A stretch of DNA of 64,000 nt from positions 124,001 to 188,000 of the forward strand of contig NZ_JAATEJ010000005.1 in assembly GCF_012034175.1 (NCBI RefSeq). Reading direction: 5' to 3'. Positions within the stretch are counted from its first letter, which is position 1, and each line of letters begins with the position of its first letter. The notes beneath the pieces are model-generated. The model saw only the letters and a list, made by a program, of their open reading frames with translations, did no database searches and had not been told where the DNA came from. This DNA is from Actinacidiphila epipremni. GTDB taxonomy: Bacteria > Actinomycetota > Actinomycetes > Streptomycetales > Streptomycetaceae. Shown here piece by piece: positions 1-64,000 of this stretch. Both the position numbers and the translations under genes were made by a program.

Positions 1-156
1 GACGGAGGTCAGCCCGAGCGCGATCAGGTTGTCCGTGTCGGCGACTTCCGAGGGCTCCAGGTCCAGCAGCGCCGCAAGCTGGGCCCGCAGTTCCTCGCGG
101 TCGCCGGGGGCAGCGGCGCTGGCGGCCTCGGCGGGGCGTCCGTGCGCGTCGGACAC
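1..156 (-). CDS. NRPS, N-terminal carrier-protein domain (partial, runs off the left edge)
   Basis: Only the first 52 codons are in the window. The GTG start at 156 has a strong AGGAGG site 6 bases upstream. After a short Ala-rich leader the protein enters a carrier-protein fold whose phosphopantetheine motif is LGLTS, with Ser about residue 51. A carrier domain at the extreme N-terminus of an NRPS is typical of aryl-carrier proteins in MbtB, PchE or HMWP2-type enzymes, which accept salicylate or 2,3-dihydroxybenzoate and continue with a cyclisation domain. The divergent aryl-AMP ligase and the iron box between the two genes fit that reading. Nothing beyond the carrier domain is visible, so the cyclisation domain is inferred. 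Confidence 0.7.
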   Translation of the reverse strand, partial: MSDAHGRPAEAASAAAPGDREELRAQLAALLDLEPSEVADTDNLIALGLTSV

Positions 157-249
157 GCGGTTCCTCCTGGAATCGGGACGGCCCGGCTGCGTGGTCCGCC
201 CGGGGGGGCGCACGCAGCCGCGGATTTGTCTTCGCAGCGGAACTTCAGC

Positions 250-268
250 GCGAGTTAGGCTAGCCTAA
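250..268. promoter_or_regulatory. Iron box (DmdR/IdeR-type operator)
   Basis: Positions 255-268 are a perfect 14-bp palindrome, TTAGGCTAGCCTAA. Aligned over 19 bp with the actinobacterial iron box (TTAGGTTAGGCTAACCTAA), I count 14 matches. It lies between the leftward NRPS start (156) and the rightward aryl-AMP ligase start (386), so iron-loaded DmdR/IdeR could repress both. Confidence 0.8.
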
Positions 269-333
269 TTCAGCACCCCGCGCGACACCTGCCGAAATAC
301 TTCCGCAATAATCTGGTGGACAGTACCCGTGAC

Positions 334-352
334 GTGCGAATATCGTTCGCAA
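334..352. promoter_or_regulatory. TetR-type operator in front of the aryl-AMP ligase operon
   Basis: This is a 7+5+7 inverted repeat, GTGCGAA-TATCG-TTCGCAA, with one arm mismatch. It matches the operator at 5250-5268 (TTGCGAA-TTGCG-TTCGCAA) in arms, spacing and most of the spacer. It ends 33 bp before the ATG at 386. The regulator at 5337 is the natural candidate to bind both. Confidence 0.7.
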
Positions 353-385
353 AGTTCCCGCGGGTGAGGATCCTGGAGGGGATCG

Positions 386-2029
386 ATGCTTGACGGCTGC
401 ACCGCAAGATGCCAGTCTGAGATGACCGAGTACCGCCAATCCGGCTACTGGAAGGGGGAGCTGCTCGGCTCTTCCCTGCGTCGATGGGCCCGTGAACAGG
501 GCAAACGCACCGCACTCGTCGGTTCGCGGACGCGGCTCAGCTACGCGGCACTCGACGCCTGGGCGGACCGGCTGGCCGCGGGATTCCAGGCCGCCGGAAT
601 CAGGCCACGTGAGCGAGTGGTCGTACAACTCCCCAACATTCCGGAATTCGTCGCCATCTGTTTCGGCCTATTCCGGTGCGGTGCGATCCCGGTTTTCTCA
701 CTGCCCGCCCACCGGAATAGAGAAATCCGCCACCTGGCCGAAATAGCGGAGGCGTCGGCAATCATCGTGCCCGCCGTGCTGCGCGGTTTTGACCACCGCG
801 CCATGGCCGCCGAGGTGTGCGACGCGGTGCCGAGCGTGCGGCAGGTCGTGGTGGTGGGGGAACCGGGCCCGGGACAGCGCGCGCTGGCCGAGATGGACCT
901 GCCGGGCTCCGAGGCCGGCGCCCCCGATCCCCCGGGCGACCCGGCCGACGTCGCGTTCTTCCTGCTGTCCGGCGGCACGACCGCGCTGCCCAAGCTGATC
1001 CCGCGCACCCACGAGGACTACGGCTACCAGCTGCGCGCCGCGGCCGAGCTGTGCCGGCTCGGCCCGGACGCGGTCTACCTCGCGGTCCTCCCGGTCGCCT
1101 TCAACTTCACCTGGGGCTGCCCCGGGGTGCTCGGCACGATGGAGGCCGGCGGCACCGCCGTCCTCGCCGGCGACCCCAGCCCCGAGACGTGCTTCGCGCT
1201 GATCGCGCAGGAGCGGGTGACCCTGTCCTCCGTGGTGCCGACCGTCGCGCATGTCTGGCTGGAGGCCCTGCGGGACCTGGAGCCGCCGCCGGACCTGAGC
1301 AGCCTGCGGGTGCTCCAGATCGGCAGCGCCAAGCTGCACCGCGAGGTCGCCGAGCGCATCGGGCCGGCCTTCGGCTGCCGCCTCCAGCAGGTCTTCGGCA
1401 TGGCCGAGGGCCTGCTCACCATGACCCGTCACGACGACCCGGAGGAGAGCGTCCTGACCACGCAGGGCCGTCCCCTCTCCCCCGCCGACCGCCTCACCGT
1501 CGCGGACCCGGTGACCGGCCGGCCCGTGCCCGACGGCGCGGTCGGCGAGCTGCTCACCCGGGGGCCGTACACCCTGCTCGGCTACTACAAGGCGCCCGAG
1601 CACAACGCCCGGGCGTTCACGGCCGACGGCTGGTTCCGCACCGGCGACCTGGTGCGGCTGACCGGCCGCGGCGAACTCGTCCACGAGGGGCGGGTCAAGG
1701 ACGTCGTGGTGCGGGGCGGCGACAAGATCTCCGCCGCCGAGATCGAGGGCGAGCTCGTCCAGCACCCCGCCGTACGGCAGGTCGCCGTCGTGGCGGTCCC
1801 CGACCCGCTGCTCGGGGAGTGCACCTGCGCGTGCGTCGTGCCGGGCGGCCGGCCGCCGCGGCTGGTCGAGCTCAAGCGGATGCTGCTGGAGCGCGGGCTC
1901 GCCGAGTACAAGCTGCCCGACCGGCTGGAGGTCTACGACACTTTCCCGCTCACCGGGCTCGGCAAGGTCGACAAGAAACTGCTCGTCGCCGACGTGCAGG
2001 CGCGCGACGCCGCCCGCGTCCCCGGCTGA
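386..2029 (+). CDS. Aryl-AMP ligase, salicylate-type (DhbE/MbtA family)
   Basis: A stand-alone adenylation enzyme of 547 residues that would activate an aryl acid and load it onto an aryl-carrier protein, probably the one starting at 156. The start at 386 has GGAGGGG 5 bases upstream, and the first residues (MLDGCT) resemble DhbE. The P-loop appears as LLSGGTTALPKL near residue 194 and the C-terminal GKVDKK lysine is present. At the DhbE pocket positions I read Asn (FNFTWGCPG), Cys for Ser240 and Leu for Val337 (GMAEGLLT). Cys/Leu is the salicylate pattern rather than dihydroxybenzoate. The usual His before the Asn is Phe here, so a related aryl acid is possible. It is the first gene of an operon with the aminotransferase and tautomerase. 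Confidence 0.85.
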   Translation: MLDGCTARCQSEMTEYRQSGYWKGELLGSSLRRWAREQGKRTALVGSRTRLSYAALDAWADRLAAGFQAAGIRPRERVVVQLPNIPEFVAICFGLFRCGAIPVFSLPAHRNREIRHLAEIAEASAIIVPAVLRGFDHRAMAAEVCDAVPSVRQVVVVGEPGPGQRALAEMDLPGSEAGAPDPPGDPADVAFFLLSGGTTALPKLIPRTHEDYGYQLRAAAELCRLGPDAVYLAVLPVAFNFTWGCPGVLGTMEAGGTAVLAGDPSPETCFALIAQERVTLSSVVPTVAHVWLEALRDLEPPPDLSSLRVLQIGSAKLHREVAERIGPAFGCRLQQVFGMAEGLLTMTRHDDPEESVLTTQGRPLSPADRLTVADPVTGRPVPDGAVGELLTRGPYTLLGYYKAPEHNARAFTADGWFRTGDLVRLTGRGELVHEGRVKDVVVRGGDKISAAEIEGELVQHPAVRQVAVVAVPDPLLGECTCACVVPGGRPPRLVELKRMLLERGLAEYKLPDRLEVYDTFPLTGLGKVDKKLLVADVQARDAARVPG

Positions 2030-2114
2030 CCGCCCGGCCCAGGCCCTTGCCCATCAGGACCGGCGCCTTCGACAAGGCCCGAAGGCGCCCCCATCCCCGG
2101 GGAGTTGCTGCACC

Positions 2115-3392
2115 ATGCCCTCTGCTCGCCCGTACGACGTCCCGTTCGCCCGCCGCGGGAGCACACTCGACGACCAGGAACTGGCCGCGGTCACCGAGGT
2201 GCTGCGCTCGGACCACCCCCTGTCCGCCGGCCCCTGGCGCACCCGCTTCGAGGCGGAGTTCCGCGCCTACACCGGCACCCGGCACGCCCTGTCGGTCACC
2301 AGCGGGACGGTGGCCCTGGAGATAGCCCTCGGCCTGCTCGACCTGGAACCCGGCGACGAGGTCGTCGTCACGCCCCAGACCTTCCAGGCCACCATCCAGC
2401 CGCTGCTGGACCGTGACGTGCGCGTACGGTTCTGCGACGTCGATCCCGTCTCGCTCAACGTCGACCCCGGCAGCCTCGCCTCGGTGATCACCGCCCGCAC
2501 GCGTGCCGTCATCCTGGTCCACTACGGGGGCTGGCCCGCCGAGATGGCCTCCATCCTGCGGATCGCCCGCGAGCACGGCGCCCTGGTGGTCGAGGACTGC
2601 GCGCACGCGCTGGGCGCGGAACTGGACGGGCGGCACCCCGGAGGGCTCGCGGACATCGCCTGCTGGAGCTTCCACACCTCGAAGAACATCACCACGCTCG
2701 GCGAGGGCGGCATGCTCACCACCGACCGGGACGACTGGGCCGAGCGCATCGACCGGCTGCGCAACAACCGGGTCGACGCCGACTTCACCGCGGTCGCCCC
2801 GCCGCCGGGCATCGAGCCCGCGCTGCTGGCGCACATGCCGTACGCCGAGTACGTCTACCGCGGCACGTGCGACCGGCACCGCCGGGCCGGCACGAACGCC
2901 ACGCTCTCCGACGCCGCGGCGGCGGTCGGCTCGGTGCAGCTGCGCAAGCTCGACGGCTTCGTCGCCCGGCGGCGGGCGATCTGCGCCCGGCTGGACGAGG
3001 TGGCCGGCGCGCTGCCCGACGTCCCGATCCGCCTCCAGCGCCCGAGGGCGGGGGTGGGGCACGCCCAGCATCTGTACACCTGCTTCGTGCCCGGCGGCCA
3101 GGAGCGGCGGCGCGAGCTGGTGGAGGCGCTGGACCGCCGCGGGGTGGAGGTGCAGCTGCGCTACTTCCCGCTGCACCTGGTGCCGGAGTGGCAGGCGCGC
3201 GGCCACCGGCGCGGCGAGTGCCCGGTCGCCGAACGGGTCTGGTTCGAGGAGCACCTGAACCTGCCCGCGCACCCGGGGCTGTCGGACGCCCAGGTGGACC
3301 GGCTCACCGAGGCGTTCGCCGACAGCCTCACCGAGGTCTACCGCAGCCGCCCCGCGGCGGCCCGGGCACCGCAGGTCGCCCGCACCCGCTGA
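2115..3392 (+). CDS. DegT/DnrJ/EryC1/StrS-family PLP aminotransferase
   Basis: 425 residues, the usual length for fold-type I sugar aminotransferases and AHBA-synthase relatives. The PLP lysine lies in SFHTSKNITTLGEGGM near residue 196, and the cofactor Asp is in VVEDCAHALGAE. A GGGGAG site precedes the ATG. It follows the aryl-AMP ligase by 85 bp and precedes the tautomerase by 45 bp, so the three are probably one transcript. No deoxysugar genes are nearby, so a sugar substrate is not supported by context. It could aminate a keto-sugar, a cyclic ketone or an AHBA-type intermediate; the sequence does not decide. Confidence 0.8.
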   Translation: MPSARPYDVPFARRGSTLDDQELAAVTEVLRSDHPLSAGPWRTRFEAEFRAYTGTRHALSVTSGTVALEIALGLLDLEPGDEVVVTPQTFQATIQPLLDRDVRVRFCDVDPVSLNVDPGSLASVITARTRAVILVHYGGWPAEMASILRIAREHGALVVEDCAHALGAELDGRHPGGLADIACWSFHTSKNITTLGEGGMLTTDRDDWAERIDRLRNNRVDADFTAVAPPPGIEPALLAHMPYAEYVYRGTCDRHRRAGTNATLSDAAAAVGSVQLRKLDGFVARRRAICARLDEVAGALPDVPIRLQRPRAGVGHAQHLYTCFVPGGQERRRELVEALDRRGVEVQLRYFPLHLVPEWQARGHRRGECPVAERVWFEEHLNLPAHPGLSDAQVDRLTEAFADSLTEVYRSRPAAARAPQVARTR

Positions 3393-3437
3393 CCGGGCGC
3401 GCGGGCCAGGACACCGACAACCGGAAAGGGACAGCTC

Positions 3438-3665
3438 ATGCCGTTGGTCCAGATTCAGCTGCTGGAGGGCCGGATCGCCCCCGGCGTGGAGAGCAGGCTC
3501 ATCGAGGAGTGCACCCGGGCCGTGGCCCGTGTGCTGGGCGAGGAGGTCAGGGAGAGCACCTGGGTCGTCGTGCAGCCGGTGCCCGCCCACCGCTGGGGCG
3601 TCGGCGGCCGTCCGTGCGGCGCGCCTGCCGCCGCCCCCGGCGCGCCACCGGCCGAGCACGCCTGA
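3438..3665 (+). CDS. 4-oxalocrotonate tautomerase-family protein
   Basis: A 75-residue protein beginning Met-Pro. After Met removal this exposes the Pro-1 general base that defines the family. The N-terminal strand (PLVQIQLLEGR) and following helix match small 4-OT subunits, which form hexamers and interconvert keto and enol forms of unsaturated acids. The last 20 or so residues are a Pro/Ala-rich tail not typical of 4-OT. An RBS (GGAAAGGGA) lies just upstream. It is last in the operon with the aryl-AMP ligase and aminotransferase and converges on the MFS gene. The substrate is unknown. Confidence 0.75.
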   Translation: MPLVQIQLLEGRIAPGVESRLIEECTRAVARVLGEEVRESTWVVVQPVPAHRWGVGGRPCGAPAAAPGAPPAEHA

Positions 3666-3682
3666 CGCGGCGGGCGGCCCGG

Positions 3683-5200
3683 TCACGCCTTCTCCGCCGT
3701 GGGCACCTCGCCGGGGGCGGCAGCGGGGGCGGCCAGGACCGGGCCGCCCCTGGCGCGTACCCGTGCCGCCAGGCACAGCAGGGCGCCGACGGCGGCGACG
3801 CCGGCGCCCACGGCGAAGGCGGCCGTGAAGCCGTGCTCGGCCGGCAGCACGGTGCCGGGCAGGGCTGCGGAGGCCAGGACGGCGGTGCCGAGCTGGCTGC
3901 CCACCGCGCCGCCCACCGTACGGGCGACGGTGTTCACCCCGTTGGCGGTCGCGACCTCCTCGGGGCGGGTGTGAGCATGGATGAGCGCCGGGAGAGCGGC
4001 CATCGCCAGGCCCGACCCTGCACCCACCAGCGCGTAGATGACGGTGACCTGCCACGCCCCGGCGTGCGCCGCCGCCAGCAGCGCGCCGCCCGCCGCGGCC
4101 AGGGCGAGGCCGAGCCCGAGCACCGCGGCCGGGCCGCGCCGGGTCACCGCCCGTCCCGCCGACGAGGACGCCGCCAGGCCCAGCAGCGTCCCGGGCACCA
4201 TCACCAGCCCGGCGCCGGTCACGCTCATGCCGAAGCCGTAGCCGAGCAGCCGGGCGTCCTGCGGCGGTAGCCCGCGTGGCAGTTCGGCGAGCTTGGGCAC
4301 CAGGACGTAGAAGACGAACTGGTTGGCGCCCAGCATGAACGCCCCGAGGTGGGCCACCAGGATGGGCCGCTGCGTCAGCAGGCGGACGTCGATCATCGGC
4401 TCGGCGGCCATGCGCTCGCGCACCACGAAGGCGGCGAACAGCGCCACCGCCGCGCCGAAGAGCCCCAGCACCCGGCCCGAGGTCCACCCCCACGGCGAGC
4501 CCTCGGTCAGCGCGAGCAGCAGCGCGGTCAGGGACAGGCCGAACAGCCCGGCGCCCGGCAGGTCCAGCCGCTCGGCGCGGCCGGGGGGACCGGCGGGGAC
4601 GGCCCGGGTCATCAGCAGCGCGGCGGCCACCAGGACGGCCCCGGCCACGAACAGCCAGCGCCAGGAGGCGTGGTCGGCGATCAGCCCGCCGCACACCAGC
4701 CCCACGCCCGCCGCGCCGCCCACCAGGCCGGAGGTGAGCCCCAGGCTCGCGGCGACCCGGTCGGCGGGCAGTGCCTCGCGGATCAGGCCGAAGGCCAGCG
4801 GCAGCACCGACAGCGACACGCCCTGGACGGCCCGGAAGGCGATCAGGGCCCCGATGTCCCAGGCCGCGGCGCAGCCGATCGTCCCGGCGAGGTACACCAC
4901 CAGGACCGCCACGAGCACCTTGCGGCGGCCGTGGCTGTCGCCGAGGCGACTCACCACGGGCGTGAGGACGGCGCTGGCCAGCAGGGTGCTGCTGAGCACG
5001 GCCCACGAGGCGCCCGCGGCCGTGGTGTGCAGCTCGCGCTGGAGCACGCCGATGGTCGGGACGAGCATGGTCTGCATCAGGGCGTACGACAGGACCGCGA
5101 GCACCAGCGCGGTCATGATCCGGGCGGGGCTGCCCTGCGGTGAGGCGGGCCCGGCGCCGGGGCGTCCGGGTGAACCGTCGGCGACAGGCACGGGGCTCAT
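3683..5200 (-). CDS. MFS exporter, EmrB/QacA 14-TM type
   Basis: 505 residues with about 14 hydrophobic segments and the DHA2-family motif A, SRLGDSHGRRK, near residue 65. Such transporters expel drugs or secreted metabolites using the proton gradient. The ATG has a near-perfect AGGAGGAC ribosome site. It is divergent from a TetR gene, with a palindromic operator between them. The same operator precedes the aryl-AMP ligase gene, so export of the aryl-capped product or of an intermediate is a reasonable inference, though a general drug pump is equally possible by sequence. Confidence 0.85.
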   Translation of the reverse strand: MSPVPVADGSPGRPGAGPASPQGSPARIMTALVLAVLSYALMQTMLVPTIGVLQRELHTTAAGASWAVLSSTLLASAVLTPVVSRLGDSHGRRKVLVAVLVVYLAGTIGCAAAWDIGALIAFRAVQGVSLSVLPLAFGLIREALPADRVAASLGLTSGLVGGAAGVGLVCGGLIADHASWRWLFVAGAVLVAAALLMTRAVPAGPPGRAERLDLPGAGLFGLSLTALLLALTEGSPWGWTSGRVLGLFGAAVALFAAFVVRERMAAEPMIDVRLLTQRPILVAHLGAFMLGANQFVFYVLVPKLAELPRGLPPQDARLLGYGFGMSVTGAGLVMVPGTLLGLAASSSAGRAVTRRGPAAVLGLGLALAAAGGALLAAAHAGAWQVTVIYALVGAGSGLAMAALPALIHAHTRPEEVATANGVNTVARTVGGAVGSQLGTAVLASAALPGTVLPAEHGFTAAFAVGAGVAAVGALLCLAARVRARGGPVLAAPAAAPGEVPTAEKA

Positions 5201-5249
5201 GTCCTCCTTCGTCCGAGGGGGCGCGGCCGGGGAGAGCCGCGCCCCTAAT

Positions 5250-5268
5250 TTGCGAATTGCGTTCGCAA
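5250..5268. promoter_or_regulatory. TetR-type operator between the MFS exporter and its TetR gene
   Basis: Perfect 7-bp arms, TTGCGAA and TTCGCAA, separated by TTGCG. It lies 50 bp from the MFS start and 69 bp from the TetR start, where it can control both directions. The arms recur at 334-352 with one mismatch. Confidence 0.8.
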
Positions 5269-5336
5269 TATGCTCGACGATAGCTCAGCCGTACCTGCCC
5301 GGGCAAGCGCCGCCGGCTGCGGCTACGCTGCGCTCG

Positions 5337-6011
5337 ATGACGACTCCTACCGACGACCCGGACGACCCCGGCAGCGCAGGCCCGAGGAGGCGGGGCAGGC
5401 CGCCGGTGCTGTCCCGGCAGCGGATCGTGGCCGCGGCCCGGGAGGTCGCCGACGCGGAGGGACTGGACCGCCTCACCGTCCGGCGGGTCGCGGACGTCCT
5501 CGGCGGCGGGCAGGCGTCGTTGTACCGGCACATCAGCGACCGCGGCGAACTGCTCGGCCTGCTCGCCCACGACGTCGCCGTCAGCCTGCCGGTCGGCGAG
5601 GCCCCCGGCCGGTCGCCGCAGGCCATGGCCTCCTACTGGCAGCAGGCGCACGTCTTCCTGGCCGCGCACCCCTGGGCGCCGCGCATCATCGCCGGCGGCG
5701 AGTACGTGCTCCCCGAGGCCGCGCCCTTCGCCGCCCGGGCCCTCGAAGGGCTGGCCGAGCTGGGGCTGCCGGGGCACGAGGCGTTCCGCGCGTACCGGGC
5801 GGCCTGGAACCTGATGCTCGGCCACCTCCTCAACGCCCACCCCGTGGGGCACCACGCGGCCCGGACCCGCGGGGACTCCCGCGACGGCGGGGACCCGGGG
5901 CAGGACGGCGCACAGGACGACTTCCTGTGGTCGCTCGAACGGCTGCTCCAGGGGATCCTGGCCGCCACCGCCGGCCGGCCCGCGGGCGGCCGGGCCGGCG
6001 ACACGCCGTAG
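5337..6011 (+). CDS. TetR-family transcriptional repressor
   Basis: 224 residues from the ATG at 5337. A basic leader (RRRGRPPVLSRQRI) precedes the helix-turn-helix, RRVADVLGGGQASLYRHISDR, at about residues 45-66, followed by a helical ligand-binding domain. The operator at 5250-5268 directly upstream suggests autoregulation and control of the divergent MFS gene. The matching operator at 334-352 implies control of the aryl-AMP ligase operon as well. The inducer is unknown; a product or aryl intermediate would be the usual case. The ribosome site is weak, so the start is less certain than the frame. Confidence 0.85.
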   Translation: MTTPTDDPDDPGSAGPRRRGRPPVLSRQRIVAAAREVADAEGLDRLTVRRVADVLGGGQASLYRHISDRGELLGLLAHDVAVSLPVGEAPGRSPQAMASYWQQAHVFLAAHPWAPRIIAGGEYVLPEAAPFAARALEGLAELGLPGHEAFRAYRAAWNLMLGHLLNAHPVGHHAARTRGDSRDGGDPGQDGAQDDFLWSLERLLQGILAATAGRPAGGRAGDTP

Positions 6012-6042
6012 CGGTGGTGCCCCCGGGGGGTGTCCCCTCGGG

Positions 6043-7521
6043 TCAGGCGTCCGGCCGGCGCGGGTGGGGCACCGGCAGGGACTGCTCGACCCAGATCGTC
6101 TTGCCGGTGTCGGTGTAGCGGGTGCCCCAGCGGCGGGCGAGGCGGCCGACGATGTAGAGGCCGCGGCCCCCCTCGTCGAGCAGGCGGGGCAGCCGCATGT
6201 GCGGTGCGGTGCTGCTGGTGTCGGAGACCTCGCAGATCAGCGCGTCGGTCCTGATCAGCCGCAGGACGACGGGCGGGGAGGCGTGCCGTACGGCGTTGGT
6301 GACCAGTTCGGTGACGATCAGCTCGGTGGCGAACACCTCGTCGTCCAGCCCCCATTCCGCCAGCTGCCGGCTCGCCGCCGCGCGCGCCCGGCCGGGCGAC
6401 CTGGCGTCGGCGGGGTATTCCCACGCGGCCACGTGGTCGGCGGTCACGGCGTGGGTGCGGGCGAGCAGGACGGTCACGTCGTCGTCGCTCTCCTCGGGCG
6501 CGAGGGCGTAGACGTCGTCGCAGATCCGTGCGAGCGGCCGGTCGGCCGGGGCGAGCGCCGCGGCGACCTCGGCGAGCGCGGACTCGGGCGCGCGGTGGCG
6601 CAGGTCTAGCAGCCCGTCGGTGAACAGGGCCAGTACGGTGCCCTCGGCGACGTCCAGCGTGGTGGCGTCGAAGGGGGTGCCGCCGATGCCGAGCGGCGGG
6701 TGCTCGGTCAGCTGCGGGAAGTCGACGCGGCCGTCGGGCCGCAGCACCGCGGGCGGCGGGTGGCCGGCGGCGGCGAACGTGCAGGTGCCGGCGACCGGGT
6801 CGTACACGGCGTAGAGGAAGGTCGCGCCGAGGTCGCGCGTCTCGTCCTCCTCGGCCAGTTGCGCGGCCAGGTCGTCCATCCGGGAGAGCAGCTCGTCGGG
6901 CGGCAGGTCCAGGTCGGCGAGGGTGCGCACCGCGGTACGGAGCCGGCCCATCGTGGCGGCGGCGTGCACGCCGTGGCCGACGACGTCGCCCACGACCAGG
7001 GCGACCCGGGCGCCGGACAGCCGGATGACGTCGCACCAGTCGCCGCCGACGCCGGCCTCGCTGTCGGTGGGCTCGTAGCGGTGGCACACCTCGACCGCGT
7101 GGTTGCCGCCGAGCGAGGCGGGCATGAGCCCCTGCTGGAGTCCGAGGGCGACGTCCTGCGCCTTGTTGAGTCTGCGCTCGCGGGCCCTGGCCTGGCTGAA
7201 CAGCACGGCCGTCGCGGAGGCCACGGCGAGGAAGGCGACCTTGATCAGCGTCACGTCCACGTCGTCGTCATCGTGCCGGGACAGGCCCATGACCGCGTAC
7301 AGCGCGACCGTGAGTGTCCCGATCAGCGCGGTCAGCTGGACGCCGTGCACGGCGGCGGCCAGGAACGGCACGACCGACAGCAGCAGCCCGTAGTGGTCGC
7401 CGGGCGGCGTCACCAGCAGCAGCACGCCGGCGAGGACCAGTACGGCGAACGGCAGTACCCGGGCCACGACGACGAGCGCGTCGGACCCTGCGCGCGGGGC
7501 GGGGGTGCCGGCGGCACGCAT
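6043..7521 (-). CDS. Membrane-anchored SpoIIE/PP2C phosphatase with HATPase domain
   Basis: 492 residues. The N-terminal ~110 residues hold about four membrane segments. A PP2C/SpoIIE domain follows (GGDWCDVIRL, VGDVVGHGVHAAATM, then AGHPPP and LFTDGLLDLR) and a GHKL/anti-sigma-type ATPase domain ends the protein (ELIVTELVTNAVRHA, GRGLYIVGRLA). Such fusions are common in Streptomyces and act in partner-switching control of sigma factors by dephosphorylating anti-sigma antagonists. No partner is adjacent. It lies tail to tail with the TetR gene and probably marks a break between two biosynthetic regions. Ligand and target are not visible. Confidence 0.85.
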   Translation of the reverse strand: MRAAGTPAPRAGSDALVVVARVLPFAVLVLAGVLLLVTPPGDHYGLLLSVVPFLAAAVHGVQLTALIGTLTVALYAVMGLSRHDDDDVDVTLIKVAFLAVASATAVLFSQARARERRLNKAQDVALGLQQGLMPASLGGNHAVEVCHRYEPTDSEAGVGGDWCDVIRLSGARVALVVGDVVGHGVHAAATMGRLRTAVRTLADLDLPPDELLSRMDDLAAQLAEEDETRDLGATFLYAVYDPVAGTCTFAAAGHPPPAVLRPDGRVDFPQLTEHPPLGIGGTPFDATTLDVAEGTVLALFTDGLLDLRHRAPESALAEVAAALAPADRPLARICDDVYALAPEESDDDVTVLLARTHAVTADHVAAWEYPADARSPGRARAAASRQLAEWGLDDEVFATELIVTELVTNAVRHASPPVVLRLIRTDALICEVSDTSSTAPHMRLPRLLDEGGRGLYIVGRLARRWGTRYTDTGKTIWVEQSLPVPHPRRPDA

Positions 7522-7627
7522 GTGTTACCGCCGCCTCCCGCGCGAGGTCATGGCACCGGTACGCGGCCTTGGTGCGGCCAGTACCGGACGCCCGGCACGT
7601 GCGGGTGATATATCCATATTGTCTAGG

Positions 7628-9199
7628 TTACGTGACCGGGCTGGCCGATCCGGGCCGGAGGACGAACTCGCCCGGCACCATCAGCGTGGACCTGCGCGGC
7701 AGGCGCTCGGCCATGTGGTCACGCAGCTCCTCCGCCGAGACGCCGCTCGCGGTGTGCACCCGGGCCACCAGGACCTCCCGGCCGCCTTCCGCGCGGACCG
7801 CGGCCTCGGCGGACCGCACGCCGGGGTGGTCGGCCAGCGCGGCGGCGATCTCCGGGAGGCTGATCCAGCAGCCGTCGCATCGCGTCAGCCCCGCCGCCGG
7901 CTGGACCGGCGCGGGCGCGGGGAGCGCGTCGAGGCAGGTGCCGCCGGTGTCCGCGAGGTGGCGGAGCGTGTCGTCCAGCCAGTGCACGACCGCTTCCGGG
8001 TCCTCGACGTACCGCCGGTCGACGGCCAGCACGAGCGCCTCCTTCTCGGACACGACGCTGAGCTCGCACGTCGGGCCGTGGCCGGCCGGCCGGGTGAAGG
8101 CGGTGCCGCTGATCCGGTCGCCGGCGTCGCCCGCGCCGGGCGGCGCGGGGGTGCCGGGCAGGTAGTTGACGAAGACCTGGTCGCGGAAGCGGATGCCGCG
8201 GCGGCGCTCGGCGGCGCGGACGACGTCCTCGTACTGCCGGTTGGAGAAGCCGGCGTTGCGCATCGCGCCCATCGTGGCGCGCAGGGCGCGCCGGGCGAGG
8301 GCGGGGAAGTCCGGGCCGCCGGACAGGTCCACGGCGAGCGGGACGGAGCGGGCCATCCGGCCCACGACGGTGTGCTCGGCCCGGTCGGTGCGGTTGGACA
8401 CCTGCATGTGGAAGCGGCAGCGGTCGAGCCCGGTGGCGAGGGACAGGTGCAGCGAGAGGGCGGCGAGCCACACCGCGGGCTCGGTGGCTGCGTGCCGGGC
8501 GGCGAGCGCGCGGGCGGCGGCGAAGGCGGCGGGCGCGTGGAGGTAGGTGGAGGTGAAGTGCGCCGCGTCGTCCCGTCCGCCCTCGACGAAGAGCGCCTGC
8601 GGTGCCCGGTCGTGGCACTGCTGGAGGTACCGCAGGGCCTGCTCGTTGCGCCGCCTGCCCTCGGGGGACGACTCCTTCGCCGCGACATCGCCCGGCTGCA
8701 TCGGGTACGGCCGCTCCACCCGGCCGCGGGTGAGCGCTTCCAGCAGCTCGTCGTGGAGCAGCCGCAGGCTCCACTGGTCGGTGGCGATGTGGTGGAAGAG
8801 CAGGACCAGCGCCCGGCGCCCGCCGCAGCGGACCAGGCCGGCGCGCACCGGGGGGTGCGCGGCGAGATCGAAACGCTCCTGGGCGAGGCGGTCCAGCAGC
8901 GCCCGCTTGGCCTTGCCGAAGCCCTCGGGGGCGCTGTCCACCGCCTCGACGGGCACATGCGCGTCGTCGTGCACGATCTGCACGGGGGTGCCGGCCGGGT
9001 CGGTGCCGACGGTGGTGCGCAGGCCCTCGTGCCGTCGTACGACCTCGGCCAGCGCGTCCTCGGCCGGCAGGACGGCGCGCGACGCGTCGAAGTCGACCGT
9101 CAGCTGCTGCAGCATCCAGGACGGTACGGGCGCGTCGCCGAGGCCGCGGTGGATCCGCCACATCCCCTCCTGCCCGCGGGTCAGGTACGTCGGCGTCAC
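7628..9199 (-). CDS. Stand-alone NRPS condensation domain with vestigial A-domain tail
   Basis: 523 residues. The C domain spans about residues 1-430, with the active-site motif HHIATDQ near residue 136. The catalytic second His and the Asp are kept and the final Gly is Gln. The last ~80 residues (LPEIAAALADHPGVRSAEAAV, then AERLPRR) look like the small C-terminal subdomain of an A domain without the ATP-binding part. No carrier domain is present, so it must act in trans on carrier proteins of the rightward operon. GTG start at 9199 with a GGAGG site. It is the last gene of a leftward pair with the hydroxylase at 9264. Confidence 0.8.
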   Translation of the reverse strand: MTPTYLTRGQEGMWRIHRGLGDAPVPSWMLQQLTVDFDASRAVLPAEDALAEVVRRHEGLRTTVGTDPAGTPVQIVHDDAHVPVEAVDSAPEGFGKAKRALLDRLAQERFDLAAHPPVRAGLVRCGGRRALVLLFHHIATDQWSLRLLHDELLEALTRGRVERPYPMQPGDVAAKESSPEGRRRNEQALRYLQQCHDRAPQALFVEGGRDDAAHFTSTYLHAPAAFAAARALAARHAATEPAVWLAALSLHLSLATGLDRCRFHMQVSNRTDRAEHTVVGRMARSVPLAVDLSGGPDFPALARRALRATMGAMRNAGFSNRQYEDVVRAAERRRGIRFRDQVFVNYLPGTPAPPGAGDAGDRISGTAFTRPAGHGPTCELSVVSEKEALVLAVDRRYVEDPEAVVHWLDDTLRHLADTGGTCLDALPAPAPVQPAAGLTRCDGCWISLPEIAAALADHPGVRSAEAAVRAEGGREVLVARVHTASGVSAEELRDHMAERLPRRSTLMVPGEFVLRPGSASPVT

Positions 9200-9263
9200 C
9201 GTCTGCTTCCTCCGTGGGCGGGTGGTGCCGGCCAGTGCCGGTCGGCGCCAGTCGGGGTGCCGG

Positions 9264-10256
9264 TCAGGTCAGGACGGCGCCGCCGCCGGTGCGGCGTTCC
9301 CGGTTGCGGCGGTTGTCCAGGTGGACGAACACGCGGTGCAGCCAGCGGTCGGTGCCGTCGTAGCGCGGGGTGAAGGCGCCGCGGCCGTGCACGACCAGCC
9401 GGTTGTCGAGGAAGACCATCTCCCCCGGCCGCAGTTCGGGATCGCCGTGCACCGACTCCAGGGCGGCGCCCAGGTGGTGCAGGGCGGTCGCGCCCTCGTC
9501 GTCGAGCGCGCGGGTGGCGTGGAAGTCCACCCGGATGTCGGGGTCGTCGGGGTGGCCGGTGAGCACCGGGTGGCTCGGCGAGCGGTCGGCGTTGCGGAAC
9601 GACGGCGGCGCGGCCGTCTCGAACCGCGGCTCGCGCAGCACCGCGACGTCCTTGTCGGACAGCAGCGGCAGCGCGCGCCGCACGGACGCCACCGTGGTGC
9701 CCACGCCCTCGCGGGCCGGGCGCAGGCACAGCAGGCCCACGTAGTCCGGGCGGTGCGGGTGGTAGGCGTTCTCGGTGTGGAACTCCAGCGACACCGAGCC
9801 GCCGTTGCTCTGCGAGGTCTCCAACGCCCGTACGGGGACGACGTTCTGGACGAGCGAGCCGCGCTTCTCGTCGCGGTAGGCGACGATCTCGCCGAGCTGC
9901 AGCCCGATGAGCATCGCGACGGCCGCGGGCAGGGTGGCGTCGGGTTCCGCGGACTCCGGCACGTGCGGGGTGGGCGGCAGCGCGTCGGCGGCGATCGGCA
10001 GGCCGCCGACGAGCAGCAGGCCGTCCGCGCCGGGGTCGTTGCGGTACGCGCGGACGGTCTGCCGCAGTCTGAGGGGCAGTTCGCAGCTCGCGGCGCGCGC
10101 GGCGGCGACCCAGCCGGGGTCGTCGACGGCGCGCGGCTCGATCCGGGAGAGCCCGTCGGCCAGGGCGGCGACGCCGGCTGCCTCGTCCGGCGTGAGCCGG
10201 ATCCGCACGCTGCCGCGCGCCGGCGCGTCCGTCGCAGTGGCCGGTCCTGCCGTCAC
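9264..10256 (-). CDS. Fe(II)/2-oxoglutarate amino acid hydroxylase, clavaminate synthase-like (VioC/AsnO type)
   Basis: 330 residues. The iron-binding HxE is in LEFHTENAYHPHRPDYVGLLC (His near residue 160), and the distal His in VVHGRGAF and the 2-oxoglutarate Arg in DRWLHRVF are present. These motifs are characteristic of the VioC, AsnO and OrfP branch, which beta-hydroxylates amino acids such as Arg or Asn. Free or carrier-bound substrate cannot be told from sequence. The neighbouring A-MbtH protein has an Asn/Asp-like pocket, making hydroxylation of that residue a candidate role. GTG start at 10256 after GAGGGGA. Divergent from the main NRPS operon across a 307-bp regulatory region. Confidence 0.85.
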   Translation of the reverse strand: MTAGPATATDAPARGSVRIRLTPDEAAGVAALADGLSRIEPRAVDDPGWVAAARAASCELPLRLRQTVRAYRNDPGADGLLLVGGLPIAADALPPTPHVPESAEPDATLPAAVAMLIGLQLGEIVAYRDEKRGSLVQNVVPVRALETSQSNGGSVSLEFHTENAYHPHRPDYVGLLCLRPAREGVGTTVASVRRALPLLSDKDVAVLREPRFETAAPPSFRNADRSPSHPVLTGHPDDPDIRVDFHATRALDDEGATALHHLGAALESVHGDPELRPGEMVFLDNRLVVHGRGAFTPRYDGTDRWLHRVFVHLDNRRNRERRTGGGAVLT

Positions 10257-10563
10257 GTCCGTGTCCCCTCGTCGTCGGCCGGGCCGCCCGGGCCGTGCGC
10301 GCCGCGATGGCGCAGGCGTGCTCCGTGCGTCACACCTTCGTCACCGACCGCACAGCGCTTCCAGGCACGGCGACCGGCAAATCACCCGGGGCAACTTGCC
10401 GCCCCGCTGCCTGGCTTGCACACGCACGCGGGCGCGAAGCTCACGAGCCGGTGCTCCGCGGCGAAGGGCGCGGCGCCGCACGCGGTACGGCGTGCGGGCC
10501 CCGCCCCGCCCCGGCGCCGTCCGGTCGGCGCACGGCGGGAGACGGCAGGGGAAGGTGACCGAA
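10257..10563. promoter_or_regulatory. Divergent promoter region of the NRPS operon, with a palindrome and a block shared with 33.9 kb
   Basis: No gene is seen. The centre holds an 11-bp palindrome, GGCAACTTGCC (10390-10400), inside a wider inverted repeat CCAGGCA (10361-10367) and TGCCTGG (10408-10414). Positions 10396-10415 match 33952-33971 at 19 of 20 bases. GGCAAAT at 10376-10382 also occurs twice near 33.9 kb. The shared block suggests one regulator for both halves of the cluster; which one is unknown. Confidence 0.55.
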
Positions 10564-11721
10564 GTGACCAGGGCGGTGAGCGGACTGCCGGCGGGCTTGC
10601 CCACGTACGCCGTCGAGACCCTGATGTGCTCGCTGTGGAGCGGGTACTTCGGGCGCCCGGTGGAGCCCGACGACGACTTCTTCGACCTGGGCGGCGACTC
10701 CCTGGCCGTACTCGACATCGTGCCGGCCGCGCGCGAGCACGGGCTGGAGCTGCGCGCCTCCCAGGCACTGCGGCACCCGACGCCCGCGCGGCTGGCGGAG
10801 GCCCTGACGGCGCCCGAGCCCGGCCGGCCGGCGCCGCGGCGGCTGCTCGACCTGGTGACGGCGGCGCTGGACGGGGCCGCGGCGGGTGAGGCGGCGGTGG
10901 GCGGGGCGCTGGACGAGGCCGCGGCGGGCAGGCCCGGGCTGGGCGATGGCTCGGCGGCCGGGGGCGCGGTGGAAGGCGCGGGCGGTGCTGAGCCGCCGGA
11001 GGCAGGCGCCGGGAGGCCGCTGTTCGTCGTGCACTCCGACAGCCACCGCGCCGCCGAGCATGCGGCGCTGCTCCGCTTCGGGCTCGGCCGCCCCGTGCAG
11101 GGCGTCCGCCTGCCGGGCCTCGACGGCACGGTCACGGACGGCCCGGGCGTCGTACGGGCGGCAGGGCGGGTGGCCGAGGCGGTACGGGCGCGGCAGCCCG
11201 GCGGGCCGGTCGCGCTCGCCGGTTTCGGGCTCGGGGCGGTCTTCGCGTACGAGGCGGCATGCGCGCTGTCGGCGGCCGGGCGGCGGGTGGAGCCGCTGGT
11301 CCTGGTGTCGCCCGCGCTGCCGGGCGCCCCGGTGCCGCCGCGCAGCACGCTCGCGGCCGAGCGTGTGGCGGTGCTGGGCGCCAGGTTCGGGCTCGGGGAC
11401 GACGACGGCCCGCGCGAGTTGCTGGAACGGGCCCACGCGGCGGGCTGGTTCACGGACGTGGCGTCGGCGGCGGACCTGGTCGCCGCGCAGGCGGCCTGGG
11501 TGGAGCTGACCGCGGCGGTCGCCGGGCACCGGCCCGGCGGCTTCGCGGGGCGCGCGCTGCTGGCCGCCGACGCGACGCGGCTCGCGGCGGCCGAGGAGGT
11601 GTGGCGGCCCGCCCTGGGCCCGGTCGAGGTGTGCCGGCTGGAGCACGGGCTGCGCTCGCCGACCGGCGCGTTGCGCGATCCGCGGCTGGCCGCGGCACTG
11701 CGAAAGGAGTGCGGGGCGTGA
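10564..11721 (+). CDS. PCP-thioesterase didomain with catalytic Ser replaced by Gly
   Basis: 385 residues from the GTG at 10564, chosen because GGGGAAGG sits at a good distance; the GTG at 10555 is too close to it. The carrier domain has DDDFFDLGGDSL (Ser about residue 44). A Gly/Ala-rich linker (about residues 100-150) leads to an alpha/beta-hydrolase thioesterase domain. The nucleophile elbow reads AGFGLGAVFAYEAA instead of GxSxG, so the active Ser is Gly. A C-terminal His (EHGLRSP) remains. The domain is therefore probably non-hydrolytic, perhaps structural, or another protein releases the product. First gene of the NRPS operon, overlapping the next gene by GTGA. Confidence 0.8.
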   Translation: MTRAVSGLPAGLPTYAVETLMCSLWSGYFGRPVEPDDDFFDLGGDSLAVLDIVPAAREHGLELRASQALRHPTPARLAEALTAPEPGRPAPRRLLDLVTAALDGAAAGEAAVGGALDEAAAGRPGLGDGSAAGGAVEGAGGAEPPEAGAGRPLFVVHSDSHRAAEHAALLRFGLGRPVQGVRLPGLDGTVTDGPGVVRAAGRVAEAVRARQPGGPVALAGFGLGAVFAYEAACALSAAGRRVEPLVLVSPALPGAPVPPRSTLAAERVAVLGARFGLGDDDGPRELLERAHAAGWFTDVASAADLVAAQAAWVELTAAVAGHRPGGFAGRALLAADATRLAAAEEVWRPALGPVEVCRLEHGLRSPTGALRDPRLAAALRKECGA

Positions 11722-12521
11722 ACGCTTCCCGGCCGCCCGGCGAGGGCGCCCTTGCGGTGCCGCCGTCGCGCTGGTTCGCACGGCCGCGCAAGGTCCAGGA
11801 CCCGGCGCTGCGGCTGCTGTGCTTCCCCCATGTCGGCGCCGGCGGCGCGGCCTTCAACGCGTGGGCGGAACTGCTGCCGCCCGGCGTCGAGTTGTGCGCG
11901 GTGCGCTTCCCCGGCCGGGAGAACCGGCTGCACGAGCCGCTGCTCGACGATCCGGGGCAGGCCGTGGACGCGGTGCTGGCCGCGCTGCTCCCGCTGCTGG
12001 ACCGGCCGTTCGTCCTGCTCGGCCACTGCTCGGGCAGCGTGCTGGCGTACGAGTGCGCCCGCCGGCTGCAGCTCGGCGGGCACCCGGCGCCGGCCCTGGT
12101 GGTGGTGTCGTCGGCCGAGGGGCCTTCGGTGCGGCACATCGCGGACCCGTTGCACCTGCTGCCCCGGGCGGAGCTGCTGGACCGGGTCGTGGGCTACGGC
12201 GGCATGCCGGCGCAGGTGCTGGCCGACCCGGACCTGAGGGCGATGGTCGAGCGGCTGCTGCGGGCCGACTACCGCGTGGTCGAGCGGCTGCACTACTCCC
12301 CCGGCCCGCCGCTGACCGCCCCCCTCACGGTGATCGGCGGCCGGCGCGACCGCTTCGTCCCCGAGCCGGCCCTCGCCGCATGGGCCGCGGAGACGACGGC
12401 CGCTTTCGCGCTGCGCATGCTGGACGCCCCGCACTACCTCCTCGCGGACGCGGGCCCGGCCGTGGCCGGCCTGGTCGAGGAGCTGCTGGCGACGCTGCCG
12501 GACGCGGAGGTGCGGGCGTGA
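11718..12521 (+). CDS. Thioesterase, type II fold, with Cys nucleophile
   Basis: 267 residues, the normal length of an editing (type II) thioesterase. The opening LLCFPHVGAGGAAFNAW and RFPGRE motifs are typical. The elbow is LLGHCSGSVLAYE, where GHSMG is usual, so the nucleophile is Cys. The Asp (GGRRDRFVP) and His (DAPHYLLAD) of the triad are present. Cys nucleophiles are known in thioesterases that close strained rings, such as those of obafluorin and sulfazecin, although those are type I domains. It may edit misloaded carriers or release the product, given that the TE beside it lacks its Ser. Overlaps both neighbours by GTGA, so tight co-translation is likely. Confidence 0.85.
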   Translation: MNASRPPGEGALAVPPSRWFARPRKVQDPALRLLCFPHVGAGGAAFNAWAELLPPGVELCAVRFPGRENRLHEPLLDDPGQAVDAVLAALLPLLDRPFVLLGHCSGSVLAYECARRLQLGGHPAPALVVVSSAEGPSVRHIADPLHLLPRAELLDRVVGYGGMPAQVLADPDLRAMVERLLRADYRVVERLHYSPGPPLTAPLTVIGGRRDRFVPEPALAAWAAETTAAFALRMLDAPHYLLADAGPAVAGLVEELLATLPDAEVRA

Positions 12522-15298
12522 GCGGCGAGCGTACGGTGACCCTGCCGACGGCGTGGCGGCCGGCGGATGCGGGGGACGCGGTGCAGTCGACGGCCGCGAC
12601 TCCGGTCGGAGGCCCGCCGGGCGCGGTGCGCCCGGCGAACGGGCAGCGCCCGGGGCACGCGCCGGACGCGCAGAACTCACCGGGCGTGACCGATGTGGGC
12701 ACCCCCGCGCGCGCCGAGCACCCGGCAGCCGAGCAGGACCCGGCAGCACACGCAGCGGACGCGCACGGCCCGGCCGGCACGGCTGACGCAAGCACCCCCG
12801 CACACACCCGGCATCCGGCAGCCGCACAGGACCCGGCCCGCGTGGCGGGCACGCACGACCCGGCCGGCACCGCCGGCGCCCAGGCCCCGGCGCACGCCGA
12901 GAGCCCCGCGGGGCCGGCAGGTGCTGGCGGCGCACCGGACGCCGTGCCGCCCCGCACCGTCGTGCTGGCCACCGACGCAGCCGTGCCCATGGTCGTCGCG
13001 GCGCACCTCAAGGTCCTGGGCATGCTGTCGGAGGACCGGCGGTTCCGTGCCGCCGTCCGCCTCGCAGGCGGCGCCGAGCGTGAACTCACCGTCGCGCTCG
13101 ACGCGTTGGGCACTTGGCGCGAGCTCACCTCCGCGCTGGCCCGGCTGCTCGCCGGCACCGGCACCGGCGGCACCAGCGGGGCGGTCGGGTGGGCGGCGGG
13201 CGGGCCCGGGGCGGAGGACCGCGCGGCGGGCGTGCTGCTGGACCTCGGCGGCGGGGCGGGCGGCGGGGCGGCGTACGGGGTCGTCGTGGCGGTGGAAGCC
13301 GGCGGGCTGCGGCTGACGGCGGACCGGCGCGCGCTCTCCGCCCCGGGCTTCGACCGGCTCACGGGCCTCTACCGCAGCGCGCTGGAGGCCGCCGCCGACC
13401 CGGAGGGTGACGTCCAGGCGGCCTGCCTCCCGGACGAGGAGCGCCGCGACCTGCTCGGGCGCCGGGCCCGCGGCGGCCGGGCCGAGGAGTCGCCGGACAC
13501 CGTGCTGGACCTCTTCCAGGCGCAGGCCCTGCGCACCCCCGGCGCCCCGGCGCTGCGGTGCGCCGACGGCGCCGTCCTCGGCTACCGGGAGCTGGACGCG
13601 CGCTCCGAGCGGGTCGCGGCGGCGCTGGCGGCGCTCGGCGCGGGCCCCGGCCTGCCGGTGGGCGTGTCGCTGCGCGCCGGGCCCGACCTGCTGCCCGCAC
13701 TGCTGGGCGTGTGGAAGACCGGGGCGGCGTATCTGCCGCTGGACGTGGGCCTGCCCGCGGCCCGGCTGCACGGCATGGCGTCGGCCGCGCGCTGCCGCCT
13801 CGTCGTGACGCACAAGGAGCACCTGCCGCTGTGGGACGGCGTCCCGGGCGTCGAAACGATGGTGCTGGACGCCGCCGTCCCGGACGCGCCGGCCCCGGAC
13901 CCGGCGGTGCGGCCCGGCCCGGCCAGCCCCGCGTACGTGATGTACACCTCGGGCTCCACCGGCCGCCCCAAGGGCGTGCTGGTGCACCACGGCGGGCTCG
14001 CCAACTACCTGCGCTGGACGGCCGGCGCCTACGCCGCCCGGGGCACCGGCGGCGCGCCCTTCTTCGGCTCCATCGGCTTCGACCTCGGCGTGCCGAACCT
14101 GTTCACCCCGCTGCTCGTCGGCCAGCCGGTGCACCTGCTGCCCGATCCGCTCGACCCGGCGGATCTCGGGGCGCTGCTCGCGGCGGGCGGCCCGTACAGC
14201 TTCGTCAAGTGCACGCCCGGGCACCTGAACATGCTGAGCCTGGACCTGACGCCGGCCCAGGCGCGCGATCTCGCCGGGCTGGTCATCGCGGCGGGCGACG
14301 CCTTCACCGGCGCGCTGGCCCGGCGGTGGATCGAGCTGGCCGGGCCGGACGGGACGCCGGTCGCGACCGAGTACGGCCCGACGGAGATCACCGTGGGCAA
14401 CTCCGGCCAGCAGGTGGCCGACCCGGACCCGCACGGCCTGATCCCGCTGGGCCGGCCCATCCCCGGCACCACGATGTACGTGCTGGACGGGGCGCTGGAG
14501 CCGGTCCCGGTCGGGGTGCCGGGGGAGGTGTACGTCGGCGGTGCCGGCGTCGCGCACGGCTACCTGGGCGAGCCCGCCCTCACCGCCGGGCGCTTCCTGC
14601 CCGACCCGTACGGCGTCCCCGGCGCGCGGCTGTACCGGACCGGCGACCGGGCCCGCTGGACGGAGCGGGGCGAGCTGGAGTTCCTCGGCCGCACCGACCA
14701 CCAGGTCAAGATCCGCGGCTACCGCATCGAGGCCGGCGAGGTGCGCGAGGCGCTGCGCCGTACGCCCGGGGTCGCGGACGCGGTCGTCGCGGCGGTGGGG
14801 CAGCCGGTGCGGCTGGCGGCCTTCCTGCTCCCGGCGCCGGGGCAGGTACCGGACGCCGCGCGGACCAGGGCCGCGCTGGCCCGGCGGCTCCCGGAGTACA
14901 TGGTCCCGTCCGAGCTGGTCGTCGTGGACGGCTTCCCGCTGACCGCGAACGGCAAGGTCGACCGGCGGGCGCTGGCCGCCCGGCTGACCGGCCGGGGCGG
15001 TACGGGTGCCGGCCGGTGGTTCGGCGCGGCGGACGACGACAGCGAGGAAGGGAGCACCGTGGACGCCCAGTCCCCCGGGGAGGCGGCCGAGCCGCCGTAC
15101 CACGTGGTGGTCAACCACGAGGGGCGGTATTCGGTGTGGCCGGCGCTGCGCGAGCCGCCGCCGGGCTGGGAGCGCGAGGGCCCGGCCGGCAGCCGGCAGG
15201 CGTGCCTGGCCCGGATCGCCGAGGTGTGGCACGACCTGCGCCCGCTCGGCGTCCGCGACGGCACGACCGCGCCGCCCTCGTCCCGCGCGGGGAGGTAG
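12518..15298 (+). CDS. NRPS adenylation protein with C-terminal MbtH domain, no carrier domain
   Basis: 926 residues. Residues ~10-150 are Ala/Pro/His/Asp-rich and low complexity. Residues ~150-290 resemble a C-domain fragment (AHLKVLGMLSEDRRF) without the HHxxxDG motif. A full A domain spans ~330-830, with YTSGSTGRPKG near 475 and NGKVDRR near 810. A MbtH domain ends the protein (NHEGRYSVWP). By eye the specificity code is D-L-P-K-A-G-E-V-G-K, close to the Asn code DLTKLGEVGK and the Asp code DLTKVGHIGK. No PCP follows, so the aminoacyl group must be passed to a separate carrier. MbtH-A fusions such as SlgN1 carry MbtH at the N-terminus; here it is at the C-terminus. Confidence 0.88.
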   Translation: MSGERTVTLPTAWRPADAGDAVQSTAATPVGGPPGAVRPANGQRPGHAPDAQNSPGVTDVGTPARAEHPAAEQDPAAHAADAHGPAGTADASTPAHTRHPAAAQDPARVAGTHDPAGTAGAQAPAHAESPAGPAGAGGAPDAVPPRTVVLATDAAVPMVVAAHLKVLGMLSEDRRFRAAVRLAGGAERELTVALDALGTWRELTSALARLLAGTGTGGTSGAVGWAAGGPGAEDRAAGVLLDLGGGAGGGAAYGVVVAVEAGGLRLTADRRALSAPGFDRLTGLYRSALEAAADPEGDVQAACLPDEERRDLLGRRARGGRAEESPDTVLDLFQAQALRTPGAPALRCADGAVLGYRELDARSERVAAALAALGAGPGLPVGVSLRAGPDLLPALLGVWKTGAAYLPLDVGLPAARLHGMASAARCRLVVTHKEHLPLWDGVPGVETMVLDAAVPDAPAPDPAVRPGPASPAYVMYTSGSTGRPKGVLVHHGGLANYLRWTAGAYAARGTGGAPFFGSIGFDLGVPNLFTPLLVGQPVHLLPDPLDPADLGALLAAGGPYSFVKCTPGHLNMLSLDLTPAQARDLAGLVIAAGDAFTGALARRWIELAGPDGTPVATEYGPTEITVGNSGQQVADPDPHGLIPLGRPIPGTTMYVLDGALEPVPVGVPGEVYVGGAGVAHGYLGEPALTAGRFLPDPYGVPGARLYRTGDRARWTERGELEFLGRTDHQVKIRGYRIEAGEVREALRRTPGVADAVVAAVGQPVRLAAFLLPAPGQVPDAARTRAALARRLPEYMVPSELVVVDGFPLTANGKVDRRALAARLTGRGGTGAGRWFGAADDDSEEGSTVDAQSPGEAAEPPYHVVVNHEGRYSVWPALREPPPGWEREGPAGSRQACLARIAEVWHDLRPLGVRDGTTAPPSSRAGR

Positions 15299-15301
15299 CC
15301 G

Positions 15302-18300
15302 GTGTCCGCGCTGCTGCCCGAGCTGGTCCTGGAGTCGATCGGCCGCCACCCCGGCTCCCCCGCCGTCCTCGCCGCGGGCGAGGTCGTGACCTACCGCGAG
15401 CTGGGCGCCCGGGCCGGGCATGTCGCGGCGGCGCTGCGGGCCCGCGGCGCCGGCCCGGAGTCGGCGGTCGGCGTCCTGGTCTCGCCCGGCCCCGACCTGG
15501 TGGCCGCGCTGCTGGGCGCCTGGCTCGCGGGCGCCTGCTACGTGCCGGTCGACCCGCTGGCGCCGCGCGAGCGGCAGGCCGGGGTCCTCCGACTGGCCGG
15601 CGCCGCGGCGCTGCTGACCGACCGTGCGGACGGGCTGCCCGAAGCGCCGGTCCCGGTGGTGCGGGTCAAGGCGCCGGGCTCCGCACCTCTCCCGCCGCCG
15701 CGGACCCCGCCCCAGCGGGCGGCCTACATGGTGTTCACGTCCGGCTCCACGGGCACCCCCAAGGGCGTCGTCGTCGAGCACGCGGGCATCGCCAACCGGG
15801 TGCTGTGGGGCGTCCGGGCGCTGGGCCTGACCCCGGCGGACCGGGTCCTGCAGAAGACGCCGCTCACCTTCGACGCCGCGGCGTGGGAGGTGCTGGCGCC
15901 GCTCGTCGTCGGCGCGCCCGTGGTCTTCGGCCGGCCCGGCGCGGGGCGGGACGCGACCGAGCTGGTCGCCTCGCTGCGGGAGACCGGCGCGACGGTCCTC
16001 CAGGTCGTGCCGTCCATGCTGCGGCTGCTGGCGGTCGAGCCGGGCCTGGAGGACTGCACGGCGCTGCGCACGCTGTGCTGCGCGGGCGAGCCGCTGCCCG
16101 CCGAGCTGTGCCATGCCGTACGCGCCCGCGTGGACGTGGAGATCTGGAACACCTACGGGCCCACCGAGTGCGCGATCGACGTCACCGCCGCCCGTTTTGA
16201 CCCCGCCCAGCGCACCGGGCAGGTGCCGATCGGCCGCCCCGTCGACGGCATGCGGGTCCGGCTGCTGCCCCCGGGTGCCATGCCCGGCACACCGCCGGCC
16301 GGCGGCCGGGACCACGACCCCGACGCACTGTTCGAGCTGTACGCGGCCGGTCCCGGGGTGGCCCGCGGCTACCACGGCGACCCGGCGCAGACCGCCGAGC
16401 GCTTCCTGCCCGACCCCGCGGGCCCGCCCGGCGCCCGGATGTACCGCACCGGCGACCTGGTGCGGCAGTCCGCGGACGGCACGCTGTCCTTCGCCGGCCG
16501 GGCGGACGCCCAGCTGAAGATCAACGGCGTGCGGATCGAGCCCGGCGAGGTCGAGGCCGCCCTGGAGCGGCACCCCGCGGTCGTCGCCGCGGCGGCGGCG
16601 CCGGTGGACGACCCGGCGGGTGTGCGCCGGCTCGGCGTGTGGCTCGTCACCCGCGACGGCGGCGAACCGCCCGGCCTGCTGGACTTCCTGCGCGGCAGCC
16701 TGCCGGCCGCGCTGGTGCCGTCGGTCGTGACGACCGTCGCGGCGCTGCCGGTGACCGGCAGCGGCAAGACCGACCGCTCGCGGCTGCCGGCACCGGACTG
16801 GACGCGCCCCGCCGGGCAGGGCGAGACGGCGGGCGTACCGGTGACCAAGGAGCAGGAGCTGGTGCTCGCCGCCTGGGAGGAGGTGCTGGGCGTGACCGGC
16901 GTCGCGCTGGACGACGACTTCTTCCGGCTCGGCGGGCACTCCCTGCTCATGACCCGCCTCGCGGCGGTCCTGGCCGAGACCGCCGGCGCGGAGGTCGACT
17001 TCCGGGACCTGCTCTTCGCGGCGACCCCGCGCGGGCAGGCCCGGCTGCTGGTAGAGGCCGCCCGGGTGCGGCCGATCGACGTGCTGCCGGAGGAGGCCCG
17101 GGTCCCGCTCTCGCCGGCGCAGGAGCGCTTCTGGCTCCAGGACCGGCAGGACCCCGGCAGCCCCGAGTACCTGCTGCCGGTGCTGTGCCGGCTGCCCGCC
17201 GACATCCCCGAGGCGGCGGTCCGCCGGGCGGTGGACCGGCTCGCCGCCCGGCACGAGCCGCTGCGGACGCGGTACGCGATGGACGGCGACGGGCTGCACG
17301 CCGTCGTGCTGCCCGCGCCCGGCCCGCACGGCTTCGTCCCGGACTTCGCGGCCGTGGACACGACACCGGAGCGGGTGGCCGGGCACGTACGGGAAGCCCT
17401 CGCGCGGGGCTTCGACCTGGCCGCCGCTCCCCCGGTGCGCCATCTGCTGGTCCGCGACGGCGGGCCCGAGCAGCTGCTGGTGGTGGTGAGCCATCACATC
17501 GCGTCGGACGGCTGGTCCTCCCGGGTGCTGGAACGCGACCTGCGGGCGCTGGTCGCGGCCGAGGCCGGCGGCGGACCGGCCGCGCTGCCCGAACTGCCGC
17601 TGCGCCACCGGGACGCCGTCGCCTGGCAGCGCGACCGGCTCACCGGCGCGGTCGCCGCGCGGCAGCTCGGCTACTGGCGCACGGCGCTGGAGGGCGTGCC
17701 GCCGCTGGTGCTGCCCGGCGCGCCGGCGCGGCCCCGGCACCGGGCGATCGAGGGCACCGGAGTGGAGGTCGCGGTGCCGGCCGGGGACGCGGCGGCGCTG
17801 CTGGCGGTGGGCCGGGCGGCCGGAGTGCCCGCACACGGGGTGTTCCTGACGCTGTGGACGGTGCTGCTGGCCCGGGCCGCCGGGCAGTGGGACTTCGCGG
17901 TCGGCACCCCGCACGCCGGCCGCGACCGGCCCGAACTGCACGATCTGGTGGGCCTGTTCATCAACGTGGTGGCGGTGCGCGCCGGTCTCGCGCCGGAGCT
18001 GTCCTTCCGTGCCGCCGTCGAGCGGGTCGGGCAGGTGTGCCGGGCGGCGTTCGCGCACAGCGCGGTGCCGTTCGAGCAGGTCGCCGAGGAGGTGGAGCCG
18101 GTCCGCGACCGGTCCCGTACCCCGGTGTTCCAGACGCTGTTCACGCTGAGCGGCGACGGGCTCGTCGGCCAGCGGGTCCTCCCGGAGGACCTGCGGCTGC
18201 TGGCCGAGGCGTGGCGGGTGGCCCGTACCGATGTGGCGCTCACGCTGTGGCCGGGCGACAACGGGGGCTACGGCGGCGCGCTGGAATACGCGGTGGGCGT

Positions 18301-18721
18301 GCTGCCGGACGCCGCCGCCGCGGAACTGGCTGCGGACTTCGCGGTGTTGGCGGCGCTCTTCGCCGCGGACCCGGAGGCGGCGGTCGGCGCGCAGCCGCAC
18401 CACCCGCCGGCCGCGGGCGAGGAGGATGCCCCGCAGGAGGAGGGGGACGGGCCGGCGGCGGGGTCGCTGGTGGCGGAGACCGTCCTGGGGTTCGTCCGCG
18501 CGGTGCTGGAGCAGGACGACGTGGGCCTTGCGGACGACGTCCTGCGGCGCGGCGGCAACTCCCTCGCGGTGGCGCGGCTGCTGTGGAACGTCCAGAACGC
18601 CTTCGGGGTCGAGGTGTCGATGCGGGTGTTCTTCGACCGCCCCACCGCGGCGGCGCTGGCCGGCGAGGTCGAACGGCTGCTGCGCGCCGACCTGGACGCC
18701 CCGGCCGCCTCCGCCGGCTGA
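15302..18721 (+). CDS. NRPS, A-PCP-C-PCP
   Basis: 1139 residues. A domain ~1-500 (FTSGSTGTPKG at ~144, SGKTDRS at ~486), PCP (FRLGGHSLL, Ser ~547), C domain ~600-1020 (SHHIASDGWSS, ~731), second PCP (LRRGGNSLAV, Ser ~1086). The code read by eye is D-A-W-Q-C-G-T-I-D-K, nearest the Gln code DAWQFGLIDK. Gln is isosteric with beta-ureidoalanine, which the SbnA/SbnB/OTC-like genes could make, so both are candidates. The second PCP has no A domain in this protein and needs loading in trans, for example by the A-MbtH protein or the amino acid:carrier ligase. The start has a GGAGG site 7 bases upstream. Confidence 0.9.
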   Translation: MSALLPELVLESIGRHPGSPAVLAAGEVVTYRELGARAGHVAAALRARGAGPESAVGVLVSPGPDLVAALLGAWLAGACYVPVDPLAPRERQAGVLRLAGAAALLTDRADGLPEAPVPVVRVKAPGSAPLPPPRTPPQRAAYMVFTSGSTGTPKGVVVEHAGIANRVLWGVRALGLTPADRVLQKTPLTFDAAAWEVLAPLVVGAPVVFGRPGAGRDATELVASLRETGATVLQVVPSMLRLLAVEPGLEDCTALRTLCCAGEPLPAELCHAVRARVDVEIWNTYGPTECAIDVTAARFDPAQRTGQVPIGRPVDGMRVRLLPPGAMPGTPPAGGRDHDPDALFELYAAGPGVARGYHGDPAQTAERFLPDPAGPPGARMYRTGDLVRQSADGTLSFAGRADAQLKINGVRIEPGEVEAALERHPAVVAAAAAPVDDPAGVRRLGVWLVTRDGGEPPGLLDFLRGSLPAALVPSVVTTVAALPVTGSGKTDRSRLPAPDWTRPAGQGETAGVPVTKEQELVLAAWEEVLGVTGVALDDDFFRLGGHSLLMTRLAAVLAETAGAEVDFRDLLFAATPRGQARLLVEAARVRPIDVLPEEARVPLSPAQERFWLQDRQDPGSPEYLLPVLCRLPADIPEAAVRRAVDRLAARHEPLRTRYAMDGDGLHAVVLPAPGPHGFVPDFAAVDTTPERVAGHVREALARGFDLAAAPPVRHLLVRDGGPEQLLVVVSHHIASDGWSSRVLERDLRALVAAEAGGGPAALPELPLRHRDAVAWQRDRLTGAVAARQLGYWRTALEGVPPLVLPGAPARPRHRAIEGTGVEVAVPAGDAAALLAVGRAAGVPAHGVFLTLWTVLLARAAGQWDFAVGTPHAGRDRPELHDLVGLFINVVAVRAGLAPELSFRAAVERVGQVCRAAFAHSAVPFEQVAEEVEPVRDRSRTPVFQTLFTLSGDGLVGQRVLPEDLRLLAEAWRVARTDVALTLWPGDNGGYGGALEYAVGVLPDAAAAELAADFAVLAALFAADPEAAVGAQPHHPPAAGEEDAPQEEGDGPAAGSLVAETVLGFVRAVLEQDDVGLADDVLRRGGNSLAVARLLWNVQNAFGVEVSMRVFFDRPTAAALAGEVERLLRADLDAPAASAG

Positions 18722-18757
18722 CCCTCCCCCCCACCTCCTGCAGGAAGGCGACTGACG

Positions 18758-21700
18758 ATGACCCCGCAGAAGGCGGACGCCCGGCTGGAGGACCTGGTCC
18801 GCCGGCGCCTGCGCACGGCCGCCCGCCCGGTCCTGCCCCGGACCGGCGGCGACCGGCCCTGCGCCCTGTCCGCGGGGCAGCAGCAGATGTGGGTGCTGCA
18901 CCGGATGGACCCGGGCAGCCCGGCGTATCTGATGTCGTGGCCGGTACGGATCGCGGGCCCGCTCGACCGCGCGGCGCTGCGCGGGGCCTGGACGGACCTG
19001 GCCGGCCGGCACGAGGTGCTGCGGACCCGGTACGCGGCGGCGGACGGCGGGCGCGACCACGCCGTGCAGCTGGTGGACGCGGTCGCCGCGCCGGGCTGGC
19101 AGGAGGTCGACCTGACGCATCTGCCGGCGGGGCGGCGCGAGGAGCGGGCGCGGCAGGTGGCCGGGTGGGTGCGCCGCCGGCCGTTCGACCTGACCGCCGA
19201 GCAGCCGCTGCGGGTGACGCTCGTCCGGCTGGCCGCGGAGCTGCACCTGATGGTGGTGACCGTCCACCACATCGCGTGCGACGGGCCCGGCCTGATCGGG
19301 CGCGAACTGGGCGAGCTGTACGCGGCCCGGGTCGCCGGCCGCCCGCCCGGGCTGCCCGGGGTGCCGATGCACTACGCGGACTTCGCGGCGTGGGAGCGGG
19401 CGGGCCTCGCGGACGGCCGGCTCGCGCCGCACCTGGCGTACTGGCGTGCCGAGCTGGACGGCGTGACCGAGCTGCCGCTCCCCCTGGACCGGCCGCGTCC
19501 CGCCAGGCCCGACAGCCGCGGCGGCGCCGTCACCGTGGAGGTGCCGGCGGCGGTGTCGCAGGCGGTACGGGCGCTGGCCGCCGAGCACCGCACGTCCCCC
19601 TTCGCGGTGCTGCTGACCGCCTTCCACGCGGCCCTGGCCCGGATCACCGGCTCGGGAGACGTCACGGTGGGCGTGCCGGTGGCGCTGCGCAGCGCGCCGG
19701 AGCTGGCCGGCATGGTCGGCTACCTGGTCAACACCGTGGTGGTGCGGGCCCGGCCGGGCGGCGGGGTGCCCTTCGGCGCGCTGCTGGACGAGGTGCGCGG
19801 CGCGCTGCTGGGGGCGCTGGACCACCAGGCCGCCCCGTTCGCCTGGGTCGTGGACGAGCTGCGGCCGGTGCGGACGCCGGGCGTCAACCCGCTGTTCCAG
19901 GCGGCGTTCGACATGGACGAGCCGGCGGACCCGGGGCTCTTCGCCCTGCCGGGCCTGGTGGTGGAGCAGTTGGGGCTCGGGCAGGAGACGCCCGCGAAGT
20001 TCGATGTGAACCTGCACGCGGACGTCCTGCCGGACGGCCGGTACGCGGCCCGCCTGGACTACGCGGCGGCGGTCCTCGACGAGGCCACGGCGGCCCGGTG
20101 GGCGCGGCTGTGGCTCGCGGTCCTGGAGGCGGGAGTCCGCGCCCCGGGGGCGGCGGCGTCACCGGCGGCAGGGCCGGCGGCCGGCGAGGCTCCCCAGGCC
20201 CGCGCGGATGCCGCCGGCCGGGCGGGCGACGCCGCGGAGGGAACGGCCCCGCTGCCGGTCAGCGCCGCGCCGGACGGGCCGCCGGGGCCGGCGCGGGCCG
20301 GCTCCGCGCCGGCGGATCGCGCCGCCCGCGCTGATGCCGCCGGCCCGGCGGACGCCGTCGGCGCGGTGGGATCCGCCGCCCGGGTGGCCGGGCTCGTCGC
20401 GGAGGCGTGGGCCGAGGTGCTCGGGGTCGCGGATCCGGCGCCGGACGACAACTTCTTCGACCTGGGCGGGGATTCGCTGCGCGCGGTCGCGCTCGCGGGG
20501 CGGCTGCGCAGCCGCGGGCTGGATGTCGCCGCCGGGGACCTGTTCGCGTACCAGTCGGTGGCGGAGCTGGCTCAAATCGTTGCCGGCCGGGCGGCGGTGG
20601 AGCGGGTGCCGGACCCGGTGCGGCCGTTCGCGCTGCTCGGCCCGGAGGACCGGGCGGCGCTGCCGGCGGACGTCGTGGACGCGTACCCGCTGGCCGCCGT
20701 GCAGCTGGGCATGCTGGTCGAGCTGCGCGCGAACCCGGGCCGGACGACGTACCAGGACAGCACCTCCTTCCTGATCCGCGACAGCGCCCCGCCGGACGCC
20801 GCGCTGCTGCAGCGTGCCGTGCAGGCGGTCGTGGACCGGCACGAGGTGCTGCGTACGTCCTTCGACCTGGCGGGCTATTCCGTGCCGCTGCAACTGGTGC
20901 ACCGGGCCGCCCCGATCACGGTGGGCGTGACGACCGTGGCCGCGGGCGAGCCGGCGGACTGGCTGCCGGTGCTCAGGGAGTTCGGGGCCGCCGAGCGGCG
21001 CGAGCCGATGGACGTCACGCGGGCGCCGCTCGTGCGGGTGCACGCGCACGCCCGCCAGGACCGCCCCAGCTGGTGGCTCACCATCACCGAGTGCCACCCC
21101 ATCCTGGAGGGGTGGAGCTTCCACACCATGCTCATGGAGATCCTGACCGGCTACCGCGCCCTGCGCGCGGGCCGGCCGCCCGAGCCGCCGGAGGCGGTGC
21201 CGTTCCGCTACGCCGACTACATCGCGGCCGAGGCGCGCTCCCGCGAGGACGCCGCGGACCGGGCGTACTGGCGGCAGGCGGTGCAGGGCCGTACGGAGCC
21301 GGCGCTGCCGGTCGCCTGGCAGGACCCGCCGCAGGTGCCGCGGCGCCGGGACCAGTACCTGGTGGACCTGCGGGACGTGGACGCCGACCTGCGCCGGCTG
21401 GCCGAGGAGACCCGTACGTCGCCCAAGGCGGTGCTGCTGGCCGCGCACCTGACGGTGATGCGGCTGCTGGGCGGCGGCGCCGCGGACTTCTTCACCGGGC
21501 TGGTGTGCGACGCGCGGCCGGAGGCGGTGGGCGCGGACCGGGTCCTCGGGATGTACCTCAACACGCTGCCCTTCCCGGCGCCGTCCGGGGCGCGCACCTG
21601 GGGCGGGCTGGTGCGCGCGGTCCACGAGCGGCTCACCGGGCTGTGGCCGCACCGCCGCTACCCGATGCCGCTGATCCAGCAGGAGTTCGGCGGCGGCGAC

Positions 21701-22738
21701 CGGCTGCTGGACGTGTTCTTCAACTACCTGGACTTCCACCAGGTGGACGACGACCTCGTGCGCGGCGACGCCACGTACAACGACAACGTCAACGAGTTCG
21801 GCCTGCACGTCTTCACCGTGCCGGGCGCGCTGCGGATCAACGCCGACAACCACACGGTCTCGCCCGCCGCGGCGCCGGTGCTGCTGGAGCTGTACCGGCT
21901 GGTGGCCGAGGAGATGGCGCTCGGGCCCGGTGGGGCGGTGGACGACGTACGGCTGCGGCTGGGCGGCGGCCGTACGGCGGACGGCGGGGCCGCCGCCCTG
22001 GTGCTGGGCGCGGACCGGCTGCCGGTGCCGCGCGGGGTGCCCGGCGACCTGTGGATCGGCGCGGGGGACGCCCCGCACCGCTCGGGGCTTGCCGCCCGCA
22101 CCGGGCTGGACGGCGCCCTGGAGGTGCTGGGCCCGGCGGACCTCGACGCGGCGACCGCGGCGCTGTGGCCGGAGGGCTCGGCGGCGGTGCTGCTGCGGGT
22201 CCAGGAGCTGCTCAACGGTGATCCCGCGGTCCTCGACAGCCGGGTCCTGGTCCGCCCGGGCGAGGACGGCACGGCGTGCGTGACGGCGTATCTGCGGCTC
22301 GCGGAGGGCGGGGCGGCGGATGTGGACGCCCTGGGCCGGATGCTCGCCGCCCGGCGGCTGCCGCGGCGTTTCGTGCCCCGGCTGTGGGCCGTCGCCGACG
22401 GGTGGCCGCTGCGGCCGGACGGCACGCTCGCGGTCGAGGAGCTGCCGGAGCCCGCCGCGCCGGCCGCGGACCCGGCCGGGCAGGACAGGAGCCCGTGGGA
22501 CGAGGTGTTCGACGCGCTGCTGCGCGAGACGCTGGGCCTGGAGCCGGAGGGCGACGCGGTCGCGGCGGACCGCCCGCTCGCGGACGCCGGCCTGGACTCC
22601 TTCCGGATGGTCGGCATGCTGGTGGCGATCGAGCAGGCGTACGGCGTGGCCGTGCCGGACGACATCCCGTTCCTGGAGATGTTCCGCACCCCGCGGACGC
22701 TGTGGGAGGCGGTGCTCAGGTTCCGGCTGGGCGGCTGA
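18758..22738 (+). CDS. NRPS, C-PCP-C-(A remnant)-PCP
   Basis: 1326 residues without a working A domain. The first C domain has HHIACDG (~170). The PCP has FDLGGDSLRA (Ser ~573). The second C domain reads ECHPILEGWS at the active site (~777), where HHxxxDG is usual: the second His is kept, the first is Cys and Asp is Glu. Residues ~1145-1232 resemble only the C-terminal subdomain of an A domain, ending RPDGTLAVEEL where NGK is expected, so its lysine is lost. A final carrier (ADAGLDSFRM, Ser ~1279) closes the protein. Both carriers must be charged in trans. Preceded by AGGAAGG; last gene of the rightward NRPS operon. Confidence 0.9.
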   Translation: MTPQKADARLEDLVRRRLRTAARPVLPRTGGDRPCALSAGQQQMWVLHRMDPGSPAYLMSWPVRIAGPLDRAALRGAWTDLAGRHEVLRTRYAAADGGRDHAVQLVDAVAAPGWQEVDLTHLPAGRREERARQVAGWVRRRPFDLTAEQPLRVTLVRLAAELHLMVVTVHHIACDGPGLIGRELGELYAARVAGRPPGLPGVPMHYADFAAWERAGLADGRLAPHLAYWRAELDGVTELPLPLDRPRPARPDSRGGAVTVEVPAAVSQAVRALAAEHRTSPFAVLLTAFHAALARITGSGDVTVGVPVALRSAPELAGMVGYLVNTVVVRARPGGGVPFGALLDEVRGALLGALDHQAAPFAWVVDELRPVRTPGVNPLFQAAFDMDEPADPGLFALPGLVVEQLGLGQETPAKFDVNLHADVLPDGRYAARLDYAAAVLDEATAARWARLWLAVLEAGVRAPGAAASPAAGPAAGEAPQARADAAGRAGDAAEGTAPLPVSAAPDGPPGPARAGSAPADRAARADAAGPADAVGAVGSAARVAGLVAEAWAEVLGVADPAPDDNFFDLGGDSLRAVALAGRLRSRGLDVAAGDLFAYQSVAELAQIVAGRAAVERVPDPVRPFALLGPEDRAALPADVVDAYPLAAVQLGMLVELRANPGRTTYQDSTSFLIRDSAPPDAALLQRAVQAVVDRHEVLRTSFDLAGYSVPLQLVHRAAPITVGVTTVAAGEPADWLPVLREFGAAERREPMDVTRAPLVRVHAHARQDRPSWWLTITECHPILEGWSFHTMLMEILTGYRALRAGRPPEPPEAVPFRYADYIAAEARSREDAADRAYWRQAVQGRTEPALPVAWQDPPQVPRRRDQYLVDLRDVDADLRRLAEETRTSPKAVLLAAHLTVMRLLGGGAADFFTGLVCDARPEAVGADRVLGMYLNTLPFPAPSGARTWGGLVRAVHERLTGLWPHRRYPMPLIQQEFGGGDRLLDVFFNYLDFHQVDDDLVRGDATYNDNVNEFGLHVFTVPGALRINADNHTVSPAAAPVLLELYRLVAEEMALGPGGAVDDVRLRLGGGRTADGGAAALVLGADRLPVPRGVPGDLWIGAGDAPHRSGLAARTGLDGALEVLGPADLDAATAALWPEGSAAVLLRVQELLNGDPAVLDSRVLVRPGEDGTACVTAYLRLAEGGAADVDALGRMLAARRLPRRFVPRLWAVADGWPLRPDGTLAVEELPEPAAPAADPAGQDRSPWDEVFDALLRETLGLEPEGDAVAADRPLADAGLDSFRMVGMLVAIEQAYGVAVPDDIPFLEMFRTPRTLWEAVLRFRLGG

Positions 22739-22742
22739 GCGG

Positions 22743-23834
22743 TCAGTACGCCGGGGCGGCCGGCGCGGGCGCGGCGGCGGAGAGCCGTTCGCGGACCGAG
22801 GCGAGCGCGGGCAGCGTGGCGAGGACGTCGTCCTCGGGCACCCCGAAGTCGATGAGGCAGGCGGCCTCGTCCGCGCCCGCCTCCTCCAGCGCCCGCACCG
22901 CGGCGACCCCGTCGTCGACCGTGCCGAAGACGCCGACCCCGTCGAAGTAGCGGTCGAAGGCCCGGTCCAGCAGGAAGTCCTCGTCCTGCGCGGACAGTTC
23001 GAGCGGCGCCCCGCCGGCGCCGGCCGGGCTGCCGGCGGAGCGCAGGACCAGGTCGAGGGAGCTGCGCAGGTACTCCCGCAGCGGCGCGCGCACCAGCGAC
23101 CGTACGGCGTCGCGGGACGGCCCGATCAGCGTGTGCACCATGACGGCCACATGGCCGCGGGCGGCCTCGCCGTGGCAGGCGGCCAGCTCCGCGCGGTAGG
23201 CGGCGATGCCGCGGGCGAGCGCCGCGTGGTCCTGGCTCAGCATGTGGGTGAGCAGGCCCGCGCCGAGCCGGCCGGCCAGCCGGAAGGTGTCCGGGGAGCC
23301 GGCGGCCGTGATCCACAGCGGCAGTTCGGCCTGCACCGGCCGCGGGAAGACCCGCACCTCGTGCGGCTCGCCGTCCGGGCCGGCGAGGGCGACGGCCCCG
23401 CCGCGCCACAGCGCCCGTACCGTCTCCACCGCCTCGGCCATGACCTGCTTGCGGTCCCGGTAGGCGTCGGGCCGCAGTGTGAAGTCGACCGGGTGCCAGC
23501 CGGAGGCGAAGGACACCCCGGCGCGCCCGTGGGAGAGGTTGTCCACCACGGACCACTCCTCGGCGAGCCGCACGGCGTGGTGCAGCGGCGCGACGACGCT
23601 TCCGGCGCGGATCGCGATCCGCCGGGTCGTCACGGCCAGCGCGGCGCCCACCACGGCGGGGTTGGGGTACTGGCCGCCGAAGGCGTGGAAGTGGCGCTCG
23701 GGGGTCCACACGGCGGCGAAGCCGTTGCGGTCGGCGAAGGCGGCGCTGTCCAGGAGCAGCCGGTACGGGTCGCCCGCGGGGCCCGCGGCCGGCGCGGCGG
23801 GGCTGCTGGCGAAGAAGAACAGGCTCATGTCCAT
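22743..23834 (-). CDS. Luciferase-like FMN-dependent monooxygenase (MupA/Atu3640 type)
   Basis: 363 residues from the ATG at 23834, preceded by GGAAGG. The N-terminal strand (MSLFFFAS), WTPERHFHAFGGQYPNPAVVGAAL and LSHGRAGVSFASGWHPVDF are hallmarks of the luciferase-like family often found in NRPS/PKS clusters. It would use reduced FMN and O2 to hydroxylate or N-oxidise a substrate, probably carrier-bound. In butirosin biosynthesis an FMN monooxygenase (BtrO) acts on the acyl-ACP built by BtrI, BtrJ and BtrK, and those three have counterparts in this operon. Homology to BtrO itself is not established here. It lies tail to tail with the last NRPS gene, 4 bp apart. Confidence 0.85.
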   Translation of the reverse strand: MDMSLFFFASSPAAPAAGPAGDPYRLLLDSAAFADRNGFAAVWTPERHFHAFGGQYPNPAVVGAALAVTTRRIAIRAGSVVAPLHHAVRLAEEWSVVDNLSHGRAGVSFASGWHPVDFTLRPDAYRDRKQVMAEAVETVRALWRGGAVALAGPDGEPHEVRVFPRPVQAELPLWITAAGSPDTFRLAGRLGAGLLTHMLSQDHAALARGIAAYRAELAACHGEAARGHVAVMVHTLIGPSRDAVRSLVRAPLREYLRSSLDLVLRSAGSPAGAGGAPLELSAQDEDFLLDRAFDRYFDGVGVFGTVDDGVAAVRALEEAGADEAACLIDFGVPEDDVLATLPALASVRERLSAAAPAPAAPAY

Positions 23835-23902
23835 GGCGGGCCTTCCGGGGACGCGGGCGGACGACGGAAGCACGGGCGGAGCGCGAAGGGGCCGTGGCGC
23901 GT

Positions 23903-23923
23903 GTGCGGCCGGGCGGGCCGCAC
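23903..23923. terminator. GC stem-loop in the gap before the luciferase-like gene
   Basis: GTGCGGCC and GGCCGCAC form a perfect 8-bp stem around a 5-base loop, in the 289-bp gap between the acyl-CoA dehydrogenase and the luciferase-like gene. No T-run follows. It could be an attenuator, a partial terminator or an mRNA processing site. I see no gene in the rest of the gap. Confidence 0.35.
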
Positions 23924-24123
23924 GGGCGGAGGGACGGCGGGCGCGGGTCCGGCGGGCCTCCCGCCCGGCGCCTTCGCCGCGGCTCCCTCGGCGCGGCGCC
24001 GCCCGGCGGGGACCTGCGCGCTCTGTCCGGCGCGCGGGCCCTCGGGCCCGGCGGGTTCCGCCGGCGTGCGGACCCTCCGCGGCCCGCTCGGCCGCCCGGC
24101 GGCCGGCGGGTCCGCCCCGGGCC

Positions 24124-25323
24124 TCACCGTGCGCCCTCCCGGCCCGGCGGCGGGGTGCGCCGCAGGTCGTAGCGGCCCTTGAGGTACGCCTTCGCGATGT
24201 GCTGGCGCTGGATGTCGGCGGTGCCCTCCATGAACTCGAAGGCGCCCACGTCGCGGGTCCACTTCTCCAGCAGGGGCAGGTCGACGAGAGCTTCCTGGCC
24301 CAGGGAGCGCACGGCCCAGCGGGCGGTCTCCCGGGCGAGCGTGGTCGCGGCGTATTTGGCCAGGCTGGAGGCGTGGCCGGCGTCCCGGTCGGCGTCCACG
24401 GCGGCGCCCGCCGCGTACACCAGGCTGCGGCACGCCTCGGTGCGCGCGGCCAGGACCGCGGCGCCGGGCGCCTGCGGGCGTTGCTCGCGCACGAGGTCGA
24501 GGAGCGCGCCGGCGGTGCCCACGGCGAGCGCGCCGACCTGGGCGCGCATCTGGTGGAAGACCCTGATGGCCGCCCACAGGCCCTGCCGGGCCGGCGACAG
24601 GTGACGCCCCAGCAGCCGCTCGTACGGGACGGGCACGGCGTCGAAGCGCATCTCGCCCAGGCAGGTGCCGCGCAGGCCCGCCATGTCCAGCTCCTCGGCG
24701 GCGAGACCGGGCGCGGTGGCGTCCAGCAGGGCGGCGCGGACGGACAGCGGGCCGCGTCCGGTGCGGGCGAAGACCACGCCGACGGCGCCGCGCGCCCCGT
24801 TGCCGATGTACCGCTTGACGCCGGTCAGTTCGTGGTCGCCCGCGCCGGGGCCGGCGCCCGGGCCGGTGCGGTCGAGCCGGGTCTGCATCGCGCTCGCGTC
24901 ACTGCCGCGGGCCGGTTCGGTCACGGCGAAGTAGGCCCAGGTGGCGCCGTCGGCAAGGGCGCGGTGGAAGTGCTCCTGCTGGGCCGGGTCGCCCATCTGG
25001 TCCACGAGCACGCCCGACAGGCTCGGCGCCGGGCACGCCAGGATCATCCCGGCGTCCCCGCGGGCCAGTTCGGCGAGCAGCACCACCTGGTCCAGGCAGT
25101 GTCCCGCCGCGTAGGCGTACCGTCCCAGCCGCAGCGGCCCGGCGCCGTACTGCGCGGGCGTGGTGCAGCGGCGGACCAGGTCGTAGCCGGCGACGCCCAG
25201 GTGCGGGCGCATGTCGTACGGGTTGGCGTCCACGGCGAGGGCGTGCGCCCGCAGTTCCGGGGCGGTGTCGGCGGCGGCGGCGCGCAGCAGGTCCAGGCGC
25301 TCGTCCAGCGCGAAGGCGGTCAT
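24124..25323 (-). CDS. Acyl-CoA dehydrogenase-family flavoprotein
   Basis: 399 residues, full length. YFAVTEPARGSDASAMQT is the FAD/substrate-binding signature, and FEFMEGTADIQRQHIAKAYLKG is the C-terminal signature that places the catalytic Glu region. It would introduce an alpha,beta double bond into a CoA- or carrier-bound acyl group. Two roles fit the context: desaturating an acyl chain on the operon's ACP, or desaturating a ureido-amino acid as VioJ/CmnJ do in tuberactinomycin biosynthesis. The start overlaps the end of the half-size homologue (ATGA), suggesting the two work together. The electron acceptor is not visible nearby. Confidence 0.85.
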   Translation of the reverse strand: MTAFALDERLDLLRAAAADTAPELRAHALAVDANPYDMRPHLGVAGYDLVRRCTTPAQYGAGPLRLGRYAYAAGHCLDQVVLLAELARGDAGMILACPAPSLSGVLVDQMGDPAQQEHFHRALADGATWAYFAVTEPARGSDASAMQTRLDRTGPGAGPGAGDHELTGVKRYIGNGARGAVGVVFARTGRGPLSVRAALLDATAPGLAAEELDMAGLRGTCLGEMRFDAVPVPYERLLGRHLSPARQGLWAAIRVFHQMRAQVGALAVGTAGALLDLVREQRPQAPGAAVLAARTEACRSLVYAAGAAVDADRDAGHASSLAKYAATTLARETARWAVRSLGQEALVDLPLLEKWTRDVGAFEFMEGTADIQRQHIAKAYLKGRYDLRRTPPPGREGAR

Positions 25324-25940
25324 GCGGGGCCCTCCGGGTGGCCGGGCCGCGGCACCCATACGTCGGCGGTGAGCGCGGACAGGTGCAGGACGCGTGCCGG
25401 GTGGGTCGCGAGGTAGCCCTCGGCGCCGAAGAACCGGGCGACCGTCCACCCGGCGCCGGTGAGCTGCTCGTGCAGGGCGGCCAGGGCGTCGGGGCCGGCG
25501 TCGGGCGGGGTGGCGGCGGCGGTGTGCAGGACGGTGACGACGTCGGCGGTCGCGGCCTGGACGAGTTGCAACTCGCTGAGCGGCGTGCCGGCGAAGTCCC
25601 GGCCGGCCAGCCGGTGGGCGGCGGTGTCCAGCAGCGCTTCGAGGACGCCGCAGCGGACGGCGGCGAGCGCGGCCACCCGCCCGGGCGGCAGCCCGCGGCC
25701 AGGTCCCGCGTCGGGCCAGCGCACCAGGGCGAGTCCTTCGCGGCCGGCGAGGACGTGCGGGACGACCTGCGCCTCGGCGGGCACGTCGGCGGCCGGCAGC
25801 ACGGCCCGGCCGCGCGGGGCGAGGGCGCGCGCGTCGAGCCCGGCGAGGACGGCGGCGAGCCCGGCGGCCAGCCCTGCCTCCCGCCCGAGGCGCCGCGGGT
25901 CCGCCGCGAGTCCGGCGCCGGTGGCGGGCGGGGCCGTCAT
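25320..25940 (-). CDS. Half-size acyl-CoA dehydrogenase-like protein
   Basis: 206 residues. The stretch FAGTPLSELQLVQAATADVVTVLH resembles the first helices of the acyl-CoA dehydrogenase C-terminal domain (usual pattern FGKPLxxFQxVQxxLADM). The N-terminal and beta domains are missing and the EGTxxIQ segment with the catalytic base is absent. It is flanked by intact start and stop overlaps with both neighbours, which argues against random decay. Heteromeric acyl-CoA dehydrogenases with one non-catalytic subunit are known in actinobacteria, so a partner subunit for the gene at 24124 is likely; a remnant is the alternative. Confidence 0.6.
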   Translation of the reverse strand: MTAPPATGAGLAADPRRLGREAGLAAGLAAVLAGLDARALAPRGRAVLPAADVPAEAQVVPHVLAGREGLALVRWPDAGPGRGLPPGRVAALAAVRCGVLEALLDTAAHRLAGRDFAGTPLSELQLVQAATADVVTVLHTAAATPPDAGPDALAALHEQLTGAGWTVARFFGAEGYLATHPARVLHLSALTADVWVPRPGHPEGPA

Positions 25941-26815
25941 GGCGCGCCCTCGGGCAGCAGCCCGGCCTGGAAGAGCCGCCCGGCGTGCGGATCGTGGTCG
26001 GCGACGACGACGAGCCGCCCGGGGGCGAGCCCGGCCCAGAGCCCGGCGAGCGCGGCCCACGCGCTGGTGCACAGCTGCCGCGCCGAGCCCTCGACGGCCT
26101 CCCCGACCGGCTCGCCGTCCGCCAAGTGGCGTGCCAGCGTGGCGCCGAGGACGTACAGCGGCGTGCCCGGCGCCTCCCGCAGGGCCGCCCTGGTCTGCCG
26201 CGGGCCGTCGACGGGGCGCTCGTCGGTGAAGACCAGCCGCGCCGAGCGGTCGCCGGGCCGCGAGGCGACCGGCAGCAGCACCCCGCCGTCGTCGCGCCCG
26301 CCGCCGTGCAGGTCCGGCTCGGGATAGGGCAGTGTCGTCTGGTCGAAGACGAAGAGCGCGCCGCTTTCGCCCTGCCCGCTCGCGTGCAGCGCGGCCAGGG
26401 CGCGCAGCGCGGTGAAGGGGGCGCCGACGCCCTGCCCGGAGACGGAGAAGACGTCGGGCCGTCCGGCGCACTGCGCGGCCAGGGCGCAGCCGGCGACCTT
26501 GACGAAGTCCAGGTCGGGGGTGTGGAAGGCGAGCGCCAGCAGGTCCACCGCCGGCAGCGGCGGGTCGAGGTCGCGCAGCAGCCGGGTGCCCATGTCGCTG
26601 AAGGAGTTGCCGCCCCCGGCGGCGAGCAGGGCCTGGCCCGGCGGCAGCCCGAAGTGGTCGAGGAAGTCGGCCATGCAGGTGGCGGCCCGTTCGGTGTACG
26701 CCTGCGGGCGCGGGCCGAACGTACGGGCCACCGGCGGCCCGACGTGCAGCGCGCCGCCGGCGTCGGCGTGGGCGTGGCCGTCGGCCTGTGCGGCGGTCGT
26801 CGCGGAGTGCGGCAC
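25937..26815 (-). CDS. Ketosynthase/thiolase-fold protein lacking the active Cys
   Basis: 292 residues. The arrangement DLLALAFHTPDLDFVKVAGCALAAQ, then FSVSGQGVGAPFTALRALAALHASG, then GALFVFDQ follows the KASIII/thiolase fold, but the nucleophile position falls in SGQGVGAPF with no Cys. It may be a non-catalytic partner of the KSIII at 29820, comparable in logic to a chain-length factor. GTG start; its stop overlaps the half-size dehydrogenase start (ATGA), and the ACP lies 3 bp upstream. Fold assignment is by pattern only and should be treated as tentative. Confidence 0.55.
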   Translation of the reverse strand: MPHSATTAAQADGHAHADAGGALHVGPPVARTFGPRPQAYTERAATCMADFLDHFGLPPGQALLAAGGGNSFSDMGTRLLRDLDPPLPAVDLLALAFHTPDLDFVKVAGCALAAQCAGRPDVFSVSGQGVGAPFTALRALAALHASGQGESGALFVFDQTTLPYPEPDLHGGGRDDGGVLLPVASRPGDRSARLVFTDERPVDGPRQTRAALREAPGTPLYVLGATLARHLADGEPVGEAVEGSARQLCTSAWAALAGLWAGLAPGRLVVVADHDPHAGRLFQAGLLPEGAP

Positions 26816-26818
26816 GGC

Positions 26819-27097
26819 TCAGCCCACCGCGTCCTGCGCGCCTTCCAGGCAGGCGCGGATGTAGCCGATGAGGGCGCCGACCGTCTCGAACGTCTCGGGG
26901 GTGAGCTCGTCGGGGTCGATCTGCAGGCCGAGGGAGTCCTCCAGTTCCATGAGCAGTTCGATGACGCCGGTGGAGTCCAGCGCGAGGTCGCCGAACAGGC
27001 GCATGTCGTCGTGGAGTTCGGGGACGTCCTTGCGCAGGACCTCGGTGAGGCCGTCGTGCAGGGCGGTGCGGATCTCGTCGGTCTGCGTGCCGGGCAT
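26819..27097 (-). CDS. Acyl carrier protein
   Basis: 92 residues. Phosphopantetheine attachment motif LALDSTGVIELLMELED with Ser about residue 42, flanked by an acidic helix II typical of discrete ACPs. AAGGAGAGCCCACC precedes the ATG. It sits immediately before the KS-like gene and after the PLP decarboxylase and ATP-grasp ligase genes. In butirosin a discrete ACP (BtrI) is charged with glutamate by an ATP-grasp ligase and the acyl group is decarboxylated on the carrier, which matches these neighbours. It could also be the partner of the amino acid:carrier ligase at 35496. Confidence 0.9.
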   Translation of the reverse strand: MPGTQTDEIRTALHDGLTEVLRKDVPELHDDMRLFGDLALDSTGVIELLMELEDSLGLQIDPDELTPETFETVGALIGYIRACLEGAQDAVG

Positions 27098-27125
27098 GGT
27101 GGGCTCTCCTTGGCGGTGGGCGGGC

Positions 27126-28448
27126 TCAGTGGAGCGCGGGCGCGGTCAGGTCGGGGTGGGTGGCCTGGCGCGACAGCAGGTCGTCGACGGTGTCGCGGCG
27201 CCGCACCAGGTACGCCGTCCCGCGGCGGACCAGCACCTCGGCCGGGTAGCCGTGGCTGAGGAAGTACGCCGGGGAGGCGGACGGCCCGTACGCGCCGGAG
27301 CGCCGGACGCCGAGCAGGTCGCCGACGGCGAGGTCCGGCAGCCGTACCGCCTTGGCGACGGTGTCGTTGGGGGTGCACAGCGGCCCGGCGACGGTCCAGG
27401 GCCCGGCCTCGGCGTCCGGCGGGACGGGCCGGGACAGCAGCTCGACGGGGAAGTTGCGCTTGACGAAGGAGCCGATGCCGACGGCCGCCATGTGGTGGTG
27501 GGTGCCGCCGTCGGCGACGGCGAACCGGTCGCCCATCGACTCCTTGATGTACCGCACCCGCATCAGGTAGGTGCCGCCGGGCGCGGTGAGGTAGCGGCCG
27601 GACTCCATCAGCAGGCGGGTGCCGGGGTGCCGGCGGGCGAAGTCCTCGACCAGCGGGTTGATGCCGGCGGCGAGCGCGTCGAGGTCGAGGTCGTGCTCGC
27701 CGTCGAAGTAGGCGACGCCGAGGCCGCCGCCGATGTCGACGGCGTCCAGCGCGATCCCGGTGGACTCGGCGACGTGCTCGGCGAGCCGGAGCACGTACGC
27801 GGTGTTCTTGACGATCACCTCGTGGTCGAGGATGCGGGTGCCCATGTACACCTGGACGCCGGCGGCGACGGCGTGCCGGTAGGAGCGGATCAGGGCGCCC
27901 GCGGGCGGCACCGCGGCCTCGTCGATGCCGAACTGGCGGGGCTTGCCGCCCATGGTGAGCCGTGAGCCGGCCACCGAGTAGGCGGGGTTGATCCGCAGCA
28001 GCACCCGCTGCCGGACCCCGAGGCGGGCGGCGGCGTCGTCGATGAGGGCGAGTTCGGGCAGCGACTCGCACACCACGGCGTACAGCCCGGCCCTGACGCA
28101 CGCCTCGATCTCGGCCGCGCTCTTGCCGGGGCCGAGGAAGACGACGTCGGCGGGGTCGGTGCCGGCGTCGAGCACGGTGCGCAGCTCGGCGAGCGAGGAG
28201 ACCTCGGCGCGGGCGCCGGCCGACCGCAGGACGTCGTAGACGGCCCGGTTGGGGTTGGACTTCAGGGAGAAGAAGACCTCCAGGGCCGGGTGCAGGGCGG
28301 CGCGCAGCGCGTGCAGGTTGCCGGCGAGCCAGTCGCCGTCGTAGACGTAGGTGGGGGTGCCGAACCGCTCGGCGAGGTCCCGCCAGCCGTCGGGGCCGGA
28401 GAGGTCGGCCGGTGCCGACTGCGCTTCGTGCCAGGTCGCGCCGTTCAT
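27126..28448 (-). CDS. Fold-type III PLP decarboxylase (LysA/BtrK-like)
   Basis: 440 residues. The PLP lysine is in FFSLKSNPN (~residue 62), the glycine-rich phosphate loop is DIGGGLGVAYFDG, and the second-subunit Cys is in GPLCTPNDTV. These match diaminopimelate decarboxylase relatives. GGKPRQFGID is also seen in relatives that act on carrier-tethered amino acids such as BtrK and VinO. Overlap (ATGA) with the ATP-grasp gene and the nearby ACP favour decarboxylation of an acyl-ACP, for example gamma-glutamyl-ACP to 4-aminobutyryl-ACP. A staphyloferrin B-like SbnH role is less likely because no IucA/IucC-type synthetases are present here. Confidence 0.85.
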   Translation of the reverse strand: MNGATWHEAQSAPADLSGPDGWRDLAERFGTPTYVYDGDWLAGNLHALRAALHPALEVFFSLKSNPNRAVYDVLRSAGARAEVSSLAELRTVLDAGTDPADVVFLGPGKSAAEIEACVRAGLYAVVCESLPELALIDDAAARLGVRQRVLLRINPAYSVAGSRLTMGGKPRQFGIDEAAVPPAGALIRSYRHAVAAGVQVYMGTRILDHEVIVKNTAYVLRLAEHVAESTGIALDAVDIGGGLGVAYFDGEHDLDLDALAAGINPLVEDFARRHPGTRLLMESGRYLTAPGGTYLMRVRYIKESMGDRFAVADGGTHHHMAAVGIGSFVKRNFPVELLSRPVPPDAEAGPWTVAGPLCTPNDTVAKAVRLPDLAVGDLLGVRRSGAYGPSASPAYFLSHGYPAEVLVRRGTAYLVRRRDTVDDLLSRQATHPDLTAPALH

Positions 28449-29818
28449 GCCCGCTCCACCATTTCCTCCAGTGCCCGGGCGGCCTTCGACCGCAGGGCGT
28501 CGACGTCCTCGGGCCCGTCGCCGAGGCAGACCGCGTACAGCCGGCCCTTCGACCGGCGGCCGGGGGTGACGCCGGCCCGCAGCGTCGCGGTGTTGGTGAC
28601 CAGGACCCCGCGCGCGGAGCCGGCGTCGAGCAGCAGGTCGCCGAGTGCGGCGCGGACCTCGTCGAAGCCGTGGGCGCGCACCGGTTCGAGGTCGAAGACG
28701 GTGGCGAGCGCGCACCGGCCCGGAGTGAGCAGCCGTTCTGCCAGCCGGTTCTGGAAGGTCGCCATGTTGAAGCGGGCGTTGATCTCCAGGCACGGGTAGA
28801 GGGTGCCGTCGCGGCCGAGCATCGCGTCCACGCCGGCCACCCCGTAGTAGCCGGCCTGCGCCAGGCCCTTGCCGAGCACCTGTGCCGCAGCCTCCAGCGC
28901 GGCGGTGTGGCCGGGGTCGAGCGGCGGCGGGAAGAGGTGGCCGCGGTGGACGCCGCCCTCGGTGAGGGCGGCCTTGACCGTCTCGAACGCCACCGATCCG
29001 TCGCGGGCGACGACGAACTGGTAGTTGAGGTCGTACTCCTTGTCGATCCAGCGCTCCACGACGACCTCGATGCGCTCGCCGCGCCGCGCGGCCATCCGGA
29101 CCAGCTGCTCGCCGCGCCGGGCGCTGTCCAGGACGACCAGGCCGCGCCCGGAGACGCCGAGCGACTCCTTGACCACGACCGGGCCGGAGCCGCCGGCCAG
29201 GTGCTCCTTGAGGGCGGCGGCGAGTTCGCCGACGGTGCGGCATTCGGCGCCCGGCACCGGGGTGAGCCCGCTGCGGTCGACCAGCGCGCGGCTGAAGATC
29301 TTGCCGTTGACCCGCTTGCAGGTGGCGGCGTCCGGCCCGGCGAGCGGCAGCCCGGTGGCGGCGGCGAGCCGTTCCTCGTCGGCGGAGACGCCCAGCGGCA
29401 TGAGGTAGGTGCGCCCGTCGGCGAGGCCGGCGAGCTGCGCGAGGAGCCGCGGGGAGGCGAGGGCGTCGGTGGTGACCGGCTGCTCGGGCCGGTCGTGGTC
29501 GGGGGTGAGCACCTGCCCGGCGGCGAGGCCGAGCGGGCGCAGGTACGCGGCGAAGGCGGGCTCCACGGGCGCCTTGAGGACGACGAGGTCGCCCTCGTCG
29601 GCGAGCAGGACGCCGACCTCCTCCATCCGGTTGACGGTCGGCGCGTTGAAGGACAGCCCGGCGCCGGGCAGCCCGGGGTCGCCGCGGCCCCAGGCGCGTT
29701 CGACCTCGAAGTTGTTGAGGTGGACGAAGCGGGCGTCGCGGTCGCCGGTCACCGCGGCCTTGAGGCGGGCGATGAAGCCGGGGCGCGGGCCCGCCGGCGG
29801 GGATGTGTCGGCGGTCAT
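28445..29818 (-). CDS. ATP-grasp ligase (BtrJ/PGM1-like)
   Basis: 457 residues. An N-terminal pre-ATP-grasp region (RFVHLNNFEVERAWGRG) precedes the ATP-grasp domain: nucleotide-binding lysines in CKRVNGKIFSR and PVVVKESLGVSGRGLVVLD, and metal ligands in CLEINARFN. Members of this group join amino acids to amines or carrier proteins through acyl-phosphates: PGM1 extends peptides, and BtrJ loads glutamate onto BtrI. The flanking decarboxylase and ACP favour the BtrJ-like role. It overlaps the decarboxylase gene by 4 bp and lies 1 bp from the KSIII gene. The acyl substrate cannot be read from the sequence. Confidence 0.8.
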   Translation of the reverse strand: MTADTSPPAGPRPGFIARLKAAVTGDRDARFVHLNNFEVERAWGRGDPGLPGAGLSFNAPTVNRMEEVGVLLADEGDLVVLKAPVEPAFAAYLRPLGLAAGQVLTPDHDRPEQPVTTDALASPRLLAQLAGLADGRTYLMPLGVSADEERLAAATGLPLAGPDAATCKRVNGKIFSRALVDRSGLTPVPGAECRTVGELAAALKEHLAGGSGPVVVKESLGVSGRGLVVLDSARRGEQLVRMAARRGERIEVVVERWIDKEYDLNYQFVVARDGSVAFETVKAALTEGGVHRGHLFPPPLDPGHTAALEAAAQVLGKGLAQAGYYGVAGVDAMLGRDGTLYPCLEINARFNMATFQNRLAERLLTPGRCALATVFDLEPVRAHGFDEVRAALGDLLLDAGSARGVLVTNTATLRAGVTPGRRSKGRLYAVCLGDGPEDVDALRSKAARALEEMVERA

Positions 29819-29819
29819 G

Positions 29820-30821
29820 TCACTGCCCTCCAGGGCCGGCGGCGTGCGGCGGCAGGTCGTCCACCCGCACCACGACCGCGGAGAACGTGCCGCTGGCCCC
29901 GGCGGACAGCAGGACGACGGCGTCGCCGGGCCGTATCGCGGCCTCGGCGCGGGCGGTGTGCAGGTTGACGAACGGGTCGGCGCCGAAGCAGTGGCCCGTC
30001 CTCGGCACGTTGTCCAGGTAGAACCGCTCGACGGGCACACCGAGGGTCTTGGCGCTCATGACCCACGAGTGGCGGTTGACGTTGTGCGGGAGGATGCGGT
30101 CGATGTCGTCGAGGGTCAGTCCCGCGTCGGCGACGGCCTCGTGCAGCACCTCCAGCATCGTCGGCATGTAGACCTGCTTGTAGCGGCGTTGCACGTCGGC
30201 CGGCATGTCCTGCGAGGAGTGGTATTCGCCGAGGGTGCGGTGCGCCTGGCCGACGACCTCGTCGCCGGGCCCGTCGAGGCCGGCCAGCACCGCGACCGCG
30301 GCCTCGCCGAGGATCGTGGTGCCGTGCAGCTTCTGCACCAGCGGGGTGGTGATCTTGTCGGTGACGAGCACGAGCGCCTGGGCGCCCGGCGGCTCGGCGC
30401 GCAGCAGCGCCTCGACGACCCGGACGCTGAACAGCCCGCTGGTGCAGTTCTGGTGGGCGAGCTCGAACCCGGACGCCTCGGTGAGCTGGAGCTTGTCGCG
30501 CAGCGTGGTCATCAGGCGGTGGGTCGCGGGGGTGACGTGCAGGACGGTGTGCGGGTGGACCAGGTGCCGCACCCGGGTGCGGTCGGCCCCGTCGAGTGCG
30601 GCCTCGCCGGCGGTGAGCATCATCTCCTGGGCCGTCATGCCCTCGGCCATGGGGACGCGTTCCAGGCCCAGGTAGGTGGTGAACAGCCGGACCTCGGCGC
30701 GGGTGAGGCCGAGGCGGTCCTGGAGGTCGGCGATGGCGACGGTGGTGGGCGGCACATAGGGCGCGATCCGCTGGAGCCGCAGGCCCCGGCGCCCGGTCGC
30801 GGTGCGTTCAGTCCAGGCCAT
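29820..30821 (-). CDS. 3-oxoacyl-ACP synthase III (FabH-like) with altered third catalytic residue
   Basis: 333 residues. The nucleophile is in LAHQNCTSGLFSVRV (Cys ~125) and the His in ILPHNVNRHSW (~246). The third position, Asn in canonical KASIII (GNT/GNTSA), reads TGHCFGADPF, so it is His. Variants of the Cys-His-Asn triad occur in KSIII-like enzymes that form C-O or C-N bonds rather than C-C bonds, such as CerJ with Asp. It may condense the ACP-bound acyl group with malonyl-ACP or transfer it. Start overlaps the end of the OTC-like gene by 14 bp. It may pair with the Cys-less KS-like protein. Confidence 0.8.
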   Translation of the reverse strand: MAWTERTATGRRGLRLQRIAPYVPPTTVAIADLQDRLGLTRAEVRLFTTYLGLERVPMAEGMTAQEMMLTAGEAALDGADRTRVRHLVHPHTVLHVTPATHRLMTTLRDKLQLTEASGFELAHQNCTSGLFSVRVVEALLRAEPPGAQALVLVTDKITTPLVQKLHGTTILGEAAVAVLAGLDGPGDEVVGQAHRTLGEYHSSQDMPADVQRRYKQVYMPTMLEVLHEAVADAGLTLDDIDRILPHNVNRHSWVMSAKTLGVPVERFYLDNVPRTGHCFGADPFVNLHTARAEAAIRPGDAVVLLSAGASGTFSAVVVRVDDLPPHAAGPGGQ

Positions 30822-31749
30822 GGCACCACTCCAGGACGGCCATGGCGCTGTGCAGCTTGTTCTCCGCCTGGGCGAAGGCGAGGCTCCCGGCGCCGTCCAG
30901 CACCTCGGCGGCGACCTCCTCGCCGCGGTGCGCGGGCAGGTCGTGCAGGAAGACCGCCTTGGGCGCGCGGGCCATCAGTTCAGGGCCGACGTGGAAGGGC
31001 GCGAAGACGGTCCGCCAGTCGGGGTCCGGCTTGGTGGTGCCGGTGGTCTGCCAGCGGGTGGTGTAGACGGCGTCGAGGTCCGCGGGCAGCCGGTCGAGGT
31101 CGTGCCGCTCGCTCACCCGGGCGCCGCTCTGCTCGGCCTGCGCCAGGGCCCGCGCGCGGACGGCGGGCAGCAGCCCGTAGCCCGGCGGTGTGCGCAGGTC
31201 CAGCAGCGTCCCGCGGTGGCGGCTGAGGGCGAGCGCGAGGGCGGCTGCGGTGTTGTTGCCCTCGCCGACGTAGAGGACGCGCAGGCCCTCGATGTCGCCG
31301 AAGTGCAGGGCGAGCGTGGTGAGGTCGGCCAGTGCCTGCGTCGGGTGCTCGTCGGCGCTCATCGCGTTGACGACGGCCATCCGCCGCTGCCCGGCCGCCC
31401 ACGCCCGCATCTCCGCCGGGTCGCCCGCGGTCCTGGCGACCAGCACGTCCAGCATGCCGGCCATGACCCGCCCGGTGTCCTCGGTGGTCTCCCCGGTGTT
31501 GGTCTGCAGGTCGCCCGGGCCGTACGCGACGACGCCCGCGCCGAGCCGCAGCGCGCCGGCGGAGAAGGCGGTGCGGGTACGGGTCGAGGTCCGCCGGAAG
31601 TAGACCCCGACGACGGCCCCGACGAGCGTCGCCTCGGCCCGCCCGCCCGCGGCCGACCGGCGGGCGTGCGCGACGGCCCGGGCCACCACCGAGCGCAGCG
31701 CGCCGTCCGGCAGGTCGGACAGCGAGACCAGGTGCCGGGCCCGGGTCAC
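30808..31749 (-). CDS. Carbamoyltransferase, ornithine-carbamoyltransferase-like, probably acting on diaminopropionate
   Basis: 313 residues from the GTG at 31749, which gives a GTGA overlap with sbnB and 8-base spacing from GGAG; the GTG at 31752 is possible. The carbamoyl-phosphate loop STRTRT and the EHPTQALAD motif are intact. The amino-acid-binding HCLPAHRG of ornithine transcarbamylases reads HDLPAHRG (~268), replacing the Cys that contacts ornithine. A changed acceptor is expected, and directly downstream of the two Dap genes the likely one is L-2,3-diaminopropionate, giving beta-ureidoalanine. Viomycin and zwittermicin clusters pair Dap genes with such an enzyme. No arginine genes are nearby. 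Confidence 0.8.
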   Translation of the reverse strand: MTRARHLVSLSDLPDGALRSVVARAVAHARRSAAGGRAEATLVGAVVGVYFRRTSTRTRTAFSAGALRLGAGVVAYGPGDLQTNTGETTEDTGRVMAGMLDVLVARTAGDPAEMRAWAAGQRRMAVVNAMSADEHPTQALADLTTLALHFGDIEGLRVLYVGEGNNTAAALALALSRHRGTLLDLRTPPGYGLLPAVRARALAQAEQSGARVSERHDLDRLPADLDAVYTTRWQTTGTTKPDPDWRTVFAPFHVGPELMARAPKAVFLHDLPAHRGEEVAAEVLDGAGSLAFAQAENKLHSAMAVLEWCHGLD

Positions 31750-32750
31750 CACCGTGACTCCTCGGCGAAGAAGCCGTCGAAGGCGTGGGCGGTGCCGTCG
31801 GCGATGCCGGCCGCCAGCACCTCGGTGCCCACCGCGATGTCGAGCACGCCCAGCCCGAAGGGCGAGAAGATCAGCGGCTTGTCGCGGGTGAGCGCGAACT
31901 CGCCGAGGACGAGCCCGGCGAGGGTGCCGTCGATGAAGTCGCGGGTGCCGAACTTCTGCACCGCCAGGTGCGGGGAGGTGCCGGCGTGCAGGCAGTGCTC
32001 GACGTCGTCCAGGACGTTGTGCGCGTCGGCGATCAGCTCGGGCCCGATGTCCCGCAGCGAGATGTTCAGCACCGTCTGCCCGGCGGCGAAGAAGCCGGGT
32101 TCGGTGATGTACGGTTCGGCCGCCGTGGTCGCCAGCACGACGAGGTCGGCGCCGGCGACCGAGCCGCGCAGGTCCGCCCCCGTACAGGCGGTGAAGCCCA
32201 GCGAGCGGGCGTACGCGGCCGACTTGGCGGCGTAGGCGGGGACGGTGTCGTGCACGACCACCTCGCCGGCGCTCCAGCCGAGGTCGTGCAGGAACTCCAG
32301 GATGTTCCGGGAGATGACGCCGGCGCCGACGACCGCGATCCGGTCCGCGGTGCGCGACCCGTGCAGGTGCTCGGCGCCCAGCGCCGCGGAGGCGGCCGTG
32401 CGGGCGGCGCTGATCTGCGCGGCCTCCAGGCACGCGAAGGGGTAGCCGGTGGCGTAGTCGTTGAGGATCAGCACCGCCGAGGCGCGCGGCAGGTTGCGGG
32501 CCACGTTGCCGGGGAAGCTGCCGATCCACTTCAGCCCGGCGACCGGCGGGTCACCGCGCAGCAGGGCCGGCAGCGCGATGATGCGCGCGTCGGGCTTGTC
32601 GGGGAAGCGCAGGAAGTAGCTGTCGGGGTTGATGGTCTCCCCGCGGTGGTGTGCGCGGTAGGTGTCGTCGATCCGGGCGTGGATCCGGGCCCGGGAGCGG
32701 GCGACGACCGCGCGTACCGCCGTTCCGCCCATGACGTGGAAGGGCAGCAT
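31746..32750 (-). CDS. sbnB: N-(2-amino-2-carboxyethyl)-L-glutamate dehydrogenase, SbnB family
   Basis: 334 residues, of the ornithine cyclodeaminase/mu-crystallin fold. The N-terminal substrate motif (LKWIGSFPGN) and the Rossmann segment (IAVVGAGVISRNILEFL) match SbnB, which oxidatively hydrolyses the SbnA product to L-2,3-diaminopropionate and 2-oxoglutarate using NAD+. It lies 3 bp downstream of sbnA, with GGAGGTGACCC upstream of the ATG. The pair is diagnostic for Dap supply. The start at 32750 (MLPFHVMGG) is well supported. Confidence 0.92.
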   Translation of the reverse strand: MLPFHVMGGTAVRAVVARSRARIHARIDDTYRAHHRGETINPDSYFLRFPDKPDARIIALPALLRGDPPVAGLKWIGSFPGNVARNLPRASAVLILNDYATGYPFACLEAAQISAARTAASAALGAEHLHGSRTADRIAVVGAGVISRNILEFLHDLGWSAGEVVVHDTVPAYAAKSAAYARSLGFTACTGADLRGSVAGADLVVLATTAAEPYITEPGFFAAGQTVLNISLRDIGPELIADAHNVLDDVEHCLHAGTSPHLAVQKFGTRDFIDGTLAGLVLGEFALTRDKPLIFSPFGLGVLDIAVGTEVLAAGIADGTAHAFDGFFAEESRW

Positions 32751-32753
32751 GGG

Positions 32754-33788
32754 TCACCTCCGTGCCGTGGTCAGGCCGGGTTCACCGGCGGCCGGGGCGG
32801 TCGGCGGCTGCGGCCCGAAGGTCTGCGCGACCCAGGCGTCGTCGTAGACCGTCCGTGCGTAGCGGTCGCCGAGGTCGGGTGAGATCGCCACGACGCGCGA
32901 GCCGGCGGGCAGGCCGGGGGCCCGCTGGAGCACCGCGGCCATGACCGCGCCGGTCGAGCCGCCGGCGAACAGCCCGCGGGTGCGGGCCATCCAGCGGCAG
33001 GCGCGTACCGCGTCGGCCTCGGCGACCGACGCGAGCTCGTCGAACAGGCCGGGCTCGAAGAGCTCGGGGACCCGGCTGGCGCCGATGCCGGGGATGAACC
33101 GGGGGCCGGGCAGGGACGTCCCGAAGCTCACCGAGCCGACCGCGTCCACCGCGACGATCCGGGTCGCGGGCGACATCCGGCGGAAGTGGCTCACGCAGCC
33201 CATGGCGGTGCCGGACGAGCCGACGCCGACGAACAGGTAGTCCACGGACGGCACTTCGGCGGTGATGGCGGCGGCGGTGCAGCGGTCGTGGACGGTGCTG
33301 TTGGCGGGGTTGGCGTACTGGTTGAGCCACACCAGGCCCGGGTCGGCGGCGACGCGCTCCTCGATGTAGGAGATGCGGCTGCCGAGGAAGCCGCCGCTGG
33401 CGTCCCGCCAGTCGACCTCGACGGTCTCGGCGCCCAGTGCCCGCATCACGTCCAGGCTGTGCGGCGAGGTGTTGGGGTCGGTGACGCAGGTGAAGGTGTA
33501 GCCCTTGGCCGCGGCCACCATCGCCAGCGCGATGCCGAGGCTGCCCGACGAGGACTCGATGAGCCGGCTCCCGGTGCGCAGCAGGCCGCGCCGCTCGGCG
33601 TCCTCGACCATGGCGACGGCCGTCTTGAGCTTGACCGAGCCCGCCGGGTTCAGGCCCTCCATCTTCAGGAAGACGTCGACGTTGTCGACCGCGTCCCCCA
33701 GGTGCAGGAAGACGTTGTCCAGGACCATTTCGTAGGCGTGCTCGAATATCACCGTCGCAACCCCAGGTGAGTGCCAGTGCAACCCCAT
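32754..33788 (-). CDS. sbnA: 2,3-diaminopropionate biosynthesis protein SbnA (cysteine synthase-like)
   Basis: 344 residues from the ATG at 33788, preceded by GGAGG; the ATG at 33800 is upstream of that site and less likely. The PLP lysine is in LNPAGSVKLKTA, the asparagine/serine loop is SSSGSLGIALAM, and GVGSSGTAMG binds the phosphate. SbnA condenses O-phospho-L-serine with L-glutamate to N-(2-amino-2-carboxyethyl)-L-glutamate, the SbnB substrate. First gene of an operon of about eleven genes ending near 22.7 kb. The divergent promoter region upstream carries the 20-bp block shared with the NRPS operon. Confidence 0.92.
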   Translation of the reverse strand: MGLHWHSPGVATVIFEHAYEMVLDNVFLHLGDAVDNVDVFLKMEGLNPAGSVKLKTAVAMVEDAERRGLLRTGSRLIESSSGSLGIALAMVAAAKGYTFTCVTDPNTSPHSLDVMRALGAETVEVDWRDASGGFLGSRISYIEERVAADPGLVWLNQYANPANSTVHDRCTAAAITAEVPSVDYLFVGVGSSGTAMGCVSHFRRMSPATRIVAVDAVGSVSFGTSLPGPRFIPGIGASRVPELFEPGLFDELASVAEADAVRACRWMARTRGLFAGGSTGAVMAAVLQRAPGLPAGSRVVAISPDLGDRYARTVYDDAWVAQTFGPQPPTAPAAGEPGLTTARR

Positions 33789-34003
33789 CCGAGCCTCCAT
33801 GGGCTCAAGGCGCCTCGGTGGCCGACGAATGCAGAGCGTAAGCAGCGCGGGGGCGCCGCAACAGGCAAATCGGCGGCAGCTTGCGGCGCCGCCCCGGACC
33901 CGGCAAATGCCCCGGGAGCGACCGAGCGGCGGCAGGAAGCAGGCAGCCGAGTTGCCGCCGCGCTGCCTGGCCCGCCGGGCGCGCGCGTGCCGTACTGGGG
34001 CGC
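33789..34003. promoter_or_regulatory. Divergent promoter region with the block shared with 10.4 kb
   Basis: This 215-bp gap separates sbnA from the stand-alone C domain. It holds TTGCCGCCGCGCTGCCTGGC at 33952-33971 (19 of 20 identical to 10396-10415), GGCAAAT at 33864-33870 and 33902-33908, CGGCAGCTTGCGG at 33874-33886, and a perfect inverted repeat AGGCAGC/GCTGCCT (33941-33947 and 33962-33968). The block ends 32 bp before the ATG at 34004. These look like operators of a cluster-specific regulator. Confidence 0.55.
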
Positions 34004-35428
34004 ATGTCGCTGATGGACCGCAGCACCGCCGTGCCGGCCGGCGCCGGGTGCGCCCTGAGCGTCGGGCAGGAGGCGCTGTGGTTCCTGTACGCGCTGGCCC
34101 CGGGCAGCAGCGCGTACAACATCGCCGGGGCGGTGCGGCTGGACTTCACCGCGGACGCCGCGGCGCTGGAGTCGGCGGCGCTGGCGACGGTGGCGGGCAA
34201 CAGCATGCTCAACTGCCTGTTCCGCTCGGCCCGGACCGGCCCGCGCCGGCTGCCGGGCGCCGCCGCGCCGTACGCGTCGGTCTTCGCGCTGCGGCGGGTC
34301 GGCGCGGACCGGCTGCGGGCGGCGGCGCTGGAGGCCTCGCGGCGCCCCTTCCGGCTGGAGCGGGAGGCGCCGGTGCGGGTCACGCTGCTGCGCCCGGACG
34401 GCGGCGGGGGCGATGTGCTGGTGGTCACCGCGCACCACATCGCGCTAGACAACGTCTCGCACGTCCGGCTGTTCGCCGACCTGCTGACGGCGTACGGGCG
34501 AAGGGCCGGCGGTACGGACGGGGGTACGGCCGGGGCTGCGGCCGGCGGCGGGGCCGGCGCGGGGGGCGACACGGGCCCGGGCGCCGACGCCGGCGGCGCG
34601 TACGCGGACTTCGTGCGGCGGGAGCAGGACTTCCTGCGCTCGCCGCGCGGCGAGTCGGCGCGCCGGCACTGGCAGCGCGTCCTGGGCGCCGTCCCCCACG
34701 ACCCGCCGCTCGCCGGCGACCTGCCGCGGCCCGGCGTCTACCGCTTCGCCGGCGACCAGGTGGAGCTGGCGGTCCCGGACCGTCTCACCGCGGGTGCCGC
34801 GGCGCTCGCGGCCGAGGCGAACGCCACGCCCTTCGCCGTGCTGCTGGCCGTCTTCCAGCTGCTGCTCTACGCCGCGACCGGCGAGCCGCTGCGCCTGCTG
34901 GGCTATCCGGCGACGGTACGTCCCGGGGCGCGGCACCGGGAGGCGACCGGCTACTACGTCAACACCCTGCCGTTCCCGGCGCGGGTGGAGCCGGACGACT
35001 CGTTCGCCGTGCTGCTGCGGCGCACCGCGGACGAGCTGCGGGCGGCGCTGCTCCACCGGGCGTATCCGTTCGCGCTGATGGCGCGGGCGGCCGGGCGGCC
35101 CAGGGCGGCGGACCGGGCGGGGCTGCTGGGGGCGCTGTTCGTGGTGACCGAGGAGGACCCGGCGCAGGTGGCCGCGGCGAGCGCGCTGCCGGCCGGGCGG
35201 TCCTTCGCGGCCTACCCGCTGCCGCAGCAGCAGGGGCAGTTCGACCTGACGTTGCAGATCTCCCGGCGGGGCCCGGCGACCGCCGCCGTCCTGAAGTACA
35301 ACACCTCGCTGTTCACCGCCGGCGCGGCCCGTGCCGTCGCCGAGCGCTATCTCGGCCTGCTCGCCGCGGCGGTCGAGGGCACTTTGCCGGACCGGCTGGG
35401 CGGCCTCGCGCCGGCCGCGGCCCGATGA
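34004..35428 (+). CDS. Stand-alone NRPS condensation domain
   Basis: 474 residues, a single C domain. The active-site motif is HHIALDN (~144), with the Gly replaced by Asn. LGYPATVRPGARHREATGYYVNTLPFPARV is the conserved solvent-channel/latch region and QGQFDLTL the late motif. A Gly/Ala-rich insertion (about residues 168-195) interrupts the N-lobe after the motif. Without carrier or A domain it must act in trans. It is followed 67 bp later by the amino acid:carrier-protein ligase gene, so the pair may add a residue loaded by that enzyme. Start ATG at 34004; ATG at 34013 is an alternative. Confidence 0.82.
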   Translation: MSLMDRSTAVPAGAGCALSVGQEALWFLYALAPGSSAYNIAGAVRLDFTADAAALESAALATVAGNSMLNCLFRSARTGPRRLPGAAAPYASVFALRRVGADRLRAAALEASRRPFRLEREAPVRVTLLRPDGGGGDVLVVTAHHIALDNVSHVRLFADLLTAYGRRAGGTDGGTAGAAAGGGAGAGGDTGPGADAGGAYADFVRREQDFLRSPRGESARRHWQRVLGAVPHDPPLAGDLPRPGVYRFAGDQVELAVPDRLTAGAAALAAEANATPFAVLLAVFQLLLYAATGEPLRLLGYPATVRPGARHREATGYYVNTLPFPARVEPDDSFAVLLRRTADELRAALLHRAYPFALMARAAGRPRAADRAGLLGALFVVTEEDPAQVAAASALPAGRSFAAYPLPQQQGQFDLTLQISRRGPATAAVLKYNTSLFTAGAARAVAERYLGLLAAAVEGTLPDRLGGLAPAAAR

Positions 35429-35495
35429 AGTGCCGCACCCACCCCGAGTGCCGGACGCGCAGTGCCGCGGCGGCCGTCGAAGGAGCTGATGAGTT

Positions 35496-36389
35496 GTGAC
35501 CGTGCCCACCACGGCGGAGCCGGCGGCCGGCGACACGCGTCCGGGCGCGTCCCCCGACCGGCTGGTCGCGGCCGGCTGGCTGCTGCCCACCGGCGTCGCC
35601 GGGGTCCTCGGCTTCACCGCCCGCTTCGAGGCCGCCCTCGCGCGCGTCCAGGGCGCCCTGACCGCCGCGCACCCGCACGGCACGCCGGGGCCGTCCTGGC
35701 ACCCGCCGGTGGTGCCGCGCGCGCAGATCGAGCGCGCCGAGTACGCCGCCGCCTTCCCGCACCTGCTCGGCTCGGTCCACGCCCTGGCCGCCGACACCGC
35801 CGAGGACGCGGGGCTCGGCGAGGACGCGCGCGTCCCCACCGACACGGTGCTCGCCCCGGCGGCCTGCTACAGCGTCTATCCCACCCTCGCCGACAGCACG
35901 CCGGACGCCCCGCGGTACTTCGACGTCGCCGCCTCCTGCTACCGGCACGAGGCGACCAGCGAGGTCGGCAGGTTCCGCTCGTTCCGGATGCGCGAGTTCG
36001 TCGCGGTGGGCGCGGAGGAGACCGCGCTCGGCTGGCAGCAGGACTGGCTGGAGCGCTGCCGCACGCTGTTCGCCGGCCTCGGGGTGGACGTCGCCGTGCA
36101 GACGGCGAGCGACCCGTTCTTCGGCCCGGGCGCCCGCTTCATGCGCTCCAGCCAGCTCCAGCAGAACCTGAAGTACGAATTCGTCGCCCCGGTGCACGCC
36201 GGCGACCCGGGCACGGCGATCGCGTCGGTGAACCTGCACCGCGACCACCTGGGCCAGCGCTTCGCCATCGGCTCGCCGTCCGGCGGCTGGGCGCACAGCA
36301 GTTGCGCGGCCTTCGGCCTGGAGCGCATCGTGCTGGCGCTGGTGCACGCGCACGGCGACGCCCTGGCGGACTGGCCGCCGTTCGGCTGA
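35496..36389 (+). CDS. Amino acid:[carrier protein] ligase, truncated class II aminoacyl-tRNA synthetase
   Basis: 297 residues, matching the family of short seryl-tRNA-synthetase homologues that lack the tRNA-binding arm and instead aminoacylate carrier proteins, shown for bradyrhizobial enzymes using Gly or Ala. Motif 2 is ASCYRHEATSEVGRFRSFRMREF (about residues 147-169) and motif 3 is AAFGLERIVLAL near the end. Candidate zinc ligands are the Cys in APAACYSVYP, a Glu in the core and the Cys in HSSCAAFG. It provides a way to charge the A-less carriers of the NRPS or the ACP at 26819. GTG start with AGGAG upstream. The preferred amino acid is not readable. Confidence 0.85.
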   Translation: MTVPTTAEPAAGDTRPGASPDRLVAAGWLLPTGVAGVLGFTARFEAALARVQGALTAAHPHGTPGPSWHPPVVPRAQIERAEYAAAFPHLLGSVHALAADTAEDAGLGEDARVPTDTVLAPAACYSVYPTLADSTPDAPRYFDVAASCYRHEATSEVGRFRSFRMREFVAVGAEETALGWQQDWLERCRTLFAGLGVDVAVQTASDPFFGPGARFMRSSQLQQNLKYEFVAPVHAGDPGTAIASVNLHRDHLGQRFAIGSPSGGWAHSSCAAFGLERIVLALVHAHGDALADWPPFG

Positions 36390-36437
36390 TGCTGGCGTGC
36401 CGGGAGCGGCCGTACGTACCGGGTCGGGTACGGCCGC

Positions 36438-37712
36438 TCAGCGGGCGTCGGCCGGTTCGCGCAGGACGTCGGCGACGTAGGGCGCGAGCCGGTAGCGGTA
36501 GCGGTGCTGCGGGTCGCACACCACCAGCGAGGTGTCCAGCAGGTCGGGGAAGGGCAGCAGCGGGTTCACCGCCGCGGGGAAGCCGGGCCCGGCGTGCGCG
36601 GCCACGTCGTCGAGGGTGAACCAGCGGCGGGCCATGGACGCGGCCATCCAGGCCAGCACCGAGCGGTGGTCCTCGGTCAGCAGGTCCAGCGTCCACCGGA
36701 TGCCCTCGGCGACCGAGCGCTGGTGGCGCAGCAGGGCGTGGTCGTTGGACCGCAGCAGGTCCACGCTCGGGCCGTCGGCCAGCAGCACCCGCACCGGGAT
36801 GGTGCGCAGCCGCTCGGCGGCGAACTCCAGGTAGCGCGGCAGGCCGCCGAGCCGGCGGCACAGCTCGGTGACCGACGCCGGGTCGTGGTCGGCCCCGGCG
36901 TGCGGCCCGATGTGCCGTAGCAGCAGTTCCACCGCGGGCGCCGGGGCGCCGGGGCCGGCGCCGTCCACCGGCAGCGGCCTGATCTCCTGGTTGATGCCGA
37001 GCCGTTCGGTCAGCCGCCGGCGGGCGGTGATGACGATGTGCATGCCGGGGTGGGCGGCCAGCAGGTAGCGGGAGGCCCCGACGGTGGTCTCGGGGATGTG
37101 CTCGGCGTTGTCGAGGACCACCAGGAAGCGCGGGTCGCGGTGGTGCCCGTCGTCCGGCGCGGCGGCGGTGTGGGTGTCCAGGTGCCGCAGCACCCGGCGC
37201 AGCACGACGGCCGTCCGGTCGCCGTGCGGGACCCGCTCGGGGGGCAGGTCGCCGAGCTCGACGACCACGACGCCGTCGGGGAAGTGCCGCGACAGCCGCG
37301 CGCCGGTGTCGAGGGCGAGCCGGGTCTTGCCCACGCCGCCGGGGCCCAGGAAGGTCGTGAGCCGGTCGATCCGCACCGCGTGCGCGAGCCGTTCGCGTTC
37401 GGCCAGGTCGCCCACGACGCTGCCGGCCGGCGGGCGCGGGCCGTGCCAGGGCACGCCCTCGCCGGGCCGGTCGTCCGGCGGCGGTTCCCGGGCGTCGTCG
37501 ACGTCGAGGGCCTGGGCGAGCAGGTCGAGGGAGGAGCGGCGGGGGTTGAGGACCCGGCCGAGTTCGAGGTTGCGGATGGTGCGCACGCTCAGCCCGGAGT
37601 GCTCGGCCAGCTGCTCCTGCGTCCAGCCGCGCGAGGTGCGCAGCTCCACCAGCCGGCGGGCCGTCAGCGGGTGCGGGACCTCGGTCCGCAACGTGGACCG
37701 GCCGGCGTTCAC
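36438..37712 (-). CDS. XRE-type HTH / NB-ARC-like transcriptional regulator
   Basis: 424 residues. An N-terminal Cro/C1 helix-turn-helix (RRLVELRTSRGWTQEQLAEHSGLS, about residues 19-42) is followed by a STAND-type NTPase: Walker A GPGGVGKT, Walker B RFLVVLDNAEH, and the sensor stretch GGLPRYLEFAAERL. No TPR or SARP output domain follows, so the protein is short for its class. It overlaps the ABC exporter gene by GTGA, so it is translated with the export operon. It is the only regulator inside the NRPS cluster and the best candidate to bind the shared palindromes at 10.4, 33.9 and perhaps 41.7 kb. Confidence 0.8.
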   Translation of the reverse strand: MNAGRSTLRTEVPHPLTARRLVELRTSRGWTQEQLAEHSGLSVRTIRNLELGRVLNPRRSSLDLLAQALDVDDAREPPPDDRPGEGVPWHGPRPPAGSVVGDLAERERLAHAVRIDRLTTFLGPGGVGKTRLALDTGARLSRHFPDGVVVVELGDLPPERVPHGDRTAVVLRRVLRHLDTHTAAAPDDGHHRDPRFLVVLDNAEHIPETTVGASRYLLAAHPGMHIVITARRRLTERLGINQEIRPLPVDGAGPGAPAPAVELLLRHIGPHAGADHDPASVTELCRRLGGLPRYLEFAAERLRTIPVRVLLADGPSVDLLRSNDHALLRHQRSVAEGIRWTLDLLTEDHRSVLAWMAASMARRWFTLDDVAAHAGPGFPAAVNPLLPFPDLLDTSLVVCDPQHRYRYRLAPYVADVLREPADAR

Positions 37713-39538
37713 CGGTAGCCCCTGGACTGCAGGGCGTACAGCTCGGCGTACGTCCCCCCCAGCGCGACGAGCTCGCGGTGGGTCCCGGTCTCGGTGATCC
37801 GGCCGCCGTCGAGGACGACGATCAGGTCGGCCATGCTGACGGTGGAGAAGCGGTGGGAGACCAGCACGGTGATGCCGCCGGTGTCGCGGCCCTCGCGGGC
37901 GGCGGCGGCGAACCGCTCGAACAGGGCGTGCTCGGTGTGCGCGTCGAGCGCGGCGGTGGGTTCGTCGAAGACCCGCAGCAGGGGCTGCTCGCGCATCAGG
38001 CCGCGGGCGAGCGCGAGCTTCTGCCACTGCCCGCCGGACAGGTCCACGCCGTCCGGCCAGCGGGTGCCGAGCCGGGTGGCGTCGCCGGCGGGCAGGGCGG
38101 CGACGGTGGCGGTGGCGCCGCCGCGGTCGATCGCCGCGGCCACCGCGTCGCGGTCGGCGATCCTGGGCAGGTCGCCCACGCCGACGTTCTCCCGGACGGT
38201 GAACTCCAGCCGGGCGTAGTCCTGGAAGGCGCCCGCGCACCGGTCGCGCCAGGCCGCGGCAGGATGGGCGGCCAGGTCGGTGCCGTCGACGAGGATCGTC
38301 CCGCGGTCGGGGCGGTAGAACCCGCACAGCATCTTGACCAGTGTCGACTTGCCGGCGCCGTTGTCCCCGACGAGGGCGACGACGGAGCCGGGCGGCAGGC
38401 GCAGGTCCACCCCGCGCAGCACCTCGCGGGTGCGGCCACCGCCGGTGTAGCCGAAGTGCACGTCCCGCAGCTCGATGCCCTCGCGCAGCCGCGCGGGCAG
38501 CTGCGGCGGCGCCGCGGCGCCGCCGGGTGGTGCGGCCTGGGCGCGGGCGGCGCCGGCGGCCCGCCGCTCGTCGGCGGCGTAGCGGCGCAGCCAGGTGAAG
38601 CGGCGTCCGACGGTGAGGATCTGCAGGAAGTACGTGCCGTAGTTGACGGCGGTGCCGACGGTGGCGCTCATCTGGCCGGCGAGGCCGACGACGAGGACGA
38701 CGTCGCCCGCGGTCGCGTGCCGGTGCACGACCAGCAGCAGCACCAGCGTGATCGCGCCGATGTAGCCCAGCGCGGTGACCAGGCCGTCGACCGCGGCGAG
38801 GCCCGCGGCGCCCCAGTCGGCGCGGTTGCGGCGCCGGGCTACTTGTTCTGCGACGGCGCGGTGGCGGGCGCCGAGGACGTCGGTGAGGCCGAAGACCCGC
38901 AGTTCCGCGCCGTAGTCGGGCGAGGTCCCCAGCTCGAACAGGTGCCGGCGCAGCCGTTCGGCCTCGCTGGTCTCCTCGTCCGCGCGCTTGCGCAGGTCGC
39001 GGCGGACCTTGCCGAGCCACAGCGAGGGCAGCGCGAGCAGCGGCAGGAACAGCAGCCAGGGGTCGATGCCGACGAGCAGCACGGCGGTCACGGCGAGCGT
39101 GGCGGTCACCCGGACGACGCCGGCGGTGGCGTTGACCATGCCGGCCAGCTGTCCCTGCTCCTCGCGGATGCGCTGGACCTGGTCCTGGTAGTCCGGGCTC
39201 TCGTGGTGGGCGAGCCCGTCGGTGCCGCCGACCAGCGCCATGAGCTCCCGGGTGGCGACGGCCCCGGCGCGCTCCTGCACCGTGAACAGGCAGTGCACGT
39301 AGTAGAAGACGGAGGCGAGCGCGCCGGCGCAGACGGCGCCGAGCAGCAGCGCGGCGCCGAGCGCGGCGTGCAGGTCGCCGGAGCGGGCGGAGTCGACGAT
39401 GATCTTGGCGCCGAGGGCGCCGATCGGGAACGACACGGCGGAGACGATGCCGGTCAGGAGCTGGCAGGTCGCGTGCCAGGGGGCGGCGCGGAAGCCGATG
39501 CCCATCAGGGCGGCGTAGGAGCGCAAGGTGTCACGCAC
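37709..39538 (-). CDS. ABC exporter half-transporter (fused membrane and ATPase domains)
   Basis: 609 residues. The N-terminal six-helix membrane domain is followed by an ATPase domain from about residue 355: Walker A GDNGAGKSTLVKML, signature LSGGQWQKLALARGL, Walker B LRVFDEPTAALD and switch VLVSHRF. Such half-transporters act as dimers. The partner is probably the similar gene at 39531, whose 3' end overlaps this start by 8 bp. Location in the NRPS cluster suggests product export and self-resistance. GTG start at 39538 (VRDTLRSYAAL). Confidence 0.88.
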   Translation of the reverse strand: MRDTLRSYAALMGIGFRAAPWHATCQLLTGIVSAVSFPIGALGAKIIVDSARSGDLHAALGAALLLGAVCAGALASVFYYVHCLFTVQERAGAVATRELMALVGGTDGLAHHESPDYQDQVQRIREEQGQLAGMVNATAGVVRVTATLAVTAVLLVGIDPWLLFLPLLALPSLWLGKVRRDLRKRADEETSEAERLRRHLFELGTSPDYGAELRVFGLTDVLGARHRAVAEQVARRRNRADWGAAGLAAVDGLVTALGYIGAITLVLLLVVHRHATAGDVVLVVGLAGQMSATVGTAVNYGTYFLQILTVGRRFTWLRRYAADERRAAGAARAQAAPPGGAAAPPQLPARLREGIELRDVHFGYTGGGRTREVLRGVDLRLPPGSVVALVGDNGAGKSTLVKMLCGFYRPDRGTILVDGTDLAAHPAAAWRDRCAGAFQDYARLEFTVRENVGVGDLPRIADRDAVAAAIDRGGATATVAALPAGDATRLGTRWPDGVDLSGGQWQKLALARGLMREQPLLRVFDEPTAALDAHTEHALFERFAAAAREGRDTGGITVLVSHRFSTVSMADLIVVLDGGRITETGTHRELVALGGTYAELYALQSRGYR

Positions 39539-41528
39539 GGGGGGCCTCCGCGTCCAGGGCGTCGCCGGCCGGCACGGCGTCCGGGACGGTGACGGGGGCG
39601 GCGCCGGGGCTGCCGGGGTCGTCCGGGCCGTCCAGGCTGTCGGTGCTGCCGGGGTCGTCCGGGCCTTCGGGGCTCTCCGGGCTTTCGGGGCGGGCGAACC
39701 GCTCGGCCTGGATGCGGAACATCCGGGCGTACGTGCCGCCGAGCAGCATGAGTTCGTCGTGGCTGCCCTCCTCGGCGACCTCGCCGTGGTCCAGGACCAC
39801 GATCCTGTCCACCCGGCGCACGGTGGAGAAGCGGTGCGAGATCAGCACGGTGGTCAGGCCCGCGGTGAGGTCGAGGAAGCGGTCGTAGATCTCGGCCTCG
39901 GCCCGGATGTCGAGGGCCGCGGTGGGTTCGTCGAGGACGAGGACGCGGGCGCCGGCCTGGACGGCGAACAGGGCGCGGGCCAGGGCGACGCGCTGCCACT
40001 GCCCGCCGGACAGGTCGGTGCCGCCGGTGTAGCCGGGGGACAGCACGGTGTCCCAGCCGTGGGGCAGCGACTCGATGAGCGGCAGGATGCCGGCGCTGTC
40101 GGCGGCGGCCCGCATGAGGTCGCGGTCGGCGGCGCGGTGGGGCGCGCCGAGGGTGATGTTGTCGGCGGCGCTGAGGTGGTAGCGGGCGAAGTCCTGGAAG
40201 AGCACGCTGACATGCCGGCGCCACTGCCGCGGGTCGATGTCGCGCAGGTCGCGGCCGTCCACCTCGATACGTCCCGCGGTCGGCGCGTGCAGCCCGCACA
40301 GCAGCTTGACCAGGGAGCTCTTGCCGGCGCCGTTGTCGCCGACGATCGCGAGCGAGCGGCCGACCGGGATGGTGAGGTCGACCCGGCGCAGGGCGCTGCG
40401 GTCGGTGCCGGGATACCGCAGGGCGACCGCGCGGTAGCGGATGGCCTCGGCGGGCGGGGGCGCGGGCCGCGCGGAGCCGGGCTGTGCCGGGCCGGGCTGC
40501 GGGTCGTCTTCGGCGCGGTCGCCGAGCGCCAGGACGTGCGGGACAGCGGCGGCGGCGAAGGCGAGCTGGGCGTTCTGGTCGTCGAAGGCGGTGTAGTTGT
40601 TGGCGAGCGCGAGGGCCTGCGTGTAGACCGCGATGGCGGCCAGGCCCAGGTGGTGGTGGGCCGCGGCCCACGCGAGCAGCCCGTACGAGAGCAGGTTGAC
40701 CGCGCCGAGCATGCCGGTGGTGGCGGCGATGAGCCGGGCGCGGGGGCGGCGTCCGCGCCAGACGGGTTCCATGGCCGAGCGCCAGGTCGTCTCGAAGCGG
40801 GCCGTCAGCCATTCCAGTAAGCCCCACAGCCGCAGTTCCTTGGCGGGCCCGGCGGTGACGGCGAGGTCGCGCAGGTATTCGGCCTCCTCCAGGGCCTTGC
40901 TGCGGCCGAACGCGAGCTCGCCGACCCGGAAGTACTCGCGCTGCATGAAGTGCACCGCCAGCGGCCAGGCGGCGAGCCACAGCAGGCCGAGCCACCAGTG
41001 GAAGGCGAGCAGCACGGCCGCGCCGGTGAGCGCCCGCAGCCACGCGGGCAGCACATAGGCGAGCGCGGCGACGGCCTGGCTGGGGCGGCCGTTGTCGGCG
41101 ACGCCGAGGCCGCGCACCACCCGCAGCGCCGCCAGCACGCCGGGGTCCGACAGGTGGTCGACCCGGTCGGGGCGGCCGACCGCGGCGAGCGCCTCCTGCT
41201 GCAGGAACCGGTCGGCGTCGCGGCCGAGGGTGTCGGCCAGCGCGCTCACCAGCGGCGGCAGGCACTGCTGGAGGACGACCAGGGCGCCGGTGAAGCCGAG
41301 CAGGGTGAACAGGTGCCGCCCCGCGGGCGAGGACAGCCCGTCGCGCAGCGCGTCGGGCACCGCGCCGATGAGCAGGCCGGTCGCCACCGCGACGACGGTG
41401 GGCAGCAGCGAGACGACCACCAGCCCGGCCAGGCCCCAGGCGGCCCTGGTGCGGCTGATCCGGGGAAGCAGCCGCACCAGGGCGGCCGTTCCGGCGAGTG
41501 CGGGCGGGATGCGCAACCTAGGTGACAC
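39531..41528 (-). CDS. ABC exporter half-transporter, second subunit
   Basis: 665 residues from the GTG at 41528, which has AAGGA 8 bases upstream; the open frame reaches further upstream but that part (about 48 residues rich in His, Pro and Arg) looks non-coding. A six-helix membrane domain is followed by an ATPase domain: Walker A GDNGAGKSSLVKLL, signature LSGGQWQRVALARAL, Walker B VLVLDEPTAALD, switch VLISHRF. A Pro/Asp/Ser-rich tail (SPESPEGPDDPGSTDS) ends the protein. It likely forms a heterodimeric exporter with the gene at 37709. First gene of the operon; the upstream region has several AACTT-centred palindromes. Confidence 0.87.
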   Translation of the reverse strand: MSPRLRIPPALAGTAALVRLLPRISRTRAAWGLAGLVVVSLLPTVVAVATGLLIGAVPDALRDGLSSPAGRHLFTLLGFTGALVVLQQCLPPLVSALADTLGRDADRFLQQEALAAVGRPDRVDHLSDPGVLAALRVVRGLGVADNGRPSQAVAALAYVLPAWLRALTGAAVLLAFHWWLGLLWLAAWPLAVHFMQREYFRVGELAFGRSKALEEAEYLRDLAVTAGPAKELRLWGLLEWLTARFETTWRSAMEPVWRGRRPRARLIAATTGMLGAVNLLSYGLLAWAAAHHHLGLAAIAVYTQALALANNYTAFDDQNAQLAFAAAAVPHVLALGDRAEDDPQPGPAQPGSARPAPPPAEAIRYRAVALRYPGTDRSALRRVDLTIPVGRSLAIVGDNGAGKSSLVKLLCGLHAPTAGRIEVDGRDLRDIDPRQWRRHVSVLFQDFARYHLSAADNITLGAPHRAADRDLMRAAADSAGILPLIESLPHGWDTVLSPGYTGGTDLSGGQWQRVALARALFAVQAGARVLVLDEPTAALDIRAEAEIYDRFLDLTAGLTTVLISHRFSTVRRVDRIVVLDHGEVAEEGSHDELMLLGGTYARMFRIQAERFARPESPESPEGPDDPGSTDSLDGPDDPGSPGAAPVTVPDAVPAGDALDAEAPRA

Positions 41529-41679
41529 GGTGAGGTCCTTGCGTGCGGTCGGGCAGCGTGGGGGGTGCGTTCGGCCGTGCGCGAGATGCGTGGAGGTGCG
41601 GAGAGGTGCAGGGGGAGGTGCGTGGAAGTGCGCGGAGGCGCACATGCTCGGGACTCGGCGCGCCGGGCACACCGGCGAG

Positions 41680-41845
41680 CCGAAACTTTCGGAATGATTC
41701 CGACAGCGAGCGGCAACTTATGAGCAATCCCACACGGTGTCAATACCGCCTCGGATCACCCGATGCCGCCCGTCACCGCGAAAGAGGCCGTCACCGGCAG
41801 CGGAAACTTCCGGATGGTCAGCGGATCGGGCGTCCGAAAATTTCG
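41680..41845. promoter_or_regulatory. Cluster of short palindromes upstream of the ABC exporter operon
   Basis: The gap 41529-42022 holds no gene I can support. Within it are perfect or near-perfect palindromes: CCGAAACTTTCGG (41680-41692), CGGAATGATTCCG (41690-41702), CGGAAACTTCCG (41801-41812) and CGAAAATTTCG (41835-41845), plus the related CGGCAACTTA (41711-41720). Their layout, an inverted repeat of five or six bases around AC, C or A, resembles GGCAACTTGCC at 10390. They probably bind a regulator of the exporters. Confidence 0.5.
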
Positions 41846-41937
41846 AGCGCCGTTCGTAACACAGGAGCGTGCCGCGCCCGGCGGGCCGGCTCCCGGACCC
41901 GGCGTCAGGCGGGGGCGGCGCCGGGGGCGTTCTGCGT

Positions 41938-41949
41938 GAGAGCGCTCTC
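41938..41949. promoter_or_regulatory. LacI-family-type operator
   Basis: GAGAGCGCTCTC is a perfect 12-bp palindrome centred on CG. It resembles the Streptomyces CebR site (TGGGAGCGCTCCCA), with 11 of 14 matches by my count. It lies 73 bp upstream of the small secreted-protein gene at 42023. No LacI-family gene is in the window. Confidence 0.5.
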
Positions 41950-42022
41950 GGCTAGCCTGGGCGGGCACGTGGCACCTCCCGGCAAAGTCCCCGGACATCC
42001 CCCTCACGGAAGGCTCATCGCC

Positions 42023-42304
42023 ATGCGGAGACTCAGCACTGCCACCGCGTTGACCCTCGCACTGACCGCCGCACCGGTGGCCGCCGGCGGCCTCGCCGCC
42101 ACGGCGGGCGCGGCGACGGTCGCACCTCCCGCCGCCACCGCGCGCCCGGCCACCGGCGCGTGGGTGAACACCGGCGAGACCTACCCGCTGGACTGGATCT
42201 GCGTCTACGTCGGCAACCAGAAGGTGACCAGCGGCCAGGCGGTCAACTTCTCCTGCCTGGCCGGCCCCGCCGGCTCGTTCGCCCTGTGGATCCTGACGCC
42301 CTGA
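42023..42304 (+). CDS. Small secreted protein of unknown function
   Basis: 93 residues. An N-terminal signal peptide (MRRLSTATALTLALTAAPVAA...) ends near an AGA or ATA site around residue 30. The mature part is about 60 residues: an Ala/Pro/Thr-rich linker, then a compact segment with two cysteines (WICVYVGNQ and NFSCLAGPAG) that could form one disulfide. GGAAGG precedes the ATG. I do not recognise the family. A LacI-type palindrome lies upstream, hinting at sugar-responsive expression rather than membership of the NRPS cluster. Confidence 0.7.
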   Translation: MRRLSTATALTLALTAAPVAAGGLAATAGAATVAPPAATARPATGAWVNTGETYPLDWICVYVGNQKVTSGQAVNFSCLAGPAGSFALWILTP

Positions 42305-42405
42305 CATTCCCCTGCACACCCCGGCACCCCCGAGCACTCCTCGTCGACGCGTCGCATGTGCGCCGGGCCGCCATCGCCCGGCCTGACCCGTAAAATCCGG
42401 ACTTT

Positions 42406-42420
42406 CCGCATATGATGCGG
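42406..42420. promoter_or_regulatory. Inverted repeat upstream of the MFS gene
   Basis: CCGCAT and ATGCGG flank a 3-base spacer, just after an AT-richer stretch (TAAAATCC) in the gap before the MFS gene at 42521. It could be an operator for that gene, but no regulator is adjacent. Confidence 0.35.
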
Positions 42421-42520
42421 CGGATGCCGCGCCGGGCCGGTGGCTCGTCCCGCAGTGGCGGCCGGCGGGCGGGACGTGGCGACGATCCGACGAGTGGTGC
42501 GACGAGAGGGGACCCGCCCG

Positions 42521-44062
42521 GTGGCCTCGATCCGTGTCAGAGGAGGCCGCGGCGCGCGGCAGGGCAAGGACAAGGACAAGGACGGCAGCGGCGGCGACTC
42601 CCGGTGGCGGGCGCTCGCGGTGTGCCTGACGGCGAGTTTCATGACACTGCTGGACGTCAGCATCGTCAACGTCGCGCTGCCGTCCATCCGCACCGGGATC
42701 GGGGCGTCGCAGAGCGGTCTGCAGTGGGTGCTGTCCGGTTACGCCCTCGCGTTCGGCCTGATGCTGGTGCCGGCCGGGCGGCTGGGGGACCTGCACGGCC
42801 GGCGGGTGATGTTCCTGGTCGGGCTGTCGCTGTTCACCGTCGCGAGCGCGCTGGCCGGCGCGTCGCAGAACGAGGTCTGGCTGGTCGGCACCCGGCTGCT
42901 CCAGGGTGTCGCCGGCGGGCTGCTGGTGCCGCAGGTGTCCGGCTTCATCCAGCAGATGTTCCGCGGCGCCGAGCGCGGCCGTGCCTTCGGCATGCTCGGC
43001 GCCACGGTCGGGGTGTCGACGGCGCTCGGGCCGCTGCTGGGCGGGGTGCTCATCCAGCTCTTCGGCGCGCACGAGGGCTGGCGCTGGGTGTTCTACGTCA
43101 ACCTGCCGATCGGGCTGGTGCTGCTGCCGCTGGCCCACCGGCTGCTCCCCCGCCACGCGGCCGGCCGGGGCGAGCGCGGCGCCCGCGGCAGCCTTGACCC
43201 GGTCGGGGTGCTGCTGCTCGGCGCCGGGACGGTGGTCCTGCTGCTGCCGTTCGTCCAGCAGCGCGAGTGGCCGGGTACGCAGAAGTGGCTGCTGCTCGTG
43301 CCGGCCGTGCTGGTGCTGGCCGGTTTCGTCGGCTGGGAGCGGCACCACGGGCGGCGCCGGGAGCCGCTGGTGGACCTCGCGCTCTTCCGCCGCCGCTCGT
43401 ACGGCCTGGGCACGCTGCTGTCGCTGCTGTACTTCGCCGGGTTCACGGCGATCTTCTTCGTGCTGACCCTCTTCCTGCAGAACGGGATGCGCTACAGCGC
43501 CCTGGAGGCGGGCCTGTCGATCATGCCGTTCGCCCTGGGGTCCGGCGCCGCGGCGGCGGTCGGCGGGCGGATCGTGACCCGGATCGGGCGCCCGCTGGTG
43601 GCCGGCGGGCTGTGCATGGTGGTCGTCGGGCTGCTCGGCGCGACGCTCGCGGTGCAACTGGACGACAACCGGTCGGTGGGCTTCGCGATCGCGCTGCCGC
43701 TGCTCTTCGCCGGGGTCGGCAGCGGGCTGACGATCTCGCCGAACCAGACGCTGACCCTCAGCGAGGTGCCCGTGGACCGGGCGGGCAGCGCCGGCGGGGT
43801 GCTCCAGACCGCGCAGCGGATCGGCTCGGCGATCGGCATCGCCGCGGTCGGCTCGGTCTTCTTCTCCAAGGCCGGCGGGGCCCACCCCGACTGGGCCGCC
43901 GGCTTCAAGACGGGCCTGCTGACCTCGGCGGGCCTTGCGGTGCTGGCGCTCGCCGTGGCCCTCACCGACGTCTTCACCGGGCCGTCCAACGTCCCGCAGG
44001 GCGCGGACGGCCCGGGACCAGGCCGGGAGCGGGACGCCGGCCGGCAGCAGAGCGGCCGTTGA
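42521..44062 (+). CDS. MFS exporter, EmrB/QacA 14-TM type
   Basis: 513 residues from the GTG at 42521, chosen for GAGGGGA 8 bases upstream. A charged leader with KDKDKD precedes about 14 membrane segments. Family motifs: LDVSIVNVALPSI in helix 1, GRLGDLHGRRV as motif A, and GATVGVSTALGPLLGGVL as the antiporter motif. It is a proton-driven drug or metabolite exporter. It lies between the NRPS export operon and the ABC-2 system, transcribed alone. Whether it serves the NRPS product is not evident. Confidence 0.85.
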   Translation: MASIRVRGGRGARQGKDKDKDGSGGDSRWRALAVCLTASFMTLLDVSIVNVALPSIRTGIGASQSGLQWVLSGYALAFGLMLVPAGRLGDLHGRRVMFLVGLSLFTVASALAGASQNEVWLVGTRLLQGVAGGLLVPQVSGFIQQMFRGAERGRAFGMLGATVGVSTALGPLLGGVLIQLFGAHEGWRWVFYVNLPIGLVLLPLAHRLLPRHAAGRGERGARGSLDPVGVLLLGAGTVVLLLPFVQQREWPGTQKWLLLVPAVLVLAGFVGWERHHGRRREPLVDLALFRRRSYGLGTLLSLLYFAGFTAIFFVLTLFLQNGMRYSALEAGLSIMPFALGSGAAAAVGGRIVTRIGRPLVAGGLCMVVVGLLGATLAVQLDDNRSVGFAIALPLLFAGVGSGLTISPNQTLTLSEVPVDRAGSAGGVLQTAQRIGSAIGIAAVGSVFFSKAGGAHPDWAAGFKTGLLTSAGLAVLALAVALTDVFTGPSNVPQGADGPGPGRERDAGRQQSGR

Positions 44063-44098
44063 GCCCCCGGCCCGGGTCGCCGCCGCGGGACTCCCCAC

Positions 44099-44872
44099 CT
44101 ACCCCGCCTGCGCCCGTCCCCAGCCGCGGCGGACCCGCCATACGGCGACGGCCCCGCAGGCCGCGGCGACCGCGAGCAGCACCGCGACCCCCCGCAGCGT
44201 CTGCGCCGCCTGGCCCGCCGCGGCGTGCCGCATGGTCGTGGCCGCCCAGTAGCCGGGCGAGGCCGGGGCGATGTCCCGGACCCACCCGGGCAGCACGGCC
44301 AGCGGCACCATGGCGCCGCCGACGGTCGTCAGGCAGAACCCGCCGACGTCGAAGGTCGCACTCAACTGGCCGAAGCTGCGCGCGGTGACGCCCACGGCGC
44401 TGCCCATCCCGAGCAGCGTCAGGCCCCAGGCGGCGCAGGCGGCGGCCAGCAGGCCGGGCGAGCGGACGCTCACCCCGCAGAAGGCCACGCCCACGGTGAG
44501 GACGACGGCCTGCTGGACGGCGAGCACGCCGAGGACCGGCACCGCCTTGCCGACCAGCAGCTCGACCGGCCGCACCGGCGCCACCCGGAGCCGGTCCCAG
44601 GTGTGCCAGACCCGCTCGGACAGGATCGAGCCGCCCACGATCGAGAGCGCCAGCAGCGAGAAGGTCACCAGCGCCCCGATCGCTGCCTGCCCCGCCCCGG
44701 CCGGCCCCTCGGCGGCGACGTACAGCGGGCGCAGGGCGAGCATCACCACGACGGGCATCACCAGCCGGCCGACCAGCGGGCCGGGGTCGCGCAGCAGCAG
44801 AAGGGTGTTGTGCCGCACCAGCAGCCCGGCGCGGCCCGGCCCGCCCCGTCCGGGCTGGGCGTCAGGCCGCAT
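44099..44872 (-). CDS. ABC-2 type transporter permease
   Basis: 257 residues with about six membrane segments, including VLLAVAAACGAVAVW at the end, and the ABC-2 layout with PVRPVELLVGKAVPVLGVL between helices. It pairs with the ATPase gene upstream, overlapping its end by 11 bp. Such two-gene systems (DrrA/DrrB-like) export hydrophobic drugs or lipids. The TetR gene divergent from the ATPase gene probably controls it. Confidence 0.85.
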   Translation of the reverse strand: MRPDAQPGRGGPGRAGLLVRHNTLLLLRDPGPLVGRLVMPVVVMLALRPLYVAAEGPAGAGQAAIGALVTFSLLALSIVGGSILSERVWHTWDRLRVAPVRPVELLVGKAVPVLGVLAVQQAVVLTVGVAFCGVSVRSPGLLAAACAAWGLTLLGMGSAVGVTARSFGQLSATFDVGGFCLTTVGGAMVPLAVLPGWVRDIAPASPGYWAATTMRHAAAGQAAQTLRGVAVLLAVAAACGAVAVWRVRRGWGRAQAG

Positions 44873-45782
44873 CGCGGGCCTCCCGCGGGGTGGCCGCGGC
44901 GAGCGACGCGTACAGCGTGTCGAGGTCGGGGCGGCGGACGTCGACGGCGGTGGGGGCGCAGCCGGCGGCCAGCAGCGCGGCGAGGTCGGCCGGCGGGTTG
45001 CGGGTGGCGATACGCAGCCGGTCCGCGCCGAGCGGCCGGGTGCGGGCGGCGAGCGGGGCGGGCAGGTCCGGGCGGGGCAGCGCCGGGTCGAGGGTCAGCT
45101 GGATCTCGCCGGGCAGTGCGGCGGTCAGCTCGGCGCGCGAGCCCCTGGCGACGACGCGGCCGGCCCGGGCGACGGCCAGCGTCGCGTCGAGGTCGACCAG
45201 TTCGGGCAGGTAGTGCGTGGTGTAGAGGACGGCGGCGCCCTCGGCGGCGCGGGCCCTGACGGCGGCCAGCAGGGCGGCGCGGGTCTGCGGGTCGGCGCCC
45301 GCGGTCGGCTCGTCGAGCAGCAGCACCGGCGGGCCGCCGACGAGCGCGGCGGCGGCCTGCGCGCGTCTGCGCTGCCCGCCGGAGAGCACCCCGCAGCGGC
45401 GGTCCAGGACGTCGGTGAGCAGCAGCTCGGCCGCGGTCCGCCGGACCGCGCGCACCGCCGCCGCCCGGCCCAGCCCGGCCAGGCCGGCGAAGAGCCGCAG
45501 GTGCTCACGCACCGTCAGGCCGGGGTAGAGGGCCAGTTCCTGCGGGGCCACGCCGAGCAGCGCGCGGGCCTCGCGGGGCCGGGCGAGCGCGTCGATCCCG
45601 CACACCCGCACGCTGCCGCTGTCGGCGCGGGTCAGGCCGGTGGCGATCTCGACGGCGGTCGTCTTGCCGGCGCCGTTGTGCCCGATGAGCCCGACGACCT
45701 CCCCCGGCCGGACCGTCAGGCCGAAGCCGTCCAGCACCGGCCGGCCGTCGTACGTCTTGCGCAGGTCGCGCAGTGTCAGCAT
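44862..45782 (-). CDS. ABC transporter ATP-binding protein (DrrA-like)
   Basis: 306 residues. Walker A GHNGAGKTTAVEIA, Q-loop VAPQELALYPGLT, signature LSGGQRRRAQAAAAL, Walker B PVLLLDEPTAGADP and switch TTHYLPE are intact. The C-terminal ~90 residues are the extra domain typical of ABC-2 multidrug ATPases. Divergent from a TetR gene, with a palindromic operator in the 73-bp gap; the permease follows. Confidence 0.9.
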   Translation of the reverse strand: MLTLRDLRKTYDGRPVLDGFGLTVRPGEVVGLIGHNGAGKTTAVEIATGLTRADSGSVRVCGIDALARPREARALLGVAPQELALYPGLTVREHLRLFAGLAGLGRAAAVRAVRRTAAELLLTDVLDRRCGVLSGGQRRRAQAAAALVGGPPVLLLDEPTAGADPQTRAALLAAVRARAAEGAAVLYTTHYLPELVDLDATLAVARAGRVVARGSRAELTAALPGEIQLTLDPALPRPDLPAPLAARTRPLGADRLRIATRNPPADLAALLAAGCAPTAVDVRRPDLDTLYASLAAATPREARDAA

Positions 45783-45824
45783 CGCGCGGCCACCTCCCCG
45801 TCCGTGAACCCGTCCGCTAAATGA

Positions 45825-45852
45825 TCTACACCGTATAGATCTACAGTGTAGA
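45825..45852. promoter_or_regulatory. TetR operator between the ABC-2 genes and their regulator
   Basis: TCTACAC and GTGTAGA are perfect 7-bp arms across a 14-base spacer containing GTATAGATCTAC, so two overlapping CTAC/GTAG palindromes are present. It is AT-rich against its surroundings and ends 3 bp before the TetR ATG, so it probably overlaps the promoter. Confidence 0.75.
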
Positions 45853-45855
45853 GCC

Positions 45856-46491
45856 ATGACCGGGAAACGGGAAGAGATCCTGGACGCCGCCCTGGCCCTC
45901 GCCGACGAGCGGGGCCTGGCGGGGGTGTCGATGCGGGCGGTCGCCCAGGCGGTGGGCGTCACGCCGATGGCCCTGTATCCGCACGTCCGGGACAAGGCGG
46001 GGCTGCTCGACGCGATGCTCGGCCGGCTGCTGTCCACCGTGACGCAGGCGTCGCCGGAGATGGCCGGTGCCGCCGACTGGCGCACCCGGCTGCGGGCCTT
46101 CGCCGACACCGCGCGGGGGCTGTCGGCCGGCCACCCGTGGGCCACCACGCTGCTCTTCTCCCGGCCCGCGGTGACGCCCGACGCGGTCCTGCTGGTGGAC
46201 CTGCTCTACCGCGCGCTGCTCGACGCCGGCGTGCCGCCGGCCCAGGTGCCGCGGGTGGAGCGGCTGGTGAGCACGTATGTGCTCGGCTGGATCGCCTCCG
46301 AGGCCGGCGGCCGGTTCGGCCCGGGCACCCTCGACCCGCGGGGCCGCCGCGGCCGGCTGCCCGAGGGGGGCCTGCCCGGCCACGCGCGGGTCGCCGCCTG
46401 GCTGGACCCGCCGGTCGACTGGGACGCGGAGTTCGCCGCCGACCTCGACGACCTGGTGCGCCTGGTGGAGTCGGTGGCCGCCCGCGGCTGA
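45856..46491 (+). CDS. TetR-family transcriptional repressor
   Basis: 211 residues. Helix-turn-helix at about residues 25-46 (MRAVAQAVGVTPMALYPHVRDK), then a TetR_C-type ligand domain. The ATG at 45856 directly follows the operator, and no clear ribosome site is seen, so transcription may start very near the ATG. Likely represses itself and the divergent ABC-2 exporter, responding to a drug-like ligand. Confidence 0.88.
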   Translation: MTGKREEILDAALALADERGLAGVSMRAVAQAVGVTPMALYPHVRDKAGLLDAMLGRLLSTVTQASPEMAGAADWRTRLRAFADTARGLSAGHPWATTLLFSRPAVTPDAVLLVDLLYRALLDAGVPPAQVPRVERLVSTYVLGWIASEAGGRFGPGTLDPRGRRGRLPEGGLPGHARVAAWLDPPVDWDAEFAADLDDLVRLVESVAARG

Positions 46492-46518
46492 ACGGGCGTA
46501 CACCATAGGATCCGCGGC

Positions 46519-47295
46519 ATGGGCGATCTCGGGAGGGGCCTGGCGCTGCTGGTGCGCGGGCAGCGCTGGGTGCTGCGGCACGGGCGGGACTGGCGGTTCG
46601 GGATGCTGCCGGCGCTCATCGCCTTCGCCGGCTACGTCGCCGCGCTGGTCGCGCTGGTGGTCTGGTCGGACGACCTCGCGCGGTGGGCGACGCCGTTCGC
46701 CGACGACTGGGCCGCGGTGTGGCGCGGGCTGTTCCGCGACCTGCTGACCGCGGTGGTGATCGGCGGCGGGCTGCTGCTGGCGGTGCTGTCCTTCACGGCG
46801 GTGACACTGCTGGTGGGGCAGCCGTTCTACGAATCCCTCGCCCACCGGGTGGACGTCTCGCAGGGCGACGCGCCCGATCCGCCGGACCGCCCGTTCCTGC
46901 GGGAGCTGTGGACCGGGGTACGGGACAGCGTGCGCGTCCTGCTGCGGGTCGCCGCCTTCGCCGTCGTGCTGTTCGCGCTCGGCTTCGTGCCCGCCGTCGG
47001 CCAGACCGTCGTCCCCGCCCTCGGCTTCTGCGTCTCCGGCTTCTTCCTCACCGTGGAGCTCGCCGCGGTGCCGATGCAGCGCCGCGACATCGCCCTGCGG
47101 GCCCGGCTGCGCCTGATGCGGGCCCGCCTCCCGCTGGTCCTCGGCTTCGGCGTGCCGCTCGCGCTGGCGTTCCTCGTCCCCTTCGCGGCGGTCGTGCTGA
47201 TGCCCGGCGCGGTCGCCGGCGCGACGCTGCTGGCCCGCGAGCTCGTCCCGCCGGCCGCGCCGCCCGGCCGGCCGGCCGCCGAGCCCGGCGACTGA
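46519..47295 (+). CDS. EI24/CysZ-like membrane protein
   Basis: 258 residues with about four long hydrophobic segments and the family feature LLVGQPFYESLAHRV after the second one. The EI24 domain family includes CysZ sulfate permeases and uncharacterised actinobacterial proteins. The C-terminal tail is Pro/Ala-rich. It lies 27 bp after the TetR gene on the same strand but no functional link is evident. Confidence 0.75.
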   Translation: MGDLGRGLALLVRGQRWVLRHGRDWRFGMLPALIAFAGYVAALVALVVWSDDLARWATPFADDWAAVWRGLFRDLLTAVVIGGGLLLAVLSFTAVTLLVGQPFYESLAHRVDVSQGDAPDPPDRPFLRELWTGVRDSVRVLLRVAAFAVVLFALGFVPAVGQTVVPALGFCVSGFFLTVELAAVPMQRRDIALRARLRLMRARLPLVLGFGVPLALAFLVPFAAVVLMPGAVAGATLLARELVPPAAPPGRPAAEPGD

Positions 47296-47314
47296 CCGGC
47301 GCGGCCCCTCTGGT

Positions 47315-48913
47315 TCAGGCGGGGTCCGCCGGCGGTGCGGTGAGGCGGGCGAGGAGGGCCTTCTTGTCGGGCTTGCCGCTGGGGGCGACGGGGACGGTGT
47401 CCAGGACGGTGATGGTGGCCGGGACGGCGCCGGCGCCGAGTTCGGCGAGGACGGCGGCCCGCAGCTCGTCGGGGTCGGGGGCGGCGCCGAGGCGGGCGGG
47501 GACGACGAAGGCGTGCGCGGCCTCCCCGGTGTGCTCGTCGGGCGCGGCGACGACGTACGCCTGGTCGACGTCGGGGTGGGCGGCCAGTGCGGACTCGATG
47601 GCGCCGGCGTAGTACAGGATGGCGTTGACGAAGACGACGTCGCGGGCCCGGCCGACCAGCCGCAGGAAGCCGTCCTCGCCGAGGGCGGCCAGGTCCCTGG
47701 TCCTGATCCAGCCGTCCTGGACGACCTCGGCGGTCTGCTCGGGGTCCTGCCAGTAGCCGGACATGGCGCCGGGTGTGCGCACCCACACCTCGCCGACCCC
47801 GCCGGCGGGCAGCGGGCGGCCTTCGGCGTCGCGGACCTCCAGGTCCACGCCGGGCATCGGGCTGCCGACGGCGTCCAGTGCCCGCTCGCCCAGCTCCCGC
47901 TGGTCGCCGGGGGTCAGCAGGGTGAGCATGCCGGTCTCGGTCTGGCCGTAGCCCTGGTAGACCACCGGGCCGAGCCGTGCGGTGGCCTCGGCGAGGCGGT
48001 GCGGCGGCAGGGGCGAGCCGGCGACGAGCAGGGCGCGCAGCGCGCTGGTGTCGACGTCCTCGGTCCGCAGCGTGTCGAGGACCTGGTAGAGGCGCGGGAC
48101 GGTGCACAGGCAGCCGGTGACGCGGTGGCGCTGCCAGGTGTGCGGGAAGGACACCGGTCCTTCGGGTATGACGGCGGTGCCGCCGTCGATCAGGCTGAGC
48201 GCGAGGTGTTCCAGCATGACGGCGCTGGTCAGGGTGCCGAAGACCAGGAACCGCCGGTAGCCGGCGGCGAGTTCGCGGGCCCGGTCGCTCCAGTTCTCGC
48301 GCGGGCCCCAGGACCAGGCGCGGCTGAGGGCCCGGTAGGTCTGGGCGCAGCCCTTGGGGCGGCCGGTGCTGCCGCTGGTGAGGGTGATCAGGGCGACGTC
48401 GGCGGCCCGGCCGCGGGGTGCGGGCAGCGGGGCTGCGGGCCGGTCGGGCACGGGTCCCGGCGGTGAGCCGGCGGCGACCAGGTCGCGGTCGACGTCCAGA
48501 AGCGTGGAGCCGGCCGCCTTCGCGGCGGACACCAGGGCCTCGGTGCGGGTGGTGGCGTCGGCGAGCACCAGGCCGGGGCTGCCGGCGAGCACGTCGTGCA
48601 GCTGGCGGTCCGTCAGGCCGGGCCGCAGGCCCGTGACGCGGCAGCCGAGCAGGTGGGCGGCGATCTGCGCGGCGAAGCCGGCGGGCGTGACGGCGGTGGT
48701 GACCGCCACGGGCGTCTGGCCGTCCGCGTCGCCGCCGGGGCCGGCGCCGGCCGCGGCCAGCTGCCCGGCGCAGCGCCGGACCAGCTCCAGCAGCTCGCCG
48801 CGCGGCACCGGGCGGCCCTCGAACTCAAAGGCCGGCTGTTCCGGTTCGCGCGCCAGCGCGTCCAGCAGGGGCTGCGGGAATACCGGTTCCACCGGTTGTG
48901 CCGGAATGGTCAT
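47315..48913 (-). CDS. Acyl/aryl-CoA ligase-type AMP-forming enzyme
   Basis: 532 residues from the ATG at 48913; an adjacent ATG at 48916 is closer to the GGAGG and less likely. P-loop ITLTSGSTGRPKGCAQ (~170), YQGYGQTETGMLT and the hinge region GRARDVVFVNAILYYAGAIESAL are present, and the catalytic lysine is in APSGKPDKKAL. It activates a carboxylic acid for CoA or carrier attachment. The substrate is not readable. Divergent from the flavoprotein operon across a 153-bp gap with a Crp-type site, which suggests shared control and a common pathway. Confidence 0.8.
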   Translation of the reverse strand: MTIPAQPVEPVFPQPLLDALAREPEQPAFEFEGRPVPRGELLELVRRCAGQLAAAGAGPGGDADGQTPVAVTTAVTPAGFAAQIAAHLLGCRVTGLRPGLTDRQLHDVLAGSPGLVLADATTRTEALVSAAKAAGSTLLDVDRDLVAAGSPPGPVPDRPAAPLPAPRGRAADVALITLTSGSTGRPKGCAQTYRALSRAWSWGPRENWSDRARELAAGYRRFLVFGTLTSAVMLEHLALSLIDGGTAVIPEGPVSFPHTWQRHRVTGCLCTVPRLYQVLDTLRTEDVDTSALRALLVAGSPLPPHRLAEATARLGPVVYQGYGQTETGMLTLLTPGDQRELGERALDAVGSPMPGVDLEVRDAEGRPLPAGGVGEVWVRTPGAMSGYWQDPEQTAEVVQDGWIRTRDLAALGEDGFLRLVGRARDVVFVNAILYYAGAIESALAAHPDVDQAYVVAAPDEHTGEAAHAFVVPARLGAAPDPDELRAAVLAELGAGAVPATITVLDTVPVAPSGKPDKKALLARLTAPPADPA

Positions 48914-48976
48914 CATGCCCTCCGTTCGGCCACTGCGGAGTTATCCGCCCGTCGCATTACCCAATCACCAAACCTC

Positions 48977-48992
48977 TGTGACATGGATCACA
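48977..48992. promoter_or_regulatory. Crp-type operator, TGTGA-N6-TCACA
   Basis: TGTGACATGGATCACA matches the consensus Crp palindrome exactly. It lies between two divergent starts (48913 and 49067), in a relatively AT-rich stretch. Streptomyces Crp recognises a GTG-N8-CAC core contained here. Confidence 0.75.
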
Positions 48993-49066
48993 CGCGGAAC
49001 GCCTGGAAGGCTCTTTGAAGCCTCAACTACGGTGAGCCGCATCCCTATCGGAGGCCGGGAGGGCAC

Positions 49067-50701
49067 GTGGCAGGCGACGCACGGATCGATTACTTAGTAG
49101 TAGGCGCGGGACCCGCGGGACTTCAGGCCGGTTACTACCTGGAACAGGCCGGCCGCGACTACCTGGTGGTGGAGGCGGGTGAGGCGCCCGGCACCTTCTT
49201 CACGAAATTCCCCCGGCACCGCACGCTGATATCGATCAACAAGGTGCACACCGGCTGGGACGACCCCGAGCTGAACCTGCGGACGGACTGGAACTCGCTG
49301 CTCTCCGAGGAGGGCAGCCCGCTGTTCACCTCCGTCACGCCGCGCTACTTCCCGACCGCCGACGACCTCGTCGGCTATCTCGCGGACTTCGCCGCGACCC
49401 ACCGGATACGGATCCGCTACCGCACCCGTATCACCCGCATCAGCCGCCCCGTCGGCGAGGACGGCGGCCCGGGCGAGTTCGTCGCCGAGACCGAGGACGG
49501 CTCGGTGCTGCGGGCCAAGCGGCTGATCATGGCGACCGGTGTGACCCGCCCGTACATCCCGCCGATCCCGGGTGTGGAGCTGGCCGAGCCGTACACCGAC
49601 GTGTCGGTCGACCCGGCGGACTTCACCGACCGGCGGGTGCTGATCATCGGCCGCGGGAATTCCGCCTTCGAGACCGCGGACAATCTCATCGAAACCGCCG
49701 CGGTCATTCACATGGTGGGCCCAGGATCGCTCAGGCTGGCATGGCAGACGCATTTCGTCGGGCACTTGCGTGCCGTCAACAACAACTTCCTCGACACCTA
49801 CCAGCTGAAATCCCAGAACGCCCTGCTGGACGGCGAGGTCGTCTCCATCAGAAGGCCGGATCCGGACGGCCCCTACCTGGTCGCGGTGAAATTCGTCCGG
49901 GTCGCCGAGGTCGTGAAGGAAATCCCCTACGACCGGGTCATCCTTGCCACCGGTTTCCGCTTCGACGCATCGGTCTTCGACGACGGCTGCCGGCCGGAAC
50001 TGACGATCAAGGACCGCTTCCCGGCGCAGACCGACGCATGGGAGTCGGTCGACGTGCCCGATCTGTTCTTCGCCGGCACGATCACGCAGGTCCGCGACTT
50101 CAAGAAGTCCACCAGCGGCTTCATCCACGGCTTCCGCTACGGGGTGCGGGCGCTGCACCGCATCCTGGAGCAGCGCTACGAGCAGGCGCCCTGGCCGCGC
50201 CGGGAGCTGCCCGTCAGCGCGGAGGCGGTCGCGGACGCGGTGCTGGAGCGGGTCAACCGCACCTCGGCGCTGTGGCAGCTGTTCGCCTTCCTCGGTGACG
50301 CGGTGCTGCTCGGCGAACCGGCGCCGGACGGCGTGCCGGGCGGGGCCGCGTATCTGGAGGAGGTGCCCGTCGACCACCTCCACCGGGCGGTGTCGGAGGG
50401 CTCGTTCGGGACGGTGGACCGCTATCTGACGGTCACCCTCGAATACGGCGCCGACCACGACAAGGTCAACCCGTTCGACATCTCCGTCGACCGCACCGCG
50501 CAGACCGACACCGGCGGCCTCGACAGCCGCTATCTGCACCCGGTGGTGCGGCTGTGGCAGGACGGCAAGCAGCTCGGCGAGCACCACGTCACGGAGAACC
50601 TGGAGAACGAGTGGGACAGCGAGGAGGTCCACCGCGCGCCGCTGGTCCGGTTCCTGTCCGGGCAGGCGCTGGGCCGGCCGGCGGCGGCGCGGCCGTCGTG
50701 A
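49067..50701 (+). CDS. FAD-dependent oxidoreductase/monooxygenase with two dinucleotide-binding folds
   Basis: 544 residues. FAD-binding VVGAGPAGLQAGYYLEQ at the N-terminus, and a second dinucleotide motif, RVLIIGRGNSAFETADNLIE (about residues 190-209), with ATGV and ATGF strand ends. This resembles flavin monooxygenases and FOXRED2-like proteins. The ~150-residue C-terminal region is not one I recognise. GTG start with GGGAGGGC upstream. Codon 10 is TTA (49094-49096), the leucine codon that needs the bldA tRNA in Streptomyces. Overlaps the alpha-hydroxy-acid oxidase gene by GTGA. The substrate is unknown. Confidence 0.82.
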   Translation: MAGDARIDYLVVGAGPAGLQAGYYLEQAGRDYLVVEAGEAPGTFFTKFPRHRTLISINKVHTGWDDPELNLRTDWNSLLSEEGSPLFTSVTPRYFPTADDLVGYLADFAATHRIRIRYRTRITRISRPVGEDGGPGEFVAETEDGSVLRAKRLIMATGVTRPYIPPIPGVELAEPYTDVSVDPADFTDRRVLIIGRGNSAFETADNLIETAAVIHMVGPGSLRLAWQTHFVGHLRAVNNNFLDTYQLKSQNALLDGEVVSIRRPDPDGPYLVAVKFVRVAEVVKEIPYDRVILATGFRFDASVFDDGCRPELTIKDRFPAQTDAWESVDVPDLFFAGTITQVRDFKKSTSGFIHGFRYGVRALHRILEQRYEQAPWPRRELPVSAEAVADAVLERVNRTSALWQLFAFLGDAVLLGEPAPDGVPGGAAYLEEVPVDHLHRAVSEGSFGTVDRYLTVTLEYGADHDKVNPFDISVDRTAQTDTGGLDSRYLHPVVRLWQDGKQLGEHHVTENLENEWDSEEVHRAPLVRFLSGQALGRPAAARPS

Positions 50702-51834
50702 CCCCGGAGTTCCGGCCGCCGGGCCCGGAGGAGGTGCCCGGGCCCGGCGGCCTGCTCGGCGAGCTGCGCGAGAAGGCCAGGGCCCGGCTGGACCCGGTGC
50801 ACTGGGACTACTTCGAGGGCGGCGCCGGCGCGGAGACCGCGCTGGCCGAGAACCTGCGGGCCTTCGCCCGGCTCGCGCTGCTCCCCCGGGTGCTGCGCGG
50901 CGCCGGGCCGCCGGACCTGGCGGTGCGGCTGCCCGGCGCGCCCGCGGCGGGCCCGGTGTTCGTCGCGCCGACCGCCTTCCACACCCTCGCCCACCCCGAG
51001 GGCGAGCGCGCCACGGCCCGGGCCGCCGCGGCGGCCGACGCCGTCATGGTCACCTCGATGGCGGCCACGACCGCGGTCGCCGACGTCGCCGCGGCGGCAC
51101 GGGAGGTGCGGGCGGACGCGGCCGTGTGGTTCCAGATGTACCTCCAGCCGCGCGCCGGCGTCACCGAGGCGCTGGTCCGCCGGGCCGAGCAGGCCGGCTG
51201 CACCGCCCTGGTGGTCACCGCGGACTCCCCCGTCTTCGGCCGGCACTCCCGCGACGACCGCAACGACTTCCACCGGCTGCCGCCCGGCCACGTCACGCAG
51301 AACATGCTGGGCCTGCCCGGCGCCCCGCCCGGCCGGCCCCTGGACATCGCGATGAGCCCGGAGCTGTCCTGGGCGGACCTGCGGCGGCTGCGCGCGGCCA
51401 CCGGCCTGCCGGTCTGGGTCAAGGGCGTCCTGCACCCGGCCGACGCGCGGCTCGCGGCCGACGAGGGCGCGGCCGGCGTGATCGTCTCCAACCACGGCGG
51501 GCGGCAACTGGACGCGGTGCCCGCCGCGGTGGAGGCGCTGCCCGCGGTCGCCGAGGCGGTCGGCGGGCGGATCCCGGTGCTGCTGGACGGCGGGGTGCGG
51601 TCCGGCGCCGACGTGGTGGCCGCGCTCGCGCTCGGGGCGGCGGCGGTGGGCGTCGGGCGGCCGGTGCTGTGGGGGCTGGCGGCGTCCGGCGAGGCGGGGG
51701 TCGCGCAGGTGCTGGCCGAGCTGACCGGGCAGGCCCGGCACGTCCTGACGCTGTGCGGCGCCCGCGACTGCCGCGACCTGACGCCCGACCAGGTGGTCCC
51801 GCGCGGACCGGAGGGGATGCGGCGGTGGCGGTGA
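50698..51834 (+). CDS. FMN-dependent alpha-hydroxy-acid oxidase/dehydrogenase
   Basis: 378 residues of the glycolate/lactate oxidase TIM-barrel family. WDYFEGGAG at the N-terminus, VWFQMYLQP with the active-site Tyr, WVKGVLHPADA with the FMN lysine, and GVIVSNHGGRQLD with the catalytic His and Arg are all present. It oxidises an L-2-hydroxy acid to the 2-oxo acid, as glycolate, lactate or hydroxymandelate oxidases do. The genes before and after overlap it by GTGA, so a three-step oxidative pathway is likely. A 2-hydroxy intermediate could come from the flavoprotein or the P450. Confidence 0.88.
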   Translation: MTPEFRPPGPEEVPGPGGLLGELREKARARLDPVHWDYFEGGAGAETALAENLRAFARLALLPRVLRGAGPPDLAVRLPGAPAAGPVFVAPTAFHTLAHPEGERATARAAAAADAVMVTSMAATTAVADVAAAAREVRADAAVWFQMYLQPRAGVTEALVRRAEQAGCTALVVTADSPVFGRHSRDDRNDFHRLPPGHVTQNMLGLPGAPPGRPLDIAMSPELSWADLRRLRAATGLPVWVKGVLHPADARLAADEGAAGVIVSNHGGRQLDAVPAAVEALPAVAEAVGGRIPVLLDGGVRSGADVVAALALGAAAVGVGRPVLWGLAASGEAGVAQVLAELTGQARHVLTLCGARDCRDLTPDQVVPRGPEGMRRWR

Positions 51835-53267
51835 GGATACGTCATGCGGTGGCGGCGGCGGCCGTCGCGGGCGCGCTGGTCAGCCCGTACTGGCTGCCCA
51901 AGCAGCTGGTCGCGCTGCGGGCGAAGGTCTTCGAGAAGGTCAACGGGCCGGAGGGCGTGACCGTCCCCGGCGGCCCCGTCGGGCCGGAGCGGTTCCAGGA
52001 GCTGTACGCGCATCCGGCCGCGGACGGCCGCAGCAAGGGCGCGGGCCTGTCGGACCTGTTCTGGTACTGGCTCTCGCCCGGCCCCGAGGTGCACCAGGAG
52101 CACCTGGAGCCGGGGCCGCGCTACGAGGCGGTGGCGCGCACCACCACCGCGGTGCTCGCCGGCCCCAGCCCCGACCTGTCGGCGGCGGCGGCCCGGTGCG
52201 CCGCGCGGGTGCTCGACGAGCGGGTGACCGGGCGCGCGAGGCTGGTGCGGCTGCGGGACCTGATGATGCCGGTGTGGGCGGAGTTCTTCTACGAGCTGGT
52301 ATTCCGCGAGCCGTGCCCGCCGCACGCGCGGGCGCTCATCACGGCGAACGCCGAGGACGTCGTCAACTCCCTGAAGAACACCCGGCTGCGGCACATGCGG
52401 CGGCGCCGCCGGCTCACCGCGTACCTGCTGCGGCGGCTGGCGGCCGGGGACGTGCCGCACCGGCTGCCCGCGGAGCTGGCGACCCCGCTGGACCGCGCGC
52501 ACTACCTCCAGGGCACGTACTTCAACACCGCGGTCGTGCAGATGTCCGAGGCGATGGCACATCTGCTGCTGGTGATCGCCCAGCACCCGGACGTGCAGCG
52601 CCGGCTCGCCGCCGACCCGGACGACGACCGCTACCTCGGCAACGTCATGAACGAGACGCTGCGGATGTACCCGCTGTTCGGCATCGCGCACCGGATCACC
52701 AGCGCCGACATCGACCTCGGGGACGGCGCGTCCTACCCGGCCGGGACGGTGCTGTGCTTCGACTACCCCGCCTACCACGCCACCGGCTACGACGACCCCG
52801 AGGTCTTCGACCCGGCCCGCTGGGACCTGCTGTCGGCCAAGGACGCCCACCACATCCCCTTCGGCATCGCGGCCAACCGCCCCTGCCCCGCCTGGCGGCT
52901 GTCCCCGCTGGTGATGCGGGCGGTCACCCGGGAGGTGCTGCGCCGCTTCACCCTGCACTCGTCGGTCTCCCACACCCGCTCGATCCCGCACCGCGCCCCC
53001 TGCCTCCTGGTCGCCCGCGCCGACCCGCTGCCCCGGCCGGGCACGGCCGCGGTGCTGGCCTTCCTGCGCGTGCGCGACCGCTGGGAGGACGTCGCCCGCA
53101 GCCTGCTGCAGTTCGCGCTGGGCACCGTGATGGTGGTCCACGCCCGGCGGCTGCGCATGGCCGAGACCTGGTTCGCCGCCCACGACACCCAGGGCCGCCC
53201 GCTGGACCCGACCGATGCCCCGTCGGACCGGCCGCCCGATGCCCCGTCAGGCTGCCCGTACCACTGA
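51831..53267 (+). CDS. Cytochrome P450-like protein with altered I-helix and extended tail
   Basis: 478 residues from the GTG at 51831, chosen for its GTGA overlap. An N-terminal hydrophobic stretch (AVAAAAVAGALVS) could be a weak anchor. The ExxR motif is NETLRMYP, and the heme Cys lies in PFGIAANRPCPAW, without the usual Gly after Cys. The I-helix segment before AQHP reads TAVVQMSEA where AGxETT is expected, so the acid-alcohol pair for O2 activation is absent. Such changes are known in P450s using peroxide or catalysing rearrangements. About 70 residues beyond the usual C-terminus end Pro/Asp-rich. Confidence 0.8.
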   Translation: MRIRHAVAAAAVAGALVSPYWLPKQLVALRAKVFEKVNGPEGVTVPGGPVGPERFQELYAHPAADGRSKGAGLSDLFWYWLSPGPEVHQEHLEPGPRYEAVARTTTAVLAGPSPDLSAAAARCAARVLDERVTGRARLVRLRDLMMPVWAEFFYELVFREPCPPHARALITANAEDVVNSLKNTRLRHMRRRRRLTAYLLRRLAAGDVPHRLPAELATPLDRAHYLQGTYFNTAVVQMSEAMAHLLLVIAQHPDVQRRLAADPDDDRYLGNVMNETLRMYPLFGIAHRITSADIDLGDGASYPAGTVLCFDYPAYHATGYDDPEVFDPARWDLLSAKDAHHIPFGIAANRPCPAWRLSPLVMRAVTREVLRRFTLHSSVSHTRSIPHRAPCLLVARADPLPRPGTAAVLAFLRVRDRWEDVARSLLQFALGTVMVVHARRLRMAETWFAAHDTQGRPLDPTDAPSDRPPDAPSGCPYH

Positions 53268-53352
53268 CCGGCGCGTCTCGCGAATCGGGGCAATCCAGTC
53301 AATACGATGGCGAGCCGCGTGGGGGTCCGAGGAAGCGACGGAAGGCGGAGCA

Positions 53353-53886
53353 GTGGCGAACCAGTTCGAGATCGACGTGCGCAAGGTCCGGGAGGACGCG
53401 CGGGCGCACATGGCCGAGGGGCCGGTCACCCAGACGTACGAGGCGCAGAAGGGGCAGGTCATCGCGGTCCTGAACGACGTCATCGCGACCGAGGTGGTGT
53501 GCTTCCTGCGGTATTCGCAGAACGCCATCGCGGCCACCGGCATCGACCGGGCGCAGGTGGCGGCGGAGTTCACCGAGCACGCGCGCGAGGAGCTGCAGCA
53601 CGGGCTGCGGGCGGCGGAGCGGGTGAGCCAGCTGGGCGGCAAGCCCGACTTCGACCCGGCGACGCTGATGACCCGCTCGCACACCGAGTACGTGGCGCCC
53701 GAGGAGAGCGACCTCAAGCGGATGCTCACCGAGAACCTGGTCGCCGAGCGGGTCGTCATCACCACCTACCAGGAGATCATCCGCTGGCTCGGGGACGGCG
53801 ACCCGACGACCCGCCGGCTCATGGAGTCCATCCTCGAAGAGGAGGAGGACCACGCCGACGACCTCCTGGACCTGCTCGGCAGCTGA
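53353..53886 (+). CDS. Ferritin-like di-iron protein (bacterioferritin family)
   Basis: 177 residues in a four-helix bundle layout. The di-iron ligands appear as Glu in ATEVVCFLRY, ExxH in EHAREELQHG, Glu in ENLVAERVV, and the final ExxH in ILEEEEDHADD. This is the bacterioferritin/ferritin arrangement for iron oxidation and storage, though no heme Met is evident. GTG start with GGAAGGCGGAG upstream. Monocistronic, convergent with kup. I saw no iron box upstream. Confidence 0.85.
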   Translation: MANQFEIDVRKVREDARAHMAEGPVTQTYEAQKGQVIAVLNDVIATEVVCFLRYSQNAIAATGIDRAQVAAEFTEHAREELQHGLRAAERVSQLGGKPDFDPATLMTRSHTEYVAPEESDLKRMLTENLVAERVVITTYQEIIRWLGDGDPTTRRLMESILEEEEDHADDLLDLLGS

Positions 53887-53897
53887 CCGCGCGGGGC

Positions 53898-55871
53898 TCA
53901 CACCTCGATGGTGGAGCCCATGATGACGGTGCGCTCGCGCGGCAGGCCGAAGTGCTCGGCGGCGTCGGCGGCGATGTAGGAGGTCGCGATGAACAGCCGC
54001 TTGCGCCACGGCCGCATCGTGTGGGCGAGCCCCCGCCGCAGCTCGATCTTCGACAGGAAGTACGACGCCTTGTCCAGGTCCAGCGGGCCCTCGGTGAGCG
54101 CGGGGTCGAGCGCGGCGAGGGCGGTGGGCACGTCGGGGGTCTCCATGTAGCCGTAGCGCAGGGTGACATGGATGATGCCGTCGTCGGAGTAGCCGAGGTC
54201 GTCGACGGCGGCCCGCTCCCCGGCCGGGACGCGCGGGACGGGCTCGACCTGGATCAGCAGGATCACCACCTGGTCGTGCCGGACGTGGTTGTGCTCGACG
54301 TTGGCCCGCATCGCCAGCGGGGTGGTCTCCTTGTCGCGGTTGAGGAAGACGGCCGTGCCGGGCACCTGGCGCACCGCGGTGGGCCGGCGGTGCAGGTCCT
54401 CGACGAACTGCCGCAGCGGGCCCTCCACCCGGGCCCGCTGCCCGGTGACGATCCGCCGGCCGTGCTGCCATGTCGTCATGACGGTGAAGACGATCACGCC
54501 GATCAGCAGCGGCAGCCACGCGCCGTGCACGAACTTGGTGAAGTTCGCCGCCACGAACAGCAGGTCGAACGCGAGCAGCGGCACCGCCCCGGCGGCCAGC
54601 AGCCACACCGGGGTCCGCCACCGGGACCGGGCGACGTAGAAGAACAGCACGGTGGTGATGGTGATGGTCGCGGTGACCGCCATGCCGTAGGCGAAGGCCA
54701 GTGCGGTCGAGCTGCGGAAGGCCAGCACGAGCGTGACGACCGAGACCATCAGCAGCCAGTTGACCCACGGCACGTACACCTGGCCGTAGGTCGACTCCGA
54801 GGTGTGCGCGATCCGCAGCCGGGGCAGGTAGCCGAGCTGGGCGGCCTGCGCGGCGACGGAGTAGGCGCCGGTGATCACGGCCTGCGCGGCGATGATGGTG
54901 GCCGCGGTGGCGAGCACCACCATCGGCAGCCGGCCCCAGCCGGGCACCAGCAGGAAGAAGGGGCTGCTGATGTGGCGCGGGTCGTCCAGGATGAGGGCGC
55001 CCTGCCCGAAGTAGCTCAGCATGCACGCGGGGAACACCAGGAAGATCCAGGCCCGGGTGATGGAGCGGCGGCCGAAGTGCCCCATGTCGGCGTAGAGCGC
55101 CTCGGCGCCGGTCACCGCCAGCACGACCGCGGCCATCGCGAAGAAGGCCGTGCCGAAGTGGCCGAAGAGGAAGCCGAGCGCGTAGCCGGGCGACAGCGCC
55201 TTGAGGATGCCGGGGTGGTCGGCGATGCCGGAGACGCCGCACGCGCCGATCGCGGTGAACCACAGCACCATCACCGGCCCGAACACCCGCCCCACGGCGG
55301 CGGTCCCGCGCCGCTGGACAAGGAAGAGCACCACGATGATGATCACGGTGACCGGTACGACCGCGTCGGCCAGCGACGGCTGCACGACCTTCAGGCCCTC
55401 CACCGAGGACAGCACCGAGATCGCCGGGGTGATCATGCTGTCGCCGAAGAAGAGCGACGCGCCGAAGATGCCGAGCGCGGCCAGGACGAGCGCGGCGCGC
55501 CGGCCGCCCTGCGCGTTCCACCTGCGCAGCAGGGTGATGAGGGCCATGATGCCGCCCTCGCCGTCGTTGTCGGCGCGCATCGCCAGCAGTACGTACGTGA
55601 CCGACACGATGACCGTGACCGACCAGAACACCAGCGAGATCACGCCGTAGACGTTCTGCGAGGAGACCGGGACAGGGTGCGGGTCGTCGGGGTCGAAGAG
55701 GGTCTGCAGCGTGTAGAGGGGGCTGGTGCCGAGGTCGCCGAAGACGACGCCGAGCGCGCCGACCACCACCGCCAGCCGGGCCGCCTCCCGCGCACCGCCC
55801 GCTGCCGCGGCGCCGTGCGGCCCCGGGGCCGCGGTGTCGTCGGACCCGCGGTCCTGCCGGTCGTCGGCCAA
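53898..55871 (-). CDS. kup: Kup-family potassium uptake protein
   Basis: 657 residues from a TTG start at 55871 that has AGGAGG 7 bases upstream; the frame extends 26 codons further but without such a site. GVVFGDLGTSPLYTLQTLF and TSGAE-like AVTGAEALYADMGHFG are the Kup signatures, with 12 membrane segments and a hydrophilic C-terminal domain of ~190 residues. It is a proton-coupled potassium symporter. Only 11 bp separate it from the convergent ferritin-like gene. A c-di-AMP riboswitch was looked for in the leader and not seen. Confidence 0.93.
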   Translation of the reverse strand: MADDRQDRGSDDTAAPGPHGAAAAGGAREAARLAVVVGALGVVFGDLGTSPLYTLQTLFDPDDPHPVPVSSQNVYGVISLVFWSVTVIVSVTYVLLAMRADNDGEGGIMALITLLRRWNAQGGRRAALVLAALGIFGASLFFGDSMITPAISVLSSVEGLKVVQPSLADAVVPVTVIIIVVLFLVQRRGTAAVGRVFGPVMVLWFTAIGACGVSGIADHPGILKALSPGYALGFLFGHFGTAFFAMAAVVLAVTGAEALYADMGHFGRRSITRAWIFLVFPACMLSYFGQGALILDDPRHISSPFFLLVPGWGRLPMVVLATAATIIAAQAVITGAYSVAAQAAQLGYLPRLRIAHTSESTYGQVYVPWVNWLLMVSVVTLVLAFRSSTALAFAYGMAVTATITITTVLFFYVARSRWRTPVWLLAAGAVPLLAFDLLFVAANFTKFVHGAWLPLLIGVIVFTVMTTWQHGRRIVTGQRARVEGPLRQFVEDLHRRPTAVRQVPGTAVFLNRDKETTPLAMRANVEHNHVRHDQVVILLIQVEPVPRVPAGERAAVDDLGYSDDGIIHVTLRYGYMETPDVPTALAALDPALTEGPLDLDKASYFLSKIELRRGLAHTMRPWRKRLFIATSYIAADAAEHFGLPRERTVIMGSTIEV

Positions 55872-56085
55872 GGGGTTCCTCCTGCGTGGACGGGGGGTGG
55901 CGGGGGCCGGTGCGCCACGCCGGACGATATACCGCGCGGCACGCGACACGGCGGCACGCGTCCCGCGCGCGCCCGCCGCGTCGCCCGCGCCGCGGCCCGA
56001 GGGGGCGGCGCCGGGGCCGCCCCCTGGCCGGTTGCCCGCCCGGGTCCGGCTGATGCGTCGCGGATCCGGCGCCGGTGCGGGTCCG

Positions 56086-56982
56086 TCAGCGGGCCAGCAG
56101 GTCGCGCAGGGCGGCGGTGACCTCGTCCGGGGCCTGCTCGGCCATGAAGTGGCCCGACGTGCTGAGCCGGTGGTCCAGGTCGGGCGCCCAGGCCCGCCAC
56201 ACCGCGGCGGCGTCGTAGCCGAGGGCCGCGCCCCAGTCCTGCTGGATCACCGTGACGGGCATCGCGAACTGCGAGCCGGCGTCGCGGTCGGCCTGGTCGT
56301 GCGCGATGTCGACGCCGGCGGAGGCGCGGTAGTCGGCCACGATCGACGGTACGGCGGCGGCGCTCGCCCGCAGGTACGCCCGGCGTACGTCGTCGGGGAT
56401 GGCGGCGTCGGCGGCGGGATCGGCGGGGTCGGCGGCCCAGGCGTCGAGGAAGGAGCCGAAGAACGCGTCCGCGCTGGCGGCGATCATCGCCTCGGGCAGG
56501 CCGGGCGGCTGGGCCATCAGGAACAGGTGGTAGCCGACCGCGGCCCGCACCCCGTGCAGCACGTCCCACATGTCGAGGGTGGGGACGACGTCGAGGATGC
56601 CGAGGTGGGTGACGGTCTCCGGGTGGTCGAGGCCGGCCCGGAAGGCGACGAGCGCGCCGCGGTCGTGCCCGGCGAGGGCGAACCGGTCGTGGCCGAGCGC
56701 GCCCGCGACGGCGACGACGTCGGCGGCCATGGCGCGCTTGCCGTAGACGCCCTCGTGCGTGGCGGCCGGCTTGTCGCTCGCGCCGTAGCCGCGCAGGTCG
56801 GGGCAGATCACGGTGTGGTCGGCGGCGAGCCGTACGGCGACGTGCCGCCACATCAGGTGCGTCTGCGGGAAGCCGTGCAGCAGCACGACGGGGCTGCCGC
56901 TGCCGCCGACCGCGGCGGACAGCCGCACGCCGTCGGCGCCGGGCAGCAGCGTGGTGGTGAAGCCGGGGATGGCCGGGGTCAT
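56086..56982 (-). CDS. Alpha/beta hydrolase, epoxide hydrolase/haloacetate dehalogenase-like
   Basis: 298 residues. The oxyanion-hole motif is HGFPQTHLMW. The nucleophile elbow AGHDRGALVAFR has Asp as nucleophile, which fits epoxide hydrolases and haloalkane or haloacetate dehalogenases rather than esterases. CPDLRGYGASDKP is also typical, and the catalytic His is in STSGHFMAEQ. ATG at 56982. Transcribed singly between kup and the divergent BTAD regulator gene. Confidence 0.85.
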   Translation of the reverse strand: MTPAIPGFTTTLLPGADGVRLSAAVGGSGSPVVLLHGFPQTHLMWRHVAVRLAADHTVICPDLRGYGASDKPAATHEGVYGKRAMAADVVAVAGALGHDRFALAGHDRGALVAFRAGLDHPETVTHLGILDVVPTLDMWDVLHGVRAAVGYHLFLMAQPPGLPEAMIAASADAFFGSFLDAWAADPADPAADAAIPDDVRRAYLRASAAAVPSIVADYRASAGVDIAHDQADRDAGSQFAMPVTVIQQDWGAALGYDAAAVWRAWAPDLDHRLSTSGHFMAEQAPDEVTAALRDLLAR

Positions 56983-57108
56983 GTCGTGTCGTTTCCTTTA
57001 CGGGTCGGGTCGCATGCTTCGGTGTCCGGGCTCCACCGTGCGGGGCGGCGATGAGCAGCCGGTCAGCACGGCCGGGCGGGTGCGGCGCCGGTCGGCGAGG
57101 ATGAGGCC

Positions 57109-59358
57109 ATGGGGAGCGACATACGCATCGACGTGCTCGGGGCGGTGCGGGCGCGGCGGCCCGACGGCGCGCTCATCGCCCTGGGCGGGCCGCGGCATCG
57201 CGAGGTGCTGGGCCGGCTGGTCGCGGCGGAGGGCCGGACGGTCACCACCGACACGCTCGTCGCCGACCTCTGGCCCGACCCGCCGGCGGGCGCGGTGGGG
57301 GCGCTGCGCACGTTCGTCGCCGCCCTGCGCCGCGCCCTGGAGCCCGGCCGGCCGCCACGGACCCCGCCGCGGCTGCTCGTCACGGAAGGCTCCGGCTACG
57401 CCCTGCGGCTCCCCCGCGACGCCGTCGACGCCCACCGCTTCGAGGACGCCCTCACCGCCGCCCGCCGCTCCCCGGCCGCGCTCGGCGCCCTCACCGCCGC
57501 CCTCGCCGCCTGGCGCGGCCCCGCCTACGCCGACGTCCCGGACGCCCCCTGGGCCGCACGGGAACGCGCCCGCCTGGAGGAACTGCGCCTCCAGGCGGTC
57601 GAACTGCGCGCGGCCGTACTGCTCGACGGCGACGGTGAGTACGGGTCCGGCGCGATCGCGGGGCTGGTCGCGGAATTGGGCGCGCATGTCGCCGAGCACC
57701 CGTGGCGGGAGCCGGCGTGGGGCCTGCTGGCGCGAGCGCTGTACGCGACGGGGCGCCAGGCGGAGGCACTGGCGGCGCTGCGCCGGGCGCGGACGATGCT
57801 GGTGGACCAACTGGGCCTGGACCCGGGCCCGGCACTCGCACGCTTGGAGCGCGCCATCCTCACCCGGTCGCCGGCACTGGAACCGCGACGGCTGCCCGCC
57901 GGTGCGGGCGGGGGGCTGGGCGTGGGGCCGGGCACAGGAGCGGGCACGGGACAGGGCGCAGGACCGGGCGCGGAGCAGGAACCGGGGTCGGGCGGGCGGC
58001 CCGCCGCGGAGCCGGGCGCAGGGCAGCGCCCGGAACAGGGCGCGGCCCCGGGCCCGGGTGCGGGGCCGAGTGCGGGGCCGAGTGCGGGGCCGAGTGCGGG
58101 TGCGGGCCCGGGCGCAGGCCCGGGGCCGGGTGCGGGACTGCGGCCAGGTGCCGGACTGGACGCGGAGTTGGGCGCGGGGCTTGGGCCGCGGACGAGCGTG
58201 GGGGTGGCGCGGGCGGTTGCGCTTGCGGGTGGTGACGCCCTGGTGTTCTCCCGGCGGCGCCGGCTCGCCGCGATCCGTGCGGCCGAGCGGACCGGGGACG
58301 TGCCGCTGACCGCGCGGGTCATCGGCGCGTACGACGTCCCGGCCGTGTGGACCAGGGCCGACGACCCGGAGCAGGCCGCGGCCGTGGTGGCGGCGGCCCG
58401 CCGCGCCCTGGACGCGCTCGGCCCCGGCGCCGGCCCGGTCCTGCGCGCCCGGCTGCTCGCGACGGTCGCGGTCGAGAGCCGCAGCGGCGACCTGGACGCG
58501 GCCGGGCAGGCCGCCGCGCGGCAGGCGGCGCAGGAGGCCGAGGCGCTGGCCAGGGCGGCCGGGGACCCCGCGGTCCTGGCCTTCGCGCTGAACGGGGTCT
58601 TCCTGCACTCCTTCACCGCCCCGGGCCTGGCACCCCGGCGGGACGCCGTCGGCGCCGAGCTGGTCGACCTGGGCACCCGGCACGCGCTGCCGTCCTTCGC
58701 GATCCTCGGCCGGCTCGCCCGGCTGCAGTCCGCCTCGGCGCTCGGCGACCTGGACGGCGCGCAGGCGCACGCGCGGGCGGCCGAGCGGCTCGGCGAGCAG
58801 AACGAGTCCGCGCTCGTCCCGGTCTTCACCGCGTGGTTCCGCGCCCGGGTCGCCGCCGCCCGCAGCGCCGAGCCCGGCGGGCCCACGCCGGCGTCGGCCG
58901 CCCAGGCGTACCGGGCCGCCGACGAGGCGCTGGCCGCGGCGGGCATGCCGGGGGTGCACAGCGGGCTGCTCCCGCTGGCCCTGCTCGGCCTGCGCCTGCT
59001 GCACGACCGCCCCGCGCCCACCGACGCCCGGCTCGAATGGGGCCCGAACCGGCCGTGGACGCAGCCGCTGGTCCTCCTCGCCCAGGGCCGGGAGGACGAG
59101 GCGCGGGCGGCGCTCGCCGCGGCGCCCGACCCGCCGCACGACCACCTCCAGGAAGCCCTGTGGTGCCTGCTCGCCCGCGCCGCCGCCCGGCTCGGCGAGC
59201 CCGGGCCCGCCGCCCGCGCCGCCGAGGCCCTGCGCGCGTGCCGCGCCGAGCACGCCGGCGCCGCGAGCGGCATGCTCACGCTCGGCCCGGTGGCCGGCTA
59301 CCTCGCGGAGGCCGAGGCATGCGCGGGCGGGCCCCGGCCTCCGCGTACGGCTGCATAA
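57109..59358 (+). CDS. BTAD/SARP-family regulator with repetitive linker
   Basis: 749 residues. An OmpR-like winged helix (about 10-95, LGGPRHREVLGRLVAAEGRTVTTDTLVADLWPD) and a BTAD domain (about 100-250, ending RRARTMLVDQLGLDPGPALARLE) form the SARP core. Residues ~265-365 are a Gly/Pro/Ala low-complexity linker encoded in part by 12-bp tandem repeats. The C-terminal ~380 residues are helical and TPR-like. No NB-ARC domain is present, unlike AfsR. SARPs activate secondary-metabolism genes by binding heptamer direct repeats; the target here is unknown. Its distance from the NRPS cluster makes a direct link uncertain. Confidence 0.83.
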   Translation: MGSDIRIDVLGAVRARRPDGALIALGGPRHREVLGRLVAAEGRTVTTDTLVADLWPDPPAGAVGALRTFVAALRRALEPGRPPRTPPRLLVTEGSGYALRLPRDAVDAHRFEDALTAARRSPAALGALTAALAAWRGPAYADVPDAPWAARERARLEELRLQAVELRAAVLLDGDGEYGSGAIAGLVAELGAHVAEHPWREPAWGLLARALYATGRQAEALAALRRARTMLVDQLGLDPGPALARLERAILTRSPALEPRRLPAGAGGGLGVGPGTGAGTGQGAGPGAEQEPGSGGRPAAEPGAGQRPEQGAAPGPGAGPSAGPSAGPSAGAGPGAGPGPGAGLRPGAGLDAELGAGLGPRTSVGVARAVALAGGDALVFSRRRRLAAIRAAERTGDVPLTARVIGAYDVPAVWTRADDPEQAAAVVAAARRALDALGPGAGPVLRARLLATVAVESRSGDLDAAGQAAARQAAQEAEALARAAGDPAVLAFALNGVFLHSFTAPGLAPRRDAVGAELVDLGTRHALPSFAILGRLARLQSASALGDLDGAQAHARAAERLGEQNESALVPVFTAWFRARVAAARSAEPGGPTPASAAQAYRAADEALAAAGMPGVHSGLLPLALLGLRLLHDRPAPTDARLEWGPNRPWTQPLVLLAQGREDEARAALAAAPDPPHDHLQEALWCLLARAAARLGEPGPAARAAEALRACRAEHAGAASGMLTLGPVAGYLAEAEACAGGPRPPRTAA
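58058..58100 (+). repeat. 12-bp tandem repeat in the BTAD regulator linker
   Basis: Three exact copies of GTGCGGGGCCGA (58058-58093) and a partial fourth encode Ala-Gly-Pro-Ser units. Multiples of 3 keep the frame, so copy number could vary between strains and change linker length without breaking the protein. Confidence 0.85.
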
Positions 59359-59390
59359 GGCGCCTTTTCGCGGACAACCGACACTGCGTG

Positions 59391-60449
59391 ATGGGCACAG
59401 ACGCAGACGCAGGCAGCGCGCCGCAGGGCGACACCGCTCCCCCGGCCGGCGGCGGGCCGCCGCGCGCGGGCCGCGCGACCCGTACCCGCCTCTACCGCGG
59501 CGGCACCCTGGAGCGCGAGGACTTCCCCGTCCAGGACATCTCCCGCTACCTCGGCGAAGCCGACTGCACGGTGTGGCTGGACGTGTGCGACCCGGACTCC
59601 GCGGACTTCGACATGATCGCCGAGGAGTTCGGCCTGCACTCCCTGGCCGTGGAGGACGCCCGGCACGAGCACCAGCGTCCCAAGCTCGACGTCTACCGCG
59701 GCCATCTGTTCCTGAGCGCCTACGCGGTCGCGGTCGACCCCGGCACCGGCGCCGTGGACACCCGCGAGCTGTCCGCGTTCGTCACCTCGCACGCGCTGAT
59801 CACCGTCCGCAGGGGCGACCAGTGCCCCGTCGGCCCGCTCGTCGACCGCTGGGACAACTCCCCCGACCTCGCAAAATACGGCGTGGGCTTCCTCGTGCAC
59901 GGCCTGCTGGACTACCTGGTCGACGGCCACTTCGCCGCCGTCCAGGACCTCGACGACCGGATCGAGCAGCTGGAGGACCTGCTCTTCGAGGACGGCCCCG
60001 ACGAGATCGAGGCCGTCCAGCGCCGCTCCTTCGAGCTGCGCCGCAGCCTGGTGCGGCTGCGCCGGGTGGTGCTGCCGATGCGCGAGGTCGTCAACGCGCT
60101 GCTGCGCCGCGACCTGCACGTGGTCCCCGAGCCGATGCTGCCGTACTTCCAGGACGTCTACGACCATGTGCTGCGCGCCGCCGAATGGACCGAGTCGCTG
60201 CGGGACCTGGTGACCACCGTCATGGAGACCAACCTGACGGTCCAGGGCAACCGGATGAACCTGATCATGAAGAAGGTCACCAGCTGGGCCGCGATCATCG
60301 CGGTGCCCACCGCCGTGACCGGCTTCTACGGGCAGAACGTCCCCTATCCCGGCTTCGGCGGCCACTCCGGCTTCTGGGTCTCGACGATCCTGATGGTCGT
60401 GCTGTCCGCGCTGCTCTACGTGACGTTCAGACGCCGGGACTGGGTGTAG
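59391..60449 (+). CDS. CorA-family magnesium/cobalt transporter
   Basis: 352 residues from the ATG at 59391. A large cytoplasmic alpha/beta domain leads to two C-terminal membrane helices. The CorA signature reads YGQNVPYPGF rather than YGMN, a variant of the GMN selectivity motif. RLRRVVLPMREVVNALL and TVMETNLTVQGNRMNLIMKKVT are typical of the stalk helix. Its 3' end overlaps the convergent MFS gene by 23 bp. Confidence 0.88.
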   Translation: MGTDADAGSAPQGDTAPPAGGGPPRAGRATRTRLYRGGTLEREDFPVQDISRYLGEADCTVWLDVCDPDSADFDMIAEEFGLHSLAVEDARHEHQRPKLDVYRGHLFLSAYAVAVDPGTGAVDTRELSAFVTSHALITVRRGDQCPVGPLVDRWDNSPDLAKYGVGFLVHGLLDYLVDGHFAAVQDLDDRIEQLEDLLFEDGPDEIEAVQRRSFELRRSLVRLRRVVLPMREVVNALLRRDLHVVPEPMLPYFQDVYDHVLRAAEWTESLRDLVTTVMETNLTVQGNRMNLIMKKVTSWAAIIAVPTAVTGFYGQNVPYPGFGGHSGFWVSTILMVVLSALLYVTFRRRDWV

Positions 60450-61908
60450 CCGGCGCCTTCCGGAGCCCGCCGGGGCCGGGCGCGGCGGGCAGCGGCAGCC
60501 CGCGTGCGCCCTTGCGGCGGGCGGCGCGGGACGCGCTACCCGTACGGGCGGCCCCGGCGGCGATGCCAGCCACGATGACCAGGCCACCCAGGACCAGGGC
60601 GCCGCGCGCCCCCGCGTACTGCAGCATCAGGCCGAGCACGGGCGGTCCCGCCAGGCCCCACACGGTGCTGGCGCTGCGCCATACGCCCAGCACCCGGCCG
60701 CGCATCTCGGCCGGCGGGTGGGTCTGGAGCACGGAGGTGCCCGCGGTGTCGGAGACGGCCTCGGCGACGGCCATCGGCACCACCAGCACGGTCAGCAGCA
60801 CCAGCGACGGTGCCAGCCCCGCGACGGCCTGGAGCAGCGCGCCCACGGCGGCGAGCGCCCCGACCAGCCGGACCGACGGGCTGCGCAGCCGGCCGGCGAG
60901 CACCGCGCCCGCGACGCCGCCGGCGGCCAGCGCGGTCGAGACCATGCCGAAGGCGCCGGCGCCCTGGTGCAGCGGCCCGGTCACCAGGACGGCGAGCGTG
61001 AGGGTGTAGTTGCGGCCGAAGACCGAGCTGAGGCCGGTGATCCAGGTCAGCCGCATCAGCAGCGGGTTGCGGCGGAAGTAGCGCAGGCCGTCCCGCGCCG
61101 CGGACCGGGACCGTACCGGCTCGGTGGCCGCGGGCTCGGCGGGGGGCGTGACCAGGTCGGCGCCGGGTACGGAGGCGGCGGGCAGGGGCAGCGCGGGCGG
61201 CGGGGCGGCTTCCTGCTGCCGGAAGGGCCGCAGGAACGGGATGACGGCCGCCACGCACAGGAACGACACGCCGTTGCCGGCGTAGGCGGCGGCCGGGCCG
61301 GCCAGGGTGATGAGCGCGCCGGCCAGGGCCACCCCGATGAGCCGGCCGGCGCTGGATATCACCGAGCCCAGCGCGATCGCGGAGGGCACGTCCCGCTCGG
61401 GGACGAGGTCGTTGCCCAGCAGCGCGCAGGCGGGGCCGTCGATGGTGGCGACGAGCCCGGTGAGCGCGGCGAGCGCGAGCAGCGCCCCGACGCCGAGGTG
61501 GCCGGTGACCAGCAGCGCGGCGGTCGCGAAGGCCACCAGCGCGAGTGCGGCCTGGCTGACGGCGGCGACCCGGCGGCGCGGCCAGGAGTCGACGACCGAG
61601 CCGCCGAGCGGGCCCAGCAGCAGGCCGGGGGCGGCCTGCGCGGCGATCGACAGGCCGGTCATGGCCGCGGAGTGCGTGAGGTGGAGCACCAGCAGGTTCT
61701 GGGCGGTCATCTGCAGCCAGGTGCCGATGTTGGACACCAGGTTGGCCGCCGACCACCAGCGCATGGCGGGGCTGCGCAGGCAGCGCCACGGGCCGCCGCC
61801 GCGCCGGCGGCGCGGTGCGGTCGCCGAGGTCACGGGGGTCGCGGGTGCCTCGGGGGCGGGCGGGGCGGCGGGCTGCGGGGCGGTGAGCACGGAGGCGGCG
61901 GGCGACAC
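60427..61908 (-). CDS. MFS transporter, 12-TM (MFS_3/enterobactin-exporter-like)
   Basis: 493 residues from the GTG at 61908, which has AAGGGAG upstream; the frame runs ~61 codons further upstream with Arg/Pro-rich non-coding character. TWLQMTAQNLLVLHLT in helix 1 and DSWPRRRV as motif A fit the EntS/MFS_3 exporter group. A long Pro/Ala-rich loop (about residues 235-280) splits the two halves. Substrate unknown; transcribed alone. Confidence 0.8.
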   Translation of the reverse strand: MSPAASVLTAPQPAAPPAPEAPATPVTSATAPRRRRGGGPWRCLRSPAMRWWSAANLVSNIGTWLQMTAQNLLVLHLTHSAAMTGLSIAAQAAPGLLLGPLGGSVVDSWPRRRVAAVSQAALALVAFATAALLVTGHLGVGALLALAALTGLVATIDGPACALLGNDLVPERDVPSAIALGSVISSAGRLIGVALAGALITLAGPAAAYAGNGVSFLCVAAVIPFLRPFRQQEAAPPPALPLPAASVPGADLVTPPAEPAATEPVRSRSAARDGLRYFRRNPLLMRLTWITGLSSVFGRNYTLTLAVLVTGPLHQGAGAFGMVSTALAAGGVAGAVLAGRLRSPSVRLVGALAAVGALLQAVAGLAPSLVLLTVLVVPMAVAEAVSDTAGTSVLQTHPPAEMRGRVLGVWRSASTVWGLAGPPVLGLMLQYAGARGALVLGGLVIVAGIAAGAARTGSASRAARRKGARGLPLPAAPGPGGLRKAPATPSPGV

Positions 61909-62376
61909 GGGGCGGCGCTCCCTTCGGGCCTGGGCAGGCGGGCGGGGGGCCGGCCTGGCGGGGCCGGCGGGGAACCGGGCGCGGCTGCGGACGGGGCAGG
62001 CGCGCCTCCACGGCACGGCGCGCGTGGTCCGGGCGCCGGCGGTGGGAGGAGGACCGCCGCCCGGGCGGTCCCGGTCGGGCGGTCCCGGCAATTCTCACAA
62101 CCGGCTCTCGCCGGCGGGCGGCCCCGGCGCGCGCCGCTCCGCCCGCGCGGCCCCGGATCGGCGGCGCGGCAAGGGATTTCGGGTGCCGGTGAGGTTACTC
62201 ACGTGGTCCGGGCCACAACCCGCCGCGCCGACCGGCCGCCACGTACCGTGCCGGCGGGTGATCCGGAGAGAATCCCGGAAGGAATCCTCGCCGGCGATGT
62301 CGAGAACCCGCGGCCGGCTCCGTCCCAGGTGTGAAGGCGGCCACAATGGGTCGCATCTGCACCGAGGAGACACACC
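61909..62376. promoter_or_regulatory. Intergenic region with an ECF42-type promoter for the YCII-sigma operon
   Basis: No gene is seen in these 468 bp. At 62298-62303 is TGTCGA, followed after 17 bases by CGTC at 62321-62324. This fits the reported ECF42 promoter pattern (TGTCGA at -35, CGA/TC at -10) and lies 53 bp before the YCII start, so autoregulation by the sigma factor is likely. The rest is GC-rich with no clear signal. Confidence 0.65.
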
Positions 62377-62784
62377 ATGGCCAAGTACCTGCTGCTCAAG
62401 CACTACCGCGGCGCCCCGGACCCGGTGAACAACGTGCGTATGGACCAGTGGACGCCGCAGGAGATCTCGGCGCACATGCAGTACATGCGGGACTTCGCGG
62501 CCCGGCTGGAGGAGACCGGCGAGTTCGTGGACGCGCAGGCGCTCGCGCCCGAGGGGACGTTCGTGCGGTACGACGGCGAGGGCCGCCCGCCGGTCACGGA
62601 CGGGCCTTTCGCCGAGACCAAGGACCTCATCGCCGGGTGGATGGTGATCGACGTCGACAGCTACGAGCGGGCCCTGGAGCTGGCCGGGGAGCTGTCGGCG
62701 GCGCCCGGGGCGGGCGGCCGGCCGATCCATGAGTGGCTGGAGCTGCGCCCGTTCATGACCGAGCCGCCGACCGTCACGGAGTGA
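62377..62784 (+). CDS. YCII-family (DGPF) protein
   Basis: 135 residues. The family motif PPVTDGPFAETKDLIAGWMVIDV is present, with the ferredoxin-like strand order of YCII domains. DGPF proteins are the regular partners of ECF42 sigma factors and are thought to be part of their regulation or output. A GAGGAGA site precedes the ATG. Overlaps the sigma gene by GTGA. Confidence 0.9.
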   Translation: MAKYLLLKHYRGAPDPVNNVRMDQWTPQEISAHMQYMRDFAARLEETGEFVDAQALAPEGTFVRYDGEGRPPVTDGPFAETKDLIAGWMVIDVDSYERALELAGELSAAPGAGGRPIHEWLELRPFMTEPPTVTE

Positions 62785-63938
62785 CCGCGCCGATGGACGA
62801 GGGGCTCCTGCGGGACCTCACGCCGGGCGTGCTCGCCGTCCTCGTCCGCCGCGGAGCCGACTTCGCGGCGGCCGAGGACGCCGTCCAGGACGCGCTGGTC
62901 GAGGCGCTGCGGGTGTGGCCGGCCGATCCGCCGCGGGACCCGAAGGGGTGGCTGGTCACGGTCGCGTGGCGGCGGTTCCTCGACGCGGCCCGGGCGGACG
63001 CCGCCCGGCGCCGCCGGGAGGACCGGGTGGAGGAGGAGCCGCCGCCCGGCCCCGCGCCCGCGGTCGACGACACGCTCCAGCTGTACTTCCTGTGCGCGCA
63101 CCCGTCGCTGACGCCGTCGTCGGCGGTCGCGCTGACGCTGCGGGCGGTGGGCGGGCTGACGACCCGGCAGATCGCCGCGGCGTATCTGGTGCCCGAGGCG
63201 ACGATGGCGCAGCGCATCAGCCGCGCCAAGCGCACCGTCTCGGGTGTGCGGTTCGACCGGCCGGGCGATGTCGGCACCGTGCTGCGGGTGCTCTACCTGG
63301 TCTTCAACGAGGGCTACAGCGGCGATGTGGACCTGGCCGCCGAGGCGATCCGGCTCACCCGGCGGCTGGCGGCGGCGATCGACCACCCGGAGGTGGCCGG
63401 GCTGCTCGCCCTGATGCTGCTGCACCACGCCCGGCGGGCCTCGCGCACCGCGCCGGACGGCGAGCTGGTCCCGCTGGCCGAGCAGGACCGCTCCCGCTGG
63501 GACACCGCGGCGATCGCCGAGGGCGTGGCGATCCTCCAGGGGGCGCTCTCCCGCGACCGGCTCGGCGAGTTCCAGGCGCAGGCCGCGATCGCGGCGCTGC
63601 ACGCGGACGCGCCGGCGGCCGAGGAGACCGACTGGGTGCAGATCGTCGAGTGGTACGACGAGCTCGTCCGGCTCACCGGCAGCCCGGTCGTCCGGCTCAA
63701 CCGCGCGGTCGCGGTGGGCGAGGCGGACGGGCCGCGGGCCGGTCTCGCGGCGCTGGCCGCGCTGGAGGACACGCTGCCCCGGCACACGGCGGTGGCGGCG
63801 TATCTCCATGAGCGCGACGGCGACCTGGCGACGGCGGCCGGCCTGTACGCCGAGGCGGCCCGCAGGGCGCCCAACCTCGCCGAACGCGACCACCTGACCC
63901 GGCAGGCGGCCCGGCTGAACGCGCGGCTGCGCGGTTGA
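62781..63938 (+). CDS. ECF42-type RNA polymerase sigma factor with C-terminal TPR-like domain
   Basis: 385 residues from the GTG at 62781 (GTGA overlap); ATG at 62793 is possible. The sigma-2 region is FAAAEDAVQDALVEAL, and the sigma-4 region is LTTRQIAAAYLVPEATMAQRISRAKR. The ~200-residue C-terminal extension (VLYLVFNEGYSG, LNRAVAVGEADG) is the helical domain that marks ECF42 and is needed for its activity. No anti-sigma factor is adjacent, as usual for the group. ECF42 regulons are largely DGPF genes. Confidence 0.92.
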   Translation: MTAPMDEGLLRDLTPGVLAVLVRRGADFAAAEDAVQDALVEALRVWPADPPRDPKGWLVTVAWRRFLDAARADAARRRREDRVEEEPPPGPAPAVDDTLQLYFLCAHPSLTPSSAVALTLRAVGGLTTRQIAAAYLVPEATMAQRISRAKRTVSGVRFDRPGDVGTVLRVLYLVFNEGYSGDVDLAAEAIRLTRRLAAAIDHPEVAGLLALMLLHHARRASRTAPDGELVPLAEQDRSRWDTAAIAEGVAILQGALSRDRLGEFQAQAAIAALHADAPAAEETDWVQIVEWYDELVRLTGSPVVRLNRAVAVGEADGPRAGLAALAALEDTLPRHTAVAAYLHERDGDLATAAGLYAEAARRAPNLAERDHLTRQAARLNARLRG

Positions 63939-64000
63939 CGCGGCGGGCTCCCGGCGGCTGCCGCCGTGGGTGGTTTCCGCCGCGGATTCGCCCGTACGGG
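63939..64000. other. Right edge, no gene seen
   Basis: The final 62 bp after the sigma factor are GC-rich non-coding sequence. No terminator with a T-run or other signal was found. Confidence 0.4.

Follow-up and report, generated by a model that had tools for sequence, protein, structure and literature searches.

A widespread carrier-protein cassette in Actinacidiphila epipremni is a probable source of dehydro-beta-alanine for a nonribosomal peptide

The question raised by this locus is which acyl group is built on its free-standing acyl carrier protein (ACP), and for what kind of product. The window, that is, the whole stretch of DNA analysed here, comprises 64,000 nt of Actinacidiphila epipremni (GCF_012034175.1, NZ_JAATEJ010000005.1, positions 124,001-188,000, forward strand). 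A first-pass annotation had described in 22743-33788 a carrier module like that of butirosin (BtrI/BtrJ/BtrK) beside 2,3-diaminopropionate (Dap) synthesis, a KSIII pair and acyl-CoA dehydrogenases (ACADs), and had proposed a 4-aminobutyryl-type acyl group. All of the genes claimed for this region lie on the minus strand and have coding-type composition; the genes are real, and their names were nearly all right. The wider cluster is broader than the part described before, extending over about 7628-41477 (Table 1), and it is an antibiotic-type biosynthetic gene cluster. Every gene of it is retained in the genome G115, with about 64-90% amino acid identity. It includes a core cassette of seven genes, encoding KSIII, ATP-grasp ligase, decarboxylase, ACP, Cys-less KS, half-size ACAD and ACAD.

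Table 1. Features of the cluster, in window coordinates
Feature	Position	Strand	Basis
Free-standing condensation domain, with a remnant C-terminus of an A domain; conserved in G115 alone	7628..9199	-	PF00668
AsnO-like asparagine oxygenase, TauD fold	9264..10208	-	PDB match
T-TE didomain protein	10492..11721	+	Pfam
Type II thioesterase	11757..12521	+	PF00975
Stand-alone adenylation domain fused to MbtH; code DLPKIAEVGK, Asn-like	12944..15298	+	
NRPS A-T-C-T; code DAWQCATIDK, Gln-like	15302..18721	+	
NRPS C-T-C-(A remnant)-T, lacking a functional in-cis A domain	18758..22738	+	
MupA-type luciferase-like monooxygenase (LLM)	22743..23834	-	TIGR04020, 440 bits over cut-off 244
ACAD, catalytic Glu (MEGTADIQ); proposed N-acyl-beta-alanyl-ACP desaturase	24124..25323	-	
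Half-size ACAD-like partner without N-terminal half	25320..25940	-	Structure model
Cys-less KSIII-fold partner protein	25937..26815	-	Structure model
ACP, LDS phosphopantetheine site	26819..27097	-	
BtrK-family PLP decarboxylase, LysA fold	27126..28448	-	Bit scores, motifs, tree
PreATP-grasp/ATP-grasp ligase; proposed aspartyl-ACP ligase in place of VinN-type enzyme	28445..29818	-	PF18604, 67.6 bits; VinN mutual exclusion
KSIII-type acyltransferase; Cys126, His246, His277, Asp282 invariant	29820..30821	-	
OTC-like carbamoyltransferase, HDLP for HCLP and TTG for SMG; proposed Dap carbamoyltransferase	30808..31752	-	
SbnB family 2,3-diaminopropionate synthesis protein	31746..32750	-	TIGR03944, 378 bits over cut-off 327
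SbnA-like PLP enzyme	32754..33800	-	PF00291, 208 bits
Stand-alone condensation domain (HHIALDN)	34004..35428	+	
Amino acid:[carrier protein] ligase, class II aaRS-like	35496..36389	+	Bll0957 family, 189 bits
Helix-turn-helix regulator	36438..37712	-	
Two ABC exporter half-transporters	37709..41477	-	

The enzyme families, the key motifs, the operon, the phylogeny and an exchange of ligases can be read from the sequences directly. A gene-neighbourhood search, which had been suggested with the first annotation, found the order KSIII, ATP-grasp, decarboxylase, ACP, KS-like protein, half-size ACAD and ACAD in 50 of 79 related loci, and its first five genes in 63 of the 79. Thus, the genes form a conserved operon, grouped far beyond chance. 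The seven-gene order is conserved across actinobacteria and recurs in many of their genera; a cassette of KSIII, ATP-grasp, decarboxylase and ACP was also present in 16 of 300 Paenibacillaceae genomes, and within the window's order about 34 of 394 genomes encode an ATP-grasp of the cassette type. In addition, some cassettes adjoin PKS or FAS-like genes, and plasmids of Tritonibacter and Gemmobacter carry a fusion of the decarboxylase with an ACAD.

By its sequence, the window decarboxylase is a true relative of BtrK. It scored 311 bits against BtrK (2j66/7ru7) and 151 bits against the best diaminopimelate (DAP) decarboxylase, which places it in the BtrK family rather than with LysA, and it has the motifs SLKSN, ESGRYL and DGGTHHH. 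Its gene overlaps the ATP-grasp gene by 4 nt (ATGA), as had been noted before. In the phylogenetic tree, the enzyme fell inside a cassette clade of 30 rows (support 97/96), and BtrK lay outside on a long branch. Furthermore, it joined the VinN-type loci L082 and L085 (support 100/98), the second of which also has an OTC-like enzyme and SbnA. Among the loci examined in the search of the 300 Paenibacillaceae genomes, there was no decarboxylase more than 44% identical to BtrK and no butirosin locus.

The ATP-grasp ligase has no close characterised homologue in the PDB. Of the cassette loci examined, 77 have only the ATP-grasp, nine have only a VinN-type ligase and none has both, and the VinN-type ligase occupies the place of the missing ATP-grasp. 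The one in locus L070 scored 389 bits against VinN and 207 against the next enzyme of another kind, and all of the cassette VinN-type ligases examined retain Asp230, Ser/Thr299 and Arg331 of VinN, the roles of which have been described (PMC7756342). Since VinN-type ligases load Asp through its beta-carboxyl, this mutual exclusion suggests that the ATP-grasp may be an aspartyl-ACP ligase acting on the same carboxyl.

The window KSIII has Cys126 together with His277 and Asp282 in GHxxxxD spacing, so that a His replaces the Asn of FabH and an Asp follows five residues on, like in the non-decarboxylating acyltransferases CerJ and ChlB3. The KS pair had been suggested to extend or to transfer the acyl group; transfer is retained as something that the pair may do, and C-C extension as a weak rival. 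The partner of 292 aa had no Pfam match, and its structure model (pLDDT 84.5) matched the KSIII structures AbyA1, ChlB3 and FabH (E down to 7e-11), with AbyA1, a tetronate condensing enzyme, as the closest. Its catalytic position lacks a Cys, and the description as a Cys-less KS-like protein was borne out. Meanwhile, both a full and a half-size ACAD are present, and the model of the latter is similar to the C-terminal portion of ACADs (best E 3e-3, probability 1.0). The cassette ACAD has a catalytic Glu. The acyl desaturation that had been considered is supported.

In described pathways, this enzyme set makes dehydro-beta-alanine from Asp (PMC7756342, PMC12186527): the route shared by bolagladin, AFC-BC11 and autucedine/enamidonin places Asp on an ACP and decarboxylates it to beta-alanyl-ACP, with N-acylation and desaturation to follow. 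Of the characterised systems, this route, and not butirosin, comes closest in logic to the window. Deletion of bolN, the BtrK homologue, abolishes bolagladin, and deletion of bolQ, the ACAD gene, gives a beta-alanine analogue; for AFC-BC11, reconstitution has shown carrier-bound Asp being turned into beta-Ala. Judged from sequence and from this analogy, the core operon is likely to be a dehydro-beta-alanine (enamide) cassette that feeds an NRPS peptide, and we infer every substrate, the acyl donor, the order of the steps and the product as follows. The ATP-grasp would load Asp through the side-chain (beta) carboxyl onto the ACP, and the decarboxylase would take off the alpha-carboxyl to leave beta-alanyl-ACP. 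The KSIII and its Cys-less partner would move an acyl group, perhaps from an acyl-CoA of primary metabolism by analogy to autucedine, onto the beta-alanyl amine. The ACAD and its half-size partner would then give N-acyl-dehydro-beta-alanyl-ACP, from which the acyl unit would be handed to the NRPS. For autucedine/enamidonin/olenamidonin of Streptomyces olivaceus, published accounts propose that the KASIII homologue AutS/OleH joins acyl-CoAs to the ACP-bound unit (PMC11204786; Zhang et al. 2022, cited through PMC12843350). However, the KSIII may instead hand the finished unit onward, because BolM and BolP of bolagladin have Ser/Thr where KSIII has Cys, and the N-acylation of AFC-BC11 is done by a fatty acyl-AMP ligase, not by KSIII. 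No acyl-activating enzyme is obvious within the cluster.

The window shares several features with the bol, afc and aut-type cassettes, namely a BtrK-family decarboxylase beside a free-standing ACP, KASIII-like enzyme(s) and an ACAD with catalytic Glu. The bol pathway of Burkholderia gladioli (bolagladin) and the afc pathway of the B. cepacia complex (AFC-BC11) likewise have an ACP, a BtrK-like decarboxylase, KASIII-like enzymes and an ACAD, but they load Asp by a VinN-type A domain (BolO, AfcQ), whereas the window has the ATP-grasp, and their peptide and lipid parts differ from it. Vicenistatin VinN/VinL/VinO follow a like logic, in which an aspartate-type acid is loaded via its side chain and decarboxylated on the ACP; however, VinN is an AMP-forming ligase, and the product is a polyketide starter formed without desaturation. 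Loci that combine SbnA/SbnB, the cassette and a tetramodular NRPS fit the autucedine/enamidonin type, and the window has SbnA/SbnB Dap synthesis beside the cassette as well. Enamidonin and autucedine contain dehydro-beta-alanine, two Dap and Gly (PMC11204786), so that the earlier statement that no described pathway has this combination holds for the OTC part only. In genome G295, the cassette adjoins SbnA/SbnB and a four-module NRPS with TE, which has an epimerase-like C domain after module 1 and the Gly code DILQVGLIWK in module 4; from gene content and A-domain codes, of which only the Gly code is clear, this cluster appears to fit the enamidonin/autucedine type. In contrast to G295, so assigned, the window lacks a four-module NRPS working in cis that ends with Gly and a TE. 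It has a split, mostly trans-loaded NRPS, OTC-like and AsnO-like enzymes, the LLM and the amino acid:carrier-protein ligase, and its Asn-like and Gln-like codes are unlike those of autucedine/enamidonin.

A butirosin-type route, in which Glu would be loaded via its gamma-carboxyl and the resulting 4-aminobutyryl-ACP desaturated to 4-aminocrotonyl-ACP and transferred, is unlikely. The module itself stands, since the butirosin set BtrI/BtrJ/BtrK likewise consists of an ACP, an ATP-grasp enzyme and a member of the same decarboxylase family. Among solved structures, the decarboxylase comes closest to BtrK, which acts as an L-glutamyl-[BtrI ACP] decarboxylase. The ligase is of the ATP-grasp type, as is BtrJ, its best-known analogue, which uses Glu, whereas bolagladin has a VinN-type A domain for this step. 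However, the cassette clade excludes BtrK and the window's subclade holds loci with the VinN-type (Asp) ligase, ATP-grasp and VinN-type ligases substitute for each other, and dehydro-beta-alanine is present in the products known to come from the cassette's set of enzymes. The window KSIII and ACAD have no butirosin counterpart, and no genes for 2-deoxystreptamine or gamma-glutamyl removal were found. Owing to the decarboxylase tree and the ligase exchange, the butirosin-type chemistry of the first-pass annotation was probably wrong in one key point, the Glu/4-aminobutyryl unit. Hydroxylation of the unit by the LLM, as BtrO does, was set aside; the LLM is missing from most cassette loci.

It is more improbable still that the KSIII and its partner form a C-C bond by Claisen-type extension of an aminoacyl-ACP, giving a short amino-polyketide and not an N-acyl enamide. 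The AbyA1 match of the KS-like protein and the PKS or FAS-like genes beside some cassettes point that way, but the His and Asp shared with CerJ/ChlB3 do not, a malonyl-loading enzyme is not part of the cassette, and AfcL of AFC-BC11, which is KASIII-like, has a Cys/His/Asp triad and belongs to the same setting, forms an amide. Slightly less credible again is a role as in the tuberactinomycins (viomycin/capreomycin), where the ACAD would act like VioJ, desaturating peptide ureidoalanine to beta-ureidodehydroalanine, and would have nothing to do with the carrier module. The cluster does unite an ACAD with a carbamoyltransferase and Dap synthesis; however, in dozens of loci that lack OTC the ACAD still accompanies the cassette, and we therefore rejected this role. 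In addition, the oxygenase is not of the VioC/CmnC type, its best PDB match being the asparagine oxygenase AsnO (256 bits), with 142 bits for lysine 3-hydroxylase and about 135 for VioC, and there was no capreomycidine synthase among the scanned genes.

The peptide that would receive the N-acyl-dehydro-beta-alanyl unit is suggested by the flanking genes. SbnA, SbnB and the OTC-like enzyme are present as annotated, and Dap synthesis via SbnA/SbnB is supported. The OTC-like enzyme scored 212 bits, under the OTC cut-off of 281, and a true ArgF (390 bits) is encoded elsewhere in the genome. The formerly suggested ureidoalanine is probable, and we propose that the OTC-like enzyme carbamoylates Dap to beta-ureidoalanine, a Gln isostere that the Gln-like A domain may use. 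The NRPS has the layout A-MbtH, A-T-C-T, C-T-C-T and T-TE, and is split and mostly trans-loaded. Besides beta-ureidoalanine, it would use Asn, probably hydroxylated by the AsnO-like enzyme, and a further residue loaded by the amino acid:carrier-protein ligase. No matching product was found in the literature on peptides with ureidoalanine plus hydroxyasparagine, or in that on BtrJ/BtrK-type modules.

Most likely, the chemistry of the acylated, reactive dehydro-beta-alanine unit is the known one of enamidonin and the bolagladin lipopeptides, and the urea-bearing peptide assembly line is unmatched to a described product. We give about even chances to the fuller proposal, that an undescribed enamide peptide with N-acyl-dehydro-beta-alanine, beta-ureidoalanine and hydroxyasparagine is made on a mostly trans-loaded NRPS, and that the ATP-grasp is an aspartyl-ACP ligase replacing the non-homologous VinN-type enzyme. 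The exchange of ATP-grasp and VinN-type ligases offers a testable case of two unrelated enzymes for one carrier-loading step. In clusters of the window's type, dehydro-beta-alanine chemistry is joined by a proposed Dap carbamoyltransferase and by residues loaded in trans. To our knowledge, few families of natural products contain dehydro-beta-alanine, whereas the cassette is widespread; it can thus be used in genome mining to reach a large group of enamide peptides, most of them unexplored.

The composition-based gene call and Pfam/NCBIfam scans of the window recovered all genes named in the first-pass annotation, and the gene call bore out the ATGA overlap between the ATP-grasp and decarboxylase genes. 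The observation itself was confirmed, and its interpretation was supported in part. In addition, the half-size acyl-CoA dehydrogenase (ACAD) is a 206-aa protein related to the ACAD C-terminal half, and the cassette ACAD itself retains the catalytic Glu.

Window coordinates of genes in and beside the cassette
Gene	Position	Basis
Half-size ACAD (206 aa)	25320-25940	
Cys-less KS-like (292 aa)	25937-26815	
KSIII	29820-30821	gene call + Pfam/NCBIfam
OTC-like	30808-31752	gene call + Pfam/NCBIfam
SbnB	31746-32750	gene call + Pfam/NCBIfam
SbnA	32754-33800	gene call + Pfam/NCBIfam

The source genome is 8.2 Mb in 100 contigs. Comparison with the related genomes G115, G067, G073, G090, and G182 showed that the conserved cluster spans ~7628-41477, larger than first delimited, and placed the genes left of 7628 outside it. 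Its named close relatives are in Streptomyces, Kitasatospora, Actinacidiphila, and Micromonospora, and the identity to G115 is ~64-90%, gene by gene. The wider cluster includes split NRPS proteins, two stand-alone condensation domains, a regulator, two ABC exporters, an AsnO-like oxygenase, a MupA-type monooxygenase, and an amino acid:carrier-protein ligase. AMP-ligase, DegT aminotransferase, and tautomerase genes (767-3665) adjoin the cluster and are not conserved with it in G115.

KSIII searches gave 79 named loci for counting gene order. The order KSIII, ATP-grasp, decarboxylase, ACP, KS-like was found in 63 of the 79, and 50 have the complete seven-gene order with half-size ACAD and ACAD included; among the remaining loci, several are truncated by contig ends or rearranged. 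The cassette is a unit of its own, because Dap synthesis, OTC, and NRPS genes accompany it in some loci and not in others, its neighbours vary (fatty-acid, PKS, or NRPS genes), and it also occurs in Paenibacillus. The cassette-type ATP-grasp was found in ~34/394 genomes of the window's order (36 matches at E <= 1e-30, two weak), and a gene of this type neighbouring KSIII, decarboxylase, and ACP in 16/300 Paenibacillaceae genomes. In the Paenibacillaceae loci L188-L192, the same broad ATP-grasp family adjoins one or two carrier proteins, with a second ATP-grasp ~5 kb away and no decarboxylase seen within the stretch. Upstream of Actinomadura-type cassettes (L066:4430-10019) lie an acyl-AMP ligase, two additional ACAD-like proteins, and another ACP, an arrangement that points to an unsaturated acyl donor dedicated to KSIII.

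The cassette had been read as making 4-aminobutyryl-ACP from glutamate, as in butirosin, and the sequence search did show, with a large score difference, that the window decarboxylase is related to BtrK. However, pathways combining a BtrK-like decarboxylase, ACP, KASIII-like enzymes, and ACAD, all shared with the window, make dehydro-beta-alanine in bolagladin (PMC7756342) and AFC-BC11 (PMC12186527). Deletion of bolN abolished bolagladin production and deletion of bolQ left beta-alanine (PMC7756342), and Asp loading and decarboxylation to beta-Ala were reconstituted on the AFC-BC11 carrier protein (PMC12186527). In both, Asp loading is assigned to a VinN-type A domain (PMC7756342; PMC12186527). 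The cassette-locus ligase is ATP-grasp in 77 cases, VinN-type in 9, and both in none (a few genomes being counted twice, through different tools). The L070 ligase matched VinN with 389 bits. In every ligase of the VinN-type group, Asp230 and Arg331 of VinN are conserved and position 299 is occupied by Ser or Thr; two control NRPS A domains keep only the Asp among the residues checked. In the decarboxylase tree, the window joins two VinN-type loci, L082 and L085 (support 100/98), within a 30-row clade (97/96) that leaves BtrK outside, exact placement being unsure for the long branches (BtrK, L140, and other-decarboxylase rows). Because of the ligase exclusion, the VinN residues, and this grouping, aspartate is quite probably the amino acid loaded on the cassette ACP, rather than glutamate. 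Thus, given also the published pathways, the 4-aminobutyryl reading is not favoured, and the chemistry is most likely that of dehydro-beta-alanine.

In the enamidonin-type lipopeptides, dehydro-beta-alanine occurs together with two Dap, Phe, and Gly (PMC11204786). To judge from gene content, the G295 cassette cluster appears to fit this family, with SbnA/SbnB and a four-module NRPS that has a C-like (epimerase) domain following its first module, a fourth module with a Gly code, and a TE.

BtrK-like decarboxylases were also seen elsewhere. Plasmids of Tritonibacter mobilis (L142:7950-10388) and Gemmobacter fulvus (L145:5992-8466) each encode a decarboxylase-ACAD fusion in a single reading frame, and these fusions support consecutive action of the two enzymes. 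A Rahnella plasmid (L141:13941-29227) has the decarboxylase with three KASIII-like genes, two ACADs, and adenylating enzymes, likely an enamide pathway in Enterobacterales. An unannotated Burkholderia cenocepacia region (L140:8677-18851) resembles bol/afc, with ACADs, several KSIII-like genes, a Cys-less KS-like gene, an A domain with the VinN residues, and the decarboxylase. On a Streptomyces plasmid (L146:7932-17200), the decarboxylase (58% to the window) is accompanied by holo-ACP synthase, adenylating enzyme, carrier protein, P450, and ectoine synthesis genes, and the product is possibly an ectoine-derived conjugate.

The KS pair had been proposed to extend or transfer the acyl group. Invariant KSIII residues include Cys126, His246, Asn249, His277, and Asp282. 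Since the Asn of FabH has been replaced and the GHxxxxD spacing is that of ChlB3-type acyltransferases, and since the residues accord with the Cys/His/Asp triad of AfcL in AFC-BC11 (PMC12186527), acyl transfer to an amine, or passage of the finished unit onward, would be more likely than Claisen extension; the transfer half of the proposal therefore gains support. The 292-aa partner matched no Pfam family in the Pfam scan; it lacks the catalytic Cys as claimed, and its predicted structure matches KSIII enzymes.

The OTC-like protein falls below the ornithine carbamoyltransferase cut-off, and a true ArgF is present in the genome. Of its ornithine motifs, SMG is changed to TTG and HCLP to HDLP, and 14 of the 15 homologous rows share HDLP (some being the same locus twice). 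A related enzyme (64% identity) is present in L085. For the window's OTC-like enzyme, Dap is the natural candidate as substrate. The window A-domain codes, largely conserved among orthologous clusters, are DLPKIAEVGK and DAWQCATIDK, resembling the Asn code DLTKLGEVGK and the Gln code DAWQFGLIDK, respectively. Beta-ureidoalanine is a glutamine isostere, and therefore the Gln-type pocket could accept it. Furthermore, four carrier domains lack an A domain in cis and thus must be loaded in trans. The cassette is already known in kind, and the window cluster is a new form of it.
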